A DNA stretch of 64,000 nt from Nitrospina sp. LS_NOB (GCA_001542995.1 LFLA01000003.1:266195-330194); one strand, 5' to 3'; shown: positions 1-64,000, counted from the first letter of the stretch. Made by a program: numbers and translations. The notes: generated by a model from the letters alone, not told the origin.

Positions 1-149
1 TCTGCAAGGGCTTAGGCGTTCCTGAGATTTAAGTCCCCAAAATCTAAAATCTATTAGGGCGGGCTCGCGGAGCGTCTGTTGTTCACTGGCCCTGTTATCC
101 CCTCTTTAGATTTCGTGCTGCGGACGGGTACACGCCTGGTGGTTGCGCA

Positions 150-586
150 TTATCGGGTGGCTTGTTCGTTCATGGTTTCGAGCCGGTTCACCAGGATCTC
201 GATCAACCTGTCTTTTAATTTGGTGGGAATTGCTGGCTTGAGTTCGTCTATATTTTTGGTATCGATTTTTAGTGCGATGACGTCTCCATCGGCAATGACG
301 CTGGTGGTCCGGGTCCGTTTGGCAGTGTAGGCGATCTTCCCGAATATGGCACCCGCCTTGAGTCTGGTGATGGTCACTTCTTTTGGATTATTTTTGACAA
401 TAGCGACCACCCTCTTGAGGAGTACGAAAAAAGAATAATCCGTATCCCCCTCCCTGATGATCACATCGGAAGGCAGGTATTTATAAATCTGGCTATCCAG
501 CGTACTGAGAAAACGTTTTTCTTCATGGGTAAACCCGGGGAAAAAGAAAGTCGGTCAATCAGTTCAAATGCTTGTTCTTCGTCCAT
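150..586 (-). pseudogene. Cyclic-nucleotide-binding domain protein, frameshifted
   Basis: Read on minus, an ATG at 586 opens MDEEQAFELIDRLS, and a second frame from about position 535 carries the rest of a cNMP-binding (CAP-like) beta-barrel: IIREGD, a central FGKIAY in place of the usual FGE, R-x-R-T and a C-terminal helix. The two frames join at a T5C4 run near 535, where one base is missing. Repaired, the protein would be about 145 residues, a single sensor domain with no DNA-binding helix or kinase. If the frameshift is real, the surviving 104-residue frame lacks the first strands of the barrel. A sequencing error in the homopolymer is the main alternative. The ligand (cAMP, c-di-GMP or none) cannot be told. 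Confidence 0.7.
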
Positions 587-1006
587 ATTGGTGGGGCTAA
601 AAGTGAAAGGTTGGTCTCTAGTGTAATGGAAATCAGGTGTTTAAGCAAAATGATTGATGGTTTTATCCTTTTAGGGCTTGTGAGAAAAGGTAGAAAATTG
701 CAAAGGGAATAATGCCGTCACGGCAAATTAGGATCAATGAACCTCCCCCAGCCCCTCCCTGTCAGGGAGACCTTTGCGTAAGTCGAAAAAGGATAAAGAC
801 GAGATTCTTCACTGCGTTCAGCATGACAGGAAACGCCGGTTTGTCATCCTTGAGGAGCCGGAGGCGACGAAGACGTGATATTGTTCCAAAGCCCTCGTGC
901 CCCGCAGGGGTAATCTCGGGTTATGCAAAGCTCGCCTTGTCAGGAGGGGAGTTATTTTTAGCGGCTCGTGAGCACAGCGAGCGTCTGTCGCCCATTGCCC
1001 GCCACG
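587..1006. other. Intergenic region with dispersed-repeat-like sequence, no gene seen
   Basis: No convincing coding frame is present. Around 740-780 and 935-955 there are imperfect inverted copies of a CCCCTCCCTGTCAGG-type motif flanking GTCATCCTTGAGGAGCC-like sequence. TCAGCATGACAGG near 820 recurs near 57635. This looks like a small dispersed intergenic element rather than a gene. The 145-residue plus-strand frame across it is low-complexity and runs into gcvPB. Confidence 0.4.
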
Positions 1007-2512
1007 CTAGTGGCCCGGCCAGCGGAGTTTGGGGTTGCGGGCGGCCTGGGCTTCGTCTGGACGCGACACTTTTGACAGCCTTGGCGAGGCATGAAAGCTT
1101 TCAGGATCTTCCTTGCCTTTTTTGGCGATGGACTTCATGGCCTCGATGAAGTCGTCGAGGGTCTCTTTCGATTCTGTTTCGGTTGGCTCGATCATCAACG
1201 CCCCTTTAACGATCAGCGGGAAATAAACCGTTGGCGGGTGAAAGCCGTGGTCGATGAGCGCCTTGGCAAAATCCATTGTTGTGATGCCTTGTCCTTTATC
1301 GTTGAAAACGCATTCATGCAGGCTGGCTCCGGTGAAGGGCAGGTGGAACGTGTCCTTCAGTCGGGCGCGAATATAGTTGGCGTTCAGCACAGCGGATTGC
1401 GCCGCTTGCCGGATGCCTTCGGGTCCAAGTGTGCGGATGTAGGCATAGGCGCGTAACAACATGCCGAAATTACCGTTGAACGATTTCAGTCTTCCGACGC
1501 TTTCGGGTCGGTCCGCATTAAGCCGATATTTTGATCCGACTTTCTCCACCACTGGCACGGGCAGGTAGGGTTCGAGAATATCTTTGATGCAAACGGGACC
1601 GGCGCCCGGTCCGCCACCGCCATGCGGAGTCGAGAAAGTTTTGTGCAGGTTGATGTGCAGCACATCGATTCCCATATCTCCCATTTTAGCGATACCCATG
1701 ATGGCGTTGAGATTGGCGCCATCGCAATAGACCAAGCCGCCTTTTTTGTGGACGATCTCCGTAATTTTTAAAATATCTTTCTCGAACATCCCCAGTGTGT
1801 TGGGATTGGTCAGCATGATCGCCGCTGTTTCTTCATCCATCGCCGCTTCGAGTTTTGCGACATCAATCGTTCCTTCGGCGTTGGATGGCAGTTGAATGGA
1901 CTTGTATCCACATAACGTAGCACTGGCCGGATTGGTGCCGTGGGCCGAGTCGGGCAATAACACTTTTTTTCTGGGGTTGCCTTTTGCCGAATGATAGGCG
2001 TGGATCATCAGCATACCGGCGAACTCGCCCTGTGCTCCGGCAGCCGGGTGCAGGCTGGCGTGCTCCATACCGCTAATGGTTTTCAGGCATTCCTGCAATT
2101 CATACATCAATTGAAGGCTCCCTTGCGAGTCTGCGTCTGGGGTCATTGGATGGTGCTGGGCGAAACCGGGTAACCGCGCCAGAGTTTCATTGATTTTCGG
2201 ATTGTATTTCATGGTGCACGATCCCAACGGATAAAAATTGGTGTCGATGCTGAAGTTCCATTGCGAAAGCCGGGTGTAATGGCGTACCACATCGAGTTCC
2301 GTCAGTTCGGGAAGTTCATCAATAGCCTCGCGGATTTCTGCAGGCGGGAGGAGAGTCTCAATTTCCACTTCCGGCACATCACAGGAAGGCAGGGAATAGG
2401 CTTTTCGTCCCGGTGAGCCCATTTCAAAAACGATGGGCTCCTCAAAGATCAATCCGGGTGTTCCCGGGGTTTTCGGTCCCTTCGACTCTTTCAATACTTG
2501 TGCCTGGCTCAT
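1007..2512 (-). CDS. gcvPB: Glycine dehydrogenase (decarboxylating) subunit 2, P-protein beta
   Basis: This is the PLP-binding half of the split P-protein. It decarboxylates glycine and transfers the aminomethyl group to the lipoyl arm of the H-protein in the glycine cleavage system. The PLP lysine is Lys291 in the motif INLHKTFSTPHGGGGPG, and the upstream DSAHGTNPAS and CDGANLNA segments are typical of the family. At 501 residues it matches two-subunit P-proteins. It is the last gene of a minus-strand run, 26 bases after a GT9 glycosyltransferase gene, and has no gcvPA, gcvH or gcvT beside it, so the rest of the system must lie elsewhere. The start ATG is preceded by AAGGGAAACTC. Identification is secure from the active-site motif. 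Confidence 0.96.
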   Translation of the reverse strand: MSQAQVLKESKGPKTPGTPGLIFEEPIVFEMGSPGRKAYSLPSCDVPEVEIETLLPPAEIREAIDELPELTELDVVRHYTRLSQWNFSIDTNFYPLGSCTMKYNPKINETLARLPGFAQHHPMTPDADSQGSLQLMYELQECLKTISGMEHASLHPAAGAQGEFAGMLMIHAYHSAKGNPRKKVLLPDSAHGTNPASATLCGYKSIQLPSNAEGTIDVAKLEAAMDEETAAIMLTNPNTLGMFEKDILKITEIVHKKGGLVYCDGANLNAIMGIAKMGDMGIDVLHINLHKTFSTPHGGGGPGAGPVCIKDILEPYLPVPVVEKVGSKYRLNADRPESVGRLKSFNGNFGMLLRAYAYIRTLGPEGIRQAAQSAVLNANYIRARLKDTFHLPFTGASLHECVFNDKGQGITTMDFAKALIDHGFHPPTVYFPLIVKGALMIEPTETESKETLDDFIEAMKSIAKKGKEDPESFHASPRLSKVSRPDEAQAARNPKLRWPGH

Positions 2513-2538
2513 GAGTTTCCCTTTGTATTAAGGAAAGG

Positions 2539-3600
2539 TTAATGGGTGTTCAACATTTTCAGCAGGATGTCGAGGACTGTGTCGGCAGACAGGGAGTCGT
2601 CGTCCCTTTCTTCCAGCACTACACTGGCTGAGTTAAGGGGACCCCAACGTTTGATTTCCCCATGTTTAAAGATCACGCAGACCGGTTTGTCGACCGCCGA
2701 GGCGAGGTGCATGATGCCGGTGTGGTTGCAGAGTAAAACATCGCATTCCTGAATCAAAAGCGCAAGTTCTTTTGCGCTGAGCAAGGGAAGAAGTTGAGGT
2801 TTTTTCTGCATGCTGGCGATGGCGTTTTCAAGTTCAGCCTCTTCTCCGGGTCCGTTGACCATCCAGACCTGTGCTGATTCCAGCAGTTGCTCGATCACTG
2901 TCCTGAACTTCTCCCACCGCCAGCCCCATTTCGCGATGCGGGTGCCGGACTTGACCAGCACCACCGGCTGATCCGGTGAAGAGCGATACTCCCGGATGAG
3001 GTCTGTAATTTTTTGCGTTTCATCAGCATTAAAATAAAGCCGGGGCTGGCTGGAAAGTTTCTCAATGCCGAGGGCGCGCAGAATTTCCAGATTGTTTTCG
3101 GTTTCGTGTCGTGGCGGACCTTGCACCGGCACCCGGATGTTATGCGCCCAGGCGTTTTCCTGATGTTCGTAGCCGATGCGTATTTTTGCGCCGGAACAAA
3201 GGCTGAAAAATGTGGCGGTCGCGCTGAATGTTTTGTTGAGGGTCAGTGTCAGGTCGAAATGTTCGTCTCTCAGTTGGCGAAAGACATTTAAAGGTTGTTT
3301 GGGATTGAAGGCAAACACTCGGTTTATATTCGGGTTGTCGGCCAGAAGCTCTGACTGGGCGCTGTCCACCAGAACGCTGATCTGCAAATGCGGGAATCCT
3401 TTTTTAAGGGTTTCGTAAACCGGGGTCGAGAGCACGACATCGCCCAGCCTGTCGGGGCGTATGACTAAAACCGAGTTGATGCTGGTAAAGTCGAGAGGCA
3501 GGCCTGGCGGGCTTGGGGCTTTGCCGGCGCAGGCGCCGACCAGTTTCCATAACAGTTGTTTGGCTTTTTTTTCTATCGTGTGCAGGGCTTGGTTGGCCAT
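2539..3600 (-). CDS. Glycosyltransferase family 9 protein (heptosyltransferase-like)
   Basis: A 353-residue GT-B protein of the ADP-heptose:LPS heptosyltransferase family (GT9). The N-terminal domain has VLVIRPDRLGDVVLSTPVYE, the typical GT9 opening with its RxDRLGD motif. The C-terminal nucleotide-binding half has LLCNHTGIMHLASAVDKPVCVIF, with the usual GxMH/AxAxxxPxxxxF pattern. It probably adds a sugar to the inner LPS core at the cytoplasmic face of the membrane. Another GT9 gene lies about 270 bases upstream on the same strand, with a Trm112-like gene between them, so this is a small LPS-assembly run. Donor and acceptor cannot be read from sequence. Confidence 0.88.
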   Translation of the reverse strand: MANQALHTIEKKAKQLLWKLVGACAGKAPSPPGLPLDFTSINSVLVIRPDRLGDVVLSTPVYETLKKGFPHLQISVLVDSAQSELLADNPNINRVFAFNPKQPLNVFRQLRDEHFDLTLTLNKTFSATATFFSLCSGAKIRIGYEHQENAWAHNIRVPVQGPPRHETENNLEILRALGIEKLSSQPRLYFNADETQKITDLIREYRSSPDQPVVLVKSGTRIAKWGWRWEKFRTVIEQLLESAQVWMVNGPGEEAELENAIASMQKKPQLLPLLSAKELALLIQECDVLLCNHTGIMHLASAVDKPVCVIFKHGEIKRWGPLNSASVVLEERDDDSLSADTVLDILLKMLNTH

Positions 3601-3660
3601 GGATTAAGTGGAGTGCAGAAATTGGTGAAGGACACACTGACCTGTGCCCATCCGATTACT

Positions 3661-3828
3661 TTATAGCGGCAGTGCTTCATCAATGAGCATGATGGGGATG
3701 TCACCTTTGATCGGGTATTTCAAAGCGCAGGGTTTGCAATCCAGTCCGTCTTCGTTTTCTGCCAGTTCAAGGTCTCCCTTGCATTTTGGGCAGACTAGAA
3801 TGTCCAGCAATTCCTTATCGATTCCCAT
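3661..3828 (-). CDS. Trm112-family (UPF0434) small zinc-binding protein
   Basis: A 55-residue protein with a clear AAAGGAGAAGGATC ribosome site before its ATG. It has two cysteine pairs (CPKC at 13-16 and CKPC at 31-34) that would hold one zinc. It opens with ELLDILVCPKCKG, then has ALKYPIKGDIPIML, the signature of Trm112/YcaR-like proteins. Bacterial members often sit beside lipid A or LPS genes, as here between two GT9 genes. Eukaryotic Trm112 activates methyltransferases; the bacterial role is not settled. The short length hides it from many gene finders, but motif and ribosome site make it a confident call. Confidence 0.9.
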   Translation of the reverse strand: MGIDKELLDILVCPKCKGDLELAENEDGLDCKPCALKYPIKGDIPIMLIDEALPL

Positions 3829-3865
3829 GATCCTTCTCCTTTAACGAATGAAATTTTCAAGGGTA

Positions 3866-4915
3866 TTAGTTTTTTGTTTGTTGCTTTACGGCCTGAAACA
3901 CTTCATCGACGGTCACCTGCTCCATGCATTCTTTAGTTCCCAGCGGGCAGGTTTTTTTCCAGCAAAAACTGCATGAGAGCACTTTGTAAACCGTTTTGTG
4001 ATTCACGCCATAAGCTCCGTTACGCACCGGGTCGGTGGGGCCAAAAATGGAAACTGTGGGAATGCTCAACGCCGCGCCAAGATGAAGCGGACCTGAATCA
4101 CAGCTTACCAGCACTGCCATCCGTTTGTACAGGGCAATAGATTCTAAAATAGAAGTGGGCGGGGCGATCCAGTTTTTTTGTTGCATATGGGCGGAGATTT
4201 GCTGGACTTTGACTTCTTCTCCCGGTCCCCAGGTCAGCATGATGGAGCATCTCAACTCTTCTGAGATGCGGTCGGCCAGTTTAGCGAAGCGGACCAGCTC
4301 CCATTGTTTGCTTTCGAATCCCGCGCCCGGGTTGATGCCTATGACCGGACGGGCGGTCAACTCCGGGTGCTGGTCAAAGAAGTGTGCTACTTTTTCATCC
4401 GCTTCGTCAGGAACCTGGAGCGGGAAAAGTTTTGTTTCCGCAACTTTCCCTAGAGCAATTTGCAAAAGCTTGAGGTACATATCGACAACATGGAGTCCGC
4501 CTGCCATGTAGGGGCCTTTTTGGTTGGTGAACAGGGCGCTGAATTTTTCCTTGCAGTTTTTACGGTGAAATCCAACCCGGGTTGGGGCGCCGCTCAATTT
4601 GGCGATGATGCCACTTTTGAGGAGTCCGTGCAGGTCGAAGACGAGATCGAATTTGTGTCGGCGCAGAGTTTTGATCGTGTCCAGAATTTCTGCGAGCGAT
4701 TTGGCGTTCCAGTTTTTGCGCCACACTTTAGTACGCAGGGGAATGACCTCATCGATATCGGGGTTACCACGCAGGATATCCTGATAGCGTTCTTCCACCA
4801 TCCAGGCGATGTGGGCGTCTGGCAGGGATTTTCTCAGTGTGGCGGCAACGGGAAGCGTGTGGACCACATCTCCCATAGCGCTGAATTTAAGAATCAGTAT
4901 TTTGCGTGGGTTCAT
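3866..4915 (-). CDS. Lipopolysaccharide heptosyltransferase, GT9 family
   Basis: A 349-residue GT9 enzyme opening with KILILKFSAMGDVVHTLPVA, the form seen in WaaC/WaaF heptosyltransferases. The C-terminal half has VSCDSGPLHLGAALSIPTVSIFGPTDP, matching the ADP-heptose binding region (D/S-GPLH and GPTDP). It likely transfers heptose to the inner core of LPS in the cytoplasm. Its first 29 bases overlap the end of the upstream PAP2 gene on the same strand, suggesting translational coupling. The CSFCWKKTCP cysteine cluster near the C-terminus is common in this family. Whether it is the first or second heptosyltransferase cannot be decided. Confidence 0.9.
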   Translation of the reverse strand: MNPRKILILKFSAMGDVVHTLPVAATLRKSLPDAHIAWMVEERYQDILRGNPDIDEVIPLRTKVWRKNWNAKSLAEILDTIKTLRRHKFDLVFDLHGLLKSGIIAKLSGAPTRVGFHRKNCKEKFSALFTNQKGPYMAGGLHVVDMYLKLLQIALGKVAETKLFPLQVPDEADEKVAHFFDQHPELTARPVIGINPGAGFESKQWELVRFAKLADRISEELRCSIMLTWGPGEEVKVQQISAHMQQKNWIAPPTSILESIALYKRMAVLVSCDSGPLHLGAALSIPTVSIFGPTDPVRNGAYGVNHKTVYKVLSCSFCWKKTCPLGTKECMEQVTVDEVFQAVKQQTKN

Positions 4916-5474
4916 CGGCTTGTTTTTCCCCGGCAGGGCTGAGGAGTTTTAAAAAACGTAAAAAGATTTGTTGGTATCCGAGGTAGCCCATCAAGCTGCC
5001 AAAGAGAGCTCCGGCAAGAACATCGGATGGGTAGTGAACTTTCAGATAGACTCTTGAATAACAAACCAGCAGGGCAAAGACAAAAACCAGCGGGGTGATT
5101 TTACGAAAGCAAAGGCTGGCGAGGGTTGCGGCCGCGAAAATATTACCGGCATGGTTTGAGGGAAAAGAAAAACTGTTTGAGCAATTCACCACATTGATAA
5201 GGTCTGGTAAAACATGACAGGGTCTGGGGCGGGCGATCACTTCCTTAAGGATATAATGGCTGGTGGCATCGGCCAGGCCGATGGATGCGCCCATTGCCAC
5301 TAGAAAGGCCAAACCATAACGTCTATAAAAAGCAAGAACCCCCACCACGCAGGCAATGCCAACATAGAAAAAATTTTCTTTAATGGTAATGAACAGCATG
5401 ACCCGTCCCACTATTGGGGATTGAAAATGCTGGTTGATCCAGTAGAATACCGAAACGTCGAGATCGTTTAGGAT
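4887..5474 (-). CDS. PAP2-superfamily membrane phosphatase, possible ATC start
   Basis: An integral membrane phosphatase of the PAP2 (phosphatidic acid phosphatase 2) superfamily. It shows the three catalytic blocks in order: KEVIARPRPC, SFPSNHAGN, and SRVYLKVHYPSDVLAG. Several hydrophobic helices lie between. Known members dephosphorylate undecaprenyl diphosphate or lipid phosphates at the outer face of the membrane. The open frame reaches 5654, but a strong promoter sits inside that extension and the family start falls at LNDLDVSVFYWIN. At that point AAAGGA lies six bases before an ATC codon (5474-5472), so I place the start there, giving 195 residues. A start further upstream remains possible. 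The gene overlaps the next glycosyltransferase gene. Confidence 0.82.
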   Translation of the reverse strand: MLNDLDVSVFYWINQHFQSPIVGRVMLFITIKENFFYVGIACVVGVLAFYRRYGLAFLVAMGASIGLADATSHYILKEVIARPRPCHVLPDLINVVNCSNSFSFPSNHAGNIFAAATLASLCFRKITPLVFVFALLVCYSRVYLKVHYPSDVLAGALFGSLMGYLGYQQIFLRFLKLLSPAGEKQADEPTQNTDS

Positions 5475-5514
5475 GGCGGTTCCTTTATTTGCGGGGATTG
5501 CGATATTCGGATCA

Positions 5515-5543
5515 ATTCTATGGAATTTGCGGGTTTGAGTCAA
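5515..5543 (-). promoter_or_regulatory. Sigma-70-type promoter for the envelope run
   Basis: On minus, TTGACT (5543-5538), a 17-base spacer and TAGAAT (5520-5515) form a near-consensus promoter. Transcription would begin near 5508, about 34 bases before the proposed PAP2 start. This makes starts upstream of the promoter unlikely. Confidence 0.7.
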
Positions 5544-5634
5544 ACGATTTGTCCCGGGCCATGCCCGGTGGGATATGGAACGGTGGTCCTCCAGTTTTCC
5601 AGTAGATATTTTCCTCGAAGGATTGGGGCGGATA

Positions 5635-6318
5635 ATGGTTAAATCCTGTGACAATGCATTGATCCTGTTTGCTCGCGATCCGGTTTTGGGCAGGGTGAAG
5701 ACGAGGTTGTCTCCCTTTCTGCAAGAAGATGCTATTCTCGAACTTTATACCTGCTTTCTTCAGGACAGTCTCGACAAGATTCGTCAAGTGGAAAACGTTG
5801 ACCGCTTTGTCGGGGTCGCACCCTCGAATGAGTCCGGCTTTTTTAACGGAACGTCTGATTCTGATATCCGTCTTTTTGTTCAGGAGGGCAAGGAGTTGGG
5901 CGATAAAATGCGCCGGGCCATTCAAGACCGATTTGCCGAAGGGTATAAGAGAGTGGTTATCATTGGTTCGGACAGCCCTTCGCTACCGGTTTCTTATATC
6001 AGCCGAGCCATGGACTCCGTTAAGGATATGGTTCTGGGGCCGAGCACCGATGGAGGCTACTACCTGATCGGCATGCAGGGAAAAGTGGTCGAGGTTTTCG
6101 ATGGAGTGGCCTGGGGAACAGAGACGGTCTTAAGGGAAACGTGTGAACGCCTGATGCGAAGCGGGGCAGATCTGGAGTTATTGCCGGTCTGGTACGATGT
6201 TGACAGCCCGGAAGATTTAAAATTTTTTAAATCCCATTTGGACCTTATTGAGCAGGCCGGGCTCGGAAAGCCCGGTGAGACAGGGAAACTGCTCGACAGG
6301 ATTTTGGCGTCCCACTAA
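5635..6318 (+). CDS. DUF2064 / TIGR04282-type glycosyltransferase-like protein
   Basis: A 227-residue nucleotide-sugar-transferase-like protein of the TIGR04282 (DUF2064) family. It starts NALILFARDPVLGRVKTRL, then has VVIIGSDSPSLPVSYI and GPSTDGGYYLIGM, the diagnostic motifs of this GT-A-fold group. Members often sit with radical-SAM or arsenosugar-type genes, but none is adjacent here. The frame is open from 5575; ATG 5635 is chosen because it directly precedes the conserved first strand and follows TTGGGGCGGATA. It is divergent from the PAP2 gene and 55 bases before hisD. The biochemical substrate is unknown. Confidence 0.85.
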   Translation: MVKSCDNALILFARDPVLGRVKTRLSPFLQEDAILELYTCFLQDSLDKIRQVENVDRFVGVAPSNESGFFNGTSDSDIRLFVQEGKELGDKMRRAIQDRFAEGYKRVVIIGSDSPSLPVSYISRAMDSVKDMVLGPSTDGGYYLIGMQGKVVEVFDGVAWGTETVLRETCERLMRSGADLELLPVWYDVDSPEDLKFFKSHLDLIEQAGLGKPGETGKLLDRILASH

Positions 6319-6340
6319 AAATTATTTTGGATATGCCTTT

Positions 6341-6372
6341 TATAATTGAACGGAACCTAAACGGAACCCAAA
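6341..6372 (+). promoter_or_regulatory. Probable hisD promoter -10 and tandem repeat
   Basis: TATAAT at 6341-6346 is an exact -10 box with a weak -35. It is followed by two near-identical copies of CGGAACCYAAA (6351-6372) ending next to the hisD ATG. The doubled motif could be a regulator site or simple slippage. No good Shine-Dalgarno sequence is visible otherwise. Confidence 0.45.
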
Positions 6373-6373
6373 T

Positions 6374-7675
6374 ATGAAGCTTTGCAAATTCACAGATTCG
6401 GATTATCCGGCGGTGGTCGAGGCGTTGGAAAATCGTTCCGGCATGGATTTGTTCACCCACGATGAAACTGTTCGCAAGATATTGCAGGATGTGAAGGAAA
6501 GAGGCGATGCGGCCTTATTGGAATACACGCACCGCTTTGACCGGCATAATTTTTCGGTAGAGCGGTTGCGGGTCACGCCGGATGAGATTCGGCGGGCCTA
6601 TGATGGTGTGACTGAAGAAGAACTCGCGGCACTGAAGGAAGCGGCAGAACGTATCCGCCGTTTTCACGAGCGTCAGAAGCAGGAATCCTGGCGTTATGAG
6701 GAAGAGGGCATCACTTTAGGCCAGATGGTAAGGCCGCTTGCCATCGCCGGGATCTACGTTCCGGGCGGCAAGGCGTCTTATCCTTCTTCGGTGCTGATGA
6801 ATGCGATTCCGGCGAAAGTGGCAGGAGTGGATCGCGTGGTCATGTGTTCTCCGTTTCCTGATGGGCAAACCCGCCCGCATGTTCTGGTTGCGGCGGATAT
6901 TGCCGGGGTCACGGAAATCTATAAGGTCGGTGGAGCTCAGGCGGTCGCTGCCATGGCTTTCGGCACCGCAACCCTGCCGCGGGTGGACAAGATAGTCGGG
7001 CCCGGTAATATATTTGTGGCGTTGGCCAAACGCCTGGTGTTTGGAATTGTGGATATCGACATGATAGCCGGTCCCAGTGAAATTCTGATTGTGGCCGATC
7101 ACAGCGCCAACCCGGCGTATGTAGCGGCAGACTTGTTGTCGCAGGCCGAACATGATGAAGAAGCGGTGCCGATTCTGGTGACTCCGGAGGAAGGACTGGC
7201 CCGGGAGGTGATGGCCGAACTGGAGAGGCAGAAGAACATGCTCAGCCGCCAGTCTGTTATGGAAGCTTCTTTGAATACACAGTGCCGACTGCTGGTGACG
7301 GAGTCCCTTGAGGCAGCGGTCGATCTGGCCAATCGCCTGGCCCCGGAGCATCTGGAATTAGCCCTGGAAGACCCGGAACATTGGGCGGAAAAGATTCAGA
7401 ATGCGGGAGCGGTATTTTTGGGGCATTACACGCCGGAGGCAGTCGGGGACTACCTGGCGGGCCCCAATCATGTATTGCCCACCAGTGGCACGGCCCGGTT
7501 TTCGTCGCCACTTGGAGTGTATGATTTCGTGAAGCGGACCAGCTTGATTTCCTATTCCCGCACGGCTCTGGAAAAATGTGGCAAAACTGTAAAATTATTG
7601 GCCGAAATGGAGGGTTTTGGGGCGCATGCAAACTCGGTCAAAATGCGTATTGGGGGAGGCAAAAAATACTCTTAA
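6374..7675 (+). CDS. hisD: Histidinol dehydrogenase
   Basis: A 433-residue enzyme that oxidises L-histidinol to L-histidine with two NAD molecules, the last two steps of histidine synthesis in the cytoplasm. Diagnostic blocks include [69 protein letters not shown] and [14 protein letters not shown]. The catalytic and zinc-binding His/Glu/Asp residues sit in the last blocks. Length and motif order match the family throughout. No other his gene is nearby, so histidine genes are scattered in this genome. There is no clear terminator downstream. Confidence 0.97.
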
Positions 7676-7714
7676 AGACACCATATTTTCAGGGCTTCAG
7701 GCCTCGATCTTGTC

Positions 7715-7743
7715 TTGACACTTCTGAAAGACTATGTTCTAAT
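7715..7743 (+). promoter_or_regulatory. Promoter candidate in the leader of the respiratory operon
   Basis: TTGACA (7715-7720), 17 bases, then TCTAAT (7738-7743) is a good sigma-70 match about 300 bases before the bd-like oxidase gene. The 366-base gap 7676-8041 holds no gene. It would give a long 5' leader that ends in a strong AAAAGGAGGTTAAACC ribosome site. A second, closer promoter in the AT-rich stretch 7955-8000 is possible. Confidence 0.5.
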
Positions 7744-8041
7744 CACCATCATTTTGGGCAATTTTGCGCCAAAAATGAGGTTGCAGGATGGGGCTGGAAA
7801 ACCCATGCAAAATAGCAGGTTACGGGTTTTTGAGGGAATTTCAGGCCTCGCTCCGCTGGAGGGTTGGAGGCACATCCGGTGTTGTCACCGGGGCTGAAAA
7901 ATTTGAGGTTTTTTTTGGGGAAAATTATTTTGGATTCAACTCAATTTAAAGAAGTGAGATTTATATATAAAAATTAGGTACCTTTTATAGTTTTGTATTA
8001 CTAGCTACGGATCCTGATCAGATCCAAAAGGAGGTTAAACC

Positions 8042-10015
8042 ATGTCGGGGAAAAACAAACTTAGCATAAAGGCGTTTTCATTGGGACTGCTATTGGCCAT
8101 GGCCATGTACTTTGTTCCAGGCATGACCAGCGATGCGATTGCCAAGGAAGTGTCTGCAGAGCAGGTTTTTGCTGAAGAGGCGTTCGCCAAAGAAGTTCAG
8201 GCGGAAGAGGCCCTTGAAGGCGAAGGCGAGGCAGAAGTTGAGTGGAGCCAGGACGTATTCTATAAGGACTGGGAAGGTAACCCGCTGAAAGGTCCTGTAA
8301 GTGGTTTTCCTGCTCCGGAACTGGGTCCATCGGACTATAACAATTATGAGTTCGCTCCCAGCCGCATGCTTTTATGGGTTGCCAATCAGCAGCATCTTTA
8401 TTTTGGTAGCTTTGTTCTGGCGGTTCCGATTTTTTGTATGCTCATCGAGTTTATCGGAATTCGAACCAAGGAAGAAGATCCGGTTATGTCGGCCAAGTAT
8501 GATCGGCTGGCGCATGACCTGATGAAGGTCAGCTTGACCGCTTATTCCTGGACAGCAATCCTCGGTGGTATCCTTCTTTTTACATTCATCACATTATTTC
8601 CGGGCTTCTTCAAGTATATGGCAGGCATTTTCCGTCCGGTTATGCATGTGTATGCACTGATGTTCCTGGCTGAGTCCGGCATTCTCTATGTCTACTACTA
8701 CGGCTGGGACAGAATGAGCGAAGACAAATTCCTGAAATGGATTCACTGTAGCCTTGCGGTTCTTCTCAACCTCGTCGGTACGGTTCTGATGTACCTGGCC
8801 AATTCCTGGGCGACCTTTATGCAGGCTCCCGGCGGAATTGACTCTGAAGGCCGTTTCCTGGGAAATATCTGGCACGTTATCCATTCCACTCTCTGGAACC
8901 CGGTCGGTGTTCACCGGATTCTCGGAAATATCGTGTTCGGGGGTGGAATCGTAGGCGCTTACGCTGCATACCATTACCTCACTGCTAAAAATGAGGAGGA
9001 GAAGGCGCATTACGACTGGGTATGTTATGTCGCCATGTTTATCTGTATCTTTGGCTTGATCCCGCTTCCTTTCGCGGGTTACTGGTTGATGAAGGAAGTG
9101 TATGCATTCCGTCAGCAGATGGGTATCACCCTGATGGGCGGCATCATGGCCTGGTTGTTCATCATTCAGGCGGTAATGATCGGGCTCCTGTTCTTCGCGG
9201 CTAATTCCTATTTGCATAATGGAATGGCTAGGGTCAAGGGGTCGCATCGTTATATGAAATATTGTAAATATATGATTCTTCTCTTGATCTTATGTTTCAC
9301 CATGTGGATGACTCCGCATACCATCGTTATGACTCCGGCGGAGTTGAAGGCGATGGGTGGCGCGCAGCATCCCATTATAGGCCATTTTGGGGTCATGTCG
9401 GCCAAGAACACAGCGGTGAACCTGATGATCACCACTACGATTCTCTGCTTTTTGTTGTACCAGAGAGCCAATAAGAAGATTAACGTGCCTTGGGCCACGG
9501 TGGGCAACTGCTGGATCGCGGCTATTTTTGTCGGCGCGGCTGCTAACATCATCTTCCTGGGCATTTATGGTTATTTCCTCCCTGCTAACCAGCGGGTTGG
9601 GCTCTCTGTACCTCAGGTAACCACTACGCTGACGACCCTTTTCGCGGGCACGGCAATCAATATCTCCATGTTTAAGGATTCTGAATCTTATGGGGATATT
9701 CAATGGGGTAGCCAGTCCAAGGTAGGAACTTACGCTATTTTCCTTCTGGCGATTTCTTTCACCTGGTTGATGGGTCTCATGGGTTACATCCGTTCTGCCG
9801 TTCGCTTGTTCTGGCACGTGACGGAGGTGGTTCGTGATAACTCTGTTGACGCTTATACGCTCACGATTGGTGAAGCGGGTAAGATGCTTACCTTCAACAC
9901 TCTTTTTGTGTGGACACAGTTTGTGGTCGTGTTCTGGGTAGGTAGTTTGACCGGTAAATCAGTCGAAGCAAAAGCTCCGGAGGGTGTTCCGGTACCGGCT
10001 CAACAACAGCAATAA
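8042..10015 (+). CDS. Cytochrome bd-like oxidase subunit (CydA-related), nitrite-oxidiser type
   Basis: A 657-residue membrane protein with an N-terminal hydrophobic signal or anchor, an acidic Ala/Glu-rich linker to about residue 65, then some 12-14 predicted helices. NQQHLYFGSFVLAVPIFC, the helices after it and NPVGVHRILGNIVFGG, each with histidines in a membrane setting, recall subunit I of cytochrome bd oxidases. The protein is much longer, and no CydB-like partner follows. Instead three c-type cytochrome genes come next in the same operon. Similar bd-like oxidases with c-type partners are known to me from nitrite-oxidising Nitrospira and Nitrospina. I infer a role in quinol or cytochrome c oxidation linked to nitrite respiration. 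Haem or copper ligands were not verified. Confidence 0.7.
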   Translation: MSGKNKLSIKAFSLGLLLAMAMYFVPGMTSDAIAKEVSAEQVFAEEAFAKEVQAEEALEGEGEAEVEWSQDVFYKDWEGNPLKGPVSGFPAPELGPSDYNNYEFAPSRMLLWVANQQHLYFGSFVLAVPIFCMLIEFIGIRTKEEDPVMSAKYDRLAHDLMKVSLTAYSWTAILGGILLFTFITLFPGFFKYMAGIFRPVMHVYALMFLAESGILYVYYYGWDRMSEDKFLKWIHCSLAVLLNLVGTVLMYLANSWATFMQAPGGIDSEGRFLGNIWHVIHSTLWNPVGVHRILGNIVFGGGIVGAYAAYHYLTAKNEEEKAHYDWVCYVAMFICIFGLIPLPFAGYWLMKEVYAFRQQMGITLMGGIMAWLFIIQAVMIGLLFFAANSYLHNGMARVKGSHRYMKYCKYMILLLILCFTMWMTPHTIVMTPAELKAMGGAQHPIIGHFGVMSAKNTAVNLMITTTILCFLLYQRANKKINVPWATVGNCWIAAIFVGAAANIIFLGIYGYFLPANQRVGLSVPQVTTTLTTLFAGTAINISMFKDSESYGDIQWGSQSKVGTYAIFLLAISFTWLMGLMGYIRSAVRLFWHVTEVVRDNSVDAYTLTIGEAGKMLTFNTLFVWTQFVVVFWVGSLTGKSVEAKAPEGVPVPAQQQQ

Positions 10016-10031
10016 CTGCTAACAATTTGGC

Positions 10032-10054
10032 GGGGCTCCCTCTTGGGGAGCCCC
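10032..10054 (+). promoter_or_regulatory. Intercistronic GC hairpin without T-tract
   Basis: GGGGCTCCC, a TCTT loop and GGGAGCCCC form a nine-pair stem between the bd-like gene and the next cytochrome gene. No T-run follows, so it is more likely an mRNA 3'-end stabiliser that sets differential expression in the operon than a terminator. Confidence 0.6.
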
Positions 10055-10094
10055 TAACCAATTAATCAGAGGGTTCAGGAGAGAGAGGAGAACG

Positions 10095-11462
10095 ATGTTA
10101 CCAGAGCAACATGACATATTATTTTCGTTTATTGCTATCGCATTTGCCCTGTTCGGGATTTATGTTTTCGCAAATGTGATTCTAAATTGCAGGGAGAGAG
10201 AAGGAGCAAACATCACGAAGTGGGGCGGAATATTTGGCGCCTTTGCCATCGCGTGTTTTTCGATGACGGTCCACATGTTTAGCCTGGTTCAAGCTGATCA
10301 GTTGGCGTTTTTCTTCTCAACGTATCTTTGGCTTGTGGTTATTTTGTTGATCACTTGGGGAGTGTTCCTCAAGAGCAATTCAATGGAAGCTCAATCTCCT
10401 CCGATTATTAGAGGGTTTTTCTTCTGGACCACGGTTTCTCTTTTGCTGGCAGGCTACACCAACTGGTTACCGCAACAGCGCAGTGACCCACCACCTAGAG
10501 AAGCGGCGGTCGTGGGTGACCTGACCATGGAAGAATTTGCAGAAATGGGACGAGTTATTATTTTTGGTGCCAAGCAGGTGGCCGGTCAGAAATCAATCGG
10601 TAAAGGCCAGTGTCCTCTGTGTCACACCTTTGATCCGGGTGACCATATGGGTCGATGTCCGAACCTGTTTGGGGTTGAGAAAAGAAGTCATGACCGGGTG
10701 AAGGAGAACCGGTATGCGACCAGTCCTATAGCCGTTGGCGAAGTAGAGCCTTCTTCGGGTATTGTGAAGGGCAAGTGGGACGAAGTGCCGGAAGAGTACA
10801 GAAGACAGCATGGTCCTGACGAATTTACCGGCGAAGATTATATCCGTGAATCTGTCATGTGTCCGACCTGTTACGTGGTGAAAGACTTCGGTAATGATGG
10901 CGATACAAGAAGCCCGATGCCGGTTATCATCAAGCCGCCGATCAGTCTGAGTCGGACTGAAGTGAACGCGGTCATCGCTTACCTGCAATCCAAAGACACG
11001 CCGGGCGAGTTTGCAACGGTGACTGTTCCATTACCTCAGGATGATGCGGGTAACACCGGTGGAGCAGTGGTTGAAGATACGTCTAGTGATGAGGATGCTC
11101 CGGTATTCGTCACCGGCAATGAAGATATGCAGACCATGATCAATACATTAGGTTGTCCGCTTTGTCACACCATCCCTGGTATTGAGGGTGCGGTGGGTGA
11201 GTTGGGGCCGAAGCTTCATGAGAAGATCAACGCTCCGCAGCGCATCAAGGATCCCAACTACAAGGGTAAAGCGACCAATACCAGGGAATATGTCAGGGAG
11301 TCTATTTTGGACCCTGGCGCCTATGTGGTCTTCAACGAAGCAGAGGGAGAGTCATTCCCGGATGGTTTAATGCCTACAACCTTTTCAGAGATGCTTTCAG
11401 TTAGGGCTCTCGACAAGCTTGTGGATTTTATTAGTCAGACCGAAGCTCCGGCTGGCAGTTAA
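10095..11462 (+). CDS. Membrane-anchored dihaem cytochrome c
   Basis: A 455-residue protein with about four N-terminal transmembrane helices (near 8-28, 43-65, 70-92 and 107-125) and a large soluble part. The soluble part holds two CPLCHT haem-c sites near residues 174 and 360, each followed by a possible Met ligand (SPMPV, GLMPTT). An additional CPTC lacks the His and is not a haem site. The repeated layout (CxxCH, YIRES/YVRES, then MP) suggests an internal duplication of the cytochrome domain. It probably faces the periplasm and passes electrons to or from the bd-like subunit encoded 79 bases upstream. Haem-c attachment is certain from motifs; partners are inferred from the operon. A GGAGAGAGAGGAG ribosome site precedes the ATG. 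Confidence 0.8.
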   Translation: MLPEQHDILFSFIAIAFALFGIYVFANVILNCREREGANITKWGGIFGAFAIACFSMTVHMFSLVQADQLAFFFSTYLWLVVILLITWGVFLKSNSMEAQSPPIIRGFFFWTTVSLLLAGYTNWLPQQRSDPPPREAAVVGDLTMEEFAEMGRVIIFGAKQVAGQKSIGKGQCPLCHTFDPGDHMGRCPNLFGVEKRSHDRVKENRYATSPIAVGEVEPSSGIVKGKWDEVPEEYRRQHGPDEFTGEDYIRESVMCPTCYVVKDFGNDGDTRSPMPVIIKPPISLSRTEVNAVIAYLQSKDTPGEFATVTVPLPQDDAGNTGGAVVEDTSSDEDAPVFVTGNEDMQTMINTLGCPLCHTIPGIEGAVGELGPKLHEKINAPQRIKDPNYKGKATNTREYVRESILDPGAYVVFNEAEGESFPDGLMPTTFSEMLSVRALDKLVDFISQTEAPAGS

Positions 11463-11474
11463 TAGGAGACAGCA

Positions 11475-12458
11475 ATGAACAAAGCATTAGTCAGTTTTTT
11501 AGTTTTTGTTGTCGGCCTGGCGGTGTTTCATAACGCCATATTTCCTATCTTCACACCTAAGGAGGTCGGCTGGATTTTAAATAGGTACGTCTACTTTTTA
11601 TTGTTCGTAGCCTATTTGCTCGTTACACACTTTACCCTCAGACTCAAGCCGCCGATTGCCATGATGGCCTTGTTTGTGTGGGGTCTGGGTTTTTACTTTT
11701 ATAAATGGGTTTTGTATCCGCCAATTCCGTGGACCTTGTTCATCACCTATATGGTGATGTGGTCGATCGGTACTTTCCTGTACGTCAGTCAGGACCCGGA
11801 AACGTTCCGGGATTTCAGGAGGCCAATCGTTAAAACGATTGTTGGGGAATACAAGTTTGCCCAGTGGGTCATGTTGATTGGTATGCCGATTCTCGTAGGA
11901 TTTGCAACCTATAATTCGATTTACCCGTCGTATGAGGAGCCAGTGGAATTGCGGACGGTTCACCCCGCACCTCCTGCCACCACGAAAGTGCATGGCAAGA
12001 CCTATCCTCTGGAGTCTACCAACAATCCTTTCCGCATTGATGAACAGGACAACTATAAGGACAGTTTCCCGTTCCTGGATGCGGAGAAGGAGGAGTACAT
12101 GAAGTATGTGACGGAAGGCGGCACGATCTTCTTCCAGAACTGCCATTATTGTCATGGTGACCAGTTGAACGGACTGGGCATGTTCTCGCATGTGTTTAAC
12201 CCGACCCCGGCTAACTTTATCGATCCGGGTACTATCGCCATGCTGCAGGAATCATTCCTGTTCTGGCGAGTAGCAAAAGGCGGCCCCGGTCTGCCGAATG
12301 AGTCGACCCCGTGGTCTTCAGCAATGCCTCCCTGGGAGGAGCATTTGAACACGGAAGAAATCTGGAAGGTTATCCTGTTTGAGTACTGGTACACAGGGTG
12401 GCATCCAAGAACTTTCGGCACAGAAGGTTCCACCGCTGGCAGTGGGGGTGGAGAATAA
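11475..12458 (+). CDS. Membrane-anchored monohaem cytochrome c
   Basis: A 327-residue protein with about five hydrophobic helices in the first 150 residues, then a periplasmic cytochrome c domain. That domain has one CHYCHG haem site near residue 223 and a SAMPPW methionine-ligand motif near 275. The sequence ending EEIWKVILFEYWYTGW is typical of the last helix of class I cytochromes. It begins 12 bases after the preceding dihaem cytochrome gene, so the two are translated together. By context it is an electron carrier subunit of the bd-like respiratory complex. Function beyond electron transfer is unknown. Confidence 0.78.
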   Translation: MNKALVSFLVFVVGLAVFHNAIFPIFTPKEVGWILNRYVYFLLFVAYLLVTHFTLRLKPPIAMMALFVWGLGFYFYKWVLYPPIPWTLFITYMVMWSIGTFLYVSQDPETFRDFRRPIVKTIVGEYKFAQWVMLIGMPILVGFATYNSIYPSYEEPVELRTVHPAPPATTKVHGKTYPLESTNNPFRIDEQDNYKDSFPFLDAEKEEYMKYVTEGGTIFFQNCHYCHGDQLNGLGMFSHVFNPTPANFIDPGTIAMLQESFLFWRVAKGGPGLPNESTPWSSAMPPWEEHLNTEEIWKVILFEYWYTGWHPRTFGTEGSTAGSGGGE

Positions 12459-12494
12459 CCTAATAGGAACTTTCGGTTACTAAAACCTAAACAT

Positions 12495-14225
12495 ATGGGA
12501 ATGACAATGACTAAGAACAATAACTATAAACGCCTGATCTTTTCCTTTCTGGCTGTGGCGTTGATCGCGGTACCGGGAGTGGCGCTTGCCCAAACGGTAC
12601 CGGATGCGGTCAAGAAGGACATGCTGGAAACGGGGAAAAAGGTCTATTTTAAAAGATGCGTCTGGTGCCACGGGATTGAAGGGGGCGGAGATGGCCCTTC
12701 TGCAGACCGCCTGTTCACCCGGCCCAGAAACTTCATCCAGGGGACTTTCAAAATCCGCGTTACGGATTCTGGTGAACTCCCTATGGAAGTAGATTTGATC
12801 ACAACCGTTAAAAATGGACTCCAGGGTTCGGCAATGCCGGCCTGGGGTGAGTTTTTGTCGGAAAATGAGATCATTTCCGTTGTTCAGTTTGTTAAAACCC
12901 TGGTGCAGGATCGGGATTTTGACGACGTCGAAGACGAAGAAGTCACCATTCAGGATTTTGGCAAAAACCCGTGGGGAACAACAGGTCCCTATCACTTGGG
13001 CATACCCCAGGCTGATATCGACACAGGTAAAGAAATTTTCCTGAAGAATAAATGTTTTGAGTGTCACGGCGGCGAAGGCCGGGGTGATGGTAACCCGACG
13101 ATGAAAGACGACTGGGGTTTCCCGATCGTTGCGGCAGACTGGCAGCAATGCTGGAACTTCCGTGGAGCTCGCCGGGAACCTTTCGATCCCTTCCATATTG
13201 TCCGCACGATTTCTACCGGATTGAACGGTACTCCGATGCCGAGCTTCGTGGAACAGATCACGGTTGAGGATCGCTGGAAGATTGCGGCGTTTGTTAACTC
13301 ACTCTGCCCGAGAAAGAAAATCGATCGGTTGACCAATAAGCCGATTCCAGACTTTCTCATTCAGTCTATTTATTCGGAAGGTCCCGTTTCTCCAAAGATT
13401 GATGACCCAAGTTGGCAGTCTCCGGATACGGACGATCGGATTGTTGCTTTTCCTGAAGAGATCAAAGACAACCCGAAGAGGCATCATATCGCCATGGCGG
13501 GCCAGATCACTCGGGGTAAACGAAACTTCGATCCTAAAACCGACAATCTCTGGGTGACCACCCGTTGGAGTGCTGAAGAGCAGGCGGTTTACTATCTGGT
13601 TGAATACCACCTGCGGTTTTTGTCGCAAGACCCGGAGTACCCGGATTCAGTAGCCATTCAATGGCCGGCAAAACTTCAGGATCTGTTCGGTGCGGAAAAA
13701 CCCTATTTCATCATGGGTGACTCCAAGAAACCGGTAGATATCTGGAAGGCCAACTTTCTGGCTAAAGACTACAGCGCGACCAATGCCCCGAAGCCTGAGG
13801 GTTATCAGTTGGACGTGAGTGTAGAAGAAATGGTAGGTTTTGGATTTGATGCTCTACAAGCCAAAGAATCTGAAGCTAAAGTCCAGGTTGTGGACTCCAT
13901 TTACCATCAGGGTCGTGTCAAGATTATGTTCAGAAGGGACTTAAAAACAGATGGAGAATTTGATGTTCAGATTCCTACTGAAACTTTCATTCCTGTGGCT
14001 TTCATGCAATGGGCAGGACGGGATAAAGAGAAGGATGAGAATATGGCCATCTCTACCTGGTACTACACCATTCTGAAACCGGCATTGCCTGATTCTCTGT
14101 ACTACATGCCTCCGATCATGGCAGCCATTTTTGTCTGCTTCCAGGGTTGGATGGTATGGATGACCAAACGTACACGTAAAATGTATGACGAAGGGAAGGT
14201 CAAGCGTGATGAGATTCCTAAATAG
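12495..14225 (+). CDS. Exported dihaem cytochrome c with ethylbenzene-dehydrogenase-like haem domain
   Basis: A 576-residue protein with a signal peptide (hydrophobic core about 13-30, cut near ALAQT). Two cytochrome c domains carry CVWCHG near 53 and CFECHG near 180, each with a downstream methionine (GSAMPAW, GTPMPSF). From about 300 to 540 there is a beta-rich domain resembling the haem-b-binding gamma subunit of ethylbenzene dehydrogenase and related NXR/DMSO-reductase partners (DNLWVTTRWSAEEQAVYYLV, VAIQWPAKL). It ends with one membrane helix and a KRTRK cytoplasmic tail. It closes the operon and could link the bd-like complex to a periplasmic oxidoreductase such as nitrite oxidoreductase, which is an inference. 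Confidence 0.76.
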   Translation: MGMTMTKNNNYKRLIFSFLAVALIAVPGVALAQTVPDAVKKDMLETGKKVYFKRCVWCHGIEGGGDGPSADRLFTRPRNFIQGTFKIRVTDSGELPMEVDLITTVKNGLQGSAMPAWGEFLSENEIISVVQFVKTLVQDRDFDDVEDEEVTIQDFGKNPWGTTGPYHLGIPQADIDTGKEIFLKNKCFECHGGEGRGDGNPTMKDDWGFPIVAADWQQCWNFRGARREPFDPFHIVRTISTGLNGTPMPSFVEQITVEDRWKIAAFVNSLCPRKKIDRLTNKPIPDFLIQSIYSEGPVSPKIDDPSWQSPDTDDRIVAFPEEIKDNPKRHHIAMAGQITRGKRNFDPKTDNLWVTTRWSAEEQAVYYLVEYHLRFLSQDPEYPDSVAIQWPAKLQDLFGAEKPYFIMGDSKKPVDIWKANFLAKDYSATNAPKPEGYQLDVSVEEMVGFGFDALQAKESEAKVQVVDSIYHQGRVKIMFRRDLKTDGEFDVQIPTETFIPVAFMQWAGRDKEKDENMAISTWYYTILKPALPDSLYYMPPIMAAIFVCFQGWMVWMTKRTRKMYDEGKVKRDEIPK

Positions 14226-14244
14226 TCATCATTAGCTCTATAAG

Positions 14245-14277
14245 AAAGCCCGCCGATTTATCGGCGGGCTTTTTTTT
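14245..14277 (+). terminator. Rho-independent terminator of the respiratory operon
   Basis: An 11-pair stem AAGCCCGCCGA / TCGGCGGGCTT with a TTTA loop is followed by a run of T. It begins 20 bases after the last cytochrome stop codon. Confidence 0.95.
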
Positions 14278-14421
14278 ATGCTTTGAGTTTTAATTGGAAG
14301 GGGTGAGTGTTCCTGCTCGTGCCGCCCTGTGTGCAATAAGGCGTAGCAAACTCAGACTTCGCATTACAACACGAAAGCCGGTTTTATTGAGTTTGATTTT
14401 CTGGGATAAAAGTAGGGGGAA

Positions 14422-14664
14422 TTATTCTTCTTCAGTAACTTGTTCCAGATCCATATTTCCTTCAATAATTTCCCTGAGTGCCAGTTCAAAATAAGTTTTT
14501 GGGGAAGCGTATTCTTCGGGGTCCGCATCGATAGTGGGCTGGGCACCATCTTCCAGTTGATGGATTCTTTGTGTTACCAGAATGCATAACAGGTAGCGGC
14601 TTTTTACAACATCCTGCGCCTGGCGAATCAGCTCCAGGGTGTCTTTCATTTCTAAGGTGCTCAT
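14422..14664 (-). CDS. rpoZ: RNA polymerase omega subunit
   Basis: An 80-residue protein with the omega core: SRYLLCILVTQRIHQLEDGA in place of the usual KYxLVxxAxKRARQL, then YFELALREIIEGNM matching the conserved ALxEI segment. Omega binds the beta-prime C-terminus and helps polymerase assembly. Size and motif order fit. It stands alone on minus with a GAAAAC-type weak ribosome site. The sequence is somewhat diverged, and no gmk or spoT neighbour is present to confirm by context. Confidence 0.8.
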   Translation of the reverse strand: MSTLEMKDTLELIRQAQDVVKSRYLLCILVTQRIHQLEDGAQPTIDADPEEYASPKTYFELALREIIEGNMDLEQVTEEE

Positions 14665-14867
14665 AGTTTTCCTATAACGTTTAAGGTTGCCCTATTCTAG
14701 GGCCAATTGTATTTTCTGTCAACTGCCCACTCGGCGTACCCCTTCGAGGCATGAAAGCTAATGAGGAAGCACAACATGCTGCCAATGGGCAATAGCCTTA
14801 TCTGGCTGGCAAAAAGTTGTCTCAGTTTGACGGTTATTGCTAGTTGGGTCCAGCGTCACGCTGGCGG

Positions 14868-15905
14868 CTATTGGGCCAGAATGGTTTTAATTGTTTGTGC
14901 TACGGTTTCGACCTGCTCTCTGGAAACTTCGCGATGCAGGACCGCGCGGAAAACTCCCGGATCGGTCATGAGGATTTTGATGGATTTTGCTTCCAGCCGG
15001 CTTAAAAATGTATCTCCATCGATTTCGGGGTGGTTCAGTTTGAAAAAAATAATATTTGTTTTCACTTGGGTTTGATCCAGTTCGATGCCCTTGATTACGG
15101 TAAGCTGTTCTGCCAGAAGTCTGGCGTTCTGATGATCGTCTTTTAAGCGTTCCACCAGGTTTTCCAGAGCGACCAGTCCGGCAGCGGCCAGATGCCCGGC
15201 CTGCCTCATTCCACCCCCCACCATTTTCCTCATTTTCCGGGCGCGTTGGATAAAATCCCGGTTGCCGGAGACCAGAGACCCGACCGGGGCTGAGAGCCCT
15301 TTGGACAGGCAGAACATGACCGAGTCGGCCTGTCGGGTTAGAGTCTCCACCTCAACATCCAGGGCTACAGCGGCGTTAAATAGCCTTGCGCCATCAAGGT
15401 GAATTTTAAGCCCGTATTTTGCCGCCAGAACCGCCACACTGTCCATGTATTCTGGGCTCAGCGGTGTTCCATGACAGAAATTATGGGTGTTCTCAAGGCA
15501 GATCAGCCGGGTAAGGGGGTAATGGATATCTGTCTGTCGTATAGATTGTTCTATTAATGGCAAGGGCAGGGTGCCATCCTCATTATTGCGGAGGATTCTT
15601 GGGTGAACTCCGCCCAAGGCGGCCATGCCCCCGACTTCGTGCACGAAAATATGGCTTCGGTCGCCCAGCAACACTTCATCCCCGCGCTGGCAGTGGCTGA
15701 GCACGCTGATGAGGTTTCCCATGGTGCCACTGGGTACAAAGAGAGCTGACTCCTTGCCGATTTTTTTCGCAGCCAGGGTCTCCAGTTTTTTAAGGGTCGG
15801 ATCTTCCTCAAAAACATCATCTCCGACTTCGGCATTGGCCATCGCCTCGCGCATGGCTGGGGTGGGCTGGGTCAATGTGTCGCTTCTCAAGTCAATCGGC
15901 TTCAT
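14868..15905 (-). CDS. ltaE: Low-specificity L-threonine aldolase
   Basis: A 345-residue PLP enzyme of the beta-eliminating lyase / threonine aldolase family, splitting L-threonine or allo-threonine to glycine and acetaldehyde. It opens with PIDLRSDTLTQPTPAMREAM and VGDDVFEEDPT, then has FVPSGTMGNLIS, HIFVHEVGG, CLENTHNF, HLDGARLFNAAVAL and SVMFCLSKGLSAPVGS, where the PLP lysine lies in SKG. The frame is open to 15965 but ATG 15905 gives the standard family N-terminus. The enzyme could feed glycine to the cleavage system encoded by gcvPB elsewhere in the window, which is a loose inference. Confidence 0.93.
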   Translation of the reverse strand: MKPIDLRSDTLTQPTPAMREAMANAEVGDDVFEEDPTLKKLETLAAKKIGKESALFVPSGTMGNLISVLSHCQRGDEVLLGDRSHIFVHEVGGMAALGGVHPRILRNNEDGTLPLPLIEQSIRQTDIHYPLTRLICLENTHNFCHGTPLSPEYMDSVAVLAAKYGLKIHLDGARLFNAAVALDVEVETLTRQADSVMFCLSKGLSAPVGSLVSGNRDFIQRARKMRKMVGGGMRQAGHLAAAGLVALENLVERLKDDHQNARLLAEQLTVIKGIELDQTQVKTNIIFFKLNHPEIDGDTFLSRLEAKSIKILMTDPGVFRAVLHREVSREQVETVAQTIKTILAQ

Positions 15906-16005
15906 GAGTTTCCTTGCTCGTTTCTGCCGGGGGTGGGCGGAGAACCTCCGCTGGTACATTGCCATATATTTATCTTGTGCTCAATGGCCATCTCCGCTCC
16001 ATAAG

Positions 16006-16338
16006 CTAGTGCTCACTGGTCCCACGCCGAGTGGCTTTTTCCATCCGGTTACGTTTAACCCGGTAATAGGCCAGCGAAATGAAAAAGACCGGAACGACGA
16101 ATCCGCTCAACAAGAGGCCGGTTATTTTATCTGCCGGGTAGTTCAAGGCCAGCAGTCCCTGATACATCAGTTGCACCAGGTAGGCCAGCAGGCCACAGGT
16201 GATGAATAAGTAACCGATTCGCTTGGAACCTTTCGGTCCCGGAAAAACGATGGAATAGGCAATGAAGTTCAAGCCCAGAAAAAGGATTCCGTTTAAAAAC
16301 ATCAGGTAAATGATCTGGTTCTGGGCTTGTGTCAACAC
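16006..16338 (-). CDS. Small membrane protein of unknown function
   Basis: A 110-residue protein with three hydrophobic helices (about 8-30, 40-62, 70-92) and a basic C-terminal tail (RVKRNRMEKATRRG), which predicts a cytoplasmic C-terminus. I recognise no family. It lies 101 bases before ltaE on the same strand, with no clear ribosome site. Composition and helix spacing look like a real membrane protein and not a shadow frame. Confidence 0.5.
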   Translation of the reverse strand: MLTQAQNQIIYLMFLNGILFLGLNFIAYSIVFPGPKGSKRIGYLFITCGLLAYLVQLMYQGLLALNYPADKITGLLLSGFVVPVFFISLAYYRVKRNRMEKATRRGTSEH

Positions 16339-16530
16339 GGGTTTTTAAATTCAAAATAGTTCCAAAGGGGTCTCTAATAATTGGAACCTCTATAGCTTGC
16401 CGTTCGCCACCTCTTTTAAGTCAAGAGGAGGCTCATGCAAACATTATTTCTCAGTGGCACACTCAATATTTTATAAGGTAAGTGGGGAGATAGAAACTTT
16501 TAATTTTCCCTTCTAAGGTCAGAGCTGAAT

Positions 16531-16574
16531 AAAGAAAAAGCCCGGTGCGGACTTTTCGTCCAGCAACCGGGCTT
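16531..16574 (-). terminator. Terminator of the porin gene
   Basis: On minus, AAGCCCGGT and ACCGGGCTT form the outer stem with an inner GGACGAAAAGTCC hairpin, followed by TTTTTCTTT. It starts 17 bases after the porin stop codon. Confidence 0.88.
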
Positions 16575-16590
16575 GATAGCTTCAAAAAAA

Positions 16591-17355
16591 TTAAAAACTT
16601 CGAGAAATTCCAAAGACAACTTCGCCGTCACATGCTTCACCGCCACATTCAGCGACTGTCAGGTCAGTATCTATATAAACCAGACTAAGATCGAAGCCGT
16701 GCGTGGCATAAGTCGCACCGATGCTCCAGTCTACATAATCTGGCTTGCCGAACGCGCTTTCATCGGTGATCCACTGGCGACCGACATGGCCTGTCAGGGC
16801 AAGGCGACTGACCAGGGGAATGGTCGCATCATAACTCAGATAGGTTGCGTTTCCACTGTCCGCTGTGTTTTCAGGTGAGTAGTAAATGGTAGCGCCCATG
16901 GCGATCAAGGGAAACTCGGTGGACATACCAAACATATATTCAAAGTAGTCTAGCGCATTCGATTCCAGAGCTCCTGGGTAGGTGTAATAAATTCCACCGA
17001 TATCGAAGGTGATGCCCCAATATTCCCGCGCGACACCTGCGTAGATATCAAACTCGGTATTGCCCGCGCCATTGGCACCAAACTCTACATTGGAACCCCA
17101 GAGACCGATGTAAGCACCAGAATTATGGCCCCAGTCGAAACTGCCTTGGACGGCCGCTTCATTAACCGTTTGGCTGATTCCACGAAATCTGTAGTCTGTG
17201 AAGAATCCGAGGGAACCTGAAAAGCTGCCAGGAATATTTATGAGCTCGGGCTCTTCTGCGGCCTGGGCGACTCGATTGTGATCCACAACGATTAAGCTAG
17301 CAACAAGAAGCATTGCCAAAGCGGTTTTAGAAATGAAAGAGTTCAACTTGCTCAT
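16591..17355 (-). CDS. TorF-family putative outer-membrane porin
   Basis: A 254-residue protein with a signal peptide (hydrophobic core about 10-24, cut near AQAAEEP). The rest is beta-strand-rich with alternating aromatic and glycine residues and ends in a terminal Phe (GISRSF), as expected of an outer-membrane barrel. SGSLGFFTDYRFRGISQT followed by QGSFDWGHNSGAYIGLWGSN is the hallmark of the TIGR02001/TorF family of conserved Gram-negative porins. Substrate is unknown. It has its own promoter, an AGAAAGGATTTTTAAT ribosome site and a terminator, so it is a single-gene unit. It lies next to amtB, which may hint at uptake of small nitrogen compounds, but this is only proximity. Confidence 0.85.
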   Translation of the reverse strand: MSKLNSFISKTALAMLLVASLIVVDHNRVAQAAEEPELINIPGSFSGSLGFFTDYRFRGISQTVNEAAVQGSFDWGHNSGAYIGLWGSNVEFGANGAGNTEFDIYAGVAREYWGITFDIGGIYYTYPGALESNALDYFEYMFGMSTEFPLIAMGATIYYSPENTADSGNATYLSYDATIPLVSRLALTGHVGRQWITDESAFGKPDYVDWSIGATYATHGFDLSLVYIDTDLTVAECGGEACDGEVVFGISRSF

Positions 17356-17451
17356 ATTAAAAATCCTTTCTAAATATTAAAGTATGACAAAAATATTTCA
17401 AACTTTTCAGTACAAGTTTAATGGGTAAATTAAGCTGTAATGGGTCTGAAA

Positions 17452-17480
17452 ACAATAGTTTATAAGTCATTAAAAGTCAA
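17452..17480 (-). promoter_or_regulatory. Sigma-70-type promoter of the porin gene
   Basis: On minus, TTGACT (17480-17475), 17 bases and TATTGT (17457-17452). The start would lie near 17445, giving a leader of about 90 bases before the porin ATG. Confidence 0.65.
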
Positions 17481-17550
17481 CCATATAAAGGGTTGTCACG
17501 TCTACCTTGATGTAATAATTTGAAAACAAAGGCCTTATTCAAACTATGAA

Positions 17551-18837
17551 TTATACCAGATTGTATCCGGTTTCTCCATGCTGGGTGGTATCCAAACCCA
17601 TTTCCTCATCTTCATCGTTAACCCTGAAGCCGATCGTTTTATCAATAATTATAACCAGAACATAGGTGACGACGAACGAGTACAATCCGGCGGCAAAAAT
17701 GCCCACCAACTGGACCCAGACTTGATGGAAGTTGCCAGCCAGCAGACCTGTTCCACCTACGGTGACGAATAGTCCTGTAGCGAGAGCGCCCCAGGCACCC
17801 CCCACGGCATGGATTCCAAAAACATCGAGCGAATCATCGTACCCGACTTTGAGCTTCACCACAACGGCGCAGAAGCAGATCAGTCCGGCGAGAAAACCGA
17901 TCACCATTGCCCAAAGAGGTTCGACAAATCCTGCGGCGGGAGTGATGGCGACTAGTCCGGCTACGATTCCGGAAGCTGCTCCGAGAGCGCTGGCTTTTCC
18001 CCCTTTGATGAACTCGGCGAGAAGCCAACCGAGGAGTCCGGCTCCCGTTGCAATTTGGGTGTTAGTGAATGCCAGTACGGCTATTTCGTCTGCCGCCAGC
18101 GCGCTGCCGGCATTAAAACCGAACCATCCGAACCATAAAAGTCCTGCCCCCAGAAGAGTGAGAGGCAGGCTGTGAGGGATCATGAGTTTTCCCGGGAAGC
18201 CTCGGCGCTTTTTAAGAACTAGGGCAGCGGCCAGCGCGGCGGTGCCTGAAGCGATATGAACCACTGTGCCACCCGCAAAATCCAGAGCTCCGAGGTCGCC
18301 CAACCACCCGCCACCCCAGACCCAATGGCAAATAGGATCATAAACTATGGTGGACCAAATGAAAATGAAGGCGACATAAGCCTTAAAGTCCACCCGCTCG
18401 GCCATTCCTCCGCTGATGAGTGCGGCGGTGATGATGGCGAACATCAGCTGAAACATACTGAATAAATATTCCGGGATGGTGCCGGAAAGGTCCTTATAAT
18501 CAATGCCTATAAAGAGAGCTTTGCTCAGGTCTCCGACAAAATGTCCGATATCGTTACCAAAAGCTAAAGAATAGCCAAACAGCACCCATTGGATCGTGAT
18601 GACTCCGAGTGGTATAAAACTGTGCATCAATGTGCTGAGAACATTCTTGCGCCGCACCATGCCACCATAAAATAGTGCCAGGCCAGGGAGCATGAGCATC
18701 ACTAACGCCGAAGAAATCAGTATCCAGGCGGTGTCCGGGTAGCTGATTTGAGGGGTCTCCTCAGCTGCCACGATCACAGGAAAGAGCATGAATAAAAAAG
18801 TCAGGAAGACTTTGTTCGCTAGAATTCTGATTTTCAT
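17551..18837 (-). CDS. amtB: Ammonium transporter
   Basis: A 428-residue Amt/MEP/Rh transporter with a cleavable signal peptide (FLFMLFPVIVAAEE) and 11 helices. Family signatures are visible: LFYGGMVRRKNVLSTLMHSF, DFAGGTVVHIASGTAALAAAL, LLWFGWFGFNAGSAL and DDSLDVFGIHAVGGAWGALATG, which supplies the second pore histidine. It imports ammonium, here probably for assimilation. The cytoplasmic tail ending LDTTQHGETGYNLV is the usual Amt C-terminus that contacts PII proteins, but no glnK gene is adjacent. A TTTAGGAGATCGGGTTTT ribosome site precedes the ATG, and a sigma-54-like element lies upstream. Confidence 0.96.
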   Translation of the reverse strand: MKIRILANKVFLTFLFMLFPVIVAAEETPQISYPDTAWILISSALVMLMLPGLALFYGGMVRRKNVLSTLMHSFIPLGVITIQWVLFGYSLAFGNDIGHFVGDLSKALFIGIDYKDLSGTIPEYLFSMFQLMFAIITAALISGGMAERVDFKAYVAFIFIWSTIVYDPICHWVWGGGWLGDLGALDFAGGTVVHIASGTAALAAALVLKKRRGFPGKLMIPHSLPLTLLGAGLLWFGWFGFNAGSALAADEIAVLAFTNTQIATGAGLLGWLLAEFIKGGKASALGAASGIVAGLVAITPAAGFVEPLWAMVIGFLAGLICFCAVVVKLKVGYDDSLDVFGIHAVGGAWGALATGLFVTVGGTGLLAGNFHQVWVQLVGIFAAGLYSFVVTYVLVIIIDKTIGFRVNDEDEEMGLDTTQHGETGYNLV

Positions 18838-19366
18838 AAAACCCGATCTCCTAAATAAAGTAAAATAGGGGTGGTAGTTAATTGCTTTCTATAGAGAGGG
18901 TTTTCAATTTTTGTACCAATCGGGAAAACAGCCTTCATGAAGGTGGAGAAAGCTAGCTAATCACTTTAAATGCAATTGTTTATATATATTTTTTAGAGCC
19001 AGTGAAGTAAAATAAAAGGGTGGGTTGATAGAAGCGAATTGCTTGCTTAGCAAGCACTGGCTTCCAACAATTGCTATAAAATGTATCAAATTTTTTAGGG
19101 TCGGTTTTGAAGCTTGCGATCGATTCCTCTTGGTAACACGTCAAAATATGACCGGATAGGAAGAATCTTTCTTGGAGTTTTTGCAGAATGGTTTGCAAAG
19201 CTGGCTTGTAAGTTCTTTAAAAATGGTGGCTTTGTTGTTTTTAGGATGAGGTGATTCAATTTGGCATACAAATTGCTCAAAAACCAGGAAGAAAGTAAAT
19301 AAGTCCCTGAATTTTAATGTTTAATTATTTCTTATTGTCGACCATAAAGGGGCAGGAGAGCGACTT
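18838..19366. other. Divergent intergenic region with sigma-54-like site and palindrome
   Basis: This 529-base AT-rich gap separates amtB (minus) from fliL (plus). On minus, TGGTAC-AAAAA-TTGAA (18918-18903) resembles the -24/-12 sigma-54 element TGGCAC-N5-TTGCA at 9 of 11 positions, although the -12 GC dinucleotide is GA. A perfect 12-base palindrome CCTTCATGAAGG lies at 18932-18943, upstream of it. NtrC/sigma-54 control is typical for amtB elsewhere. The short minus frames between 18980 and 19280 have no support. The fliL side ends in GGGGCAGGAGAG, a ribosome site. Confidence 0.4.
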
Positions 19367-19888
19367 ATGGCAGAAGACGAGGATATACTAGAAGAACTGG
19401 AAGCGGCGGAAGCGACCGGTGGCAAAAAACCCATCGGTATGATCATCGGTATTATAGTTGGTCTGGCGGTATTAGGCGGCGGCGGTTATTACGCCTACCT
19501 GAATTTTTTCCAGGAAAAGCCAGCCGAGGAAGTGCCTGCTGAAGGGGAGAAAGCTAAAGAGGAGGCACCGGTGGAGGAAGATCTCAACCTGGGTGTCATG
19601 TTTCCGATGGACCCTTTTGTGGTCAATTTGGCCGGCAGTGAAGGAAAGCGTTTTCTCAAAGTTACGCTTTCCCTGGAATTGAGCACTCCGGAAGTTCATG
19701 TGTAGCTCAAGGAAAACATTCAGAAAATCACAGACTCTATTTTGGTCTTGCTGAGCAGTAAGGCATTTGAGGATGTTTACTCCGTGCAGGGCAAGTTCAA
19801 GCTCAAGGATGAAATCACCACCCGTGTGAATCGGTTTCTGGTGGGGCATGTTAAGGATGCATATTTTACAGAATTTATAATTCAGTGA
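19367..19888 (+). pseudogene. fliL: Flagellar basal-body protein FliL, internal amber stop
   Basis: FliL supports the stator-rotor interface at the inner membrane. The frame has an acidic N-terminus, one helix (about 24-46), an Ala/Glu-rich linker and the FliL core MDPFVVNLAGSEGKRFLKVTLSLEL. It stops at TAG 19703-19705 (codon 113). The same frame then continues as LKENIQKITDSILVLLSSKA and ends at TGA 19886-19888, for a normal total of 173 codons. The motif VHV-stop-LKE fits an ancestral GAG (Glu) changed to TAG. Without the second half the periplasmic domain cannot fold. Translation from a later start is unlikely. First gene of the decayed flagellar operon. Confidence 0.9.
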
Positions 19889-19925
19889 TAAAATATAAGA
19901 GTTATTTAAAAGGCGTGGGTGAATT

Positions 19926-20907
19926 ATGAGTGAAGTTCTATCACAGGGCGAAGTTGATGCCTTAAAGAGGTGTCGGAGACGGTGACATCGAGACAGAAAC
20001 GGATGAAGCGCCGGAAGAAGTTTCCGGTATAGTCCCTTACGACCTCACCAGCCAGGAAAAAATCATTCGTGGCCGGCTGCCAACTCTGGACATCATTAAC
20101 CAGATGTTTTCCCGGTTGTTCCGGAATACGTTTTCCACCTTGATGCGTAAATCTGTCGATGTTAGTACTGTTTCTACGGATACGATCAAGTTCGGCGATT
20201 TTCTCCGATCCCTTCCGGTCCCTTCCAGTTTGCATATTTTTCGCATGGAACCTTTGCGTGGCCATGGTTTGATCGTTGTCGAAAGCAAACTGGTTTTCGC
20301 CGTGGTCGATACTTTTTTTGGCGGGTCCGGGGTCAAGGAGGCCAAGATAACTGGCCGGGATTTCAGCGCTATCGAAATCAGAATGACTAAGAGCGTTGTC
20401 TTAAGCGCATTGGAAGATCTTGAAAAGGCCTGGCGGCCTGTCCATACGGTAACCACAAATTTTGTCCGTTCGGAAGTCAACCCTCAGTTTGCGGCGATTG
20501 TGCCTCCGACCGATATTGTATTGGTCATCCTGTTCGAAATTGAAATGGAAAACATTTCTGGGATGTTGACAATTTGTCTTCCCTATGCGGCCATTGAGCC
20601 GATCATTCCCAAACTTAAAGCCCAGTTTCAGAGTGAAGAGTTGGAAGTGGATCAGGTTTGGGTTCGCAGACTCAGGACAGAGCTTTTAACCACCGAGATC
20701 GAACTGATCACGGAGTTAGGGACAACGACGATCACCCCTCAGAAGCTTATGAACTTCAAGGCGGGCGATACGCTTATGTTGGGCAATGATGTTACCGATC
20801 CGTTAACTTTAAAAGTAGAGGGGAATCCAAAATTTAAAGGTTTCCCCGGCGTTTCACGGGGAAACAAAGCCGTACAAATAACTGAAGTGATCGAAAGGGA
20901 AGGATAA
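19926..20907 (+). pseudogene. fliM: Flagellar motor switch protein FliM, frameshifted near the start
   Basis: FliM forms the C-ring that binds CheY-P and sets rotation sense. ATG 19926 opens MSEVLSQGEVDALK, the conserved FliM N-terminus, then hits a TGA after 19 codons. A one-base insertion near 19965 moves the rest into the next frame: GDGDIETETDEAPEEV, then YDLTSQEKIIRGRLPTLDII, the central CheC-like domain (FFGGSGVKEAK) and the SpoA-like C-terminus to 20907. Repaired, the protein would be about 327 residues, the normal size. An internal start at 20104 would yield a product without the CheY-binding N-terminus and part of the middle domain. Five bases separate it from fliN. Confidence 0.9.
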
Positions 20908-20911
20908 GATT

Positions 20912-21295
20912 ATGGAAGATGAAACTGCAAAAGAGGATTTTGAAGCTCTGGAAGATATCGAAGATATCGACGCAGCAGGAGATGATGAGGATATCGAAGA
21001 GGAAGGAGAGGCCGCAGCGGCCCCTACTGGCGAAACCAAAAGCCTGGATCTTATCCTCGACATTCCCCTGACCGTGACCGTGGAGTTGGGTCGAAGCAAA
21101 ATGCTGATCAACGATCTCCTGCAATTGGGGCAGGGTTCGGTAGTAGAACTGGTTAAGCTGGTGGGTGACCCTTTGGGAGTTCTGGTCAACCAGAAGCTGG
21201 TGGCCCGCAGTGAAGTAGTGGTGGTCAACGAAAAGTTTGGTGTAAGGCTGACCGATATCGTTTCACCCATGGAACGCGTGCAGTCTCTGACATAA
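20912..21295 (+). CDS. fliN: Flagellar motor switch protein FliN
   Basis: A 127-residue C-ring protein. The first 45 residues are very acidic (Glu/Asp runs) and the rest is the SpoA domain: LDLILDIPLTVTVELGRSKM, LLQLGQGSVVELVKLVGDPL, LVNQKLVARSEVVVVNEKFG and RLTDIV, which are textbook FliN. It is intact, unlike both genes before it. It is followed by a terminator and so ends the first sub-operon. With FliM broken its product would have no partner. It may persist because it is small, or because decay is recent. Confidence 0.95.
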   Translation: MEDETAKEDFEALEDIEDIDAAGDDEDIEEEGEAAAAPTGETKSLDLILDIPLTVTVELGRSKMLINDLLQLGQGSVVELVKLVGDPLGVLVNQKLVARSEVVVVNEKFGVRLTDIVSPMERVQSLT

Positions 21296-21330
21296 AACCG
21301 GCCGCATTAAAAGTCTTGCGGCTGGTTTTT
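21294..21330 (+). terminator. Terminator after fliN
   Basis: AACCGGCCGCA and TGCGGCTGGTT pair around a TTAAAAGTCT loop with one G-T pair, followed by a T run. It begins at the fliN stop codon. Confidence 0.85.
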
Positions 21331-21537
21331 GTTCCTCCTATGATTTCCCCTGTCCTGTTAGCACTACTTTATTCAAACCCCCTGCCTGTTGCACAAAAAA
21401 ATTTCTGAGAAAAAGTTTCTAAAAAAATGTGATTCCTGAGAATTTATTTCATTTAGGTACAACCTTTGCAAATTAAGGTTTAAGACATAAAACCGTCGGT
21501 TTTTTGACTGAACTTAAAACAAGCAAGGGTACTGAAA

Positions 21538-22839
21538 ATGAAAAATGCTTTAAGAATTCAATTTCTGGTTGGGATTTTTCTGCTTTTTCTCACCACTCTG
21601 GCTGGGGCATCCGGAAAATGGGATTCCCTCAACCTCTTGAAAAATGTAAAAACCAGCATGGTAAATGATGGATTCATTGTACGGCTTGAGTTTGAGAAGC
21701 CTGTTGGCGATTTTACGGAGCCGGAATTTTTTGATAAGTCGATCCAGGTTGATTTCCCTATGGCTTTTATAAAGCCCGCTAAAAAATATTATCCTGCCGA
21801 CAGTTTTGCTCTGACAAAGGTGTTTGCCTCTCAATACGATTCTCAAACCTTGCGGGTTCGATTCCTTAAAAAAGATGGTTCCGACATCCGGGACCGGTTC
21901 CAACTTGCCCGGCAGGGACGATTTGTGATAGTCCGTTTTGTCCGTTCAGGGCCTGCTTTTCAGCCACCCTCCGTCAGCATAGTTAGAAACCGGAAAACCG
22001 CTGGTGATGAACTGATGAATGAAGACGAGTTAGCGAAATTCCTGGCTCGGGCTTCAGAAAAGATTCGAGCCAAAGTTAAACAGAACGCCCTGGATGCGAC
22101 AAAATTGAGAAAGGAAACAGCACCTGTTCAGGCCCAGGAAACAGAAAAAGTGGAACAGGTTCCTGATATTAAAGTGACCCGGGCGGGAATGGGGGTGGCG
22201 CCAATTGTTGATCAGATTAGAAAAGCTGCCTTACCGGGTTACAAAACAGAAAAAAATGTGGATGCGCAAAAATCTAAAAAGGGTGGTTCCTCAGCCCAGA
22301 GAAGCGTTAAGTTTTCGGATTCCCGGCCAACAGGAAAACCCATCGAGTTGGTTCCTTCAGGGATGAAAATGTTTTCCATGCTTTCTTTGGTTCTGGGAAT
22401 CATGTTTCTTCTGTTTTTTGGTTTCAAGAAGTTTGTGTTGAAAAACACAATGTTCGGAGGCGGTGAAAAACTGGTGAATGTTCTGGGAAGCGGATTTTTG
22501 GGACCCAAAAAGAACATTGTCCTTGTTGAAGTCGCGGGTGAGGTGCTGGTGCTTGGAATGTCTCAGGACCATATCGCGTTACTGACAAATATTACTGACC
22601 CCGAAAAAATTGAAGAAATTAAATCTGCAGGTAGAAAAGGAGGCAGTGGGCTGAGTTGGAATCAGGCAAACCGCCAACCGGAAGAAGCCGGAACGTCTGT
22701 AGGGAAGATGGCAGGTCAGTTTTCAAACTATATGAAACAGTTTTCCGGATCTGAAAAAATCACTAAGGAAAAATCGGTAGCTGATGTGACGGCACAGATC
22801 AGACAGCAAATGGGGAGGTTTAAAAACGCAAGCGCATGA
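21538..22839 (+). CDS. fliO: FliO-family protein with N-terminal AMIN-like domain
   Basis: A 433-residue protein, far longer than the usual FliO of 100-220. A signal peptide (about 8-24) leads to a domain at roughly 28-140 that resembles an AMIN domain (VNDGFIVRLEFEKPV, VFASQYDSQTLRVRFL). A charged linker follows, then one membrane helix (about 280-300) and the FliO core GGGEKLVNVLGSGFLGPKKN, VLVLGMSQDHIALLTNI. FliO helps assemble the FliP ring of the flagellar export gate. The position immediately before fliP confirms the call. It is intact and overlaps fliP by four bases. The AMIN-like part suggests a periplasmic tether to the cell wall, which is inference. Confidence 0.82.
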   Translation: MKNALRIQFLVGIFLLFLTTLAGASGKWDSLNLLKNVKTSMVNDGFIVRLEFEKPVGDFTEPEFFDKSIQVDFPMAFIKPAKKYYPADSFALTKVFASQYDSQTLRVRFLKKDGSDIRDRFQLARQGRFVIVRFVRSGPAFQPPSVSIVRNRKTAGDELMNEDELAKFLARASEKIRAKVKQNALDATKLRKETAPVQAQETEKVEQVPDIKVTRAGMGVAPIVDQIRKAALPGYKTEKNVDAQKSKKGGSSAQRSVKFSDSRPTGKPIELVPSGMKMFSMLSLVLGIMFLLFFGFKKFVLKNTMFGGGEKLVNVLGSGFLGPKKNIVLVEVAGEVLVLGMSQDHIALLTNITDPEKIEEIKSAGRKGGSGLSWNQANRQPEEAGTSVGKMAGQFSNYMKQFSGSEKITKEKSVADVTAQIRQQMGRFKNASA

Positions 22840-23589
22840 ATATAAAAAAAATCAGTCTGTTTTTAATTGTCATTGGCCTTTTCGTTGGCGGGTCTACCCC
22901 TGCCGAAGCCATCCCGTTTCCTTCCCTGCAATTGGGAATGGACGATATAGACGATCCTGGAGATGTTTCCAGCACTCTGCAGATTCTGTTCCTGCTCACG
23001 GTCCTGACACTGGCCCCATCAATACTGATCATGACCACGTCCCTTTGCACGGATCATTATCGTTTTGTCTTTTCTACGGCAGGCGATGGGAACCCAGCAA
23101 ACCCCGCCAACACAGATTCTGATTGGACTGGGCCTGTTCCTGACACTTTTTGTCATGGGGCCGACCTGGGGAGAAATCAACCAAAATGCCCGGCAACCTT
23201 ATTTGAATGAAGAAATATCTCAGGTGGATGCCTTGAAATTGGCGGAAGCTCCTCTGAAAAGTTTCATGTTGAAGCAAACCCGGGAGAAAGATCTTTCGCT
23301 GTTTGTGAATTTGGGCGATGGGCAGCGCCTCAGCGATGGCGAGGTAGAGATTCAATCCTTGATTCCAGCATTCATCATCAGTGAATTGAAAACAGCGTTC
23401 CAGATCGGATTTTTGATCTATATTCCTTTTTTGATTCTGGACATGGTCGTGGCCAGCATACTTTTATCCATGGGTATGATGATGCTTCCTCCGGTTTTAA
23501 TTTCTCTTCCATTTAAGTTGATGTTGTTCGTTATGGTGGATGGTTGGTATCTCATCGTGGGTTCACTGATCAGAAGTTTTGGGAGCTAA
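22836..23589 (+). pseudogene. fliP: Flagellar export gate protein FliP, frameshifted
   Basis: FliP forms the core pore of the type III export gate. The first frame from ATG 22836 has a signal peptide and the conserved STLQILFLLTVLTLAPSILI, then MTTS. After TCC an extra C near 23043 shifts the frame. The correct continuation is [22 protein letters not shown] in the other frame, running to 23589 with the last helices [22 protein letters not shown]-like. Repaired length is about 250 residues, as usual. Neither fragment alone could form the pore. The 5' end overlaps fliO. Confidence 0.92.
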
Positions 23590-23594
23590 ATCTC

Positions 23595-23864
23595 ATGACT
23601 CAGGCATTTATTATTGATTTTGCGATGGAGAGTATTAAAACCACTCTGCTTTTATCCGCGCCTATGCTGGGATTCGGATTGATAACCGGTCTTGCAGTTT
23701 CTATTTTCCAGGCGGTCACCTCAATTCAGGAATTGACTCTAACCTTCATCCCTAAAATTCTGGCTGTGTTTTTGTCGGTCCTATTGTTTTTTCCCTGGTT
23801 GATGCAGTTGATGATCACCTTCACCTCCAGAATTCTCATTAACTTTCCTGAATACATTCAGTAA
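23595..23864 (+). CDS. fliQ: Flagellar export gate protein FliQ
   Basis: An intact 89-residue protein with two long helices: LLLSAPMLGFGLITGLAVSI, then QAVTSIQELTLTFIPKILAV and a second helix ending in LMITFTSRILINFPEYIQ. The QAxTxIxExTLxFxPK motif is diagnostic of FliQ. ATG 23595 is chosen because it matches the family N-terminus, although the frame is open from 23544. The stop overlaps the fliR start by one base (TAATG). Confidence 0.95.
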   Translation: MTQAFIIDFAMESIKTTLLLSAPMLGFGLITGLAVSIFQAVTSIQELTLTFIPKILAVFLSVLLFFPWLMQLMITFTSRILINFPEYIQ

Positions 23865-24640
23865 TGGATATTTTCAATCTCAATTATGCTGAGTTTGAAA
23901 GATTCCTGTTTGTGTTTTTCAGGGTTGGGGCTCTGATCCTTTTCGTGCCGGTATTAGGGAGTCGGCAGGTTCCTCAGACCTTGAAAATCGGGTTCATATT
24001 TTTTATTGCCATCGTGGTTTTTCCGTTGGTGAAAGGCCTGCCATTGCCGGAGCCACGTGGGCTTCCTGAACTGGCGGTTTTTCTCATGGCGGATGTGACC
24101 ATTGGCCTGGGCATTGCCTTTATCGCACGCCTTATTTTTGCGGCGGTTCAGGTTGCCGGGACGGTTGTGGATTTTCAGATGGGTTTCGGCGTGGTGAATG
24201 TTATTGACCCGCAAACCGACACGCAGGTATCGGTCACCGCCCAGTTTCATAATATCCTGGCGGTGCTTATTTTCCTTGCTACCGACTCGCATCATTTCAT
24301 CATCCAGGCGATTGTTGAAAGTTTTTTTATCATCAACCCCGCCGAAGTCAACTTCGCCAGTATCACCCCGGAGTACATGCTTCACCTTTTTTCGGGAACC
24401 TTCACCACCGCGGTAAAAATTACGGCTCCCATCATAGCGATTCTTTTCTTTCTCAGTGTCGGCCTGGGTCTGGTTGCTAGAACAGTCCCTCAAATGAATG
24501 TGTTCATTGTGGGTTTTCCTCTGCAAATCGGCGTAGGACTTTTAATGGTCGGCCTGTGAGTATCTTTTTTCAGTATTCTGGTCCAGCATCAAATGCAAGA
24601 CCTGCCTGTCAAGTTCATGGGCTTATTACGAAGCATATAA
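23864..24640 (+). pseudogene. fliR: Flagellar export gate protein FliR, internal opal stop
   Basis: FliR completes the FliPQR export gate. The frame starts MDIFNLNYAEFERFLFVFFR and shows about six helices with the conserved GTVVDFQMGFGVVNVIDPQT. TGA at 24557-24559 ends it at 231 residues, inside GLLMVGL. The same frame then continues VSFFSILVQHQMQDLPVKF to TAA 24638-24640, giving the normal length of about 258. The lost part is the last helix and tail. A protein short by 26 residues might still fold partly, so this is a mild lesion compared with its neighbours. Confidence 0.85.
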
Positions 24641-24655
24641 ACCTGAGGGGGCGCG

Positions 24656-25721
24656 ATGGCCGAAGACAATAAAGACCAAAAAACTGAAGAGCCGTCGTCC
24701 AAAAAGATTAGCGACTCTGAGAAAAAGGGTAATTTTTCTCACAGTCGGGAGATCGATTCTTCATTCATCCTTCTTGCGGCTCTTCTTGGTTTTATGATTA
24801 TGGGGGAACAGAGCACCCGCACCATGATGGGTTCCTGGACTAACATGATTGCCGAGTCCTGGACCTTGCAACTGACTCCCGAAGAGTTTTACAAAGTTAC
24901 CGCAAATGCTATGGAAGCATATGTGAAGATCGTGGGTCCTTTCCTGATACTTATTATGCTGGCAGGACTTTCATCCAATCTGATCCAGATCGGCGGTTTG
25001 CGTTTTTCGTCCCATCCTTTGATTCCTAAATTTAATAAACTGAATCCCCTTACTGGTTTTGGCCGGATTTTTTCAAAAAATACCTTGATGGAGTTGTTCA
25101 AATCCATTTTCAAAATCGGGACCATCTCGGTGCTTTCCTACTTCGTCATAAAGTCGCACTGGACGGAGATTCCCCCTTTGATGGGACTCGGAGTGGGGAA
25201 AATACTTTCATTTATGGGATTTGTTGCGTTGGAAATCATCTTCAACGTTTTGTTGGTTATGATCTTCCTTTCCTTGCTCGATATTTTGCGTTCCAAAAGT
25301 TTACCTACCGCGAGAGATTGCGCATGACCAAGCAGGAAGTTAAAGAAGAAAGGAGACGGATGGTAATCCACAAATCAAGCAACGTATTCGAACGGTACAA
25401 ATGGAGATGGAGCGAAAACGTATGATGTCAGCAGTTCCGGACGCGGATGTGGTGGTGACCAACCCGACTCATATTTCCATAGCGATCAAGTACGATACCG
25501 AAACTTTTGCGGCTCCTTTGGTGGTTGCCAAGGGTGTTGGACCCATTGCCCTGAGAATCAGGGAAACTGCCGAGGAAAACGGCGTGCCTCTGGTGGAAGA
25601 CAAACCCTTGGCGCGCACCTTGAACAAAACGGTGGAGGTGGGGCAGATGATCCCGGCCAGCCTCTATAAAGCGGTGGCAGAAATCCTGGCTTATGTTTAT
25701 AAACTCAAACATTTCTCTTAG
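24656..25721 (+). pseudogene. flhB: Flagellar export switch protein FlhB, two frameshifts
   Basis: FlhB controls substrate switching in flagellar export. ATG 24656 opens MAEDNKDQKTEEPSSKKISD, then four membrane helices follow. The frame breaks near 25285, just after LDIL, and the continuation FQKFTYRERLRMTKQEVKEE lies in another frame. It breaks again near 25352, with TDGNPQIKQRIRTVQMEMER in a third. The cytoplasmic domain with the autocleavage motif NPTH (TNPTHISIAIKYD) is in the last frame, ending at 25721. Two separate single-base lesions make sequencing error less likely. About 355 residues if repaired. Confidence 0.92.
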
Positions 25722-25881
25722 GTATGAACCTTGCCCTACATTATTTCTAAAGGAGGGTGGGGAAAATCCTGCCTTCGGGTAATCAGGCTGGAACGCTTCA
25801 AGGCCATTATTTGAAAGAGTATCTGGTTTTTGCCGTTGGTTTGGACGGTGTCAAATTTTTGAAAGGTTGAAAGAAGAGATC

Positions 25882-27430
25882 ATGGCGCAAGCGAGTGTTT
25901 TAAAACTTGTTTCACAAAAGCCGCAGGAACTGATGGTTGGGTTGGGAATCGTCACCATTCTGGGAGTCATGGTGATGCCAATCCCCACCATGTTGTTGGA
26001 TCTTCTGCTTTCTTTCAGCATTACTTTTTCCCTGATTGTGCTCATGGTGGCGGTTTTTATGCTTTCGCCGCTGGAGTTTTCCGTATTTCCTTCTCTATTA
26101 CTTATCATCACTTTGCTGAGGCTTTCCTTAAATATTGCTTCGACCCGCATCATTCTTTTAAATGGAGATCAGGGAAGTGCCGCGGCAGGGCAGGTGATTG
26201 AATCTTTCGGATCTTTTGTCGTCGGCGGTAATTATGTGGTGGGAACCGTCATCTTCATCATTCTGGTGATGATCAACTTTATTGTTATTACCAAGGGTTC
26301 TGTACGTACCTCGGAAGTTGCCGCTCGTTTCACTTTGGATGCCATTCCCGGTAAGCAGATGAGTATCGACGCAGACTTGAATGCCGGGCTCATTACTGAG
26401 CAGGAAGCACGTACACGAAGAAGAAATCTGGAACGTGAAGCGGATTTTTATGGAAGCATGGATGGTGCCATTCGCTTTGTGCGCGGTGATGCGATCGCGG
26501 GTATTCTCATAACTCTGGTCAACATTATTGGCGGTTTTGCCATTGGCGTTTTCCAGCAGGATATGGCAGCTGGCGAAGCGGCCCAGGTTTATACACTGCT
26601 GACCATCGGAGATGGACTGGTCTCCCAATTACCGGCACTGGTGGTTTTCACCGCTGCAGGCCTGGTTGTGACCCGGTCTGTATCGGATAAGAACCTGCCC
26701 GGCGAATTGATCAAACAGTTACTGGATCAGCCTTATGCGTTTATCATCGCGTCAGGCATTCTGTTTTTCTTTGGACTGATTCCGGGTCTCCCGCATCTTC
26801 CGTTTCTTTTATTATCTTTTGGGGCTGGAGCCATTGGGTTTTACAAAATCCAAGATGATGAAAAAGTGGTCCAACTGCAACTACGTAAAAAAGAAGACGA
26901 GGCCAAGGTCCCGCTTCCTGAAAAAGTGGAGTCCATTCTTCCCCTTGATATCATGGAATTGGAAGTGGGTTACGAACTGATTCCTCTTGTTGATGCGGAT
27001 CGGAATGGCGAGCTTTTAGAGCGGATCAAATCCATTCGCAGGCAGTTTGCTCTGGAGATGGGTTTCATCGTTCCGCCTTTGCATATCAGGGATAACCTGC
27101 AATTGAAATCGAAATGAGTACGCGGTTCTTATAAAAGGCGTGGATGTAGCGCGTGGTTCCATCATGATGGGAAGGATACTGGCTATGAATCCGGGAACGA
27201 CGGATCGGGAAATTGAAGGCATAAAAACCACTGAGCCTACTTTTGGACTGCCTGCGGTCTGGATACCGGGCAACAAGAAACAGGAAGCGCAGGTGGCCGG
27301 TTATACGGTGGTAGACCCGGCAACGGTTATCGCCACTCATATTAAAGAGACGATCAAGCGGCATGCGCATGAGCTTATGGGTCGGCAAGAGGTTCAGGCA
27401 CTCTTGGACAAATTCAAGGAAACCAACCCC
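25882..27430 (+). pseudogene. flhA: Flagellar export protein FlhA, frameshifted and C-terminally deleted
   Basis: FlhA is the large export-gate ring protein. ATG 25882 opens MAQASVLKLVSQKPQELMVG, with the membrane domain (VMPIPTMLLDLLLSFSITFS) and the FHIPEP region near KGSVRTSEVAARFTLDAIPG. The frame stops at 27117 after LQLKSK. One base earlier the other frame continues NEYAVLIKGVDVARG and the cytoplasmic domain to LMGRQEVQALLDKFKETNP. There, near 27430, the sequence changes abruptly to FlhF. About 180 residues of the FlhA C-terminus are missing. The 160-base gap before the gene holds no coding sequence and may itself be a deletion scar. Confidence 0.9.
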
Positions 27431-27760
27431 ATTGATACCACTGGTCGATCGCATCAGGATAAAGACTACTCACGGCAGTTGAAGGAAATTTTTGACGCGG
27501 TGGGAGGGGTGGAAATCCATTTGGTTCTCAGTGTGACCTCCCAGGAAAAATTATTCACGGCAACGTACCGCCAGTTTTCCCCTATTGGGGTGGACCGAGT
27601 TCTATTTACCAAGTTGGATGAAGGGTTGAGTTTTGGCTCCTTATTCAACTTTAGTGTACGAAACAGATTGCCTATATCTTATTTTACATCTGGTCAGAGG
27701 GTTCCCGAAGACTTGGAAGTGGCTAGGCCAGAACGGGTAATAAGTTTGATTTTTAACTGA
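27431..27760 (+). pseudogene. flhF: C-terminal remnant of the SRP-type GTPase FlhF, fused to flhA
   Basis: FlhF is the SRP-like GTPase that places polar flagella. Only its last 110 or so residues remain: IDTTGRSHQDKDYSRQLKEI (the G3 region), VLSVTSQEKLF, VLFTKLDEGLSFGSLFN (G4, TKLDE) and YFTSGQRVPEDLEVARPE. The N-terminal domain, P-loop and G2 are absent. The remnant is read in frame with the second flhA fragment, so one deletion of probably 1.3-1.6 kb removed the end of flhA and most of flhF. No GTP binding is possible without the P-loop. Confidence 0.9.
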
Positions 27761-27792
27761 TTTCAAGATAAATTAAAGGATTGAGGCATACT

Positions 27793-28656
27793 ATGAGTGG
27801 TCAGGCAACTACTTTAAAAAGAATGGCATACGAAAAAATGGGTGCATCGAACCTCAGGGTCTTGGCGGTCAGTAGTGGAAAAGGCGGCGTTGGCAAAACC
27901 AACTTTGCCGCCAATCTGGCTTATGCCTTGTCCAAGAGGGGGAAAAGGGTGCTCGTTGTGGATGCCGATTTGGGATTGAACAATATTGATATCCTTTTAG
28001 GGCTGGCTCCAAAAAAGCACATCGGGCATGTTTTGTCTGGAGAGTCCAATGTGGAGGACATCATTCTTCACGGCCCTGCCGATATTCATGTCCTTCCCAC
28101 TGGAGATGGCCTCCAGGAATTAACGCAGTTACCGTCCGAAAAGAAAATGCTTCTCATGGATGAGTTGGACCGTGTCAGTCAGGGGTACGATTTCCTGATT
28201 TTTGATACGGGTGCCGGCATATCCACCAATGTCACTTATTTCTGTAGTGCGGCCCATGAAACGATTCTCATTGCCACCACAGAACCTACTTCCTTAACCG
28301 GTGTTTATGCGTTGATGAAAATTCTTCATAATAAACACGCTCAAAAGCATTTCAGAGTGGTGATCAATTCAGTCAGCTCGGAGCGAGAAGCGCAGGGGGT
28401 TTATCGTAATTTAACGGCGGTTACGGATCGGTTTCTTAAAAATATTTCCGTCGAATACCTGGGCTATATCCTGCATGATCCGAATGTACCCAAGGCGGTG
28501 CGGCAACAAAAAGCTTTTTTAGAGTTGTACCCTTTTTCTAAATTCAGTGGGTGTCTCAACGAATTGGCAGAAAAAATTTCTAAAGAGAAACCCAGTCCCC
28601 TGTCACGCGAGGCGGATCAACCTTATTTTTGGCGAAGTGCGTTCCAAGTACAATGA
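27793..28656 (+). CDS. flhG: MinD-like ATPase FlhG (FleN/YlxH), flagellar number regulator
   Basis: A 287-residue P-loop ATPase of the MinD/ParA superfamily. It has the deviant Walker A VSSGKGGVGKTNFAANLAY near 26-44, VLVVDADLGLNNIDILLG and DFLIFDTGAGIS (Walker B region). The position directly after flhF is the classic flhF-flhG pair; FlhG normally stimulates FlhF and limits flagellar number. It is intact although its partner is deleted. ATG 27793 follows AAAGGATTGAGGCATACT. The N-terminus lacks the clear DQAxxLR activator helix, having MSGQATTLKRMAYEKM in its place. It may be a relic or have another use. Confidence 0.9.
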   Translation: MSGQATTLKRMAYEKMGASNLRVLAVSSGKGGVGKTNFAANLAYALSKRGKRVLVVDADLGLNNIDILLGLAPKKHIGHVLSGESNVEDIILHGPADIHVLPTGDGLQELTQLPSEKKMLLMDELDRVSQGYDFLIFDTGAGISTNVTYFCSAAHETILIATTEPTSLTGVYALMKILHNKHAQKHFRVVINSVSSEREAQGVYRNLTAVTDRFLKNISVEYLGYILHDPNVPKAVRQQKAFLELYPFSKFSGCLNELAEKISKEKPSPLSREADQPYFWRSAFQVQ

Positions 28657-28676
28657 ACCCAATTAATATTTAAAAG

Positions 28677-28913
28677 ATGGCCATCGCATTTGGATTACTG
28701 GCATTCGGCTTTCTGGCGGTTGGCAGTGTTTTAATGGGAAGCCGGGTGATAACCGGGGCCATTCGAGGAGGATTTGGGGCAGTGATTTTTGGAGGGCTGA
28801 TTTGGGGTTTTGCGCATTTATTTTTGCGGGAAGATGAAGATGCTTCGATTCAGGACATGCTTGCGGATGACAATGCCCCTGATAAGGGAACCGAATTGGA
28901 TCAAACAGCGTAA
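28677..28913 (+). CDS. Small membrane protein between flhG and fliA
   Basis: A 78-residue protein with two hydrophobic helices (about 3-22 and 33-50), Gly-rich, then an acidic tail (REDEDASIQDMLADDNAPD). I do not recognise the family. It lies in the flagellar operon 20 bases after flhG and 16 before the fliA remnant, so it is probably a lineage-specific flagellar or membrane accessory. No obvious ribosome site is present. The reading frame is intact. Confidence 0.55.
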   Translation: MAIAFGLLAFGFLAVGSVLMGSRVITGAIRGGFGAVIFGGLIWGFAHLFLREDEDASIQDMLADDNAPDKGTELDQTA

Positions 28914-28929
28914 CGAAAGAAATCGTTAA

Positions 28930-29402
28930 ATGGCACAAAAACAGGGAATAATGCAGCAAATCGAAATTTCGGTTGAGAACCGGGAGGCTGTGATCAAGGA
29001 GTACGCTCCAATGATCAAGTATGTTGCCAACCGGATTGCCATGCGCCTGCCTCCTCTTAAATGAAACCAAGAGTATGCCCATCCTCAGTCTGGAAGACCT
29101 GGGTATTGCCAAGGAATCCGGCGAATAGCAAAGCCTTCTTGATTGCCTGGCGGGCAAAGGGGATTCAGACCCGCAAACTCACCTTCGACTTGTTGAATTA
29201 AAAGAAATCCATTGCCAAGGCGATCGATACCTTGCCGGAAAAGGAACGCCTGATGATTTCTCTTTATTACTATGAAGAACTTACCATGAAAGAGATTGGG
29301 GAAGTGTTGGGCATCACCGAGTCCCGAGTCTAGCAAATCCATTCCAAAGCCGTGTTCAGACTGCGCAACAAATTAAAATCCATCATTGCCGAAGAAATGT
29401 AA
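28930..29402 (+). pseudogene. fliA: Flagellar sigma factor FliA (sigma-28), heavily decayed
   Basis: FliA directs late flagellar transcription. ATG 28930 opens a normal region 2 start with VIKEYAPMIKYVANRIAMRL. The sequence then jumps, losing regions 2.2 to 3, to SMPILSLEDLGIAKESGE. After that come a TAG, a one-base frameshift near 29200 and the region 4 sequence [37 protein letters not shown], then a second TAG where a Ser is expected before QIHSKAVFRLRNKL. The end is TAA 29400-29402. At least four independent lesions (one deletion, two stops, one frameshift) leave no functional product. The strongest evidence in this operon for true gene decay. Confidence 0.93.
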
Positions 29403-29425
29403 CCTGTTCCACCCATTAAAAAAGA

Positions 29426-29926
29426 CTATCCCGTCCATTGATCTTCCGGGCAGAGGAATTGTAGAATCTGTACCAGAACCTGCGCCTGTTGCTCCATATC
29501 TCTATGAATTAAACGCATTTCTGATATTTTTTTATCGATAATGGTCGCGAAATATTTTTCTACCGCCTGCTTCCTTTGATTTTCTGGAAGAGACTGTAGT
29601 TTGGCCAGTCCGGCAAGGTCTATCCAGAATCCACTACATTTGGAGCATTGGTTGATTTCGGTGTCCCCATCGACGCTGAAAAAATGCCGGTAGAGTAAAG
29701 TGGTTTTACAGGCGGGGCAGGTATGCTCGGCACCTCGATAAATTTTTACTCCTTCCGCCCTTTCGATCATTAATAGCGATTTTCCGATACCGGATTTCAG
29801 AGCCTGAATTTTTTTGAATTGGAAACGGTCGAACCACAATCCTCCACATTCCCCCCGGCAGGCTTGGGTTTTAATTCCCGCAACTACGATTTCATGTAAT
29901 TTATTTTGGCAGGCAGGACATTTCAT
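29426..29926 (-). CDS. Zinc-ribbon (zf-TFIIB type) protein
   Basis: A 166-residue cytoplasmic protein with two zinc ribbons. The first has CPAC at 3-6 and CRGECGGLWFDR; the second has CPAC and CSKCSGFWIDLAGL. The C(G/S)GxW(F/I)D motif is typical of the zf-TFIIB domain proteins common in bacteria. The C-terminal part is helical. ATG 29926 is used because it begins directly at MKCPACQNKL; the longer open frame to 30064 lies within the acyltransferase gene. Function unknown; nucleic acid or protein binding would be a guess. Confidence 0.78.
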   Translation of the reverse strand: MKCPACQNKLHEIVVAGIKTQACRGECGGLWFDRFQFKKIQALKSGIGKSLLMIERAEGVKIYRGAEHTCPACKTTLLYRHFFSVDGDTEINQCSKCSGFWIDLAGLAKLQSLPENQRKQAVEKYFATIIDKKISEMRLIHRDMEQQAQVLVQILQFLCPEDQWTG

Positions 29927-29940
29927 GATCTGAAGGCAAC

Positions 29941-30912
29941 TCAGTAAATTGGAGTTTCTTTTTCTTCCGGGGGTCGGGTTTTCCAGCGCTGGTGACCGCA
30001 CATCCAGGGTGCTGGGTTTTCCCGTATAACATTCTCTATGAACTGTTCGCAGTGGTGAGTCCAATTGCGAATATCGTTTTTCTTGTTGTCGGATTTCGTA
30101 AACTGGATTTCCGGTCCATACTCAATGCGATAGGTTCCCTTATCAGTAGGGCGGCAGAATAGTGGGAGGATAGGGGTTCCGGTGCGATAACTCAATAGTG
30201 CTAGCGACCGGGGTGTTGCCGCTTTTTTACCAAAAAAGTCAACAAAGACCCCGCCCTTGGCCGTGTTTTGATCCATCATCACAGCGACACTACCATTGTT
30301 TTTAAGTTCTCTCACGATTTTTAAAGGAGATTCATCACGATAAATGATCTTGTTCCCGGAAGCGGTACGAAATTTTTTTGTCACTCGATCCAAATAAGGG
30401 TTGTCAAGTTTTCGTACAATGGAAGAAAGTGAACAGATGCCCAGATAACCGTGAAACAATCCCATTATTTCCCAGTTTCCATAATGGGCGGTTAAAAAAA
30501 ATATTCCTTTATTCTTTTTCAAGCACTGGCGTAACAGGTCCAGCCCGGCTGGTTCTCCTTCAATGAGTTCTCGTACCCGTTTTTCCGTATCAGAGGTAGC
30601 CCAGAGACATTGCAAAGCCGAAACAGTCAGGTTTTGAAATGACTTTTTGATGATTTTATTTTTCTCGTCGGATGACTTTGAATCTCCGAAAACAATATCC
30701 AGGTTAATTTTTGCCGATCGTTTACGCCTTCCAGAAAAGAGAAAAGCCAGACTGCCTAAGCTTCTTCCTATTTTTACCACTGCTTGCTGGGGCAGGGGAC
30801 ACACCAGTAATAGCAGTAAGTTGAAAAAAGCGTATTCCAGAAAATGTCGGGTCGATTTCAAAGGACGGTTATTGCTCGGCAATGGCGTGGGCGATAGCGT
30901 AATGCCGGTCAT
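29941..30912 (-). CDS. Lipid A biosynthesis acyltransferase (LpxL/HtrB family)
   Basis: A 323-residue inner-membrane acyltransferase. One N-terminal helix (about 27-45) anchors it. The catalytic motif is TAHYGNWEIMG (His and Glu of HX4E), followed by a RDESPLKIVRELKNNGSVAV block and MMDQNTAKGGVFVDFFGKKA, both typical of late acyltransferases. Known members add a secondary acyl chain to lipid A at the cytoplasmic leaflet. The gene overlaps acpS by 44 bases, which is sensible because acyl carrier protein is the donor. Which chain length it uses cannot be told. It supports a diderm LPS-bearing cell. Confidence 0.9.
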   Translation of the reverse strand: MTGITLSPTPLPSNNRPLKSTRHFLEYAFFNLLLLLVCPLPQQAVVKIGRSLGSLAFLFSGRRKRSAKINLDIVFGDSKSSDEKNKIIKKSFQNLTVSALQCLWATSDTEKRVRELIEGEPAGLDLLRQCLKKNKGIFFLTAHYGNWEIMGLFHGYLGICSLSSIVRKLDNPYLDRVTKKFRTASGNKIIYRDESPLKIVRELKNNGSVAVMMDQNTAKGGVFVDFFGKKAATPRSLALLSYRTGTPILPLFCRPTDKGTYRIEYGPEIQFTKSDNKKNDIRNWTHHCEQFIENVIRENPAPWMCGHQRWKTRPPEEKETPIY

Positions 30913-31246
30913 GTGAAATGGAGATGTGGATGGACTTGAGGTTTAATTTTTCGAAAAGTATTTTTCCTCGACCACCCATTTTGACGATGGGTTTTCCTGA
31001 ATCCTGGTTGACGACTTCAATATCCTTGAATCCGACATCGCGAGTGATGCCCGTTCCCAGGCTTTTGGATACTGCTTCTTTAACGGCGAATCGGGCTGCG
31101 AAATGCTTTCCAGGGTCTGCCTGGGATTGGCAGTAGTCAATTTCCCCGTCAGTGAATACTTTGTTCTCAAAGCGTGTGGAATATTTTTCCAGCGATTTTT
31201 TAATCCGATTTATTTCTATGATATCGAGGCCGGTTCCAAAAATCAT
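30869..31246 (-). CDS. acpS: Holo-[acyl-carrier-protein] synthase
   Basis: A 125-residue phosphopantetheinyl transferase that loads the CoA-derived arm onto ACP. Diagnostic motifs are GTGLDIIEINRIKKSL (Asp for magnesium), KHFAARFAVKEAVSKSLGTG (FAAKEA-type) and HISISHDRHYAIAHAI. The length is standard. It overlaps tsaC by four bases and the downstream acyltransferase by 44, so these genes are coupled. Confidence 0.95.
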   Translation of the reverse strand: MIFGTGLDIIEINRIKKSLEKYSTRFENKVFTDGEIDYCQSQADPGKHFAARFAVKEAVSKSLGTGITRDVGFKDIEVVNQDSGKPIVKMGGRGKILFEKLNLKSIHISISHDRHYAIAHAIAEQ

Positions 31247-31893
31247 CGAAGTACCTTAGGGTGAACGGACTTCGCATTACCGCGAAGGGTCATTTCTATT
31301 TTGTTGAATGGAATAGCGCCAAGCCGGACAAGCCGGACAGGTGTTTCCACTGCATCAACAAGAGTTGAGGGTTCCCCACCCGGGCAGGGTCCCCCATCAA
31401 GAATCAAGTCGACGTGGTTTCCTAAAGATTTCTGTACTTGCCCTGCGGTGACGGGCGGTTCTTCGCCGGAAAGGTTGGCGCTGGGGGCAGTGATGGGCTG
31501 GCCCAGGGCTGAAATCAAATTTCGTGTCATGGAGTTTCCGGGTTGCCGGATTCCGATTCGGTCTGCTGACACATTCGCGGGGATAACGGAACGGGGTTCA
31601 AAAAGCAGGGTTAATGGGCCCGGCCAGAATTTTTGCATCAAAGCTAAATGAGCCGGAGTGATTTCTTTTACCAATGTCTCCAGTTGTTCTCTTGAACTTA
31701 CCAATAGGAGCAGCGGTTTGTTTTTATCGCGGTTCTTAATTTCATAGACTCGCTCAACGGCTTTCCGGTTGAAAGGGTCCACTCCCAGACCATAAAAAGT
31801 GTCTGTGGGAAAGGCGATCACTCCACCTTGGAGCAAAACTTTTTGCGCCTGGGCAGAAACAGCGTTTGAGTCAATCTTTAAAATTTGCGGCAT
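31243..31893 (-). CDS. tsaC: L-threonylcarbamoyladenylate synthase
   Basis: A 216-residue YrdC-domain enzyme making threonylcarbamoyl-AMP for the t6A37 modification of ANN-decoding tRNAs. It opens with VSAQAQKVLLQGGVIAFPTD and TFYGLGVDPFN, then KNRDKNKPLLLLVSS, FWPGPLTLLFE and ITAPSANLSGEEPP, all family signatures. It is the short form without the Sua5 C-terminal domain. Its start overlaps purE by 23 bases. Confidence 0.94.
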   Translation of the reverse strand: MPQILKIDSNAVSAQAQKVLLQGGVIAFPTDTFYGLGVDPFNRKAVERVYEIKNRDKNKPLLLLVSSREQLETLVKEITPAHLALMQKFWPGPLTLLFEPRSVIPANVSADRIGIRQPGNSMTRNLISALGQPITAPSANLSGEEPPVTAGQVQKSLGNHVDLILDGGPCPGGEPSTLVDAVETPVRLVRLGAIPFNKIEMTLRGNAKSVHPKVLR

Positions 31894-32389
31894 GGCTGGT
31901 TTTCAGTTTTTTGCTTTTTTGCGCAACGGCCTTGGCTTGGTCTTTTTTATATTTCGTGAGTTGTCCCGCCAGTTTGTCATTGGACAGGGCAAGGATCTGC
32001 ACGGCCAAAAGGCCTGCGTTCTTGGCACCGGGTTTTCCAATGCTGACCGTGGCTACTGGAACGCCTCCCGGCATTTGTGCTGTTGATAAGAGAGAATCGA
32101 GACCGTTAAGTGGTGTGGAGTCAATAGGAACGCCAATAACTGGAAGTTGGGTTTCTGCTGCCACCACGCCTGCTAGATGGGCCGCACCTCCTGCACCGGC
32201 GATCATCACCTGGATGCCACGGCGTTTGGCTCCTTGCACGTATTTCCGGGTTCTTTCCGGAGATCGGTGGGCCGAGGTGACCAGAACCTCATGAGCTACA
32301 TTGAATTGCTCCAGCACCTTGCTGGCTTCTTCCATAATCGTAAAGTCCGAATCACTTCCCATTATAATACCGACTAAAGGTTTGCTCAA
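31871..32389 (-). CDS. purE: N5-carboxyaminoimidazole ribonucleotide mutase
   Basis: A 172-residue class I PurE, converting N5-CAIR to CAIR in purine synthesis. Motifs: VGIIMGSDSDFTIMEEASKV, VTSAHRSPERTRKY, IAGAGGAAHLAGVVA and PVIGVPI. The frame is open to a TTG at 32404, but GGGAGG lies seven bases before a second TTG at 32389, and that start fits the family length. It leads the minus run purE-tsaC-acpS-acyltransferase. No purK is adjacent. The KK-rich C-terminal tail of about 20 residues is longer than usual. Confidence 0.94.
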   Translation of the reverse strand: MSKPLVGIIMGSDSDFTIMEEASKVLEQFNVAHEVLVTSAHRSPERTRKYVQGAKRRGIQVMIAGAGGAAHLAGVVAAETQLPVIGVPIDSTPLNGLDSLLSTAQMPGGVPVATVSIGKPGAKNAGLLAVQILALSNDKLAGQLTKYKKDQAKAVAQKSKKLKTSHAANFKD

Positions 32390-32552
32390 AATAATGCCTC
32401 CCAACTCAGGAACAGGTTTGAAATAGTGGAGAACTTTTATAGCAATTTTTCAGAATTGGATCAAGCCTTAGGGAAAGGGATCAGTCGTCATCACAGGCGG
32501 TTCGAAAACCCAGGAACGAGGTGCAATAGGTCCTTAAAAATGAAATTCGGCG

Positions 32553-34589
32553 CTAGATGGCAATATGCTTAAAATGAGTGATGAAACTCCCGCCCCGCGC
32601 TATTTTGTATTCCAGACTCTGAGATGATCCATCAGAAAACTTTTTGTCATGCGTGTCCTCGACCCATTCGAAAACATTACCAAAAAGGTCACTGGTTCCT
32701 CCAGAATATTCATTCTCGGGAAAATGGTCGACCGGCAGGGTGTCCAGAATTCCGGTTTCCTCAATATTACAGAATTCGACAATCCGGCCCTCATCCCAGA
32801 AAAACTCATCCGATGAAGTCTTTCCGAAGTTGCTGGCGACATATTCCCATTCTTTTTCGCTTGGCAAGCGAATGTTCTGTCCGGTTAACTCGCTTTTCCA
32901 TTTGCAATAGCCCTGGGCATCATTCCAGGTGACTTGGGTGACGGGGTGATTATGCTTTGTGTACAGAGAGTCGGGTTGACCATCTGGGCAAAGCCAGAAA
33001 GCGTCTTTAACCGGCCCCAGACTGGGATTGGAAAAGGAAGAGCGGGTGCCATATTCACCGGCACCTTGCAGAGCCAGGCTTCCACTTTGATAAAGGAGGG
33101 TTTTGGTTTGTTCGGTAAATTTTTGGTTTTCTTTTTCGAATGCTTCTTCCAGTTCCTGGGTTTTTTCCTGGATTTCCTGCTCCACCTTGGGGCGGTCCTC
33201 TTCCATTTCTTTTAACAGTTTTTTCTTTCTCTTTAAAAGGTTGGCCTGAGTGCTCGCGGCGGTTTTGATCTGGTCAACCGCGAACTTTCCCGCTTCAATG
33301 CCGCTCATTTCCTTCAGGAGGCTGGCCTTTTCAACGTCGTTTTCTTTTTCCTGCTTGTTGAGAATTTTCTGTTTTTGTGTGAGTTCTTTTTCCAGCTTTT
33401 CAATTTCTGCCAGGCGTTTTTTCGTAGCTTCATCGGCTTTTCTTTGTGCCTCAAGGGCCAATCCTTGCTCGCGGATTCTCAGCCTTTCGTTTTCACGGCC
33501 CAGGCGTTCTTCATCTTCATCAAACTCTTCCAACCGTCGAATATAATATTCCGACCTTCTCTGATATTCCCGCTCCAGTTCCTCCTTCCGCTTTCCAAAC
33601 TCTTCTTTTAGCCTGAGCTTGAAGGTTTTCTTTTCGCTTTCCAACGATTTTGAGAGCTTAAGCAGTTGCTGATTTTTTTTTGCCTGTTGTTGGGACTCTT
33701 TTTTGATCTGTAACTGTTTTGCTTTGGTAGATTTAAAGTCCTTCTGCTTGCGTTGGTGGAGAGCCTGTTCTCCGGCAGACATTTTTTCTATCAAATCCGT
33801 CATCTCATCGAACTTTGCCCTGAATATCTGGTCTCGTCTTGAAAAGTCTGTGTCCAACCTTGAGCGTGATGTTTCATGTTCCTCTAAAAGACGATTTCTT
33901 TCGCTCCTGAGAGTTTCCAGTTCTTCCCGGGTTTCTCCCAACTCCTTGTGAAGCCGGGCGGTTTCTTTTACGGTTTGCTCTTTGGATTGCTCATTATGTT
34001 TTTGCTCTTCGTCCCGCAGTTTTTGCAGGCGAATGCGGAAATTCGCATTTTCCTCTTCCAGGCGGACCTTGTTTTCCTCCAGCTCTTTTTCCTTTGCAGT
34101 GATCTCCCGCATTTGCTTGCTGGCCTGTTCTTCCTTTTCCTTCAGACGCTCCAGTTGTTGCTCGAATTCCAGTTTCAGTTCGTCTGGAAGATTGAAGGTA
34201 ATTTCAGATTCCTTGAATTTTATTCTCTCTGGGGCGGGCGCAGGTTTGGGGTTCTCCAATATTTGGATGAATGTGTAGTCCGGTCCTACGATCAGTTCTG
34301 CCGGATTTCCCTGACGTGAAATAATGTCGAAGAGCTCACGGTTTAATTTTTCCCGAAGTGAATTCAGCCATGTCAGATCTTGTTCCTGGTTTTCTGGCGG
34401 GAAACCGGATTTCTCAAACGCCTTTAATATTTCGAGGGGATCTATGGCGGCTCTGCCCTCGGGGGTTTGTCCTGGAGGGTAAAAAGACTGGACCGCTTGA
34501 AATAAGGCTACGGCTTCCGGATCACCGGCTTGGGAATATTGATCTGCCAGTAATTGGATATCTTTCAGGCTGAAGTTTTTCCCGGCCAT
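32553..34589 (-). CDS. Coiled-coil protein with C-terminal FGE-sulfatase domain, premature amber
   Basis: A 678-residue protein. Residues 1-120 are globular with no family recognised. About 125-490 is a long, highly charged coiled coil rich in Glu, Lys and Gln (QLERLKEKEEQASKQMREIT). From about 500 is a formylglycine-generating-enzyme-like (SUMF1, C-type-lectin fold) domain: HPVTQVTWNDAQGYCKWKSE, LPSEKEWEYVA, LFGNVFEWVED and ARGGSF. TAG at 32555-32553 cuts the domain. The same frame continues for 23 codons, including RTYCTSFLGFRTACDDD, the conserved FGE end, and stops at TGA 32483-32481. The truncated product probably misfolds in its last strands. No signal peptide is seen. Role unknown; such proteins often bind ligands or partners and are not enzymes. 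Confidence 0.75.
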   Translation of the reverse strand: MAGKNFSLKDIQLLADQYSQAGDPEAVALFQAVQSFYPPGQTPEGRAAIDPLEILKAFEKSGFPPENQEQDLTWLNSLREKLNRELFDIISRQGNPAELIVGPDYTFIQILENPKPAPAPERIKFKESEITFNLPDELKLEFEQQLERLKEKEEQASKQMREITAKEKELEENKVRLEEENANFRIRLQKLRDEEQKHNEQSKEQTVKETARLHKELGETREELETLRSERNRLLEEHETSRSRLDTDFSRRDQIFRAKFDEMTDLIEKMSAGEQALHQRKQKDFKSTKAKQLQIKKESQQQAKKNQQLLKLSKSLESEKKTFKLRLKEEFGKRKEELEREYQRRSEYYIRRLEEFDEDEERLGRENERLRIREQGLALEAQRKADEATKKRLAEIEKLEKELTQKQKILNKQEKENDVEKASLLKEMSGIEAGKFAVDQIKTAASTQANLLKRKKKLLKEMEEDRPKVEQEIQEKTQELEEAFEKENQKFTEQTKTLLYQSGSLALQGAGEYGTRSSFSNPSLGPVKDAFWLCPDGQPDSLYTKHNHPVTQVTWNDAQGYCKWKSELTGQNIRLPSEKEWEYVASNFGKTSSDEFFWDEGRIVEFCNIEETGILDTLPVDHFPENEYSGGTSDLFGNVFEWVEDTHDKKFSDGSSQSLEYKIARGGSFITHFKHIAI

Positions 34590-34704
34590 GATGGGTCGCA
34601 GGTTGAGGTTTTTTAAGGGTTTCTATGTAATTAAACGGTGAAAATAAGTGGAAACCTTACCTTTATATTATATCAAAGTAATACGAGGGGACAAAGGACT
34701 GCCC

Positions 34705-35955
34705 TCAGGCTGTTTTTCGTCTTCCGTGCTTGATTTCCGGGATGAGCATTAAGGTCGCTAGAAGCATCATGGCGCAGGAAACCATGCCTATATATCTGGG
34801 GCCGATCAAACCCACTGCCCAGTAGCCAATCAGCGGACCCACGGTGCCACGGATGCCGGTCAAACTGACATGCACCGACATATAGGCGCCGGTTTTTCCG
34901 GGAGGAGCGTATTTGGTGACCCATAGGTTCCAGGCGATGCTACCCCCGGCAAAGGCAACCCCTATCAAGGCTGAGCCCGCCCCGATGACCCAGGGATTGG
35001 AGGTCATGAAAAACAGCAGGACACCGGCACCAAACGACAGGTTCAGGATCATCCTGAGAACCACGAAGTTCATTCTATCAAACAGCCTGGCCCAGAATGG
35101 AATGAGTAGCATTCTCATTGTTTCGGGAATGACTGTAATGATCATGGCCACAAAAACAGCTGACCCCTCGATGCCCCATTGTGGCGAGGTGACATAATCC
35201 AACCGCAAAGGCAGAGTCCATAAATTGGCAAACCCCATAATGAACCAGGTCAGTAAAACGTAGCCGAACGAACGGTCCTGCCAGATGTATTTCATGTTCC
35301 CGAAAGGATTTTCATGAGGACTCTGATCCATCGTCTTTGACGGAATTTTATAGATGGCCACAGCCTTGAAAAAGGCGCAGAACCCGAGAAAGGTGAAGAT
35401 CAGCGGGTAATACTCGATATCCTTTTCAAGGATGGTAGACCCGATATATCCGGAGAGGGCGGCCACACCCACCGACAAGAGCAAAGGTTTCGAGAAGAAT
35501 GCCGCGCGGCGGTCCGAAGGATAATTGTCCCCATAAATATCGGTGATGAAGGGGAGCAGGGCGCTACGGCAGATGTACGCGACGATTATAAAAACCGCGA
35601 ACAGGTGTAAAGATGTGGCCCAGGCGGCAACCAGAAGGCAGGCTCCCGTAATCATAGAGGGAAGCGCCCCCCAGGCTGACTTTTCCCAGTTGGTGGCCGA
35701 GGCGTAATGCAACAACACCATGGAAAGGAACATACCCATAAACGGGGCGGCCGCGATCAACGCTTTGGTGGTTTCGCCAGCGTTAAAATACCGAATGGCT
35801 ATGAATAGGCAGAAGGTTTGCGCTCCGGAAGAAAGCACTCCTTCAAACCCACCCCGCCATAAATCACAGCTATAAGTTTTCTGTGTGATTTCATCAGAAG
35901 TCAGAGAGGAACGGTCCTGTTTAAATTTAAAAGGCATAATAAAAATAATGTTCAC
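34705..35955 (-). CDS. Major facilitator superfamily transporter
   Basis: A 416-residue protein with about 12 hydrophobic helices and the MFS-like loop ARLFDRMNF between helices 8 and 9. A short soluble N-terminus (about 30 residues) precedes the first helix. The loop in the first half, YGDNYPSDRRAAFFSKP, and KYAPPGKTGAYMSVHVSLTG in the second half are typical of MFS proteins. Substrate is unknown. The open frame begins at a GTG (35955); ATG 35937 is an alternative. It stands alone, next to the coiled-coil/FGE gene on the same strand. Confidence 0.75.
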   Translation of the reverse strand: MNIIFIMPFKFKQDRSSLTSDEITQKTYSCDLWRGGFEGVLSSGAQTFCLFIAIRYFNAGETTKALIAAAPFMGMFLSMVLLHYASATNWEKSAWGALPSMITGACLLVAAWATSLHLFAVFIIVAYICRSALLPFITDIYGDNYPSDRRAAFFSKPLLLSVGVAALSGYIGSTILEKDIEYYPLIFTFLGFCAFFKAVAIYKIPSKTMDQSPHENPFGNMKYIWQDRSFGYVLLTWFIMGFANLWTLPLRLDYVTSPQWGIEGSAVFVAMIITVIPETMRMLLIPFWARLFDRMNFVVLRMILNLSFGAGVLLFFMTSNPWVIGAGSALIGVAFAGGSIAWNLWVTKYAPPGKTGAYMSVHVSLTGIRGTVGPLIGYWAVGLIGPRYIGMVSCAMMLLATLMLIPEIKHGRRKTA

Positions 35956-36293
35956 CGGAAAACAAAGTCCGAGAGTCTTCGGGTGTAACGATAAAATGGA
36001 TTGAATAATCGATGCTTAATTGCCATAGGCTTTTAAATTTGGTCACTAAATCAGTTATCCCTATACAAATAATATTGATTAAGGTTTGATATTCGTGCGA
36101 ATGGGGTTATTATGGTTTACTTCGTAGGTTGATGAAACAATATAGTTTTTCAGATATTTTTATTTAGGATTTTGTAAAAGTTAGCATTCTAAAAAAATCC
36201 ATTCAGACAGACTCAGGCTGACAGAGTCGCCAAAAAAAGGCTTTTTGCCAAAAAGTCCATTTTGTATTAAATGGTTTCCTAAAAAATATAGCA
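35956..36293. other. AT-rich intergenic region, no gene seen
   Basis: This is the divergent gap between the MFS transporter gene and the small membrane protein gene. It is AT-rich with several possible -10 boxes but no convincing -35/-10 pair. CAGACTCAGGCTGACAGAGTC near 36206-36226 is an imperfect inverted repeat. Confidence 0.3.
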
Positions 36294-36533
36294 ATGAAAA
36301 AAATATTTTTACTGCAATTATTTTACGTGATTATCACGATCACCCTGTTGAGTCTGTTTTGGGAGTTTGTGTTGGAAGGGCATCTTTTTGTCAAAGGGGA
36401 AGAAGGTTTCGATGAAAAAATTGAATATGTACTGACCACACTTTTTTTCGTTATCTTGGCTTTGATCTATCCCACGTATAAGGGGTTGTTAATCATCAGC
36501 AACTGGAAAGAACCCTGGTTGACCAGGGAATGA
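36294..36533 (+). CDS. Small membrane protein coupled to a histidine kinase
   Basis: A 79-residue protein with two hydrophobic helices (about 4-24 and 45-66) and a short loop EGHLFVKGEEGFDEKIEY between them. I recognise no family. Its stop overlaps the start of the histidine kinase gene (ATGA), so the two are almost surely co-translated. The topology suggests an inner-membrane sensor or adaptor for the kinase, which itself has no membrane helix. That link is inferred from gene arrangement only. Confidence 0.65.
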   Translation: MKKIFLLQLFYVIITITLLSLFWEFVLEGHLFVKGEEGFDEKIEYVLTTLFFVILALIYPTYKGLLIISNWKEPWLTRE

Positions 36534-37723
36534 AATTGGACCAAGGGCCAACCAGTATCGATTCTATAAAATCCGTTTTGAAGGATGAATTACAGCGAAG
36601 GAAAAAGGCGAAACAAAAAATTGTAAGCGAGCGGGAAAAGTTTTTCAACATGCTTGACCAACTGCCGATTTGTTTCCATTTGCAAGCGGATGATTACACC
36701 ATTCCTTTTGCCAATAAAATGTTCAAGGAACGGTTTGGATCTCCTGATAGAGGGAATTGCTATCAGGTAATGCATAACCAGTCAAAACCCTGTGAACCCT
36801 GCTCCACTTTCAGGATTTTTGACTCCCTCAAGACGGAATCAAATATATGGACCTCCCCGGACGGAAAGACCTGCTTGACGGTTGTAACCCCTTTCGAAGA
36901 TGTGGATGGTTCTACCCTGATTATGGAAATGGCCATTGATATCACCAGTGAGCAAAAAGCCAAAGACGATTTGAAGCAGGTTCTGGTTGAACAGGAAGAA
37001 CATATCAAACAGCGTACTCTGGAGTTAGAGCTAAGTAATAATGCTCTTAAAGAGTTTTCTTCCTTTGCCGCGCATGACCTGAAAGAACCTTTGCGAAAAA
37101 TCATGGTTTTTAGCAACCGCCTTCAGGAGGCCATTGATGTGGAGCCCGGTGGGGTTGCCCAGCAATATCTGGAGGGAATGGAACGATCGGCCCAGCGTAT
37201 GAACAATTTGATCGAGGATTTGTTGCAATTGTCGCAAGTCGCCTCCCAGGTAGTAAGCCTCAGGAATGTAGACCTTAATAAGGTGGTGTGTGAAGTGATT
37301 GAGGACTTGGAGCTCACTTTTCCGGATTGTAGGAATAGTATATCTGTACAAAATCTGCCCAAGGTGGAGGCTGATAAAACTCAGATGTACCAGTTGTTTA
37401 AAAACCTGTTGTCCAATGCCTTAAAATATGCGAAAGCAGATGAGTCGGCCAGGATATCGATAGAAGTGAAAATGAACAACGACTGCCATTATCTGATCTC
37501 CATTCAGGATAATGGAATCGGCTTTGACGAAAAATATAAGGAATTTTTTTTTAAACCTTTTGAACGTCTTCATGGCCGGAGTCAATATTCAGGCACAGGG
37601 ATAGGTCTCGCAATTTGCAAAAAAGTGGTGGATTTTCATAATGGAAAACTTGAAGTACAAAGCCAGCAAAATGTGGGAACCACGTTTACCGTTCAATTGC
37701 CCAAATCAAACAACGCCTCCTGA
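36530..37723 (+). CDS. Soluble PAS-domain sensor histidine kinase
   Basis: A 397-residue cytoplasmic kinase. A short coiled helix (1-37) leads to a PAS domain (about 38-140) with an unusual cysteine pair CEPCSTFRIF near 88-97, perhaps metal or redox sensing. The dimerisation domain has the phospho-acceptor His182 in FAAHDLKEPLRKI. The ATPase domain shows LFKNLLSNALKYA (N box), IQDNGIGFD (G1) and YSGTGIGLAICKKVV (G2). The H-box form is common in phytochrome-type and related kinases. No response regulator is adjacent, so the output is unknown. Its gene overlaps the upstream small membrane protein gene by four bases. Confidence 0.9.
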   Translation: MKLDQGPTSIDSIKSVLKDELQRRKKAKQKIVSEREKFFNMLDQLPICFHLQADDYTIPFANKMFKERFGSPDRGNCYQVMHNQSKPCEPCSTFRIFDSLKTESNIWTSPDGKTCLTVVTPFEDVDGSTLIMEMAIDITSEQKAKDDLKQVLVEQEEHIKQRTLELELSNNALKEFSSFAAHDLKEPLRKIMVFSNRLQEAIDVEPGGVAQQYLEGMERSAQRMNNLIEDLLQLSQVASQVVSLRNVDLNKVVCEVIEDLELTFPDCRNSISVQNLPKVEADKTQMYQLFKNLLSNALKYAKADESARISIEVKMNNDCHYLISIQDNGIGFDEKYKEFFFKPFERLHGRSQYSGTGIGLAICKKVVDFHNGKLEVQSQQNVGTTFTVQLPKSNNAS

Positions 37724-37836
37724 TTTCAGAGTACCCCTCTTCCTTATTAAACAGGGCACTTCCCATTTTTCTCGTACTTGAACATCATGAAAGGTAGAAT
37801 GTCTGTACGTAAATTTTGTCTTTATTAGGGTATCTT

Positions 37837-39105
37837 ATGATCTTTGGTAACTCTAAAGTGCCGAGTGCTGAATTGGTGGTGATTGGAGATGAAGTGGTCA
37901 GCGGCTTGATCCTTGATCGCAACTCACAATATTTGGGAGAGAAGATCCACGAACTGGGAATAGAAGTTTCCCGCATAACTACTGTGGGGGATTCAGCTTC
38001 TGCTATTGAGGATTGCGTAAAACTTGCTCTGAAACGCTCGGACTGGGTTGTGCTGACCGGGGGCTTGGGAGCCACGCATGACGATATTACCAAATCCGTT
38101 TTACTTAAAGTGTTCGAGTGCGGTTTAAAAAAAGATTCTAAGGTGATCAGCATGCTAGAGGAGATGTTCCGGGTCCGCGACCGGGAGGTTCCTGAAATGG
38201 TGAGAAGCCAGTGTGAGGTGCCTGAGAAAGCGGAAATCCTCTACAACGAAAAAGGAACCGCTCCCGGATTTAAAATGCGGCAGGGAAAAACTGTTTTGTT
38301 TTCTTTGCCGGGTGTTCCTCTGGAGATGCAATTTTTGTTTGAGAAATATGTTGCCCCGGAAATGGCTACGCAAAAAAATAAAACTTTCCTGCACCGGTTG
38401 ATTAGAACCACAGGAATTTCCGAAGCAGACTTGTGGGCCAAGGTGGGACCGTTAGAAAGCTTACAGGAAAAAGCGGCGATAGCTTCTTTGCCTTCGCATC
38501 TGGGCGTTCGGATTCGCATTTCTGTGTTGGCAGATTCTAAAGGAGAAGGGGAGTCCCGCCTCGATGAAGTGGAAAGTGTCTTGACCCAGCGTTTATCCCG
38601 TTATATTTATGGGAGGGATGAAGAGGGGCTTGAGGAGAAAGTGGGCGCCTTGTTGAAGGAAAGATCATTGACTCTAGCTACGGCCGAGTCCTGCACCGGG
38701 GGTTTGATCGGGCATCGCCTGACACAGGTCTCCGGCAGTTCAGATTATTATAAGGAAGGTTTTATCGTCTACAGCAATGAAGCTAAAGTGGATCGTCTGG
38801 GAGTAAAGTTAAAGTTGATTGAAGAGTTTGGTGCTGTGAGTGAGCCGGTAGCCCGGGCTATGGCCGAAGGGGTTTGCCGGGTGACCGGAGCCGACATAGG
38901 GGTTTCTGTAACCGGAATTGCCGGACCCTCCGGAGGCAGTGATCTCAAACCTGTGGGCTTGACCTATATTGCAGTGCATGACCGGTCTGGAACGGTTTGT
39001 GAAAAATTTATTTTCACGCATGACCGGATTAAAAATAAAGAACGATCAGCGCAGGCCGCTTTGGATCTGGTGCGTTTGAAAATTCAAGAAGAGTCGAGAG
39101 CTTAA
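37837..39105 (+). CDS. cinA: CinA-family nicotinamide-nucleotide amidase / competence-damage protein
   Basis: A 422-residue two-domain protein. The N-terminal MoCF-like domain has AELVVIGDEVVSGLILDRNS and DWVVLTGGLGATHDDITKSV; the C-terminal PncC domain has TLATAESCTGGLIGHRLTQV and SVTGIAGPSGGSDLKPVGLT. The latter deamidates NMN to nicotinate mononucleotide in pyridine salvage, and the former has been linked to ADP-ribose pyrophosphatase activity. The frame is open from 37816 (TTG); ATG 37837 fits better. No recA is adjacent. Confidence 0.93.
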   Translation: MIFGNSKVPSAELVVIGDEVVSGLILDRNSQYLGEKIHELGIEVSRITTVGDSASAIEDCVKLALKRSDWVVLTGGLGATHDDITKSVLLKVFECGLKKDSKVISMLEEMFRVRDREVPEMVRSQCEVPEKAEILYNEKGTAPGFKMRQGKTVLFSLPGVPLEMQFLFEKYVAPEMATQKNKTFLHRLIRTTGISEADLWAKVGPLESLQEKAAIASLPSHLGVRIRISVLADSKGEGESRLDEVESVLTQRLSRYIYGRDEEGLEEKVGALLKERSLTLATAESCTGGLIGHRLTQVSGSSDYYKEGFIVYSNEAKVDRLGVKLKLIEEFGAVSEPVARAMAEGVCRVTGADIGVSVTGIAGPSGGSDLKPVGLTYIAVHDRSGTVCEKFIFTHDRIKNKERSAQAALDLVRLKIQEESRA

Positions 39106-39110
39106 AAAAA

Positions 39111-39287
39111 ATGCAGACCTGCCCGAATTGTTCTAAAGAGATTTCCTCGCCCGCTTTGGTTTGTCCGCATTGTCATAAGCCTTTTCCACCGAATTACCCA
39201 AGTATGAGCCCGAAGGTGTTCATAGTGATATGGGTTTTTTTCGTGGCTCTGATAGTGGTAATGCTGGTTTCCATGCTTGGTCGCTAG
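39111..39287 (+). CDS. Zinc-ribbon membrane protein, 58 residues
   Basis: A tiny protein with two cysteine pairs (CPNC at 4-7 and CPHC at 18-21) forming a zinc ribbon, followed by one membrane helix (about 35-54, VFIVIWVFFVALIVVMLVSM). It begins five bases after cinA stops. Such zinc-ribbon plus helix proteins are common and mostly uncharacterised. The ATG follows an A-rich stretch (TTAAAAAAA) with no clear ribosome site, so translation may be coupled to cinA. Confidence 0.75.
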   Translation: MQTCPNCSKEISSPALVCPHCHKPFPPNYPSMSPKVFIVIWVFFVALIVVMLVSMLGR

Positions 39288-39299
39288 AAAATCTAAAGG

Positions 39300-39935
39300 C
39301 TAGCGAATATGTTTGAACGGCAGGATAAGAAGAATACCTGCAACGAACCCCCCGATGTGTGCGAACCAGGCTGTTCCTCCTGCACCTGCTGCCGCGCTGT
39401 TCCAAATTTGCAGGCCAATCCATATGAGCAGTAAAACAATGGCTGGGACTCTGGCGATGGTCCAGAAAATCCCGAGAAAAATAAAAGTTTTGATGCGAGC
39501 GAAAGGGAACAATATCAGGTAAGCGCCAAGTATTCCTGATATAGCGCCACTGGCACCGACCATGGGGATTTGTGAGTCCATGTCGGTGGCGATATGCCCC
39601 GCTGCCGCGATCGTCCCGCACACAAAATAAAACAGGATGAAGCGAAATTTCCCCAGGACGTCCTCAATATTGTTGCCGAAAATCCAGAGGTAAAGCATAT
39701 TCCCTCCGAGATGCCCGATTCCTGCGTGCAGAAACATGGAGGTGTAAAGGGTCGGATAGGCGGCGACTGGATGGTGAACAAGTTGGTAGGGAATGAGAGC
39801 ATAGTTTTCATAAAGCACGCTGGGGTGGACAGGTAGATTGACCCCGTAAATAAACACGGTGATGTTCAGGGCCATAAAGAGGAGCGTTAAAACCGGGAAG
39901 TTTCTAGTGGAATTTTCATCTTTTAACGGGATCAT
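39300..39935 (-). CDS. Rhomboid-family intramembrane serine protease
   Basis: A 211-residue, six-helix protease cutting substrates within the membrane. The catalytic dyad is visible: Ser129 in MVGASGAISGILGAYL and His193 in WFAHIGGFVAG. HLGGNMLYLWIFGNNIED holds the oxyanion Asn79, and His70 lies in MFLHAG. The first helix is preceded by the typical MIPLKDENSTRNFPVLT soluble start. Substrates are unknown. It is convergent with the zinc-ribbon gene. Confidence 0.94.
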   Translation of the reverse strand: MIPLKDENSTRNFPVLTLLFMALNITVFIYGVNLPVHPSVLYENYALIPYQLVHHPVAAYPTLYTSMFLHAGIGHLGGNMLYLWIFGNNIEDVLGKFRFILFYFVCGTIAAAGHIATDMDSQIPMVGASGAISGILGAYLILFPFARIKTFIFLGIFWTIARVPAIVLLLIWIGLQIWNSAAAGAGGTAWFAHIGGFVAGILLILPFKHIR

Positions 39936-40135
39936 CGGTGGGGGCTTTGGCGGGCAATATGATAGTATTGAAATAATATCTTACGATAATAGCAGGTTTG
40001 CCATCGACGGGCCAGTACCCCTCCGGGCCATGAATGCAATTGTAGGGATATAACACGTGTGCTGGACTCAATTAAAGCATAGCAAGGTCAATATCATGGT
40101 TGTCTATATAAATCACGACTTTCGGGTGGTTATTC

Positions 40136-42532
40136 ATGAGTGAGTCTAAAGGACTGGTTCCCGGTTTTGACGGGGAAGAAGTTCCTGTTGCGCGGGAACG
40201 ACCGGAAGAATCCATTGAATGGGTCGTAGAGATCTACAGGAAGCACCAGTTGAAAAGGGTTTCCCATTGGCTGGATGAGACACTGGGTAAGGGGAAAAGA
40301 AGTAAAACCCTTATTCCGTTGGTCTTGCTCGATGTCAACCCGATCATGCACCGGCAAAGCCTGCTTGAACAGGTGTTCCCCGCTCCAAGAATCATTAATG
40401 AAGATTTGCTGGAGGTCAACCGGCTGAAGATCATGCTGGATGCCGGATCGGGAATGGGCAAAACCACTTTCCTGAAACGTTATCTGGAAACGCTTCTTCA
40501 GAGATCGGCGCATAAGGTTTATTCTCTCCCTGTTTATTTCCGTTTTGGCAACTTGCCGGAAGGGGGAAGGTTCGACCTGTTCCGTGAAGCGGTGAACCGT
40601 GAAATTATCGATGTCGTTCTGCTTGAACAGGAAGATAACCCGGATTTGATTTTGGATGAAGGGCTCCTTGAAAATACGGTTAACTCCATTTTTAACTACA
40701 GCAAGTGCCAGTTCCTGCTAGATGGATTTGACCAGCTCCATCCTCAGGACCGGTTCCAGTTTTTTATGGAATCGTTTCTGGAAGATAACGCCTTTCGCAG
40801 TAATTTTGTTTTGCTTGCCAGCCGTGGGTTCAACTTTGGCTCTTTATCCACCGACGCGGTGGTTAAACGTGGAGAAGGTGCTGCGTTTCAAATGGCTTTC
40901 CAGAAAATTGACCCGAAGGAAAGTTCTATCTATCTGGGAGAGGCCTCTAAAAATAAAAAGATCAAAGATATGGCTCTTTTTACTCCAGAGCTTTTAGAAG
41001 TCCCGCTTTTACTGCGGATGATTCGTGAGCTTTCTGAAAGCGAACTCTTGGACGGGTTGAAGAATAGGATGGAAATTTATTCAGCCTGGTTTCGTCTTAA
41101 GCTGAAATCGGCCAACCCTTCTGCGGATGAGAGTTGGGTGGAAAACTGCCTCGACCAACTTGCCGAAATTTCTTACAGTTTGATGACCCAGGATCGGCAA
41201 CAACGTTTTCTTGATGTGGAGCAGGGTTACGAAAAATCAATCCTTGAAGGAAAGGAAATGCTTTTGCGGGAGGGAAGTGTTGCTCCCTGGTGGAAAGACA
41301 TCTTACAGCAGACGAGTAGGTGTTGGGAATATCGCCACCCGTCGTTTCAGGAATATTTTGCAAGCCGGTATATACAGAATAACGATAGCTGGAAGGAAAT
41401 GGTTCGGGAGAATTGTGGCAATGAGAAATGGCACGAGGCCTTTAAGATTCTGGCTGGAGGTGTTTCTGGCAAAGAGTTGTTCGATATTTTGATTGCAGAG
41501 GGGGCGGTGATGCTGGCGGGAAACTCGCTGGCGGAGGTAGGTGACCTGCCGAAGGAGCAAGATCTGCTGATAAGGCAGTTATTGAAATACCAGTGCAAGG
41601 AAACCTTTCCACAATTTTCCCAGTGCCGACAGGTGCGTGTCGAAGAAGTCATTCAGTGCAACGAAACCGGATACATGGATCTCCTGCTAAGCCGTTTATT
41701 AAAACGCCAGCATCGTGACAGTCGAATTTTATTCAGTGTGTTCGAACTGATTCTGGCAAGACATGACCTGAACTTTCATCGGCTTCTGGATACGTTTGAT
41801 TTGGGACCTCTGAAGAATCTCGAGGAGTTTAAGGCGTTTTTTACTGAAGTGACTGACCCGGAACTGGTGAACAAGGCAACACTCAAAAAATTTGGCGAAA
41901 GGGTCACCATCCCTGAAGGAAAATTTATTTATCAGGAAGAGACTGATGAAGAGGATAAGGTTCTCCTGAAAGAATTTTCGATCATGAAATTCCCGGTCAC
42001 CAATGTTTTATACCAACAGTTCGACCCGCAACACCAAAACCGGTTTCCCCGGTATTCTTTTGATGGCGATCAGCCTGTTATCGGTATCAATTATTATGAG
42101 GCGATTATTTTTGCTCTTTGGATGGGGTTGAGGCTGCCCACAGAACAGGAGTGGGAAAAGGCGGCCCGAGGAACAGATGGCCGGATTTATCCCTGGGGCG
42201 AGGCGATGGGCTATGAAAAAGGTTTTGCTAATACTTGTGACTTCATGGCTTGCAAGACCAATCCGGTCATGGATCTGGAGCAGGGCATGTCTCCTTACGG
42301 GTGTTTCGATATGGCAGGCAACGTCTGGGAATGGTGCATGCAGAAAAATGCTTCCAAGCATACCACTCAAAGGATTGTGCGGGGTGGATCGTGGATGAAT
42401 TATCTGGTGCATGCCAAATGTGTCTTCAGGAACTCCTTTGATCCTTCTGAGAGGCATTTGGCTGTCGGGCTGCGGTGCGTCGAAGCTCCTCAGTTTACCG
42501 AGGTTGAGAGTGATGATCTGGATGACTTCTAA
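40136..42532 (+). CDS. NACHT-like STAND NTPase fused to an FGE-sulfatase domain
   Basis: A 798-residue protein. Residues 1-95 form a helical N-terminus. A P-loop [16 protein letters not shown] (about 101-116), Walker [10 protein letters not shown] (193-201) and ASRGFNFGS-type sensor place it among NACHT/STAND NTPases. Then comes a helical region that includes [20 protein letters not shown] (about 390-415), the winged-helix-like FQEYFAA block typical of NACHT proteins. From about 590 to 785 is an FGE-sulfatase fold: [17 protein letters not shown] and [15 protein letters not shown] NTPases often act in signalling or phage defence, and FGE-like domains there may sense ligands. Cytoplasmic, no signal peptide. 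The specific function is unknown; a solitary defence gene is plausible. Confidence 0.82.
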
Positions 42533-42643
42533 ATCTTTTTTCCTCTAAAAAAACACAATAATAGCGGTAAAAAATTCTTTATTTTGACGATAAGATAGAA
42601 AAACGCTTGAAGACCATAACGAGTTGAATTTGATAAGTTTTCC

Positions 42644-42671
42644 TTGACAATAACCCATTAAATTCTATTAT
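42644..42671 (+). promoter_or_regulatory. Sigma-70-type promoter before the IS/motB scar
   Basis: TTGACA (42644-42649), 16 bases and TATTAT (42666-42671) give a strong promoter. Downstream, AAGGAGGGGG is followed at 42745 by a 27-codon frame (MSQILGIFNICEVLGEK) of unknown origin. It may once have driven the motor genes now reduced to a remnant. Confidence 0.6.
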
Positions 42672-42869
42672 CAAGTTACAGCTAAACAACAAGTGTTTCC
42701 CTGTTCAAGGAGGGGGCAGATTCGGGTCTGCTGAAAATCCGAAAATGAGTCAAATATTAGGTATTTTTAATATTTGTGAAGTTTTGGGCGAAAAGAACCC
42801 AGAAAGGCTCAAAAAGATATCGGTATGATTCCATTGGAGGAAGATTTTGGGTCATGACCGGAGCAGGGG

Positions 42870-42889
42870 GGTTAGAAAGTATTCTAACC
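42870..42889. repeat. Perfect inverted repeat before the transposase fragment
   Basis: GGTTAGAA, AGTA and TTCTAACC form an eight-base perfect inverted repeat with a four-base loop, eight bases before the first codon of the transposase fragment. It could be part of an IS end or a regulatory hairpin. Confidence 0.5.
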
Positions 42890-42896
42890 TATTGTT

Positions 42897-43165
42897 ATGA
42901 AAGCATTAAACCGTTATGCAAACCGTTCAAAGACTTCAGAGGCCAAATTCCGGCAAATGATTCGCTATTTTGCCGTGGATTTGGACGCCCCTCAGATTAC
43001 CAAACTCGTTGCTCTTAACCGCAAATCGGTCAATCGTTATCTTCGTGCAATCCGCGAACGTATCGCTGAATTCTGTGAAATGCAATCGCCTTTTTCCGGA
43101 GAAACCGAAGTGGATGAAAGTTACTTCGGAGCCCGGCTAAGTTAAAGGGAAAAGAGGTCGCGGCA
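42897..43165 (+). mobile_element. IS1595-type (ISXO2-like) transposase, N-terminal fragment
   Basis: Translation from 42897 gives a helix-turn-helix-like start (MIRYFAVDLDAPQITKLVAL, NRKSVNRYLRAIRERIAEFC) and PFSGETEVDESYFGA, the diagnostic start of the ISXO2/IS1595 DDE domain with its first Asp. After a stop at 43142, the neighbouring frame has KGKRGRGTSGK, the usual next block, so a frameshift lies here. Then the element ends abruptly in MotB-like sequence. The catalytic domain and right end are lost, so it cannot move. A scar of insertion followed by deletion. Confidence 0.8.
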
Positions 43166-43451
43166 CTTCGGGTAAAGATTGAAGGACATACCGATAACAT
43201 GGATAATGGATATAAGAACGAAACAGTACCCCTCCAACTGGGAGTTGTCCGCTGCCCGCGCTGCGGAAGTGGCCAGGATGCTGGTTCGTGCGGGTTTCGA
43301 CCCCGCCAAATTGTCTATCGAAGCTTTTGCACAATACCGGCCTAAAGTCCCCAATGACAGCCAGGCAGGACGGGCCACCAACCGCAGGACCGAAATTGTG
43401 TATCAGCGTGGTAGCATCCGCAAACATATGGTGAATATTCTTCGTCGATAA
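43166..43451 (+). pseudogene. motB: MotB-like (OmpA domain) flagellar stator remnant
   Basis: The sequence directly after the IS fragment reads LRVKIEGHTDN in one frame, then after a frameshift near 43200 continues QYPSNWELSAARAAEVARML, FAQYRPKVPNDS and RATNRRTEIVYQR to 43451. This is the peptidoglycan-binding OmpA domain as found in MotB stator proteins (GHTD, PSNWELSAARA, NRR-E). The membrane helix and the plug are gone, and no motA is nearby. General OmpA-family identity is certain; MotB is preferred because PSNWELSAARA is typical of it. This agrees with decay of the flagellar operon. Confidence 0.8.
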
Positions 43452-43490
43452 AGCGTTTCTAATGTCTTTCCCCAGAATCGAAGTCGCCCT

Positions 43491-44603
43491 TTGATAGAAG
43501 ACAAACACATTCAATATATGAGAAGAGCGCTTGAGCTTGCCCAAAGGGCTCGAGGCAGAACCAGTCCGAATCCCATGGTGGGGGCGCTTGTGGTCAGGCG
43601 CGGCAAGATTGTGGGAGAAGGCTATCATTCCCGCGCAGGTCATCCTCATGCAGAGATAGAGGCCTTAAGACGGGCAGGCGATAAGGCCCGATCCGCCGAC
43701 CTTTACGTCAACTTGGAACCGTGTTGCCATTTTGGCCGGACACCTCCCTGCACCGATGCGATCATTCAGGCGGAAATTAAAAGGGTCTTTGTCGGTATGA
43801 AAGATCCTAATAGCCAAGTCAGCGGGAAAGGTTTGCGTTCACTCAAAGCAAAAGGCATTGTCGTTGTCTCGGGTGTATTGAAGGAAGAATGTTTGAAGCT
43901 GAATGAATCGTTTATAAAGGTCATGAAAACGGGAATGCCCTTCGTGATTTTGAAAACAGCCATGTCTTTGGATGGGAAAATTGCCACCCGCTCCGGAGAC
44001 TCGCGTTGGATTACCGGGAAGTTGGCGCGCAATCATGTTCACAAGATTAGAAACCAGGTGGATGCCATTCTAGTGGGAACAGAAACCGTTTTAAAAGACA
44101 ACCCACGTTTGACTTGCAGGCTTGAAACAGGCGCGGTTAAACACCCTGTTCGTATTATCCTGGATCGAAGAAATAGGATCCCGCTCACTGCCAAGGTTTT
44201 TAAAAATAGCCGTTTCCAAAAGGTCATTTATGTGACCGGACCCGATATTTCTTCTCGCCGCCTGAAGACTCTGGTCTACAGGAAGGTGGAAATTCTAAAC
44301 GGCAAATCTTCAAAGAACGGATTCCACATCAAGCCTCTCCTGAAAGAATTGGCAAACAGGGGTATGAACTCTATACTGATTGAGGGTGGTGCCGAGCTAA
44401 ATGCCAGTGTTGTTAAAGCCGGCGTGGTAGATCGGGTTGTCGCATTCATCAGTCCGGTATTAATAGGTGGAACCCAAGCCCCCGGTTTTCTGGGTGGGCA
44501 GGGAGTGATGAAGGTGAATGACGCGATGAATTTAAAGGATATTGTGGTGACGAAAATCGGTGAGGATTTAATGGTGGAGGCAACCCCATGTTCAGCGGAA
44601 TAG
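43491..44603 (+). CDS. ribD: Bifunctional riboflavin deaminase/reductase RibD
   Basis: A 370-residue enzyme performing two steps of riboflavin synthesis: deamination of the diaminopyrimidine and reduction of its ribosyl side chain. The deaminase domain (1-145) has GHPHAEIEALRRAGDK and NLEPCCHFGRTPPCTDAII with the zinc ligands. The reductase domain (about 148-370) has LKTAMSLDGKIATRSGDSRW and ILIEGGAELNASVVKAGVVD. Translation starts at TTG 43491, as no in-frame ATG precedes MRRALELAQRARG. It overlaps ribE by 16 bases and opens the rib operon. Confidence 0.96.
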   Translation: MIEDKHIQYMRRALELAQRARGRTSPNPMVGALVVRRGKIVGEGYHSRAGHPHAEIEALRRAGDKARSADLYVNLEPCCHFGRTPPCTDAIIQAEIKRVFVGMKDPNSQVSGKGLRSLKAKGIVVVSGVLKEECLKLNESFIKVMKTGMPFVILKTAMSLDGKIATRSGDSRWITGKLARNHVHKIRNQVDAILVGTETVLKDNPRLTCRLETGAVKHPVRIILDRRNRIPLTAKVFKNSRFQKVIYVTGPDISSRRLKTLVYRKVEILNGKSSKNGFHIKPLLKELANRGMNSILIEGGAELNASVVKAGVVDRVVAFISPVLIGGTQAPGFLGGQGVMKVNDAMNLKDIVVTKIGEDLMVEATPCSAE

Positions 44604-45238
44604 TGCAATCGGTAGGAACAATTGGTGAGTTTGTCCAGCAAAACGAAGGAGCCGTACTGGTTGTGAATACCGAAAAGAACTTTTCCGGATTTGAGGATGG
44701 TGAGAGCATTGCTGTGAACGGAGTTTGCCTCACTGTTGTGGATTCCACGCCGACGACTTTCAAACTGGACTTGAGTACCGAAACCCTCAATCGGACCAAC
44801 TTTAAAGATGTGAAAAAGGGAGACCGGGTTAACCTGGAACGATCTCTTACCCCTTCGACGAAAATCAGCGGACATTTTGTCAGCGGACATATTGACCGTG
44901 TTGGTGAAATCGTGGACATTGAGGAGAAACCGGGCGAGGTCTTATTTCGGTTTTCCCATCCTGAAGAACTCGGTTCTTTCATCATGGAAAAAGGGTCTAT
45001 CGCCCTGGATGGTATCAGCCTGACTGTTTTCGATTGCAAGGACAATCGGTTCACGGTTTCCATCATTCCTTTTACCTTGGATCATACGAACTTGAGTGCC
45101 AGAAAAATTGGCGATTTAATAAATATTGAATGTGATATGATAGGTAAATACGTGTTCAAAGCTTGTGAAACCTTGTTGAAACCGGGCGAGAAAAAACCGT
45201 CTCTTGATTTTCTCCGGCAACAGGGCTTCGCGTTATAG
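44588..45238 (+). CDS. ribE: Riboflavin synthase alpha chain
   Basis: A 216-residue lumazine-dismuting enzyme with two duplicated barrel halves. [15 protein letters not shown] and [20 protein letters not shown] mark the first; [14 protein letters not shown] and [20 protein letters not shown] the second. The MFSGIV start and VNGVCLTV are invariant. It overlaps ribD and is eight bases from ribBA. Confidence 0.97.
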
Positions 45239-45246
45239 AGGAAGTC

Positions 45247-46458
45247 ATGCAAAAAGAATTCAGCACCATAGAAGAAGCCGTTGAAGATGCCCGACAGGGG
45301 AAAATAATTGTCATCGTGGATGACGAGGATCGGGAGAATGAAGGCGACCTGATGGTCGCTGCTGAGAAAGTTACCCCGGAGCTCATAAACTTCATGGCTA
45401 AATTCGGTCGTGGTCTGATTTGTCTCACCCTGACGGAGAGCCGGACCCGTGAACTGGGATTGAGCATGATGGTCGATGATAACCAGTCTGTTTTTGAAAC
45501 GCCTTTTACTGTTTCCATTGATGCCAGGAATGGTGTGACGACTGGGATTTCAGCGGCAGACAGGGCGCACACGATCAAAGTCGCGATTGATCCGGATTCT
45601 TCTAGGAACGACTTGGTTAAGCCCGGACATATTTTTCCCTTGCGGGCCAAAAACGGAGGCGTTCTGGTCCGTATGGGACAAACCGAAGCGTCGGTGGATA
45701 TCGCGCGTATTGCTGGTTTACAACCTTATGGTGTGATTTGCGAAATCATGAATGATGACGGTACCATGGCCCGGGTTTCTCACCTGAAGAAATTTATAAA
45801 AAAGCATGGCTTAAAAATGATCACCACCAAAGACCTTGCTGAATACAGGCTTAAGCAGGAAGCGTTGGTGGAAGAGGTCACCTCCACCATTTTGCCAACT
45901 CATTCGGGTGTGTTTCGCTCTGTAGTGTTTAAAAATATTTTGAATGACCAGACACATATTGCTTTGGTCAAGGGAGAGATTCAGGCTGATGAACCGACAT
46001 TGGTGCGGGTGCATTCACAATGTTTGACCGGAGATGTTTTTGGTTCCTACCGGTGCGATTGCGGTGAGCAATTGAAAAAATCCATGGAAATGATTGAGCA
46101 GGAAGGCAAAGGTGTCCTGCTTTATTTGTATCAGGAAGGACGGGGGATAGGAATCGTCAACAAGATGAAGGCCTATGCTTTGCAAGACGCGGGAAAAGAC
46201 ACCGTACAGGCCAACGAAGAACTTGGATTCAAGCCTGATTTGCGGGACTATGGCATTGGTGCTCAGATCCTGCGCAAATTGGGGCTGGGAAAGATTCGCA
46301 TCATGACGAACAATCCCAGAAAGATCGTTGGGCTTGAAGGTTATGGCCTGCATATGGTGGAAAGGGTACCCATTGAAGTCCAGGCTAAAAAAGACAATAT
46401 CAAATACCTTCAGACCAAGCGGGAAAAATTGGGCCATATGTTTCAAAATATTAAATGA
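45247..46458 (+). CDS. ribBA: Bifunctional DHBP synthase / GTP cyclohydrolase II
   Basis: A 403-residue fusion. The N-terminal RibB half (1-200) makes 3,4-dihydroxy-2-butanone 4-phosphate, with [20 protein letters not shown], the Mg-binding [10 protein letters not shown] and [20 protein letters not shown]. The C-terminal RibA half opens the GTP ring: [20 protein letters not shown] holds the zinc cysteines and [20 protein letters not shown] the active site. A GAGGAAGTC ribosome site lies before the ATG. It supplies both substrates of the pathway completed by the neighbouring genes. Confidence 0.97.
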
Positions 46459-46467
46459 ACCATTTGC

Positions 46468-46932
46468 ATGGCTAAATATATAGAAGGGGACCACAACGCC
46501 GCAGGGCTCCGTTTTGGAATCGTAGTGAGCCGTTTTAATGACTTGGTGACCAGCAAGCTTCTCAACGGCGCACTTTCAGCATTTAAAGAGCAGGGCGCCG
46601 ATGAGGAAAACTTGGAAGTGATTCGGGTTCCCGGAGCATTCGAAATTCCTCAGGCGGCTAAAAAACTTTGTTCCACCCGAAATTTCGACGCCATCGTCTG
46701 CTTGGGCGCGGTGATTAAAGGGGGAACCCCACACTTCGAATATATTTCGGCTGAAACCAGCCGGGGGATTAATCAGGTAGGACTCGAGTTTAATATTCCT
46801 GTTTTGTTTGGCGTGTTAACCACGAATGACCTTGAGCAGGCAGTCGCAAGGTCGGGCTCCGACTCTTCCAATAAGGGAAGAGAGACGGCGCTGGCAGCTG
46901 TCGAAATGGCAAATTTATACAGGAAAATTTGA
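46468..46932 (+). CDS. ribH: 6,7-dimethyl-8-ribityllumazine synthase
   Basis: A 154-residue protein forming lumazine from the RibA/RibD and RibB products. Family motifs are FGIVVSRFNDLVTSKLLNGA, RVPGAFEIPQAAKKL, VCLGAVIKGGTPHFEYISAE (catalytic His) and PVLFGVLTTNDLEQA. It is intact and nine bases after ribBA. The ribosome site is weak (ATGAACCATTTGC), so coupling to ribBA is likely. Confidence 0.96.
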   Translation: MAKYIEGDHNAAGLRFGIVVSRFNDLVTSKLLNGALSAFKEQGADEENLEVIRVPGAFEIPQAAKKLCSTRNFDAIVCLGAVIKGGTPHFEYISAETSRGINQVGLEFNIPVLFGVLTTNDLEQAVARSGSDSSNKGRETALAAVEMANLYRKI

Positions 46933-46940
46933 GGTAACTT

Positions 46941-47360
46941 ATGGGAAAGCGGCGTGCCGCCAGGGAACTGGCTTTAAAGTTCCTGTATCAGAGCGAGTTC
47001 AATCAGGATGATCTTGAAGCTCAGATGGGACAGTTTTGTGAAAGAGCCAATGCCCAGGCTGAAATCATCGAATTTACGAAAACCCTGGTCGAAAAAGTTT
47101 TTGCTCAGGCTGAAGAGATCGATATTATGCTTAAAAAATTCAGTGACCACTGGGCGCTGGAACGCATGTCTATGGTCGACCGCAATATTTTACGTCTGGG
47201 TATTTGCGAGTTGATGTTTGAAGCTTCCACGCCACCCAAAGTAGTCATTAACGAGGCTGTTGAGATCGCCAAAAAATTTAGCACCGAAGACTCCCCTGAT
47301 TTTATCAACGGTATCCTCGATAAGGTTTTTAAAGAAACGGACACCTCAACTGTGAAGTAA
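46941..47360 (+). CDS. nusB: Transcription antitermination protein NusB
   Basis: A 139-residue all-helical protein that binds boxA RNA with S10 (NusE) in rRNA antitermination. It opens GKRRAARELALKFLYQSEFN and has the core segments ALERMSMVDRNILRLGICEL and PPKVVINEAVEIAKKFSTED, SPDFINGILDKV. The ribH-nusB order is common in bacteria. GAGGTAACTT precedes its ATG. Confidence 0.97.
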   Translation: MGKRRAARELALKFLYQSEFNQDDLEAQMGQFCERANAQAEIIEFTKTLVEKVFAQAEEIDIMLKKFSDHWALERMSMVDRNILRLGICELMFEASTPPKVVINEAVEIAKKFSTEDSPDFINGILDKVFKETDTSTVK

Positions 47361-47368
47361 ACCGGCCT

Positions 47369-48097
47369 ATGCGTTACATCATCTTCTCCGACTTGCATAG
47401 CAACCTTGAAGCCCTGAATCAATTCGAAAAAGAGATCGAAACAATTGCTCACGACAAACTGGTTTGCCTGGGGGATATTGTCGGGTATGGAGCTGATCCC
47501 AACCCTTGTGTTGAGTGGGTGATGGAAAATGTGGATTTGACAATGGCGGGAAACCACGATTTGGGTGCTGTCGAAAAGACCGACATTACTTATTTTAATT
47601 CCTACGCCTTTGAATCGTGCCTGTGGACCCGGAAAAAACTGACAGAAAAAAATAAGGCTTTTCTCTGCTCACTTCCCCTTGATCACGAAGAAGGCGAGGT
47701 ATATTGGGTGCATGCCTCTCCCTATGAGCCGGAAGCCTGGCATTATGTGACTTCAAAGACCGGGGGTACACGCAATTTTAAAAATTTTGAAGCTCCCCTT
47801 TGTTTTGTAGGTCATTCTCACAAACCGATTATTCTCGAACAAACAGCGGAGGGAGAGGTGAACGACTATGTCTCGGAGTTCTGGGATATTGAACCGGAAA
47901 ACCGTTATATTTTTAATGATGGAAGTTTGGGGCAACCCCGGGATGGAAATCCTGACCCTGCTTTCATGATTTATGACTCCGAAGAAAAAACGGTGGAAGT
48001 CCGCCGTTTTGAATATGACTTGAATTCGGCTCAGGACAAAATCCGCAGTAACGGCCTGCCTCCGTACCTGGCTGAGCGGCTGGCTGAAGGACGATGA
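47369..48097 (+). CDS. Calcineurin-like metallophosphoesterase (YfcE/MJ0936-like)
   Basis: A 242-residue dimetal phosphoesterase. MRYIIFSDLHSNLEALNQFE has the D-x-H motif, CLGDIVGYGADPN the GD motif, MAGNHDLGAV the GNHD motif, and CFVGHSHKP the GHxH variant (GHSH). Together they make a full active site. Such proteins hydrolyse phosphodiesters or diadenosine polyphosphates; the true substrate is unknown. It follows nusB by eight bases and closes the rib operon. Confidence 0.9.
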   Translation: MRYIIFSDLHSNLEALNQFEKEIETIAHDKLVCLGDIVGYGADPNPCVEWVMENVDLTMAGNHDLGAVEKTDITYFNSYAFESCLWTRKKLTEKNKAFLCSLPLDHEEGEVYWVHASPYEPEAWHYVTSKTGGTRNFKNFEAPLCFVGHSHKPIILEQTAEGEVNDYVSEFWDIEPENRYIFNDGSLGQPRDGNPDPAFMIYDSEEKTVEVRRFEYDLNSAQDKIRSNGLPPYLAERLAEGR

Positions 48098-48124
48098 TAC
48101 CCCCTCATTAATAGATGAGTGCTA

Positions 48125-48153
48125 TTGACCCGGATAGGGGGAAATGCTATGCT
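48125..48153 (+). promoter_or_regulatory. Sigma-70-type promoter for amiC-der
   Basis: TTGACC (48125-48130), a 17-base spacer and TATGCT (48148-48153). The leader would be about 55 bases, ending before the amidase start. It separates the amidase-der unit from the rib operon. Confidence 0.65.
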
Positions 48154-48214
48154 TAGCCAATAACATCAATAAAATTAACTAGTTAATGTGATTGGGCTTT
48201 TTTGAGGCCTTGCT

Positions 48215-49807
48215 ATGTCAGCGCATCTACTCCATCAAAAATTTAAAAACGCGGCGTTTGTGGCCGGTTTTGTGATTCTGTGGGCTTCTTCTGCCTGGGC
48301 GGCGAAATCCTATTCCTCTGAGGACCTTTATTATCTGGCGCAGAAATCGTATTACCAGTTCAAGGGATCTCCCGACAAACAGCAATTTCGCCACCATTGG
48401 GAGAATGTCATCCAAAAATTCTCCAAAGTGGTGCAACGGTATCCCCAAAGCCCAGAGGCTTATAAAGCCACCTTCACCATGGCCGGGTTGTATCAGGGAT
48501 TGAACGGGATTTCCAAAAACTCAAAGGATCTGGATCAAGCGCTTCATTTTTATACAAAGGTTTCCCGCGATTTTTCACCCGGTACGCTAACCGATGATGC
48601 GTTGTTCGAGTCGGCTGAAATCTATCGTGATAGAAAAGAATTCTCATCGGCCACGGGTATTTTTAAAACGATATTTGAAAAGTTCCCCAAAGGCGATCAG
48701 GCCAGGAAGGCCCGTCTGCAATATCAGAAGCTGGCGTCTTTTGCTCAAGTTCCTGTAATAAAAAAGCGACCCCAGCTTGCTACCAAAAAACCTGTGGTGT
48801 TGTTGCAAGAGAAAAAGCCGTTAGTCGAGAAGAAAACCGTTTCATCGCTGCCCACCAGAAAACCACCGAAGGTTGTGCCAAAGGCGAAAAAGTCCGTGCC
48901 TGTTAAACAGGCTTTGTTTGCAAAACCAGAAATACCAACGAAGAAAAAAATTATTCCCCAACCTCAGGTGGCCCGGCAGGGAAAAATAGTCGTCCAGCGC
49001 CGTCCTGAGAAAAAGGCGGTTGTGGCCAGAAAAGCCAAACCGTCAGCCCCGGTTAAAAAAGCACTTTTCAAAAAGGGCAAGAAGGGCCATCTTTATGCCC
49101 CTTCTTCGAGTAGAGCGGGCGCACCCTTGGTCGTTGTCGATGCGGGCCATGGTGGCAAAGACCACGGCGCGAAAAGTCATCATGGCAGGCTCCACGAAAA
49201 AAATGTCAACCTGACCATTGCCCGACATGTAAAAACCATACTGGTCAACCGGTTCAAGTACCGGGTGGTGATGACCCGAAAGGACGATACGTTTATTCCG
49301 CTCAAAGAAAGAAGTGAAATCGCCAACAACAGAAATGCAGACCTGTTTGTGTCCATTCATGCCAATGCAGCCAAAAGAAAATCAGCGCATGGTATCGAAA
49401 CGTATTTTTTGGGTACGACCAATAATGATCGGGCTTTGGAAACCGCCGCCAGGGAGAATGGAGAACTGGTTCAATCTGTCAAGGATGACCAGGTTCAGGA
49501 AATTCTGGCGAGTCTCATCACCACCACCAAGATTAATGACTCTTCCCGTTTGGCAGGAACGGTGCAGGAAAACCTTTTTCGATCCTCCAGGAAAAAGTTT
49601 CGCGAGTTGAAGAACCTTGGGGTCAAGGAAGGCCCTTTTTATGTACTTCATGGTGCTGATATGCCCAGCATTCTGGTTGAGGTCGGTTTTTTGACCAACC
49701 GGAAGGAATCCCGCATGCTTTCCAAGCCTACCTACCTTTATAGACTGGCTTCCTCCATAGCGGAAGGTATCCACAAATACCTGCAGGACAAGGGACCATC
49801 TATTTAA
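48215..49807 (+). CDS. N-acetylmuramoyl-L-alanine amidase with TPR-like N-terminus
   Basis: A 530-residue periplasmic cell-wall hydrolase of the Amidase_3 (AmiC) family. A signal peptide (about 10-30, cut near AWAAK) precedes helical, TPR-like repeats (about 35-180). A long Lys/Pro-rich linker (about 185-300) follows, such as binds anionic wall or membrane. The catalytic domain (about 305-525) has VVVDAGHGGKDHGAKSHHGR with the zinc His, EKNVNLTIARHVKTILV, LFVSIHANAA and PSILVEVGFLTNRKES with the catalytic Glu. It cuts the stem peptide from peptidoglycan in cell division. der follows nine bases on. Confidence 0.9.
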   Translation: MSAHLLHQKFKNAAFVAGFVILWASSAWAAKSYSSEDLYYLAQKSYYQFKGSPDKQQFRHHWENVIQKFSKVVQRYPQSPEAYKATFTMAGLYQGLNGISKNSKDLDQALHFYTKVSRDFSPGTLTDDALFESAEIYRDRKEFSSATGIFKTIFEKFPKGDQARKARLQYQKLASFAQVPVIKKRPQLATKKPVVLLQEKKPLVEKKTVSSLPTRKPPKVVPKAKKSVPVKQALFAKPEIPTKKKIIPQPQVARQGKIVVQRRPEKKAVVARKAKPSAPVKKALFKKGKKGHLYAPSSSRAGAPLVVVDAGHGGKDHGAKSHHGRLHEKNVNLTIARHVKTILVNRFKYRVVMTRKDDTFIPLKERSEIANNRNADLFVSIHANAAKRKSAHGIETYFLGTTNNDRALETAARENGELVQSVKDDQVQEILASLITTTKINDSSRLAGTVQENLFRSSRKKFRELKNLGVKEGPFYVLHGADMPSILVEVGFLTNRKESRMLSKPTYLYRLASSIAEGIHKYLQDKGPSI

Positions 49808-49816
49808 GGAGGAGGC

Positions 49817-51142
49817 ATGGCAGCCCCCATTATCGCTATCGTTGGCAGGGCCAACGTTGGCAAGTCAAATTTATTCAACAAGCTCACACAAAGTCGTTCG
49901 GCGATTGTCAATGACACGCCGGGGGTGACTCGGGACAGGATGTACGGTGCCACGGAATTTGGCAATCGCCCAGTCTTAATCGTCGACACGGGTGGAGTTG
50001 ATGTGAACACCACCAACCAGATAGACCTGCAAGTGGTGGAACAGGCCATGTGGGCCCGTGAAGAAGCGGACTGTGTGATCGTCGTTGTGGATAACCAGAC
50101 AGGGCTGACTGGGCCAGACAGGGAAATAATTTCTCAGGTTCGTAAATCAGGAAAGCCCCTTTTTCTTGCCGTGAACAAGGTGGATTCACCTTCGCACCAT
50201 TTTATTCTTCCTGAATTTTCTCGATTAGGATTGGCCAATACCTTTCCAATTTCAGCGGAACATGGGCCAGGTCTTTATGAGTTGATTGAAGCGGTCTCAA
50301 AATCTCTTCCTGATATGGAACCGGAATCCGGTTTCGATGAAGACAGCATTCGTATAGCGGTGATCGGAAGACCTAATGTAGGAAAGTCTTCTCTCATCAA
50401 CAACTTGTTGAACTCTGAACGTTGTATTGTCTCCGATATACCGGGAACGACTCGGGATGCGATCGACACTTCTCTGGAGTGGAACGGGCGCCGCTTTGTT
50501 TTGATCGACACCGCAGGAATCCGGCGCAAAGGAAAAACTCATCGGGTTCTGGATAAATTTAGTGTGATTATGGCTCTTAAAGCTCTGGACCGCTGTGATG
50601 TTGCGGTGCTGGTACTGGATGGCATGCAGCCGGTCACCGACCAGGACGCTACGGTGGCGGGTTATGCTTTAGATCGTGGTAAGGCGTGTGTGGTTGTGGG
50701 GAATAAGTGGGACTTGTCCCGGGAAAAAGAAATTTTATTTGAGGAGTTTGTCGACCGGGTGCATCACAAACTTAAGTTCATGGAATTTGCTCCCGTGCTT
50801 ACAGTGTCGGCAAAATCGGGATTGCGAGTTGATAAGATCCTGCCTCAGGTAGAGAAAGTTTACGAAGAGTATTCCCGTAGCATACCCACCGCATCTCTTA
50901 ATGAATGTTTTGAGCGTGCCATTCAGAAAAACCCCATGTCGAATTACCGGGGTAAATTTATGAAACTGTTTTATGCCACTCAAGTGAAGAAGCGACCGCC
51001 GACGTTTAAATGTTTTTTGAATTTTCCGCAAGGAATACATTTTTCCTACCGTCGTTATTTGATCAACAGCCTGCGAAAAACATTCGGGTTTATCGGGACT
51101 CCCGTCCGGCTCATTTTATCTGGTAAAGGAAAAGATTTCTGA
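49817..51142 (+). CDS. der: Tandem GTPase Der (EngA), 50S ribosome assembly
   Basis: A 441-residue ribosome-assembly GTPase. Domain 1 has GRANVGKSNLFNKLTQSRSA, DTPGVTRD and NKVD. Domain 2 has GRPNVGKSSLINNLLNSERC, DIPGTTRDAIDT, DTAGIRRKGK and NKWD. A C-terminal KH-like domain (about 355-441) ends VRLILSGKGKDF. Two G domains plus KH are unique to Der. It follows GGAGGAGGC and the amidase stop closely. Essential in most bacteria. Confidence 0.97.
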   Translation: MAAPIIAIVGRANVGKSNLFNKLTQSRSAIVNDTPGVTRDRMYGATEFGNRPVLIVDTGGVDVNTTNQIDLQVVEQAMWAREEADCVIVVVDNQTGLTGPDREIISQVRKSGKPLFLAVNKVDSPSHHFILPEFSRLGLANTFPISAEHGPGLYELIEAVSKSLPDMEPESGFDEDSIRIAVIGRPNVGKSSLINNLLNSERCIVSDIPGTTRDAIDTSLEWNGRRFVLIDTAGIRRKGKTHRVLDKFSVIMALKALDRCDVAVLVLDGMQPVTDQDATVAGYALDRGKACVVVGNKWDLSREKEILFEEFVDRVHHKLKFMEFAPVLTVSAKSGLRVDKILPQVEKVYEEYSRSIPTASLNECFERAIQKNPMSNYRGKFMKLFYATQVKKRPPTFKCFLNFPQGIHFSYRRYLINSLRKTFGFIGTPVRLILSGKGKDF

Positions 51143-51194
51143 ACAGTCCACCGTTATTCAGGATTTATAGTCAATATGGTGTGTGGTGACATGA

Positions 51195-51223
51195 TCAGGC
51201 CGTGCTCCTTTAACTCGGCCTGA
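51195..51223 (+). terminator. Hairpin between der and the CRISPR array
   Basis: TCAGGCCG and CGGCCTGA form a perfect eight-base stem around a 13-base loop, followed by CCTGGCTTTT. It is a plausible but weak terminator of der, ending 13 bases before the first, degenerate CRISPR repeat. Confidence 0.5.
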
Positions 51224-51236
51224 CCTGGCTTTTACC

Positions 51237-52723
51237 TGCCTGGTTAGACCACAATGATTGATCTGGTATACTTGTCACGCTTATTTGTTGGACCCTCTGG
51301 CGTTCCGGTTAGACCACAATGATTGATCTGGTATACTAATTATTGGCCGGGCGATTATAGAAACTGAGTTCCGGTTAGACCACAATGATTGATCTGGTAT
51401 ACTTAAAATCTGGAAATGTGTAAAGCACAATTCGTTCCGGTTAGACCACAATGATTGATCTGGTATACTTACTGAAGAACGAGAGCGCGAAGAACATAAG
51501 TTCCGGTTAGACCACAATGATTGATCTGGTATACTAAAAATATGGAAGGACAATAGCAAGACTCAGTTCCGGTTAGACCACAATGATTGATCTGGTATAC
51601 TCAGTATTGCGCCTGCCACAAAGCTTGTGGCGTTCCGGTTAGACCACAATGATTGATCTGGTATACTCAACTACATGCTAATGAAATAAACTACTTTGTT
51701 CCGGTTAGACCACAATGATTGATCTGGTATACTCGTCCGTAAATGTAGACGATACCCAGGCCGGTTCCGGTTAGACCACAATGATTGATCTGGTATACTA
51801 AATTCAATCGACCGGGTACGCTATATACAGTTCCGGTTAGACCACAATGATTGATCTGGTATACTTGACTATCTGATCCCCCGCCGCATCATCATGTTCC
51901 GGTTAGACCACAATGATTGATCTGGTATACTGTCCCGGACGCAACAGATACGGGCGTATCAGTTCCGGTTAGACCACAATGATTGATCTGGTATACTCCA
52001 AAATCCCCAGACCCGCTGCCGCCATCCGTTCCGGTTAGACCACAATGATTGATCTGGTATACTATTTTTATGAAAATAAATTTGACAAGCTCAGTTCCGG
52101 TTAGACCACAATGATTGATCTGGTATACTTCAGCTTAAAAAACAGGGCTTATATAGCCTGTTCCGGTTAGACCACAATGATTGATCTGGTATACTTAAAA
52201 ATCATAACTCATTGAAATATATGTCGTTCCGGTTAGACCACAATGATTGATCTGGTATACTTAAAAATCATAACTCATTGAAATATATGTCGTTCCGGTT
52301 AGACCACAATGATTGATCTGGTATACTTCTGGCAGAGATTTATATAGCGTTGGATCAGTTCCGGTTAGACCACAATGATTGATCTGGTATACTTGAAATG
52401 ATCCTAACAATCATGGAGACACTGTTCCGGTTAGACCACAATGATTGATCTGGTATACTTGATCCAATAAATGAACGGCCATTACATCCGTTCCGGTTAG
52501 ACCACAATGATTGATCTGGTATACTTAATCGCCCGGCCAACATCAACTGCTCTTTGTTCCGGTTAGACCACAATGATTGATCTGGTATACTATAGTAACC
52601 CGTTGGCTCTGCCCCGTTCCTGTTCCGGTTAGACCACAATGATTGATCTGGTATACTATTGAAAGCATTTATATTGCTGAACGAATAGTTCCGGTTAGAC
52701 CACAATGATTGATCTGGTATACT
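51237..52723 (+). CRISPR. Type II-C CRISPR array, 23 repeats and 22 spacers
   Basis: A 36-base repeat beginning GTTCCGGTTAGACC and ending GATCTGGTATACT is perfect 22 times, starting at 51302 and then every 66 bases to 52688. A degenerate copy at 51237-51272 differs in four of its first five bases. Spacers are 30 bases, except 29 for the first. Two neighbouring spacers (52196-52225 and 52262-52291) are identical. The repeat 3' end TGGTATACT is an extended -10 promoter. Anti-repeat matching to the tracrRNA fixes crRNA orientation as plus. The degenerate repeat marks the old end, so new spacers probably enter near 52723, beside cas2. Confidence 0.99.
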
Positions 52724-52730
52724 TAGATCG

Positions 52731-52768
52731 CAAATAAGTGCCTCTTTTTAGAGGCCTTATTTGTTTTT
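52731..52768 (+). terminator. Plus-strand terminator at the cas-proximal array end
   Basis: CAAATAAG/CTTATTTG and GCCTC/GAGGC build a 13-pair stem around TTTTTA (one mismatch), followed by TTTTT on plus. The T-run is only on plus, so it should end array transcripts and not cas transcripts. The leader region 52724-52795 otherwise holds no gene. Confidence 0.85.
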
Positions 52769-52795
52769 AGCTTAAAAAATTTCATCATTTTCTTC

Positions 52796-53128
52796 TCAAA
52801 ATAAAGTCAACTGGCCCGGATTTTCCTGTTTTTTCTGCCTTTTTTTCCCTCTGAATGTTTTCATGTTTTCGTATTGCTTATCCGTGAATGCAAGAATATG
52901 CACTTTCCCATATTCCGGCAGGCTCTTTTCGATCCTTTTGATATAGTTCTCCACCATTTCTTTTCCTGAGCAGAACCTTTGATAAACAGAGTACTGTGCC
53001 ATCTCAAAACCCAGATCCAATAGAAAGCACCTGAACTTGGAAGCCGCCTTCCGGGTTTTTTTTGTAGTGACCGGCAAATCAAACAGTACTTGTAACCACA
53101 TAAATCTGTACCCCGATAACGCTTTCAT
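52796..53128 (-). CDS. cas2: CRISPR-associated endonuclease Cas2
   Basis: A 110-residue Cas2 that bridges two Cas1 dimers in the spacer integration complex. The ferredoxin fold opens FMWLQVLFDLPVTTKKTRKA, where the Asp of the FDLP motif is the usual metal-site residue, then FRCFLLDLGFEMAQYSVYQR and SLPEYGKVHILAFTDKQYEN. The basic tail RGKKRQKKQENPGQLTLF is common in type II Cas2. Its start overlaps the cas1 stop by four bases. It is the last cas gene before the array; no csn2 or cas4 follows, which points to subtype II-C. Confidence 0.95.
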   Translation of the reverse strand: MKALSGYRFMWLQVLFDLPVTTKKTRKAASKFRCFLLDLGFEMAQYSVYQRFCSGKEMVENYIKRIEKSLPEYGKVHILAFTDKQYENMKTFRGKKRQKKQENPGQLTLF

Positions 53129-54039
53129 AATTCTTCGATGGTTGTTGTTAATGGAATAACAGAGTCAGGCAAATCCAGTCCGGGTTTTCGCTCTGTAAAA
53201 CTGCTGACCAGAGATTGAGCCAGTTTGAGCAAACAATTGGAAACGGGACTACGACCACGGGATGTTTCAAGGTCCATTTTCAATATCCCCGCCAGCCTTT
53301 TTTTGATTTCGGGAACCATTTCTATGCTTTCCTCATCGGCAAGCTGTCTCACAGTCCAATCAACCAGCGGTCGAAAAGGCTCCATTAAATCGTCAGCCAG
53401 GCAAAAGGAATTGGATTGATTGTGATGATGAATGCCAAGAGATGGGTGCAATCCGCTTCCTGCCAAGGCGCGTGCTGTTGCGGAGCGCAATACGGAATAA
53501 CCGTAGTTGAGTAATGAGTTGATGCCTTCAATTCGAGGGTCTCTGCGAAATTCCTTCCCCATCAGGGTGGGCCAATAGCGTCGAGCCGCCTGGGCTTCGC
53601 AGTTTTGGGGATCGCCTGAACCCACCTGCTTAGTCAGGGATATCAAGTCCGCATCAGGCAGGCCAAAAAAGTTCAAAACCTCTGCCTGACATCCGATTTT
53701 GGCCTGCACCAGATTCTGCCACAATCTTTTTTTTAAAGGGACGGTTGCCCCAATCTGGAGTTGAAGCCGCTGGGTGTGTAGATGGTGTGGCGCGGTCGGC
53801 CAAACCATTCCTGCAGGTTGAAAATTAGGACCGCAAAAAACAATCATGGCATTTTGCTCAAGCAGGGCATGTATCAAATTAGTGGATAGTGAATTTCCCT
53901 GGCTGGTGAGCATCAAGACCTCGATATCTGCGAGAGGAACCCGACCCCGCTCTTCTTTGCCTTTATTAACCACCATGAACCCTCGATGCGTGGAAAGGTA
54001 TTGCCCGCGATCCGCTATTTCTATAATACGTCTGTTCAT
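53125..54039 (-). CDS. cas1: CRISPR-associated integrase Cas1 (type II)
   Basis: A 304-residue integrase that inserts new spacers. The metal-binding residues are Glu148 in CEAQAARRYW, His205 in LGIHHHNQSN and Glu220 in LADDLMEPFRPLVDW, all present. The N-terminal beta domain starts RRIIEIADRGQYLSTHRGFM, typical of type II Cas1. Its ATG overlaps the stop of the Cas9 C-terminal frame (ATGA), and its end overlaps cas2, so all cas genes form one coupled operon. It appears intact and active. Confidence 0.96.
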   Translation of the reverse strand: MNRRIIEIADRGQYLSTHRGFMVVNKGKEERGRVPLADIEVLMLTSQGNSLSTNLIHALLEQNAMIVFCGPNFQPAGMVWPTAPHHLHTQRLQLQIGATVPLKKRLWQNLVQAKIGCQAEVLNFFGLPDADLISLTKQVGSGDPQNCEAQAARRYWPTLMGKEFRRDPRIEGINSLLNYGYSVLRSATARALAGSGLHPSLGIHHHNQSNSFCLADDLMEPFRPLVDWTVRQLADEESIEMVPEIKKRLAGILKMDLETSRGRSPVSNCLLKLAQSLVSSFTERKPGLDLPDSVIPLTTTIEEL

Positions 54040-54326
54040 AGGATGGTTCCTGGGTCTTTGATGCGCCCGAGTGCGTCGACATGAATTAATCTGGCCTCAC
54101 ATTCTTTGAGCCTGGAAAAACTAAGAAAAATATATTCAAGTTTTCTCTCTTTATAGCGTTTAGCCAAATTGCCTCCTTCAAAATGTTCCACCAGCCAAAT
54201 AGTTTTATTTTCCGGGCTCAGGCTGACCACCCGGGCTGTTTTCACTTTTCCTTTGTGCCGCAGGCGCAACATGTCGCCTTTATGAATTTTAAGCACCAGT
54301 TTCGCGGCAGGGTGTGGACGTTTCAT
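54036..54326 (-). CDS. Cas9 C-terminal (PAM-interacting) segment as a separate frame
   Basis: A 96-residue frame reading MKRPHPAAKLVLKIHKGDML, ARVVSLSPENKTIWLVEHFE, GGNLAKRYKERKLEYIFLSF and ending VDALGRIKDPGTIL. This is the distal C-terminal domain of type II-C Cas9 (KGD, AGNLxxR, LGRxxDPG), which reads the PAM. Its ATG overlaps the stop of the main cas9 frame (ATGA), with no ribosome site of its own. The Met corresponds to an internal Met of full-length Cas9: in this frame upstream codons give FEANKNDPIMKRPH, the expected linker. So it was split off by a frameshift at a T6 run (54352-54357). It may be made by coupling, by slippage as a fusion, or not at all. Confidence 0.88.
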   Translation of the reverse strand: MKRPHPAAKLVLKIHKGDMLRLRHKGKVKTARVVSLSPENKTIWLVEHFEGGNLAKRYKERKLEYIFLSFSRLKECEARLIHVDALGRIKDPGTIL

Positions 54327-57163
54327 GATCGGATCATTTTTATTGGCCTCGAAAAAATTGATCCCGACACCCTCCCGACACCCTGATGAAGCGCTCCATC
54401 GGGATTTTGCCAGAACTCCAAATGATGAACGGGTCCTGGAGCAAGCCCTTTTTTATGATTGCGCTTTTGGCTTTGAGGTTTGGTTGCTGTACTTTGATGT
54501 ATGATTTCTATAATGGGGTGTTCTTTTTTGAGCACCCTTACACGTAATACACCAAGGTTTTTAGCAAAATCGGGAAGTGCCAATTTCAGCTCTTTGTCAT
54601 TCTCGAATGTATTGGCAAAGTTCATGAACTTTTCTCGCAGGTCTGGATCACGGATAGCACCAATTTCATTCCTCGAAAGATCGCTTGAAGGTTTTCTGCG
54701 GACTACGTTATAGCCGTTTTCTTTTTCCCAGCTGCTGGGATGCTGAATGATTCCGTAGGCGGTGTCTTCGTGCAAGGGGCCTTGAATGCCGTGGTCGGGT
54801 TTATGGGAAACAACAATGTGGTTAATTTTTTCTTCCGCTTCCTTGTGGAACCCAGCCCAAACCTCCGGGGCCTTGAGTCGGGGTTTTACCGGGTCTGAAA
54901 GTTCTTCGGACGGTTCCAACAGACCGGCACCGGTTAATTGCGAGACACGTTGCAACAAACCTTGATCGGTCAGGGCTGTTACCAGAGCATCGATAGCATG
55001 GTGCCGGTGATCGTTGCGATCTTTTATCCCCCTTTCACCTAAAATATCATTCAAACCAAGTTTATGTCGAAGCATGGCGGTTAAAACTCCCGGAATGACC
55101 CGCACCGTTCGACAAATATGGGACAGGTATTCCGTGGCAACTGTTGAAAGGTAACGGGTATCATTAAGATGGCGTGCCAGAAACTGGTTTTCATCATCGA
55201 AACGTTCCATAGCCTCGGGAAGAAACCGCATGAACTTGCGTTTGGGCAATTGGTGTGCCCGGTCGAGAATGTCTCCATAATCATAGCCGGTATCCCCCGC
55301 CCCAAAAGCTTTAAATGGGCCGCGATCGTGTTTGAGATGATTGGCTTCTCTTGTCGCAAGTGTTTTATTGTTCTGGGAGTCGTCCAGGGTTTTGGATAAC
55401 GGTAAAATATGCTCAATTTCTATTTGAGGGCTGAACAGGTTGACAGGTGTTATTTTTTCACCCGAAAAAGGACACAGCCGGTCGTTAGGGTCTGAACTCA
55501 ACTCTTCCCACAGTTTGTATTTGAGCCGGTTAGGTCCGTTGTTTTCCAGGCACAATATTTTCAGTTCGCCCTCTATGCGCTCGTTATTTTTCTGGTTTTT
55601 TCTTTGTTCTTTTTCCAGATCGTCTTTGCGTTTTTTGCTTAGTTTGAGGTTGCGGGCCAGTTCGACCACGATTTCTTGCGGGTGACCATGCGTTGTGACA
55701 ATGTCGTTCACCACCTTCTGCAACTGGTTGAGTGCCACATGCACGGTGGGGTTGCCGATCTTGCCGAATTTTTTTTCAGGAGATGCTTCATCAGGGTCGC
55801 CAAAGGCCACGGCTTTGGGCAGCATTTTTCCGTAATAATCCAATTTCTCCACCAGTTCATCAGGGCGATTGTTGCTGTGGTGATAGCCCAGTTTCTTCAC
55901 CGCTTCATCATAACGAAGGCCGTCATCCCGCATACAGCAAACCAGTTTTTGCAGAACGGCAATGCCGAACCGACAATAGCCCTTCGGAAAATCTTCAGGC
56001 AGTAGGCTGGCAAGGTTGCGGGCCTGCTCTTCACTGACCGACCAGGTATTCATGGCTTTTTGAATGACGGCTTTTTCATCTTCTATATCGAGGAGTTCCT
56101 CGACGATTTGGTCGCGGATTTTATCTGAGAAGTCGAACCATTTTTCACCAAAATATTTTTTGTCGGAAAGAAGTTTTGCCGTGACGTTACCCTTGAGGTC
56201 TTTTCGTTTTTCGTCTTCAAGGTTAAACTGAACCCCTTCGGGTAATTCCAGGGTCGTGCGTACTTTTCCAAACTTGACTGTCTTTTGTTTGTGAAGTAAA
56301 TTCCATAATTTTTTTCTTTGTTCGGCAGTAAGAAAATGTTTCCCCCCCTTCTCATCGATCCAGGCGAGGTTGGTGATATCCTGGGCGATGCGGAATTTCT
56401 GAAAACTTGGTAAGGCGGCGCGGGCGCGGTATTCATTTGGCTCAAGCTGGCATCGTCCGGGTTCGGGTGTTTTTAAATCCCGTTGGTGGAAGATAATTGT
56501 TTCTAAGGCTTGCCACTCATCTCCAGTGAGTTTTTGGTGTCGAAGTTGACAACTTCTGATTTGGGTGAACTCATCCCGGTACAGGGCACGGGTGGGGTAG
56601 AGTTTTTCATCAATACGGGCTCTCACCCTTTGTTTGTTTTTGTCTCGGAGCCAGAGATATTCACCTAAAGTTCTGGCAGGGGATGCATCAAGAGCTTCTT
56701 TAAGCCCATCTATATCGGGTTTGATTTTTTGTCCCTCTTCTTTGGTGGTGGTTTTACGATTGCTCAGAAAACCACGGCGTTGATTGAGGTGATACAGGGC
56801 GCGGCCCAGCTCATGAGGTGCAAGGGAGTTTTCAATGGCTTTGGCCCGAAGTTCATAGGGGTTCAATACTTCAAGCTTCTTGCGTTCATATTTATTTTTG
56901 GGCATGAGACCAAGCTCAACCAGCTTTTGCATGAGAGCCCCTTTCCGTCCGAGAAAACGGTCTCTACGCCTGCGAGCACCCCGATTCAGCCTGCGGGCTT
57001 CGGCGAGTGAAGAACCGCTTTTTGGGTCTCGACCGTCCGAAAAAATTCGGGCTCCAGCCAAGAGTATTTTTTCAGGAATACTTTTTTCGTTGAGTTTTAG
57101 CAGGCACCAGCCCAGAGAGTTTGTGCCTAAATCTATGCCCAGCCTGTAATTGATTCTATCCAC
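54323..57163 (-). CDS. cas9: CRISPR effector nuclease Cas9, type II-C, lacking the PAM-interacting end
   Basis: A 946-residue frame from GTG 57163 (after TTTTTTGGGGGAAACCT). All catalytic blocks are intact: RuvC-I Asp11 in LGIDLGTNSLGWCLL; an Arg-rich bridge helix ARRLNRGARRRRDRFLGRKG; RuvC-II Glu501 in EIVVELARNLKL; HNH His585 in QIEIEHILPLSKTLDDS with N-K following; RuvC-III His722/Asp725 in DHRHHAIDALV. It stops after SIFSRPIKMIRS. The real C-terminus continues in another frame, for about 1042 residues in total, the usual II-C length. Without the PAM domain it should not bind targets unless the two parts associate or slippage fuses them. An upstream open extension to 57238 is not used. Confidence 0.95.
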   Translation of the reverse strand: MDRINYRLGIDLGTNSLGWCLLKLNEKSIPEKILLAGARIFSDGRDPKSGSSLAEARRLNRGARRRRDRFLGRKGALMQKLVELGLMPKNKYERKKLEVLNPYELRAKAIENSLAPHELGRALYHLNQRRGFLSNRKTTTKEEGQKIKPDIDGLKEALDASPARTLGEYLWLRDKNKQRVRARIDEKLYPTRALYRDEFTQIRSCQLRHQKLTGDEWQALETIIFHQRDLKTPEPGRCQLEPNEYRARAALPSFQKFRIAQDITNLAWIDEKGGKHFLTAEQRKKLWNLLHKQKTVKFGKVRTTLELPEGVQFNLEDEKRKDLKGNVTAKLLSDKKYFGEKWFDFSDKIRDQIVEELLDIEDEKAVIQKAMNTWSVSEEQARNLASLLPEDFPKGYCRFGIAVLQKLVCCMRDDGLRYDEAVKKLGYHHSNNRPDELVEKLDYYGKMLPKAVAFGDPDEASPEKKFGKIGNPTVHVALNQLQKVVNDIVTTHGHPQEIVVELARNLKLSKKRKDDLEKEQRKNQKNNERIEGELKILCLENNGPNRLKYKLWEELSSDPNDRLCPFSGEKITPVNLFSPQIEIEHILPLSKTLDDSQNNKTLATREANHLKHDRGPFKAFGAGDTGYDYGDILDRAHQLPKRKFMRFLPEAMERFDDENQFLARHLNDTRYLSTVATEYLSHICRTVRVIPGVLTAMLRHKLGLNDILGERGIKDRNDHRHHAIDALVTALTDQGLLQRVSQLTGAGLLEPSEELSDPVKPRLKAPEVWAGFHKEAEEKINHIVVSHKPDHGIQGPLHEDTAYGIIQHPSSWEKENGYNVVRRKPSSDLSRNEIGAIRDPDLREKFMNFANTFENDKELKLALPDFAKNLGVLRVRVLKKEHPIIEIIHQSTATKPQSQKRNHKKGLAPGPVHHLEFWQNPDGALHQGVGRVSGSIFSRPIKMIRS

Positions 57164-57182
57164 AGGTTTCCCCCAAAAAAGT

Positions 57183-57213
57183 TTGACTAAATAATTGAAT
57201 ATGTCATTATAAC
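57183..57213. promoter_or_regulatory. Overlapping divergent promoters of cas9 and tracrRNA
   Basis: On minus, TGTTATAAT (57214-57206) is a perfect extended -10 placed to start cas9 mRNA near 57199. On plus, TTGACT (57183-57188) with ATTATA (57206-57211) or TATAAC (57208-57213) could start the tracrRNA near 57219. The two -10 boxes share bases, so the promoters may exclude each other. Confidence 0.6.
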
Positions 57214-57218
57214 AGAAA

Positions 57219-57321
57219 TATCCATAAATATGGAACACCGATTATTGGTCTAACCGGTAACAAGTGCTTGCCTGCGGGTAAGCGCACAAAATTAAAAGGC
57301 AGGCTGCGGCCTGCCTTTTTT
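57219..57321 (+). ncRNA. tracrRNA of the type II-C system
   Basis: The anti-repeat GGTCTAACCGG-T-AAC (57247-57261) pairs with the first 14 bases of the repeat (GTTCCGGTTAGACC), leaving one bulged T. The preceding CGATTATT pairs further with AATGATTG through G-U pairs. Then comes a stem GTGCTTGCC / GGTAAGCGCAC, a short A-rich linker and a GC terminator hairpin GGCAGGC-TGCG-GCCTGCC with a T-run. This is the expected tracrRNA layout, about 100 bases long, divergent from cas9. The 5' end is estimated from the promoter. Orientation fixes array polarity as plus. Confidence 0.88.
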
Positions 57322-57323
57322 AT
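57296..57323 (+). terminator. Terminator of the tracrRNA
   Basis: AAAAGGCAGGC, TGCG loop with GCCTGCCTTTTTT. It is a strong seven- to eleven-pair stem (the A run pairs with the T run) and is itself the last hairpin of the tracrRNA. Confidence 0.92.
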
Positions 57324-57348
57324 TTGGAATGATCTCGTAGGTGACCCA

Positions 57349-57375
57349 CCCCTGCTTCGGTAGGGGCATTTTTTT
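57349..57375 (+). terminator. Second small terminator-like hairpin
   Basis: CCCCT, GCTTCGGT and AGGGG with CATTTTTTT behind. A backup terminator for the tracrRNA or a remnant. The UUCG-type loop would stabilise it. Confidence 0.55.
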
Positions 57376-57439
57376 GTGAAGGGGCAGACCATTGTCCGCT
57401 GGTTGACAACCTGCTTTATTTGAGGAAGAAACATTAGTG

Positions 57440-57556
57440 ATGAAAAACTTACGCTGTTCGAAGTGTCCCGCTAAGTTAAAAGTTGCTGGTATGCGGTTTG
57501 ATTTAAGCGGACCGTATTATGCTACGGAACCTGAAGATCCCAGTCTTGATTTTTAG
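57440..57556 (+). CDS. Tiny CxxC protein, 38 residues
   Basis: MKNLRCSKCPAKLKVAGMRF and a Pro/Asp-rich tail ending DPSLDF, with one CSKC pair. TTGAGGAAGAAACATTAGTG gives a ribosome site, and TTGACA lies at about 57402. A single CxxC could bind zinc as a dimer. It may be a real small zinc protein or the remnant of a larger one. No family is recognised. Confidence 0.45.
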   Translation: MKNLRCSKCPAKLKVAGMRFDLSGPYYATEPEDPSLDF

Positions 57557-58039
57557 GTTTTATCGGATTCTATAATTCTCATATGTGTTGGGCTGTTGTT
57601 ATTTACTTACATCAATATGCGGTCCTTCGACAGGCTCAGCATGACAGGGACCTCAACTGACCGTCATCGCGAGCGGACTGGAAGGCGCGCGGCGATCCAA
57701 GCTTTTTCTGGATTGCTTCGTTCTACCTCTGCGGGGCATGAAAGTTATTGATGTTTTTCTATTGCGGACTTAAACGCTTTGAAATGAATTGAATAGGAAA
57801 GATTGCCCGCCTCATTTCCCTTCCCAGTTTGTCCTGCTCTCTAAAGATGGCTTGAAATATCCCTTATATTTGTTAAATTAACGTTATAAAGTTTTGACTT
57901 TTGCCGAGAAATTTGGAATGTTTATAGTTCTTAATCATCAGGATTAGAAGTTAGTTGATAGCGGCTCTTGTTTCATGGTTTGAGGAAGTAGGATTAATTT
58001 TCCCGGTTGGCGGGTGTACTATTTACCAAACGAGGCGAT
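57557..58039. repeat. Intergenic region with dispersed repeat element
   Basis: The stretch 57616-57745 contains CCTTCGACAGGCTCAGCATG and GTCATCGCGAGCGGACTGGA, then GATCCAAGCTTTTTCTGGATTGC, which has a small inverted repeat. These are forms of the short dispersed intergenic repeats seen in many bacterial genomes. TCAGCATGACAGG also occurs near 820 in this window, and GGCATGAAAG near 57736 recurs at 14749. No gene is seen in the 480 bases before the EF-G paralogue. Confidence 0.55.
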
Positions 58040-60127
58040 ATGAAACAATATAAACTTCAAAATATCAGAAATATCGGATTGGTGGGCCACGGGGGAACGG
58101 GAAAAACATCTTTAGCCGAAGCGATTCTGTATTTTACCGGAGTCTCTGACCGATTGGGTCAAGTGGGCGATGTCTCATCCGTTATGGATTATGACCCAGA
58201 TGAAATAAAGCGTGGTCATTCCATAGATGCCTCGGTCTCGTTTTGTGAAGTGGACGGAACGAAATTAAACCTCGTCGACATGCCGGGGAGTAGTAACTTC
58301 ATCGCTGATACGCCTGCTGGCCTCAGGGTGGTCGATGGTTTGATTTTTGTGATCAGTGCCGATGAAGGGGTGCAATTTTATACGGAAAAAATATGGAACT
58401 GGGCCGACCAACTGAACCTGCCCAGAATTATTTTCCTGAATAAGCTGGACCATGAGCGGGCTAATATCGCTCCCATCCTGGAATCCATTAAAAAGAAATT
58501 CAAAAAAAACCCGGTTTTTATGCAACTCCCCAATGCCACCGGGGAAAATTTTTCAGGGATTGTGGACCTTATCGACAATCATTATGTCTCCTATGACAAA
58601 AATGGTAAAGGGGATGGCAAGACAGGGGAAACACCAGCTGATATTAAAGATGAAATGGAACTCAGCCACGCTGATTTAATGGAAGCGGTGGCGGAAGTCG
58701 ATGATGATCTGATTGAAACATATCTTGAGCAGGGAGAGTTGAACGAGGAGGAATTTTCCAAAGGATTAAAAGAGGGCATCCGAAATGGTCAGTTGATCCC
58801 TGTGCTTGGAGGGTCGGCTCTGCGTAATATAGGTGTGGACCTTCTGCTCAAGGCGGCCATTAAATATCTTCCTTCGCCTGATTTGCGGGCTCCGGTGACG
58901 GCAAAACGATTGAAGGATGATTCGGAGGTCACCTGTTCCGCAAATGGCAGTAAGTCGGCTTCGGGTCTGGTGTTCAAAACCATTGCCGATCCCTATGCTG
59001 GAAAACTGACTTTGTTTAGAATGTTTTCGGGTTCCCTTAAAGGCGACTCCACTGTTTACAATTCCACCCAGGATGTGAATGAACGTGTGGGGCAGTTGTA
59101 TATGCTCCAGGGCAAAAAGCAGATTCAGGTTTCTGAAATCTCCGAGGGAGATATGGGAGCTGTGGCCAAGTTGAAGTCAACGATAACCGGTGACACATTT
59201 TCTGATGCAGAGGAGAAGGTGGTGTTCCCGCCCATTGCTTTTCCATTGCCGGTTTTTTCGCGGGCATTGGAACCTAAATCAAGGGCCGACGAAGAAAAAA
59301 TCAGTAGTTCCCTGCATAGGCTGTTGGAAGAGGACCCAACCCTGAAGATGGAAAGGAATGCTCAAACCGGACAGTTGTTGCTCTCTGGATTGGGCCAGGT
59401 TCACTTTGATGTAACGCTGGAGAGATTGAAACGACGTTTCGGCGTTGAGGTGGTTGTCAAGGCGCCCAAAGTCCCTTATCGCGAAACGATTAAAGGTTCC
59501 ACAAAGGTGCAGGGAAAATATAAAAAACAAACGGGCGGGAAGGGCCAGTTTGGAGACACCTGGATAGAAATCTCTCCCTTGAAGAAAGGAGAAGGCTATA
59601 TTTTTGTGGACAAAATTGTTGGAGGTGCTATCCCAAAGACTTATATTCCTGCTGTTGACAAGGGGATTCAGGAGGCAATGGCCAATGGCATCATCGCGCA
59701 TTACCCGATGGTCGACGTAAAGGTGAGCTTATATGATGGGTCTTACCACAATGTGGATTCATCGGAAATGGCGTTCAAGATTGCCGGTTCACTTGGATTC
59801 AAAAAAGGAGTCATGGATTGTAAGCCGATTCTTACTGAACCGATCATGAATATGGAAATCGTGGTGCCGGGCGACCATGTTGGGGATATAATGGGCGATA
59901 TCAATTCCAAGCGCGGTAAGATTCAGGGGATTGATTCCGGCGATGACACCCAGACCATCCGTGCGTATGTGCCGATGGCGGAAGTCTTGAATTATGCCGC
60001 TGACCTGACTTCCATGACAGGAGGGCAGGGTATGTTTGTCATGGAATATGATCATTATGAAGATGTCCCGGAACATTTGATGAAAAAAATTATTGATGAA
60101 GCCAACCAGGCATATGAAGAAAAGTAG
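58040..60127 (+). CDS. EF-G-like translational GTPase paralogue
   Basis: A 695-residue protein with all EF-G domains. G1 is GHGGTGKTS (16-24) in place of GHIDAGKTT, G3 is DMPGSSNF (80-87) in place of DTPGHVDF, and G4 NKLDHERANI. The His of DTPGH, which is catalytic in classic EF-G, is Ser here. Domain IV has QTGGKGQFGDTWIEISPLKK and GGAIPKTYIPAVDKGIQEAM, and domain V ends GGQGMFVMEYDHYEDVPEHL. This set matches the EF-G2-like group found besides canonical FusA. It may act in recycling, stress or slow translocation. ATG 58040 follows ACGAGGCGAT. No str operon genes are near, which supports a paralogue. Confidence 0.88.
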   Translation: MKQYKLQNIRNIGLVGHGGTGKTSLAEAILYFTGVSDRLGQVGDVSSVMDYDPDEIKRGHSIDASVSFCEVDGTKLNLVDMPGSSNFIADTPAGLRVVDGLIFVISADEGVQFYTEKIWNWADQLNLPRIIFLNKLDHERANIAPILESIKKKFKKNPVFMQLPNATGENFSGIVDLIDNHYVSYDKNGKGDGKTGETPADIKDEMELSHADLMEAVAEVDDDLIETYLEQGELNEEEFSKGLKEGIRNGQLIPVLGGSALRNIGVDLLLKAAIKYLPSPDLRAPVTAKRLKDDSEVTCSANGSKSASGLVFKTIADPYAGKLTLFRMFSGSLKGDSTVYNSTQDVNERVGQLYMLQGKKQIQVSEISEGDMGAVAKLKSTITGDTFSDAEEKVVFPPIAFPLPVFSRALEPKSRADEEKISSSLHRLLEEDPTLKMERNAQTGQLLLSGLGQVHFDVTLERLKRRFGVEVVVKAPKVPYRETIKGSTKVQGKYKKQTGGKGQFGDTWIEISPLKKGEGYIFVDKIVGGAIPKTYIPAVDKGIQEAMANGIIAHYPMVDVKVSLYDGSYHNVDSSEMAFKIAGSLGFKKGVMDCKPILTEPIMNMEIVVPGDHVGDIMGDINSKRGKIQGIDSGDDTQTIRAYVPMAEVLNYAADLTSMTGGQGMFVMEYDHYEDVPEHLMKKIIDEANQAYEEK

Positions 60128-60179
60128 AAGGAAGGACAGAAGATATTAAAAAAGGCTTTCATTTTTTGAGGGAACAGTT

Positions 60180-60509
60180 TTGAATAAAGTCGATTTAAAT
60201 GGAACTCTGGTGAAGGCAGATATTGTTGACCAGGTTTATGAGAAAGTCGGGTTCACACGCCAGGAAGCTGTCCAGGCTGTGGAGATTTTGTTTGACGAAA
60301 TTAAATCTGAATTGGCTCATGGTAATAACGTTCGTATCTCAAGGTTTGCCAGTTTTATTTTACGGGAGAAAAAGGCCCGAAATGCCCGCAATCCCAAAAC
60401 CGGTGAAACAATTCGTATTCGTCCCCGGACGGTATTGACCTTTAAACCCAGTAAACAGTTACTGGACTCCACCAACCAATCTTCCTGTGATGACAACTCT
60501 GATTCCTGA
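60180..60509 (+). CDS. ihfA: Integration host factor alpha / HU-family DNA-binding protein
   Basis: A 109-residue DNA-bending protein. It begins at TTG 60180 after [72 protein letters not shown] and [20 protein letters not shown] with the intercalating Pro. IHF-alpha is preferred over HU because a merR gene overlaps it, the common ihfA-merR pair. The tail [13 protein letters not shown] is atypical. No pheT is upstream. Confidence 0.9.
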
Positions 60510-60852
60510 TAAGTTATTTTTTAAGATTGGCGAAGTCGCGGAGCTAGCTGGCGTGGAGCAACATGTTTTGCGCTATTGGGAAGACGAAATCGATGCGTTG
60601 AAACCGACTAAAAACAAATCTGGGCAAAGGTTGTATCAGAAAAGGGATGTCGAACTGGTCCTGGAAATCAAACGCCTGCTTTATACAGAAAAATTCACCA
60701 TCGTCGGCGCCAAAAATAAACTGAAAAGGTTTAAAAGAAAAGGCACCCAAATGGATTTCGCCTATGACCGCGAGTCTTTCCTGGAATGGAAAAGGGAGAT
60801 GAAAAATGAGTTGGAGTCTATTTTAAAAACTCTTGAATATCCTAAGGGTTGA
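60490..60852 (+). CDS. MerR-family transcriptional regulator
   Basis: A 120-residue regulator with an N-terminal winged helix: [40 protein letters not shown] and [19 protein letters not shown]. This variant, with WE-E after LRY, is the small group encoded after ihfA in many bacteria. It ends in a short coil ([20 protein letters not shown]) for dimerisation and has no effector domain or metal cysteines. It overlaps ihfA by 20 bases. Target unknown. Confidence 0.92.
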
Positions 60853-60876
60853 AAAACCTCTATCCCCAGCGGGCAA

Positions 60877-60913
60877 TAAAAAACCTCCCGGGGGAAAGCC
60901 GGGAGGTTTTTTA
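60877..60913. terminator. Bidirectional terminator between merR and the redoxin gene
   Basis: AAAAAACCTCCCGG, a GGGAAAG loop and CCGGGAGGTTTTTT. The A-run and T-run on either side make it usable on both strands, fitting the convergent genes on each side. Confidence 0.93.
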
Positions 60914-60932
60914 TTGAAGGACAGTCTGTTTT

Positions 60933-61406
60933 TCAGGAGAACGCTTTTTTTGCTACCTCTACCAGAGCATCAACAGTTCTGCACCCCAATAGCTCAGCAT
61001 CTTCCCGGGCGATCTGCTCACCATTCGCATCCACTGCAATGACGGAGCGTTGCAGGTAACGGCTTTTGACCCCTTCCAGCGTCAGCTTGTTGGCATTGCC
61101 AAACTCCTGACTCACATCCTGGAACACATTGGGCAAACCTCTTCCTGCGTTACTCAAAATATCGGTTCCTACCACAACAATGACTTCATCAACGCCTGCG
61201 GCTTTGAATTTGTCCTGGTTATCTTTGACAATATCAAATTCTTGGTTGCAGAAACCGCCAGCGCCCGGGAGGGTGATAATGAGTCTCTTGCCCTTGAAAT
61301 CGTCGATCGACAGTTCTTGTTCTAGTGGTGTGGAGGCGGCTTTTTCTACCGACCAGTCCGGATTTAACCTGATTAATTTTACATTGCTGCCTGGCAGTTT
61401 TGCCAT
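60933..61406 (-). CDS. Redoxin / peroxiredoxin-like protein
   Basis: A 157-residue thioredoxin-fold protein of the redoxin family. FKGKRLIITLPGAGGFCNQE has the peroxidatic Cys (PGAGGFC, where peroxiredoxins of the Prx5 type have PGAFTPTC), and KAAGVDEVIVVVGTDILSNA is the next strand and helix. A second Cys in ELLGCRTVDALVE might be the resolving residue. It could reduce hydroperoxides in the cytoplasm (no signal peptide). The absent Thr/Ser before the Cys makes true peroxidase activity less sure. AAAAAGGAGGTTTTTCC precedes the ATG. Confidence 0.8.
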   Translation of the reverse strand: MAKLPGSNVKLIRLNPDWSVEKAASTPLEQELSIDDFKGKRLIITLPGAGGFCNQEFDIVKDNQDKFKAAGVDEVIVVVGTDILSNAGRGLPNVFQDVSQEFGNANKLTLEGVKSRYLQRSVIAVDANGEQIAREDAELLGCRTVDALVEVAKKAFS

Positions 61407-61579
61407 GGAAAAACCTCCTTTTTAGGTTGTTAAGAGACACTTTTAAGATGTCCGAACGTGCGGAAAGATGCAAAAATTGTACAAATATATTTCCAGCACT
61501 TTACCCAAGGTAACATATTGATTTTGTATACCTACTCTGACTATGGCGAAATAAAGTTTATTCTGCTAATCTATGAGCA

Positions 61580-63322
61580 ATGATCAATTTGGAAATTTTT
61601 AAGCCAATGAGCAAATGGGTGACGGGTGGAGAGCCTTCGGTGGCGTGGTATTCTTCCTTAGTTTTCATGCCCTACAGGGGTACAAATTGTAATGGCTTTT
61701 TACTGCGGTCACCCAAGCTCTGGGTTTTACGATCTCTTGCCCAGTTGTTCCCACGGTTCTTGGTAGGCTTGGTTTTGCTTCTTAATCTTCTATGCGCTGA
61801 TGCCTCCTCGTGGGCACAAGAGCCCAAACGACCTTTCTACGAAGACCCCGGCGATTACCGGCAACAGATCAACCAACTCAAAGATAATTTTAAAACCCAA
61901 TTTGGTTACGAACTACTGGATTTAGAGTTGGGCTGGAAACCCGATGAAATCAAAGAGCTCACTTTGGCGTTTTCCAAGCTGCCGGAAACGTTTTTGCATA
62001 TACCGGGGGTTAAGGGTTTTTATCATTTGAGTAAGCTTCGGGCGGCTCCGGAAGGGATGCCCGTGGACGATGTGCCTGCCGCCACTTTTCCTGGTTTCCG
62101 AACAGTATACCGGAGTTCAAACCTGTCTTACCATGTCGAGGTAGATGATCAGGAGCCTCGCGTCGAGTTTTTCAATACCTTATTTTATGAGGACAGGGAC
62201 AAGTTCCAGAATATTGTCCAGCATGAGATGGCACATGTTTTTGATATATTTCAACGTTACCTTTCTTTTTCCCCAGAGTGGCTGAAAATCTCTAAATTCA
62301 ATTTGATTCATCTTCCCGCTCTCGACGCTCGGCCGGGAGATGATTATTTATTCGCGGCTCTCAGTGACCCGGATGCAGGCCACTACGCTCCGGTCTCTAC
62401 CCGCCAGCTTTCTACTTATTCCAGACAGAGCCCTCAGGAAGATTTTGCCAATTCAGCTTCCGCCTATATCAACTATCCGTACTTTCGCTATAGTCATCCT
62501 AAGCGTTATCAATTTTTAAAAAGCAAGGTGTTTGGAGGAAAGGAATATTTTCCTGAAACCAGAATGGATTATCAGGATAAAGTGGTTTTCGACTTTGAAA
62601 CAGCGCTGACTGGCAGGGATTGGGATGGTGTGATAAGTATTTTTAGGGAAGTGGGCCGGGATTATACCCCCGAAATCGAATCTAAACTGATCGAAAGATT
62701 GAAAAAAAATCTAGCAGATTCTCCCGACTCGGTGCGGGATGCCAAATTGGGTGTGGCGACCTGTTATTTTTACAGCCCTAGCGCTTTGGAAGTCCGTAGG
62801 AATTTGATCCGAAAAAAAAGGGTGCCGTTACAAACGCTTCTGGAAGTTCGCCGTTGTGGTCTCATGTCCCGGCGTTCTTTTGAGAGAGACTTCGCTCTCT
62901 GGTCCATGCGGAGTATCCATTTCTTCAAGAACAAAGGTCGAGCGCAACTCCAGTTTCTCGATCCGGCTTTGCCTTTGGCCGGAGCGCGTGGTTTTGAAAC
63001 CCGTTATTTATGGAGGATTTTTTATGAAGGAAGCAACGTCCATATGGCGGAAGGTGCTTACCGTGTGGAAGGAGTGAGACCCGGAGCAATAAAAATCGAT
63101 CTCGAAAAAAGTGTTGTGGGAACCCTGAACCTGCCAACCGGGAAACCTCTTGTTTTGGAGTTGGGGGCCCAGCGAGTGCACCCCCGAGAATTTAAAAGGT
63201 TTAACAGCAACCCGGCAAAAATCCGGTTTGTTATCCAACCGGGCTTTAATTATGAAGCTCACCGCAAACTGGTAATTAAGATTATTTATCCCGATCGGCC
63301 TGAATTTGAAAAGTTAAACTGA
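61580..63322 (+). CDS. Exported HExxH putative metalloprotease of unknown family
   Basis: A 580-residue protein (the start could be later than ATG 61580) with a hydrophobic signal segment (about 55-72, LVGLVLLLNLLCADASS) then a soluble domain. FQNIVQHEMAHVFDIFQRYL has a zinc-protease HEMAH motif, followed by a Glu further on. Later parts have helical repeats and a C-terminal beta-sandwich-like region (VEGVRPGAIKIDLEKSVVGT). I recognise no family. It is likely periplasmic. Whether it is active is unclear because the third ligand was not identified. Confidence 0.65.
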   Translation: MINLEIFKPMSKWVTGGEPSVAWYSSLVFMPYRGTNCNGFLLRSPKLWVLRSLAQLFPRFLVGLVLLLNLLCADASSWAQEPKRPFYEDPGDYRQQINQLKDNFKTQFGYELLDLELGWKPDEIKELTLAFSKLPETFLHIPGVKGFYHLSKLRAAPEGMPVDDVPAATFPGFRTVYRSSNLSYHVEVDDQEPRVEFFNTLFYEDRDKFQNIVQHEMAHVFDIFQRYLSFSPEWLKISKFNLIHLPALDARPGDDYLFAALSDPDAGHYAPVSTRQLSTYSRQSPQEDFANSASAYINYPYFRYSHPKRYQFLKSKVFGGKEYFPETRMDYQDKVVFDFETALTGRDWDGVISIFREVGRDYTPEIESKLIERLKKNLADSPDSVRDAKLGVATCYFYSPSALEVRRNLIRKKRVPLQTLLEVRRCGLMSRRSFERDFALWSMRSIHFFKNKGRAQLQFLDPALPLAGARGFETRYLWRIFYEGSNVHMAEGAYRVEGVRPGAIKIDLEKSVVGTLNLPTGKPLVLELGAQRVHPREFKRFNSNPAKIRFVIQPGFNYEAHRKLVIKIIYPDRPEFEKLN

Positions 63323-63324
63323 AG

Positions 63325-63744
63325 CTACTTGATGGGTCGGGCCATACGGTAGGCCATATTGAGATGAGCGTATTTTGAGGGCCATACTTTCATTCCATCC
63401 TCATACTGAACAACCAGAGCTGAGGAGTCCCGTTCCTCCAGAGTCCAGGTGGTTCCAGCGCTACCGGATTCAAAGACGGAAGGAAGATAGATTTCATCCC
63501 CATACTTGTCGATATTCTTATAGCTCAAGTCAAACAGCGACCAGGCTTCCTCCTCGGTCGGGAAACGCCAGTCTTCGCACCCGGCGAACCTTTCCATATT
63601 AGTGATTTCTACATAATCCTGGCCTTTAAACCAGTTGAGCCATTTTTTAGTGTCCTGAAAGGAGTCGACCTTTTTCCACATTACTTTCATTTGGTTATCG
63701 GTAATGGTGCCATTCCCATTATCCACAAATCGATCATTTGCCAT
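63325..63744 (-). CDS. DUF1566-domain protein (C-type-lectin-like fold)
   Basis: A 139-residue protein opening MANDRFVDNGNGTITDNQMK, then MWKKVDSFQDTKKWLNW, GCEDWRFPTEEEAWSLFD and WTLEERDSS, VQYEDGMKVWPSK. The (D/N)NGNGTxxD opening, W-R-(L/F)PT-E and V-(F/Y)-x-G are typical of DUF1566 (Lcl C-terminal, distantly FGE-like). No signal peptide. Probably a ligand-binding domain; function unknown. It is convergent with the HExxH gene, with just two bases between. Confidence 0.78.
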   Translation of the reverse strand: MANDRFVDNGNGTITDNQMKVMWKKVDSFQDTKKWLNWFKGQDYVEITNMERFAGCEDWRFPTEEEAWSLFDLSYKNIDKYGDEIYLPSVFESGSAGTTWTLEERDSSALVVQYEDGMKVWPSKYAHLNMAYRMARPIK

Positions 63745-63868
63745 AAGTTTTGTTCTCTTAAATTCGGTCCCATTTCGGGTCGATTTTACAGTTAGAAAAA
63801 ATAAATATTATAAGACCCAAGGTTTTCAGGGCTTCAAATCAGAAATTCTCCTGCATATTGCCACCTGG

Positions 63869-64000
63869 TCACCAACCCTGTCCTTTTACCCCATAGGTTC
63901 GACTTCCTGAAGAACCCTTTTTCAAATAGCTTTCCAAGTCGTCTTTTTTTTTCGGCAACGGCGGTGGCCCCGTCAACTGCTTCCTGATAGCTTCAATAAT
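63869..64000 (-). CDS. 3' end of an unidentified gene, cut by the window edge
   Basis: On minus, a frame open from the edge codes for about 43 residues (EAIRKQLTGPPPLPKKKDDL and SGSRTYGVKGQGW) and ends at TGA 63871-63869. The Pro/Lys-rich, low-complexity tail gives no family clue. Confidence 0.4.
   Translation of the reverse strand: MIEAIRKQLTGPPPLPKKKDDLESYLKKGSSGSRTYGVKGQGW

Follow-up and report, generated by a model that had tools for sequence, protein, structure and literature searches.

A CydB-less bd-like operon with three c-type cytochromes in Nitrospina sp. LS_NOB as a candidate cytochrome c-fed oxygen reductase

The Nitrospinaceae are main marine nitrite oxidisers, and the issue raised by the locus described here is the route by which electrons from nitrite reach O2. 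Four genes, all on the plus strand, occupy positions 8042-14225 of the window (the whole stretch of DNA analysed, 64 kb in length) and encode a CydA-like subunit and three c-type cytochromes. The operon is a published OR-N type bd-like oxidase and its kind is already known: for the Nitrospina version, PMC3578206 and PMC8026999 speak of a bd-like oxidase whose function is unsettled and PMC10839748 of an OR-N type CydAA', and a hybrid bd-like complex was also reported in PMC6606698. These sources bear out the original prediction of a hybrid bd-like/cytochrome c complex, of a kind with unsettled biochemistry in nitrite oxidisers. The features of the operon were as follows.

8029-8034, plus strand: strong Shine-Dalgarno sequence AGGAGG, 5' of the CydA-like gene, read directly from the sequence.
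8042-10015, plus strand: CydA-like OR-N subunit of 657 aa, without the quinol (Q) loop residues (PF01654, Foldseek, 58% identity to Nitrospira bd-like_3).
8393-8395, plus strand: H118, invariant; corresponds to H19, a haem ligand in E. coli CydA.
8744-8746, plus strand: H235, invariant throughout OR-N; corresponds to H126 of E. coli.
8912-8914, plus strand: H291, invariant; corresponds to H186, a ligand of haem b558 in E. coli.
9317-9370, plus strand: H426-H443 loop at the canonical Q-loop position; window-type, bd-like_1 and bd-like_4 proteins keep the two His without exception.
9395-9397, plus strand: M452, invariant; probably corresponds to M393, a ligand of haem b558 in E. coli.
9815-9817, plus strand: H592, invariant throughout OR-N, part of the RLFWH sequence that takes the place of GRQPWA.
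10095-11462, plus strand: dihaem cytochrome c of 455 aa with three N-terminal transmembrane segments, CPLCH at 173 and 354.
11475-12458, plus strand: monohaem cytochrome c of 327 aa with about five transmembrane segments, CHYCH at 223.
12495-14225, plus strand: alt_NxrC, 576 aa, a dihaem cytochrome c fused to an NxrC/EbdC-like domain.
14242-14275, plus strand: intrinsic terminator of 15 pairs, closing the operon.

The genes were separated by gaps of 79, 12 and 36 nt. Genes two to four contained two, one and two CXXCH motifs respectively, in agreement with the three c-type cytochromes predicted downstream of the CydA-like gene; among all ORFs of at least 100 aa in the window, only these three contained CXXCH. 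The four-gene arrangement was found at tens of independent loci and is therefore not due to chance.

Elsewhere in the window, an ammonium transporter gene (PF00909) was observed at 17551-18837, a protein combining a NACHT domain with a formylglycine-generating-enzyme-like domain at 40136-42532, and a second formylglycine-generating-enzyme-like protein at 32553-34589. A Type II CRISPR-Cas locus at 51242-57238 comprised 23 repeats (GGTTAGACCACAATGATTGATCTGGTATACT) with a period of 66 nt, an ORF of 304 aa at 53125-54039 and a Cas9 of 971 aa at 54323-57238 on the minus strand. A search of the window for RNA families and tRNA returned none.

The prediction that the first gene encodes a CydA-like subunit of 657 residues and roughly 13 helices was upheld. 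Residues 107-355 matched PF01654 (E = 6.9e-21), and the AlphaFold model showed a hydrophobic stretch at the N-terminus followed by about 13 membrane helices. Model confidence was moderate (pLDDT 73 for this subunit and 68 for its OR-N2 sister, introduced below). When both models were compared with the PDB using Foldseek, they matched subunit I of cytochrome bd and no haem-copper oxidase, the ten best matches of the CydA-like model all being CydA chains.

Residue conservation was judged over 79 relatives, with equivalences expressed in E. coli CydA numbering. Positions H19, E107, H186 and R448 corresponded to H118, E211, H291 and R588, which were invariant in 78-79 of the 79 relatives; the haem-ligand histidines, whose complete loss the original prediction had named as decisive against itself, were thus retained in the form of H118 and H291. 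Profile alignment confirmed the register of H19, E99, E107 and H126, while H291 was paired with H186 by MAFFT and hhalign placed H186 against an adjacent gap. The pairing of M452 with M393 is uncertain, since its register differed between alignments. The residues K252 and E257, which belong to the quinol site, were not conserved among the relatives, and the canonical active-site glutamates were gone, E99 being replaced by Tyr and E445 by Leu or Val. In the window-type protein the Q-loop was replaced by extra helices and by the H426/H443 loop, which, from counting helices, would face the periplasm. CydB (PF02322), predicted to be missing, was found neither in the operon nor in the whole host genome. 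With CydB, K252/E257 and E445 all missing, the operon subunit would not be classed as a canonical cytochrome bd (qOR).

The second gene product was examined for a third haem at CPTCY and this was rejected, because CXXCH occurred at that position in none of 73 rows. In alt_NxrC the haem motifs were CVWCH at 55 and CFECH at 187, and matches were obtained to PF13442 (6.3e-21) and 6h5l_B (5e-39); its identity is backed by synteny with Nitrospira. The last protein had been predicted to be exported and dihaem, and both properties stood, the N-terminus bearing a signal-like segment; it is not merely exported, as a transmembrane anchor is also present at the C-terminus (538-556). The C-terminal domain, predicted to be ethylbenzene-dehydrogenase-like, matched TIGR03477, the family of DMSO-reductase type II gamma subunits, with E = 4.8e-13 and 48.9 bits, below the cut-off of 169.9 bits, and the Pfam EB_dh match was also below its cut-off; the domain is probably related to haem b gamma subunits. 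The Met that aligns with the axial haem b Met of EbDH gamma/NxrC was seen in only 14 of 60 alt_NxrC relatives, the remainder having mostly Y, H, F or N. The window protein does have the aligned Met (M407), but haem b as a family-wide feature of alt_NxrC was not supported.

The host genome (2.65 Mb, 98.8% complete) contained nxrA, nxrB and nxrC in a row on contig C10, separate from the operon on C5; NxrA, of 1155 aa, matched PDB 7b04_B with E = 0. Because of this nxrABC row, the host is, judged by gene content, a nitrite oxidiser of the Nitrospinaceae, and the closest relatives of its CydA-like protein belonged to Nitrospina and Nitrospinaceae MAGs (93-95% identical). COX1 (PF00115) was not found in the host genome, where there were only two CydA-like proteins: the operon subunit and its OR-N2/NIDE0901-like paralogue on contig C26 (L003:7664-9724). 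These two are the only candidate O2 reductases that could be found in the host gene complement. The same pattern extended across the family. Neither COX1 above cut-off nor CydB was found in 43 of 46 Nitrospinaceae genomes (17 of the 20 of good quality, and including G026, a single contig). COX1 exceeded the cut-off in three of the 46, one of these being a contig-edge fragment, and CydB was present in one, which also had COX1. In several Nitrospinaceae genomes, COX1 gave weak and partial matches below the cut-off to ORFs about 310 aa long (for example G028:C12:8687-9067 and G003:C1:816956-817327).

Genes for OR-N1 and OR-N2 co-occurred in most Nitrospinaceae. In a phylogenetic tree, window-type proteins grouped with bd-like_3, bd-like_4 and Troglogloeales sequences in one clade with 100% SH-aLRT, apart from OR-N2; the OR-N1 label rests on PMC10839748, the tree having been built without the Murali reference sequences. 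Directly downstream of the OR-N2 gene, L003:6377-7636 encodes a dihaem cytochrome c whose N-terminus bears membrane segments and which is likely to be a partner of OR-N2. In Nitrospinaceae, OR-N2 also carried a 113-residue insert with four predicted helices (residues 137-249), in which H170, H171 and H194 were invariant in 19 of 19 sequences. OR-N2 proteins of Nitrospira and of other groups did not have the insert, which matched nothing in Pfam; it is possibly an extra metal or haem site.

Beyond the Nitrospinaceae, 28 carriers of the operon were considered. These are draft MAGs, for which single absences prove little, while the pattern is consistent. An NxrA-like enzyme was absent from 27 of the 28, the exception being G063 (39-42% identity). 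In nine of nine carriers of the Troglogloeales/Manganitrophaceae type, there was no COX1, NxrA or OR-N2 orthologue, and canonical CydA was absent also, the best PF01654 matches scoring about 84 bits versus 465-521 for canonical proteins. All 19 of the remaining carriers had COX1. Eight of the 28 had a single CydA-like match, and most other outside carriers likewise had no OR-N2 orthologue (best identity 30-36% versus 43-53% for true ones). On gene content, the operon is separable both from NXR and from its OR-N2 partner. Nitrite as the defining electron source was rejected for most carriers outside the family, so that the nitrite link drawn in the original prediction held for the host, which has NxrABC, and not for these 27 genomes. 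Taken as a whole, the interpretation originally given was partly supported.

These observations bear on function. We put at about even chances that the operon encodes a cytochrome c-fed, CydB-less O2 reductase of the bd fold in which the quinol site has been lost. Electrons from nitrite would pass from periplasmic NXR to the dihaem domains of the anchored alt_NxrC and to the two membrane cytochromes, would enter the CydA-like subunit on its periplasmic side near H291/M452 and the His loop that replaces the Q-loop, and would continue to the haem held by H118, where O2 would be reduced to water with protons drawn from the cytoplasm. The O2 chemistry may be performed by the operon subunit, by the OR-N2 sister, or by both together. 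This reading is favoured because bd fold and homology coincide with invariant haem-site residues and lost quinol residues; because the three c-type cytochromes are syntenic across Nitrospinaceae, Nitrospira and Troglogloeales; because the host and 43 of 46 family genomes were without COX1 and CydB; because nine of nine Troglogloeales carriers were without COX1, canonical CydA and OR-N2; and because the bd-like_3 cluster of Nitrospira is reported to rank within the top 40 genes by transcription when nitrite is the growth substrate (PMC6606698). It is weakened by the loss of E99 and E445, and by the report of the cluster from strictly anaerobic anammox bacteria (PMC3578206, PMC8026999). It also counts against the reading that the OR-N2 sister alone could be the oxidase. 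Since all 19 outside carriers other than Troglogloeales have haem-copper oxidases, the operon need not be an oxidase there.

The main rival is reverse electron transport, in which the proton motive force would drive electrons from high-potential cytochrome c (and so from nitrite) to quinone, leaving the OR-N2 complex as terminal oxidase. We consider this rather unlikely; it stays alive because of the anammox reports and the missing glutamates. Both PMC3578206 and PMC6606698 put it forward for the cluster, an NxrC-like subunit co-occurs, and many carriers have separate haem-copper oxidases. With K252, E257 and the Q-loop gone, however, the complex would have to bind quinone at some new site, and NXR is lacking in the 27 outside carriers noted above. 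Troglogloeales carriers, moreover, have no COX1, canonical CydA or OR-N2, so that, if they respire O2, its reduction should fall to a bd-like protein of the window type or a related one. An obligate CydAA' heterodimer, uniting the OR-N1 operon subunit and the OR-N2 protein of C26 in one oxidase, has been hypothesised (PMC10839748, PMC12342949) and would suit the co-occurrence of the two genes in Nitrospinaceae. It is made improbable by the want of an OR-N2 orthologue in all nine Troglogloeales and most other carriers and by the eight carriers with a single CydA-like match, where incomplete MAGs could hide genes; in the host, too, the two genes are found on separate contigs, each with its own cytochrome genes.

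A haem-copper site needs six haem/CuB histidines, and the His columns common to window-type, bd-like_1, bd-like_4 and OR-N2 proteins numbered only four (H118, H235, H291 and H592), the same four being the only conserved His of Nitrospira OR-N2, to which a full haem-copper site had been attributed. The literature claims a CuB site in one variant from Nitrospira and, in a form altered by two substitutions, in Nitrospinaceae as well (PMC8026999, PMC8115632). The CuB ligands that the original prediction proposed to seek by alignment were nevertheless absent, and a novel haem-copper oxidase is rejected as exceedingly improbable, given the four conserved His, a genome without PF00115 and Foldseek matches of both proteins to bd subunits rather than to any haem-copper fold. 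The complex might, lastly, anchor NXR to the membrane or offer it a docking platform, or serve in NO/O2 detoxification, rather than being an energy-conserving enzyme. The likeness of alt_NxrC to the NXR gamma subunit speaks for anchoring, which was suggested in PMC6606698, but carriers without NXR exist, and haem-site residues conserved in all relatives imply redox work; this explanation therefore seems very unlikely.

Returning to the bd-fold, cytochrome c-fed reductase, if the survey of 43 of 46 genomes holds, OR-N proteins must carry nitrite electrons to O2 in Nitrospinaceae. The question is narrowed in that a copper site is unsupported and that the operon can be separated from NXR and OR-N2. 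The nine Troglogloeales genomes, without NXR, haem-copper oxidase or OR-N2, represent natural test organisms. At somewhat less than even chances, the complex could be viewed as a copper-free cytochrome c oxidase of the bd fold that operates without CydB, quinol, OR-N2 or NXR, as a general terminal oxidase of high-potential lithotrophs and as one of only two O2 reductases in most Nitrospinaceae.

Among known systems, E. coli CydAB shares with the operon subunit the subunit I fold, H19, H186 and E107, and probably M393; the operon differs in having no CydB and no Q-loop residues, in the replacement of E99 and E445, in its extra helices, and in having cytochromes c instead of quinol. The bd-like terminal oxidase TO_1 of Ca. 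Manganitrophaceae is similar in that it has been proposed to receive electrons from the periplasm, in a lithotroph that does not use nitrite (PMC9040806). The cluster of Nitrospina gracilis (PMC3578206) comes from the same phylum and has the same gene types, with haem b ligands kept and quinol residues lost; there it adjoins NXR, whereas in the host the operon and nxrABC occupy C5 and C10. The bd-like_3/alt_nxrC_2 cluster of N. moscoviensis (PMC6606698) has four matching gene types and the operon is orthologous to it; gene order was identical in three Nitrospira-like genomes (CydA-like proteins 56-58%, cytochromes 36-48% and alt_NxrC 35-37% identical), although Nitrospira has an additional bd-like_4 copy about 5.5 kb away that the host does not. 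The OR-N CydAA' of Nitrospinota and Nitrospirales (PMC10839748) is likewise a CydA homologue that has neither CydB nor a quinol site and is adjoined by cytochrome c genes; it is conserved across Nitrospinota, and nothing essential distinguishes it from the operon of the host.
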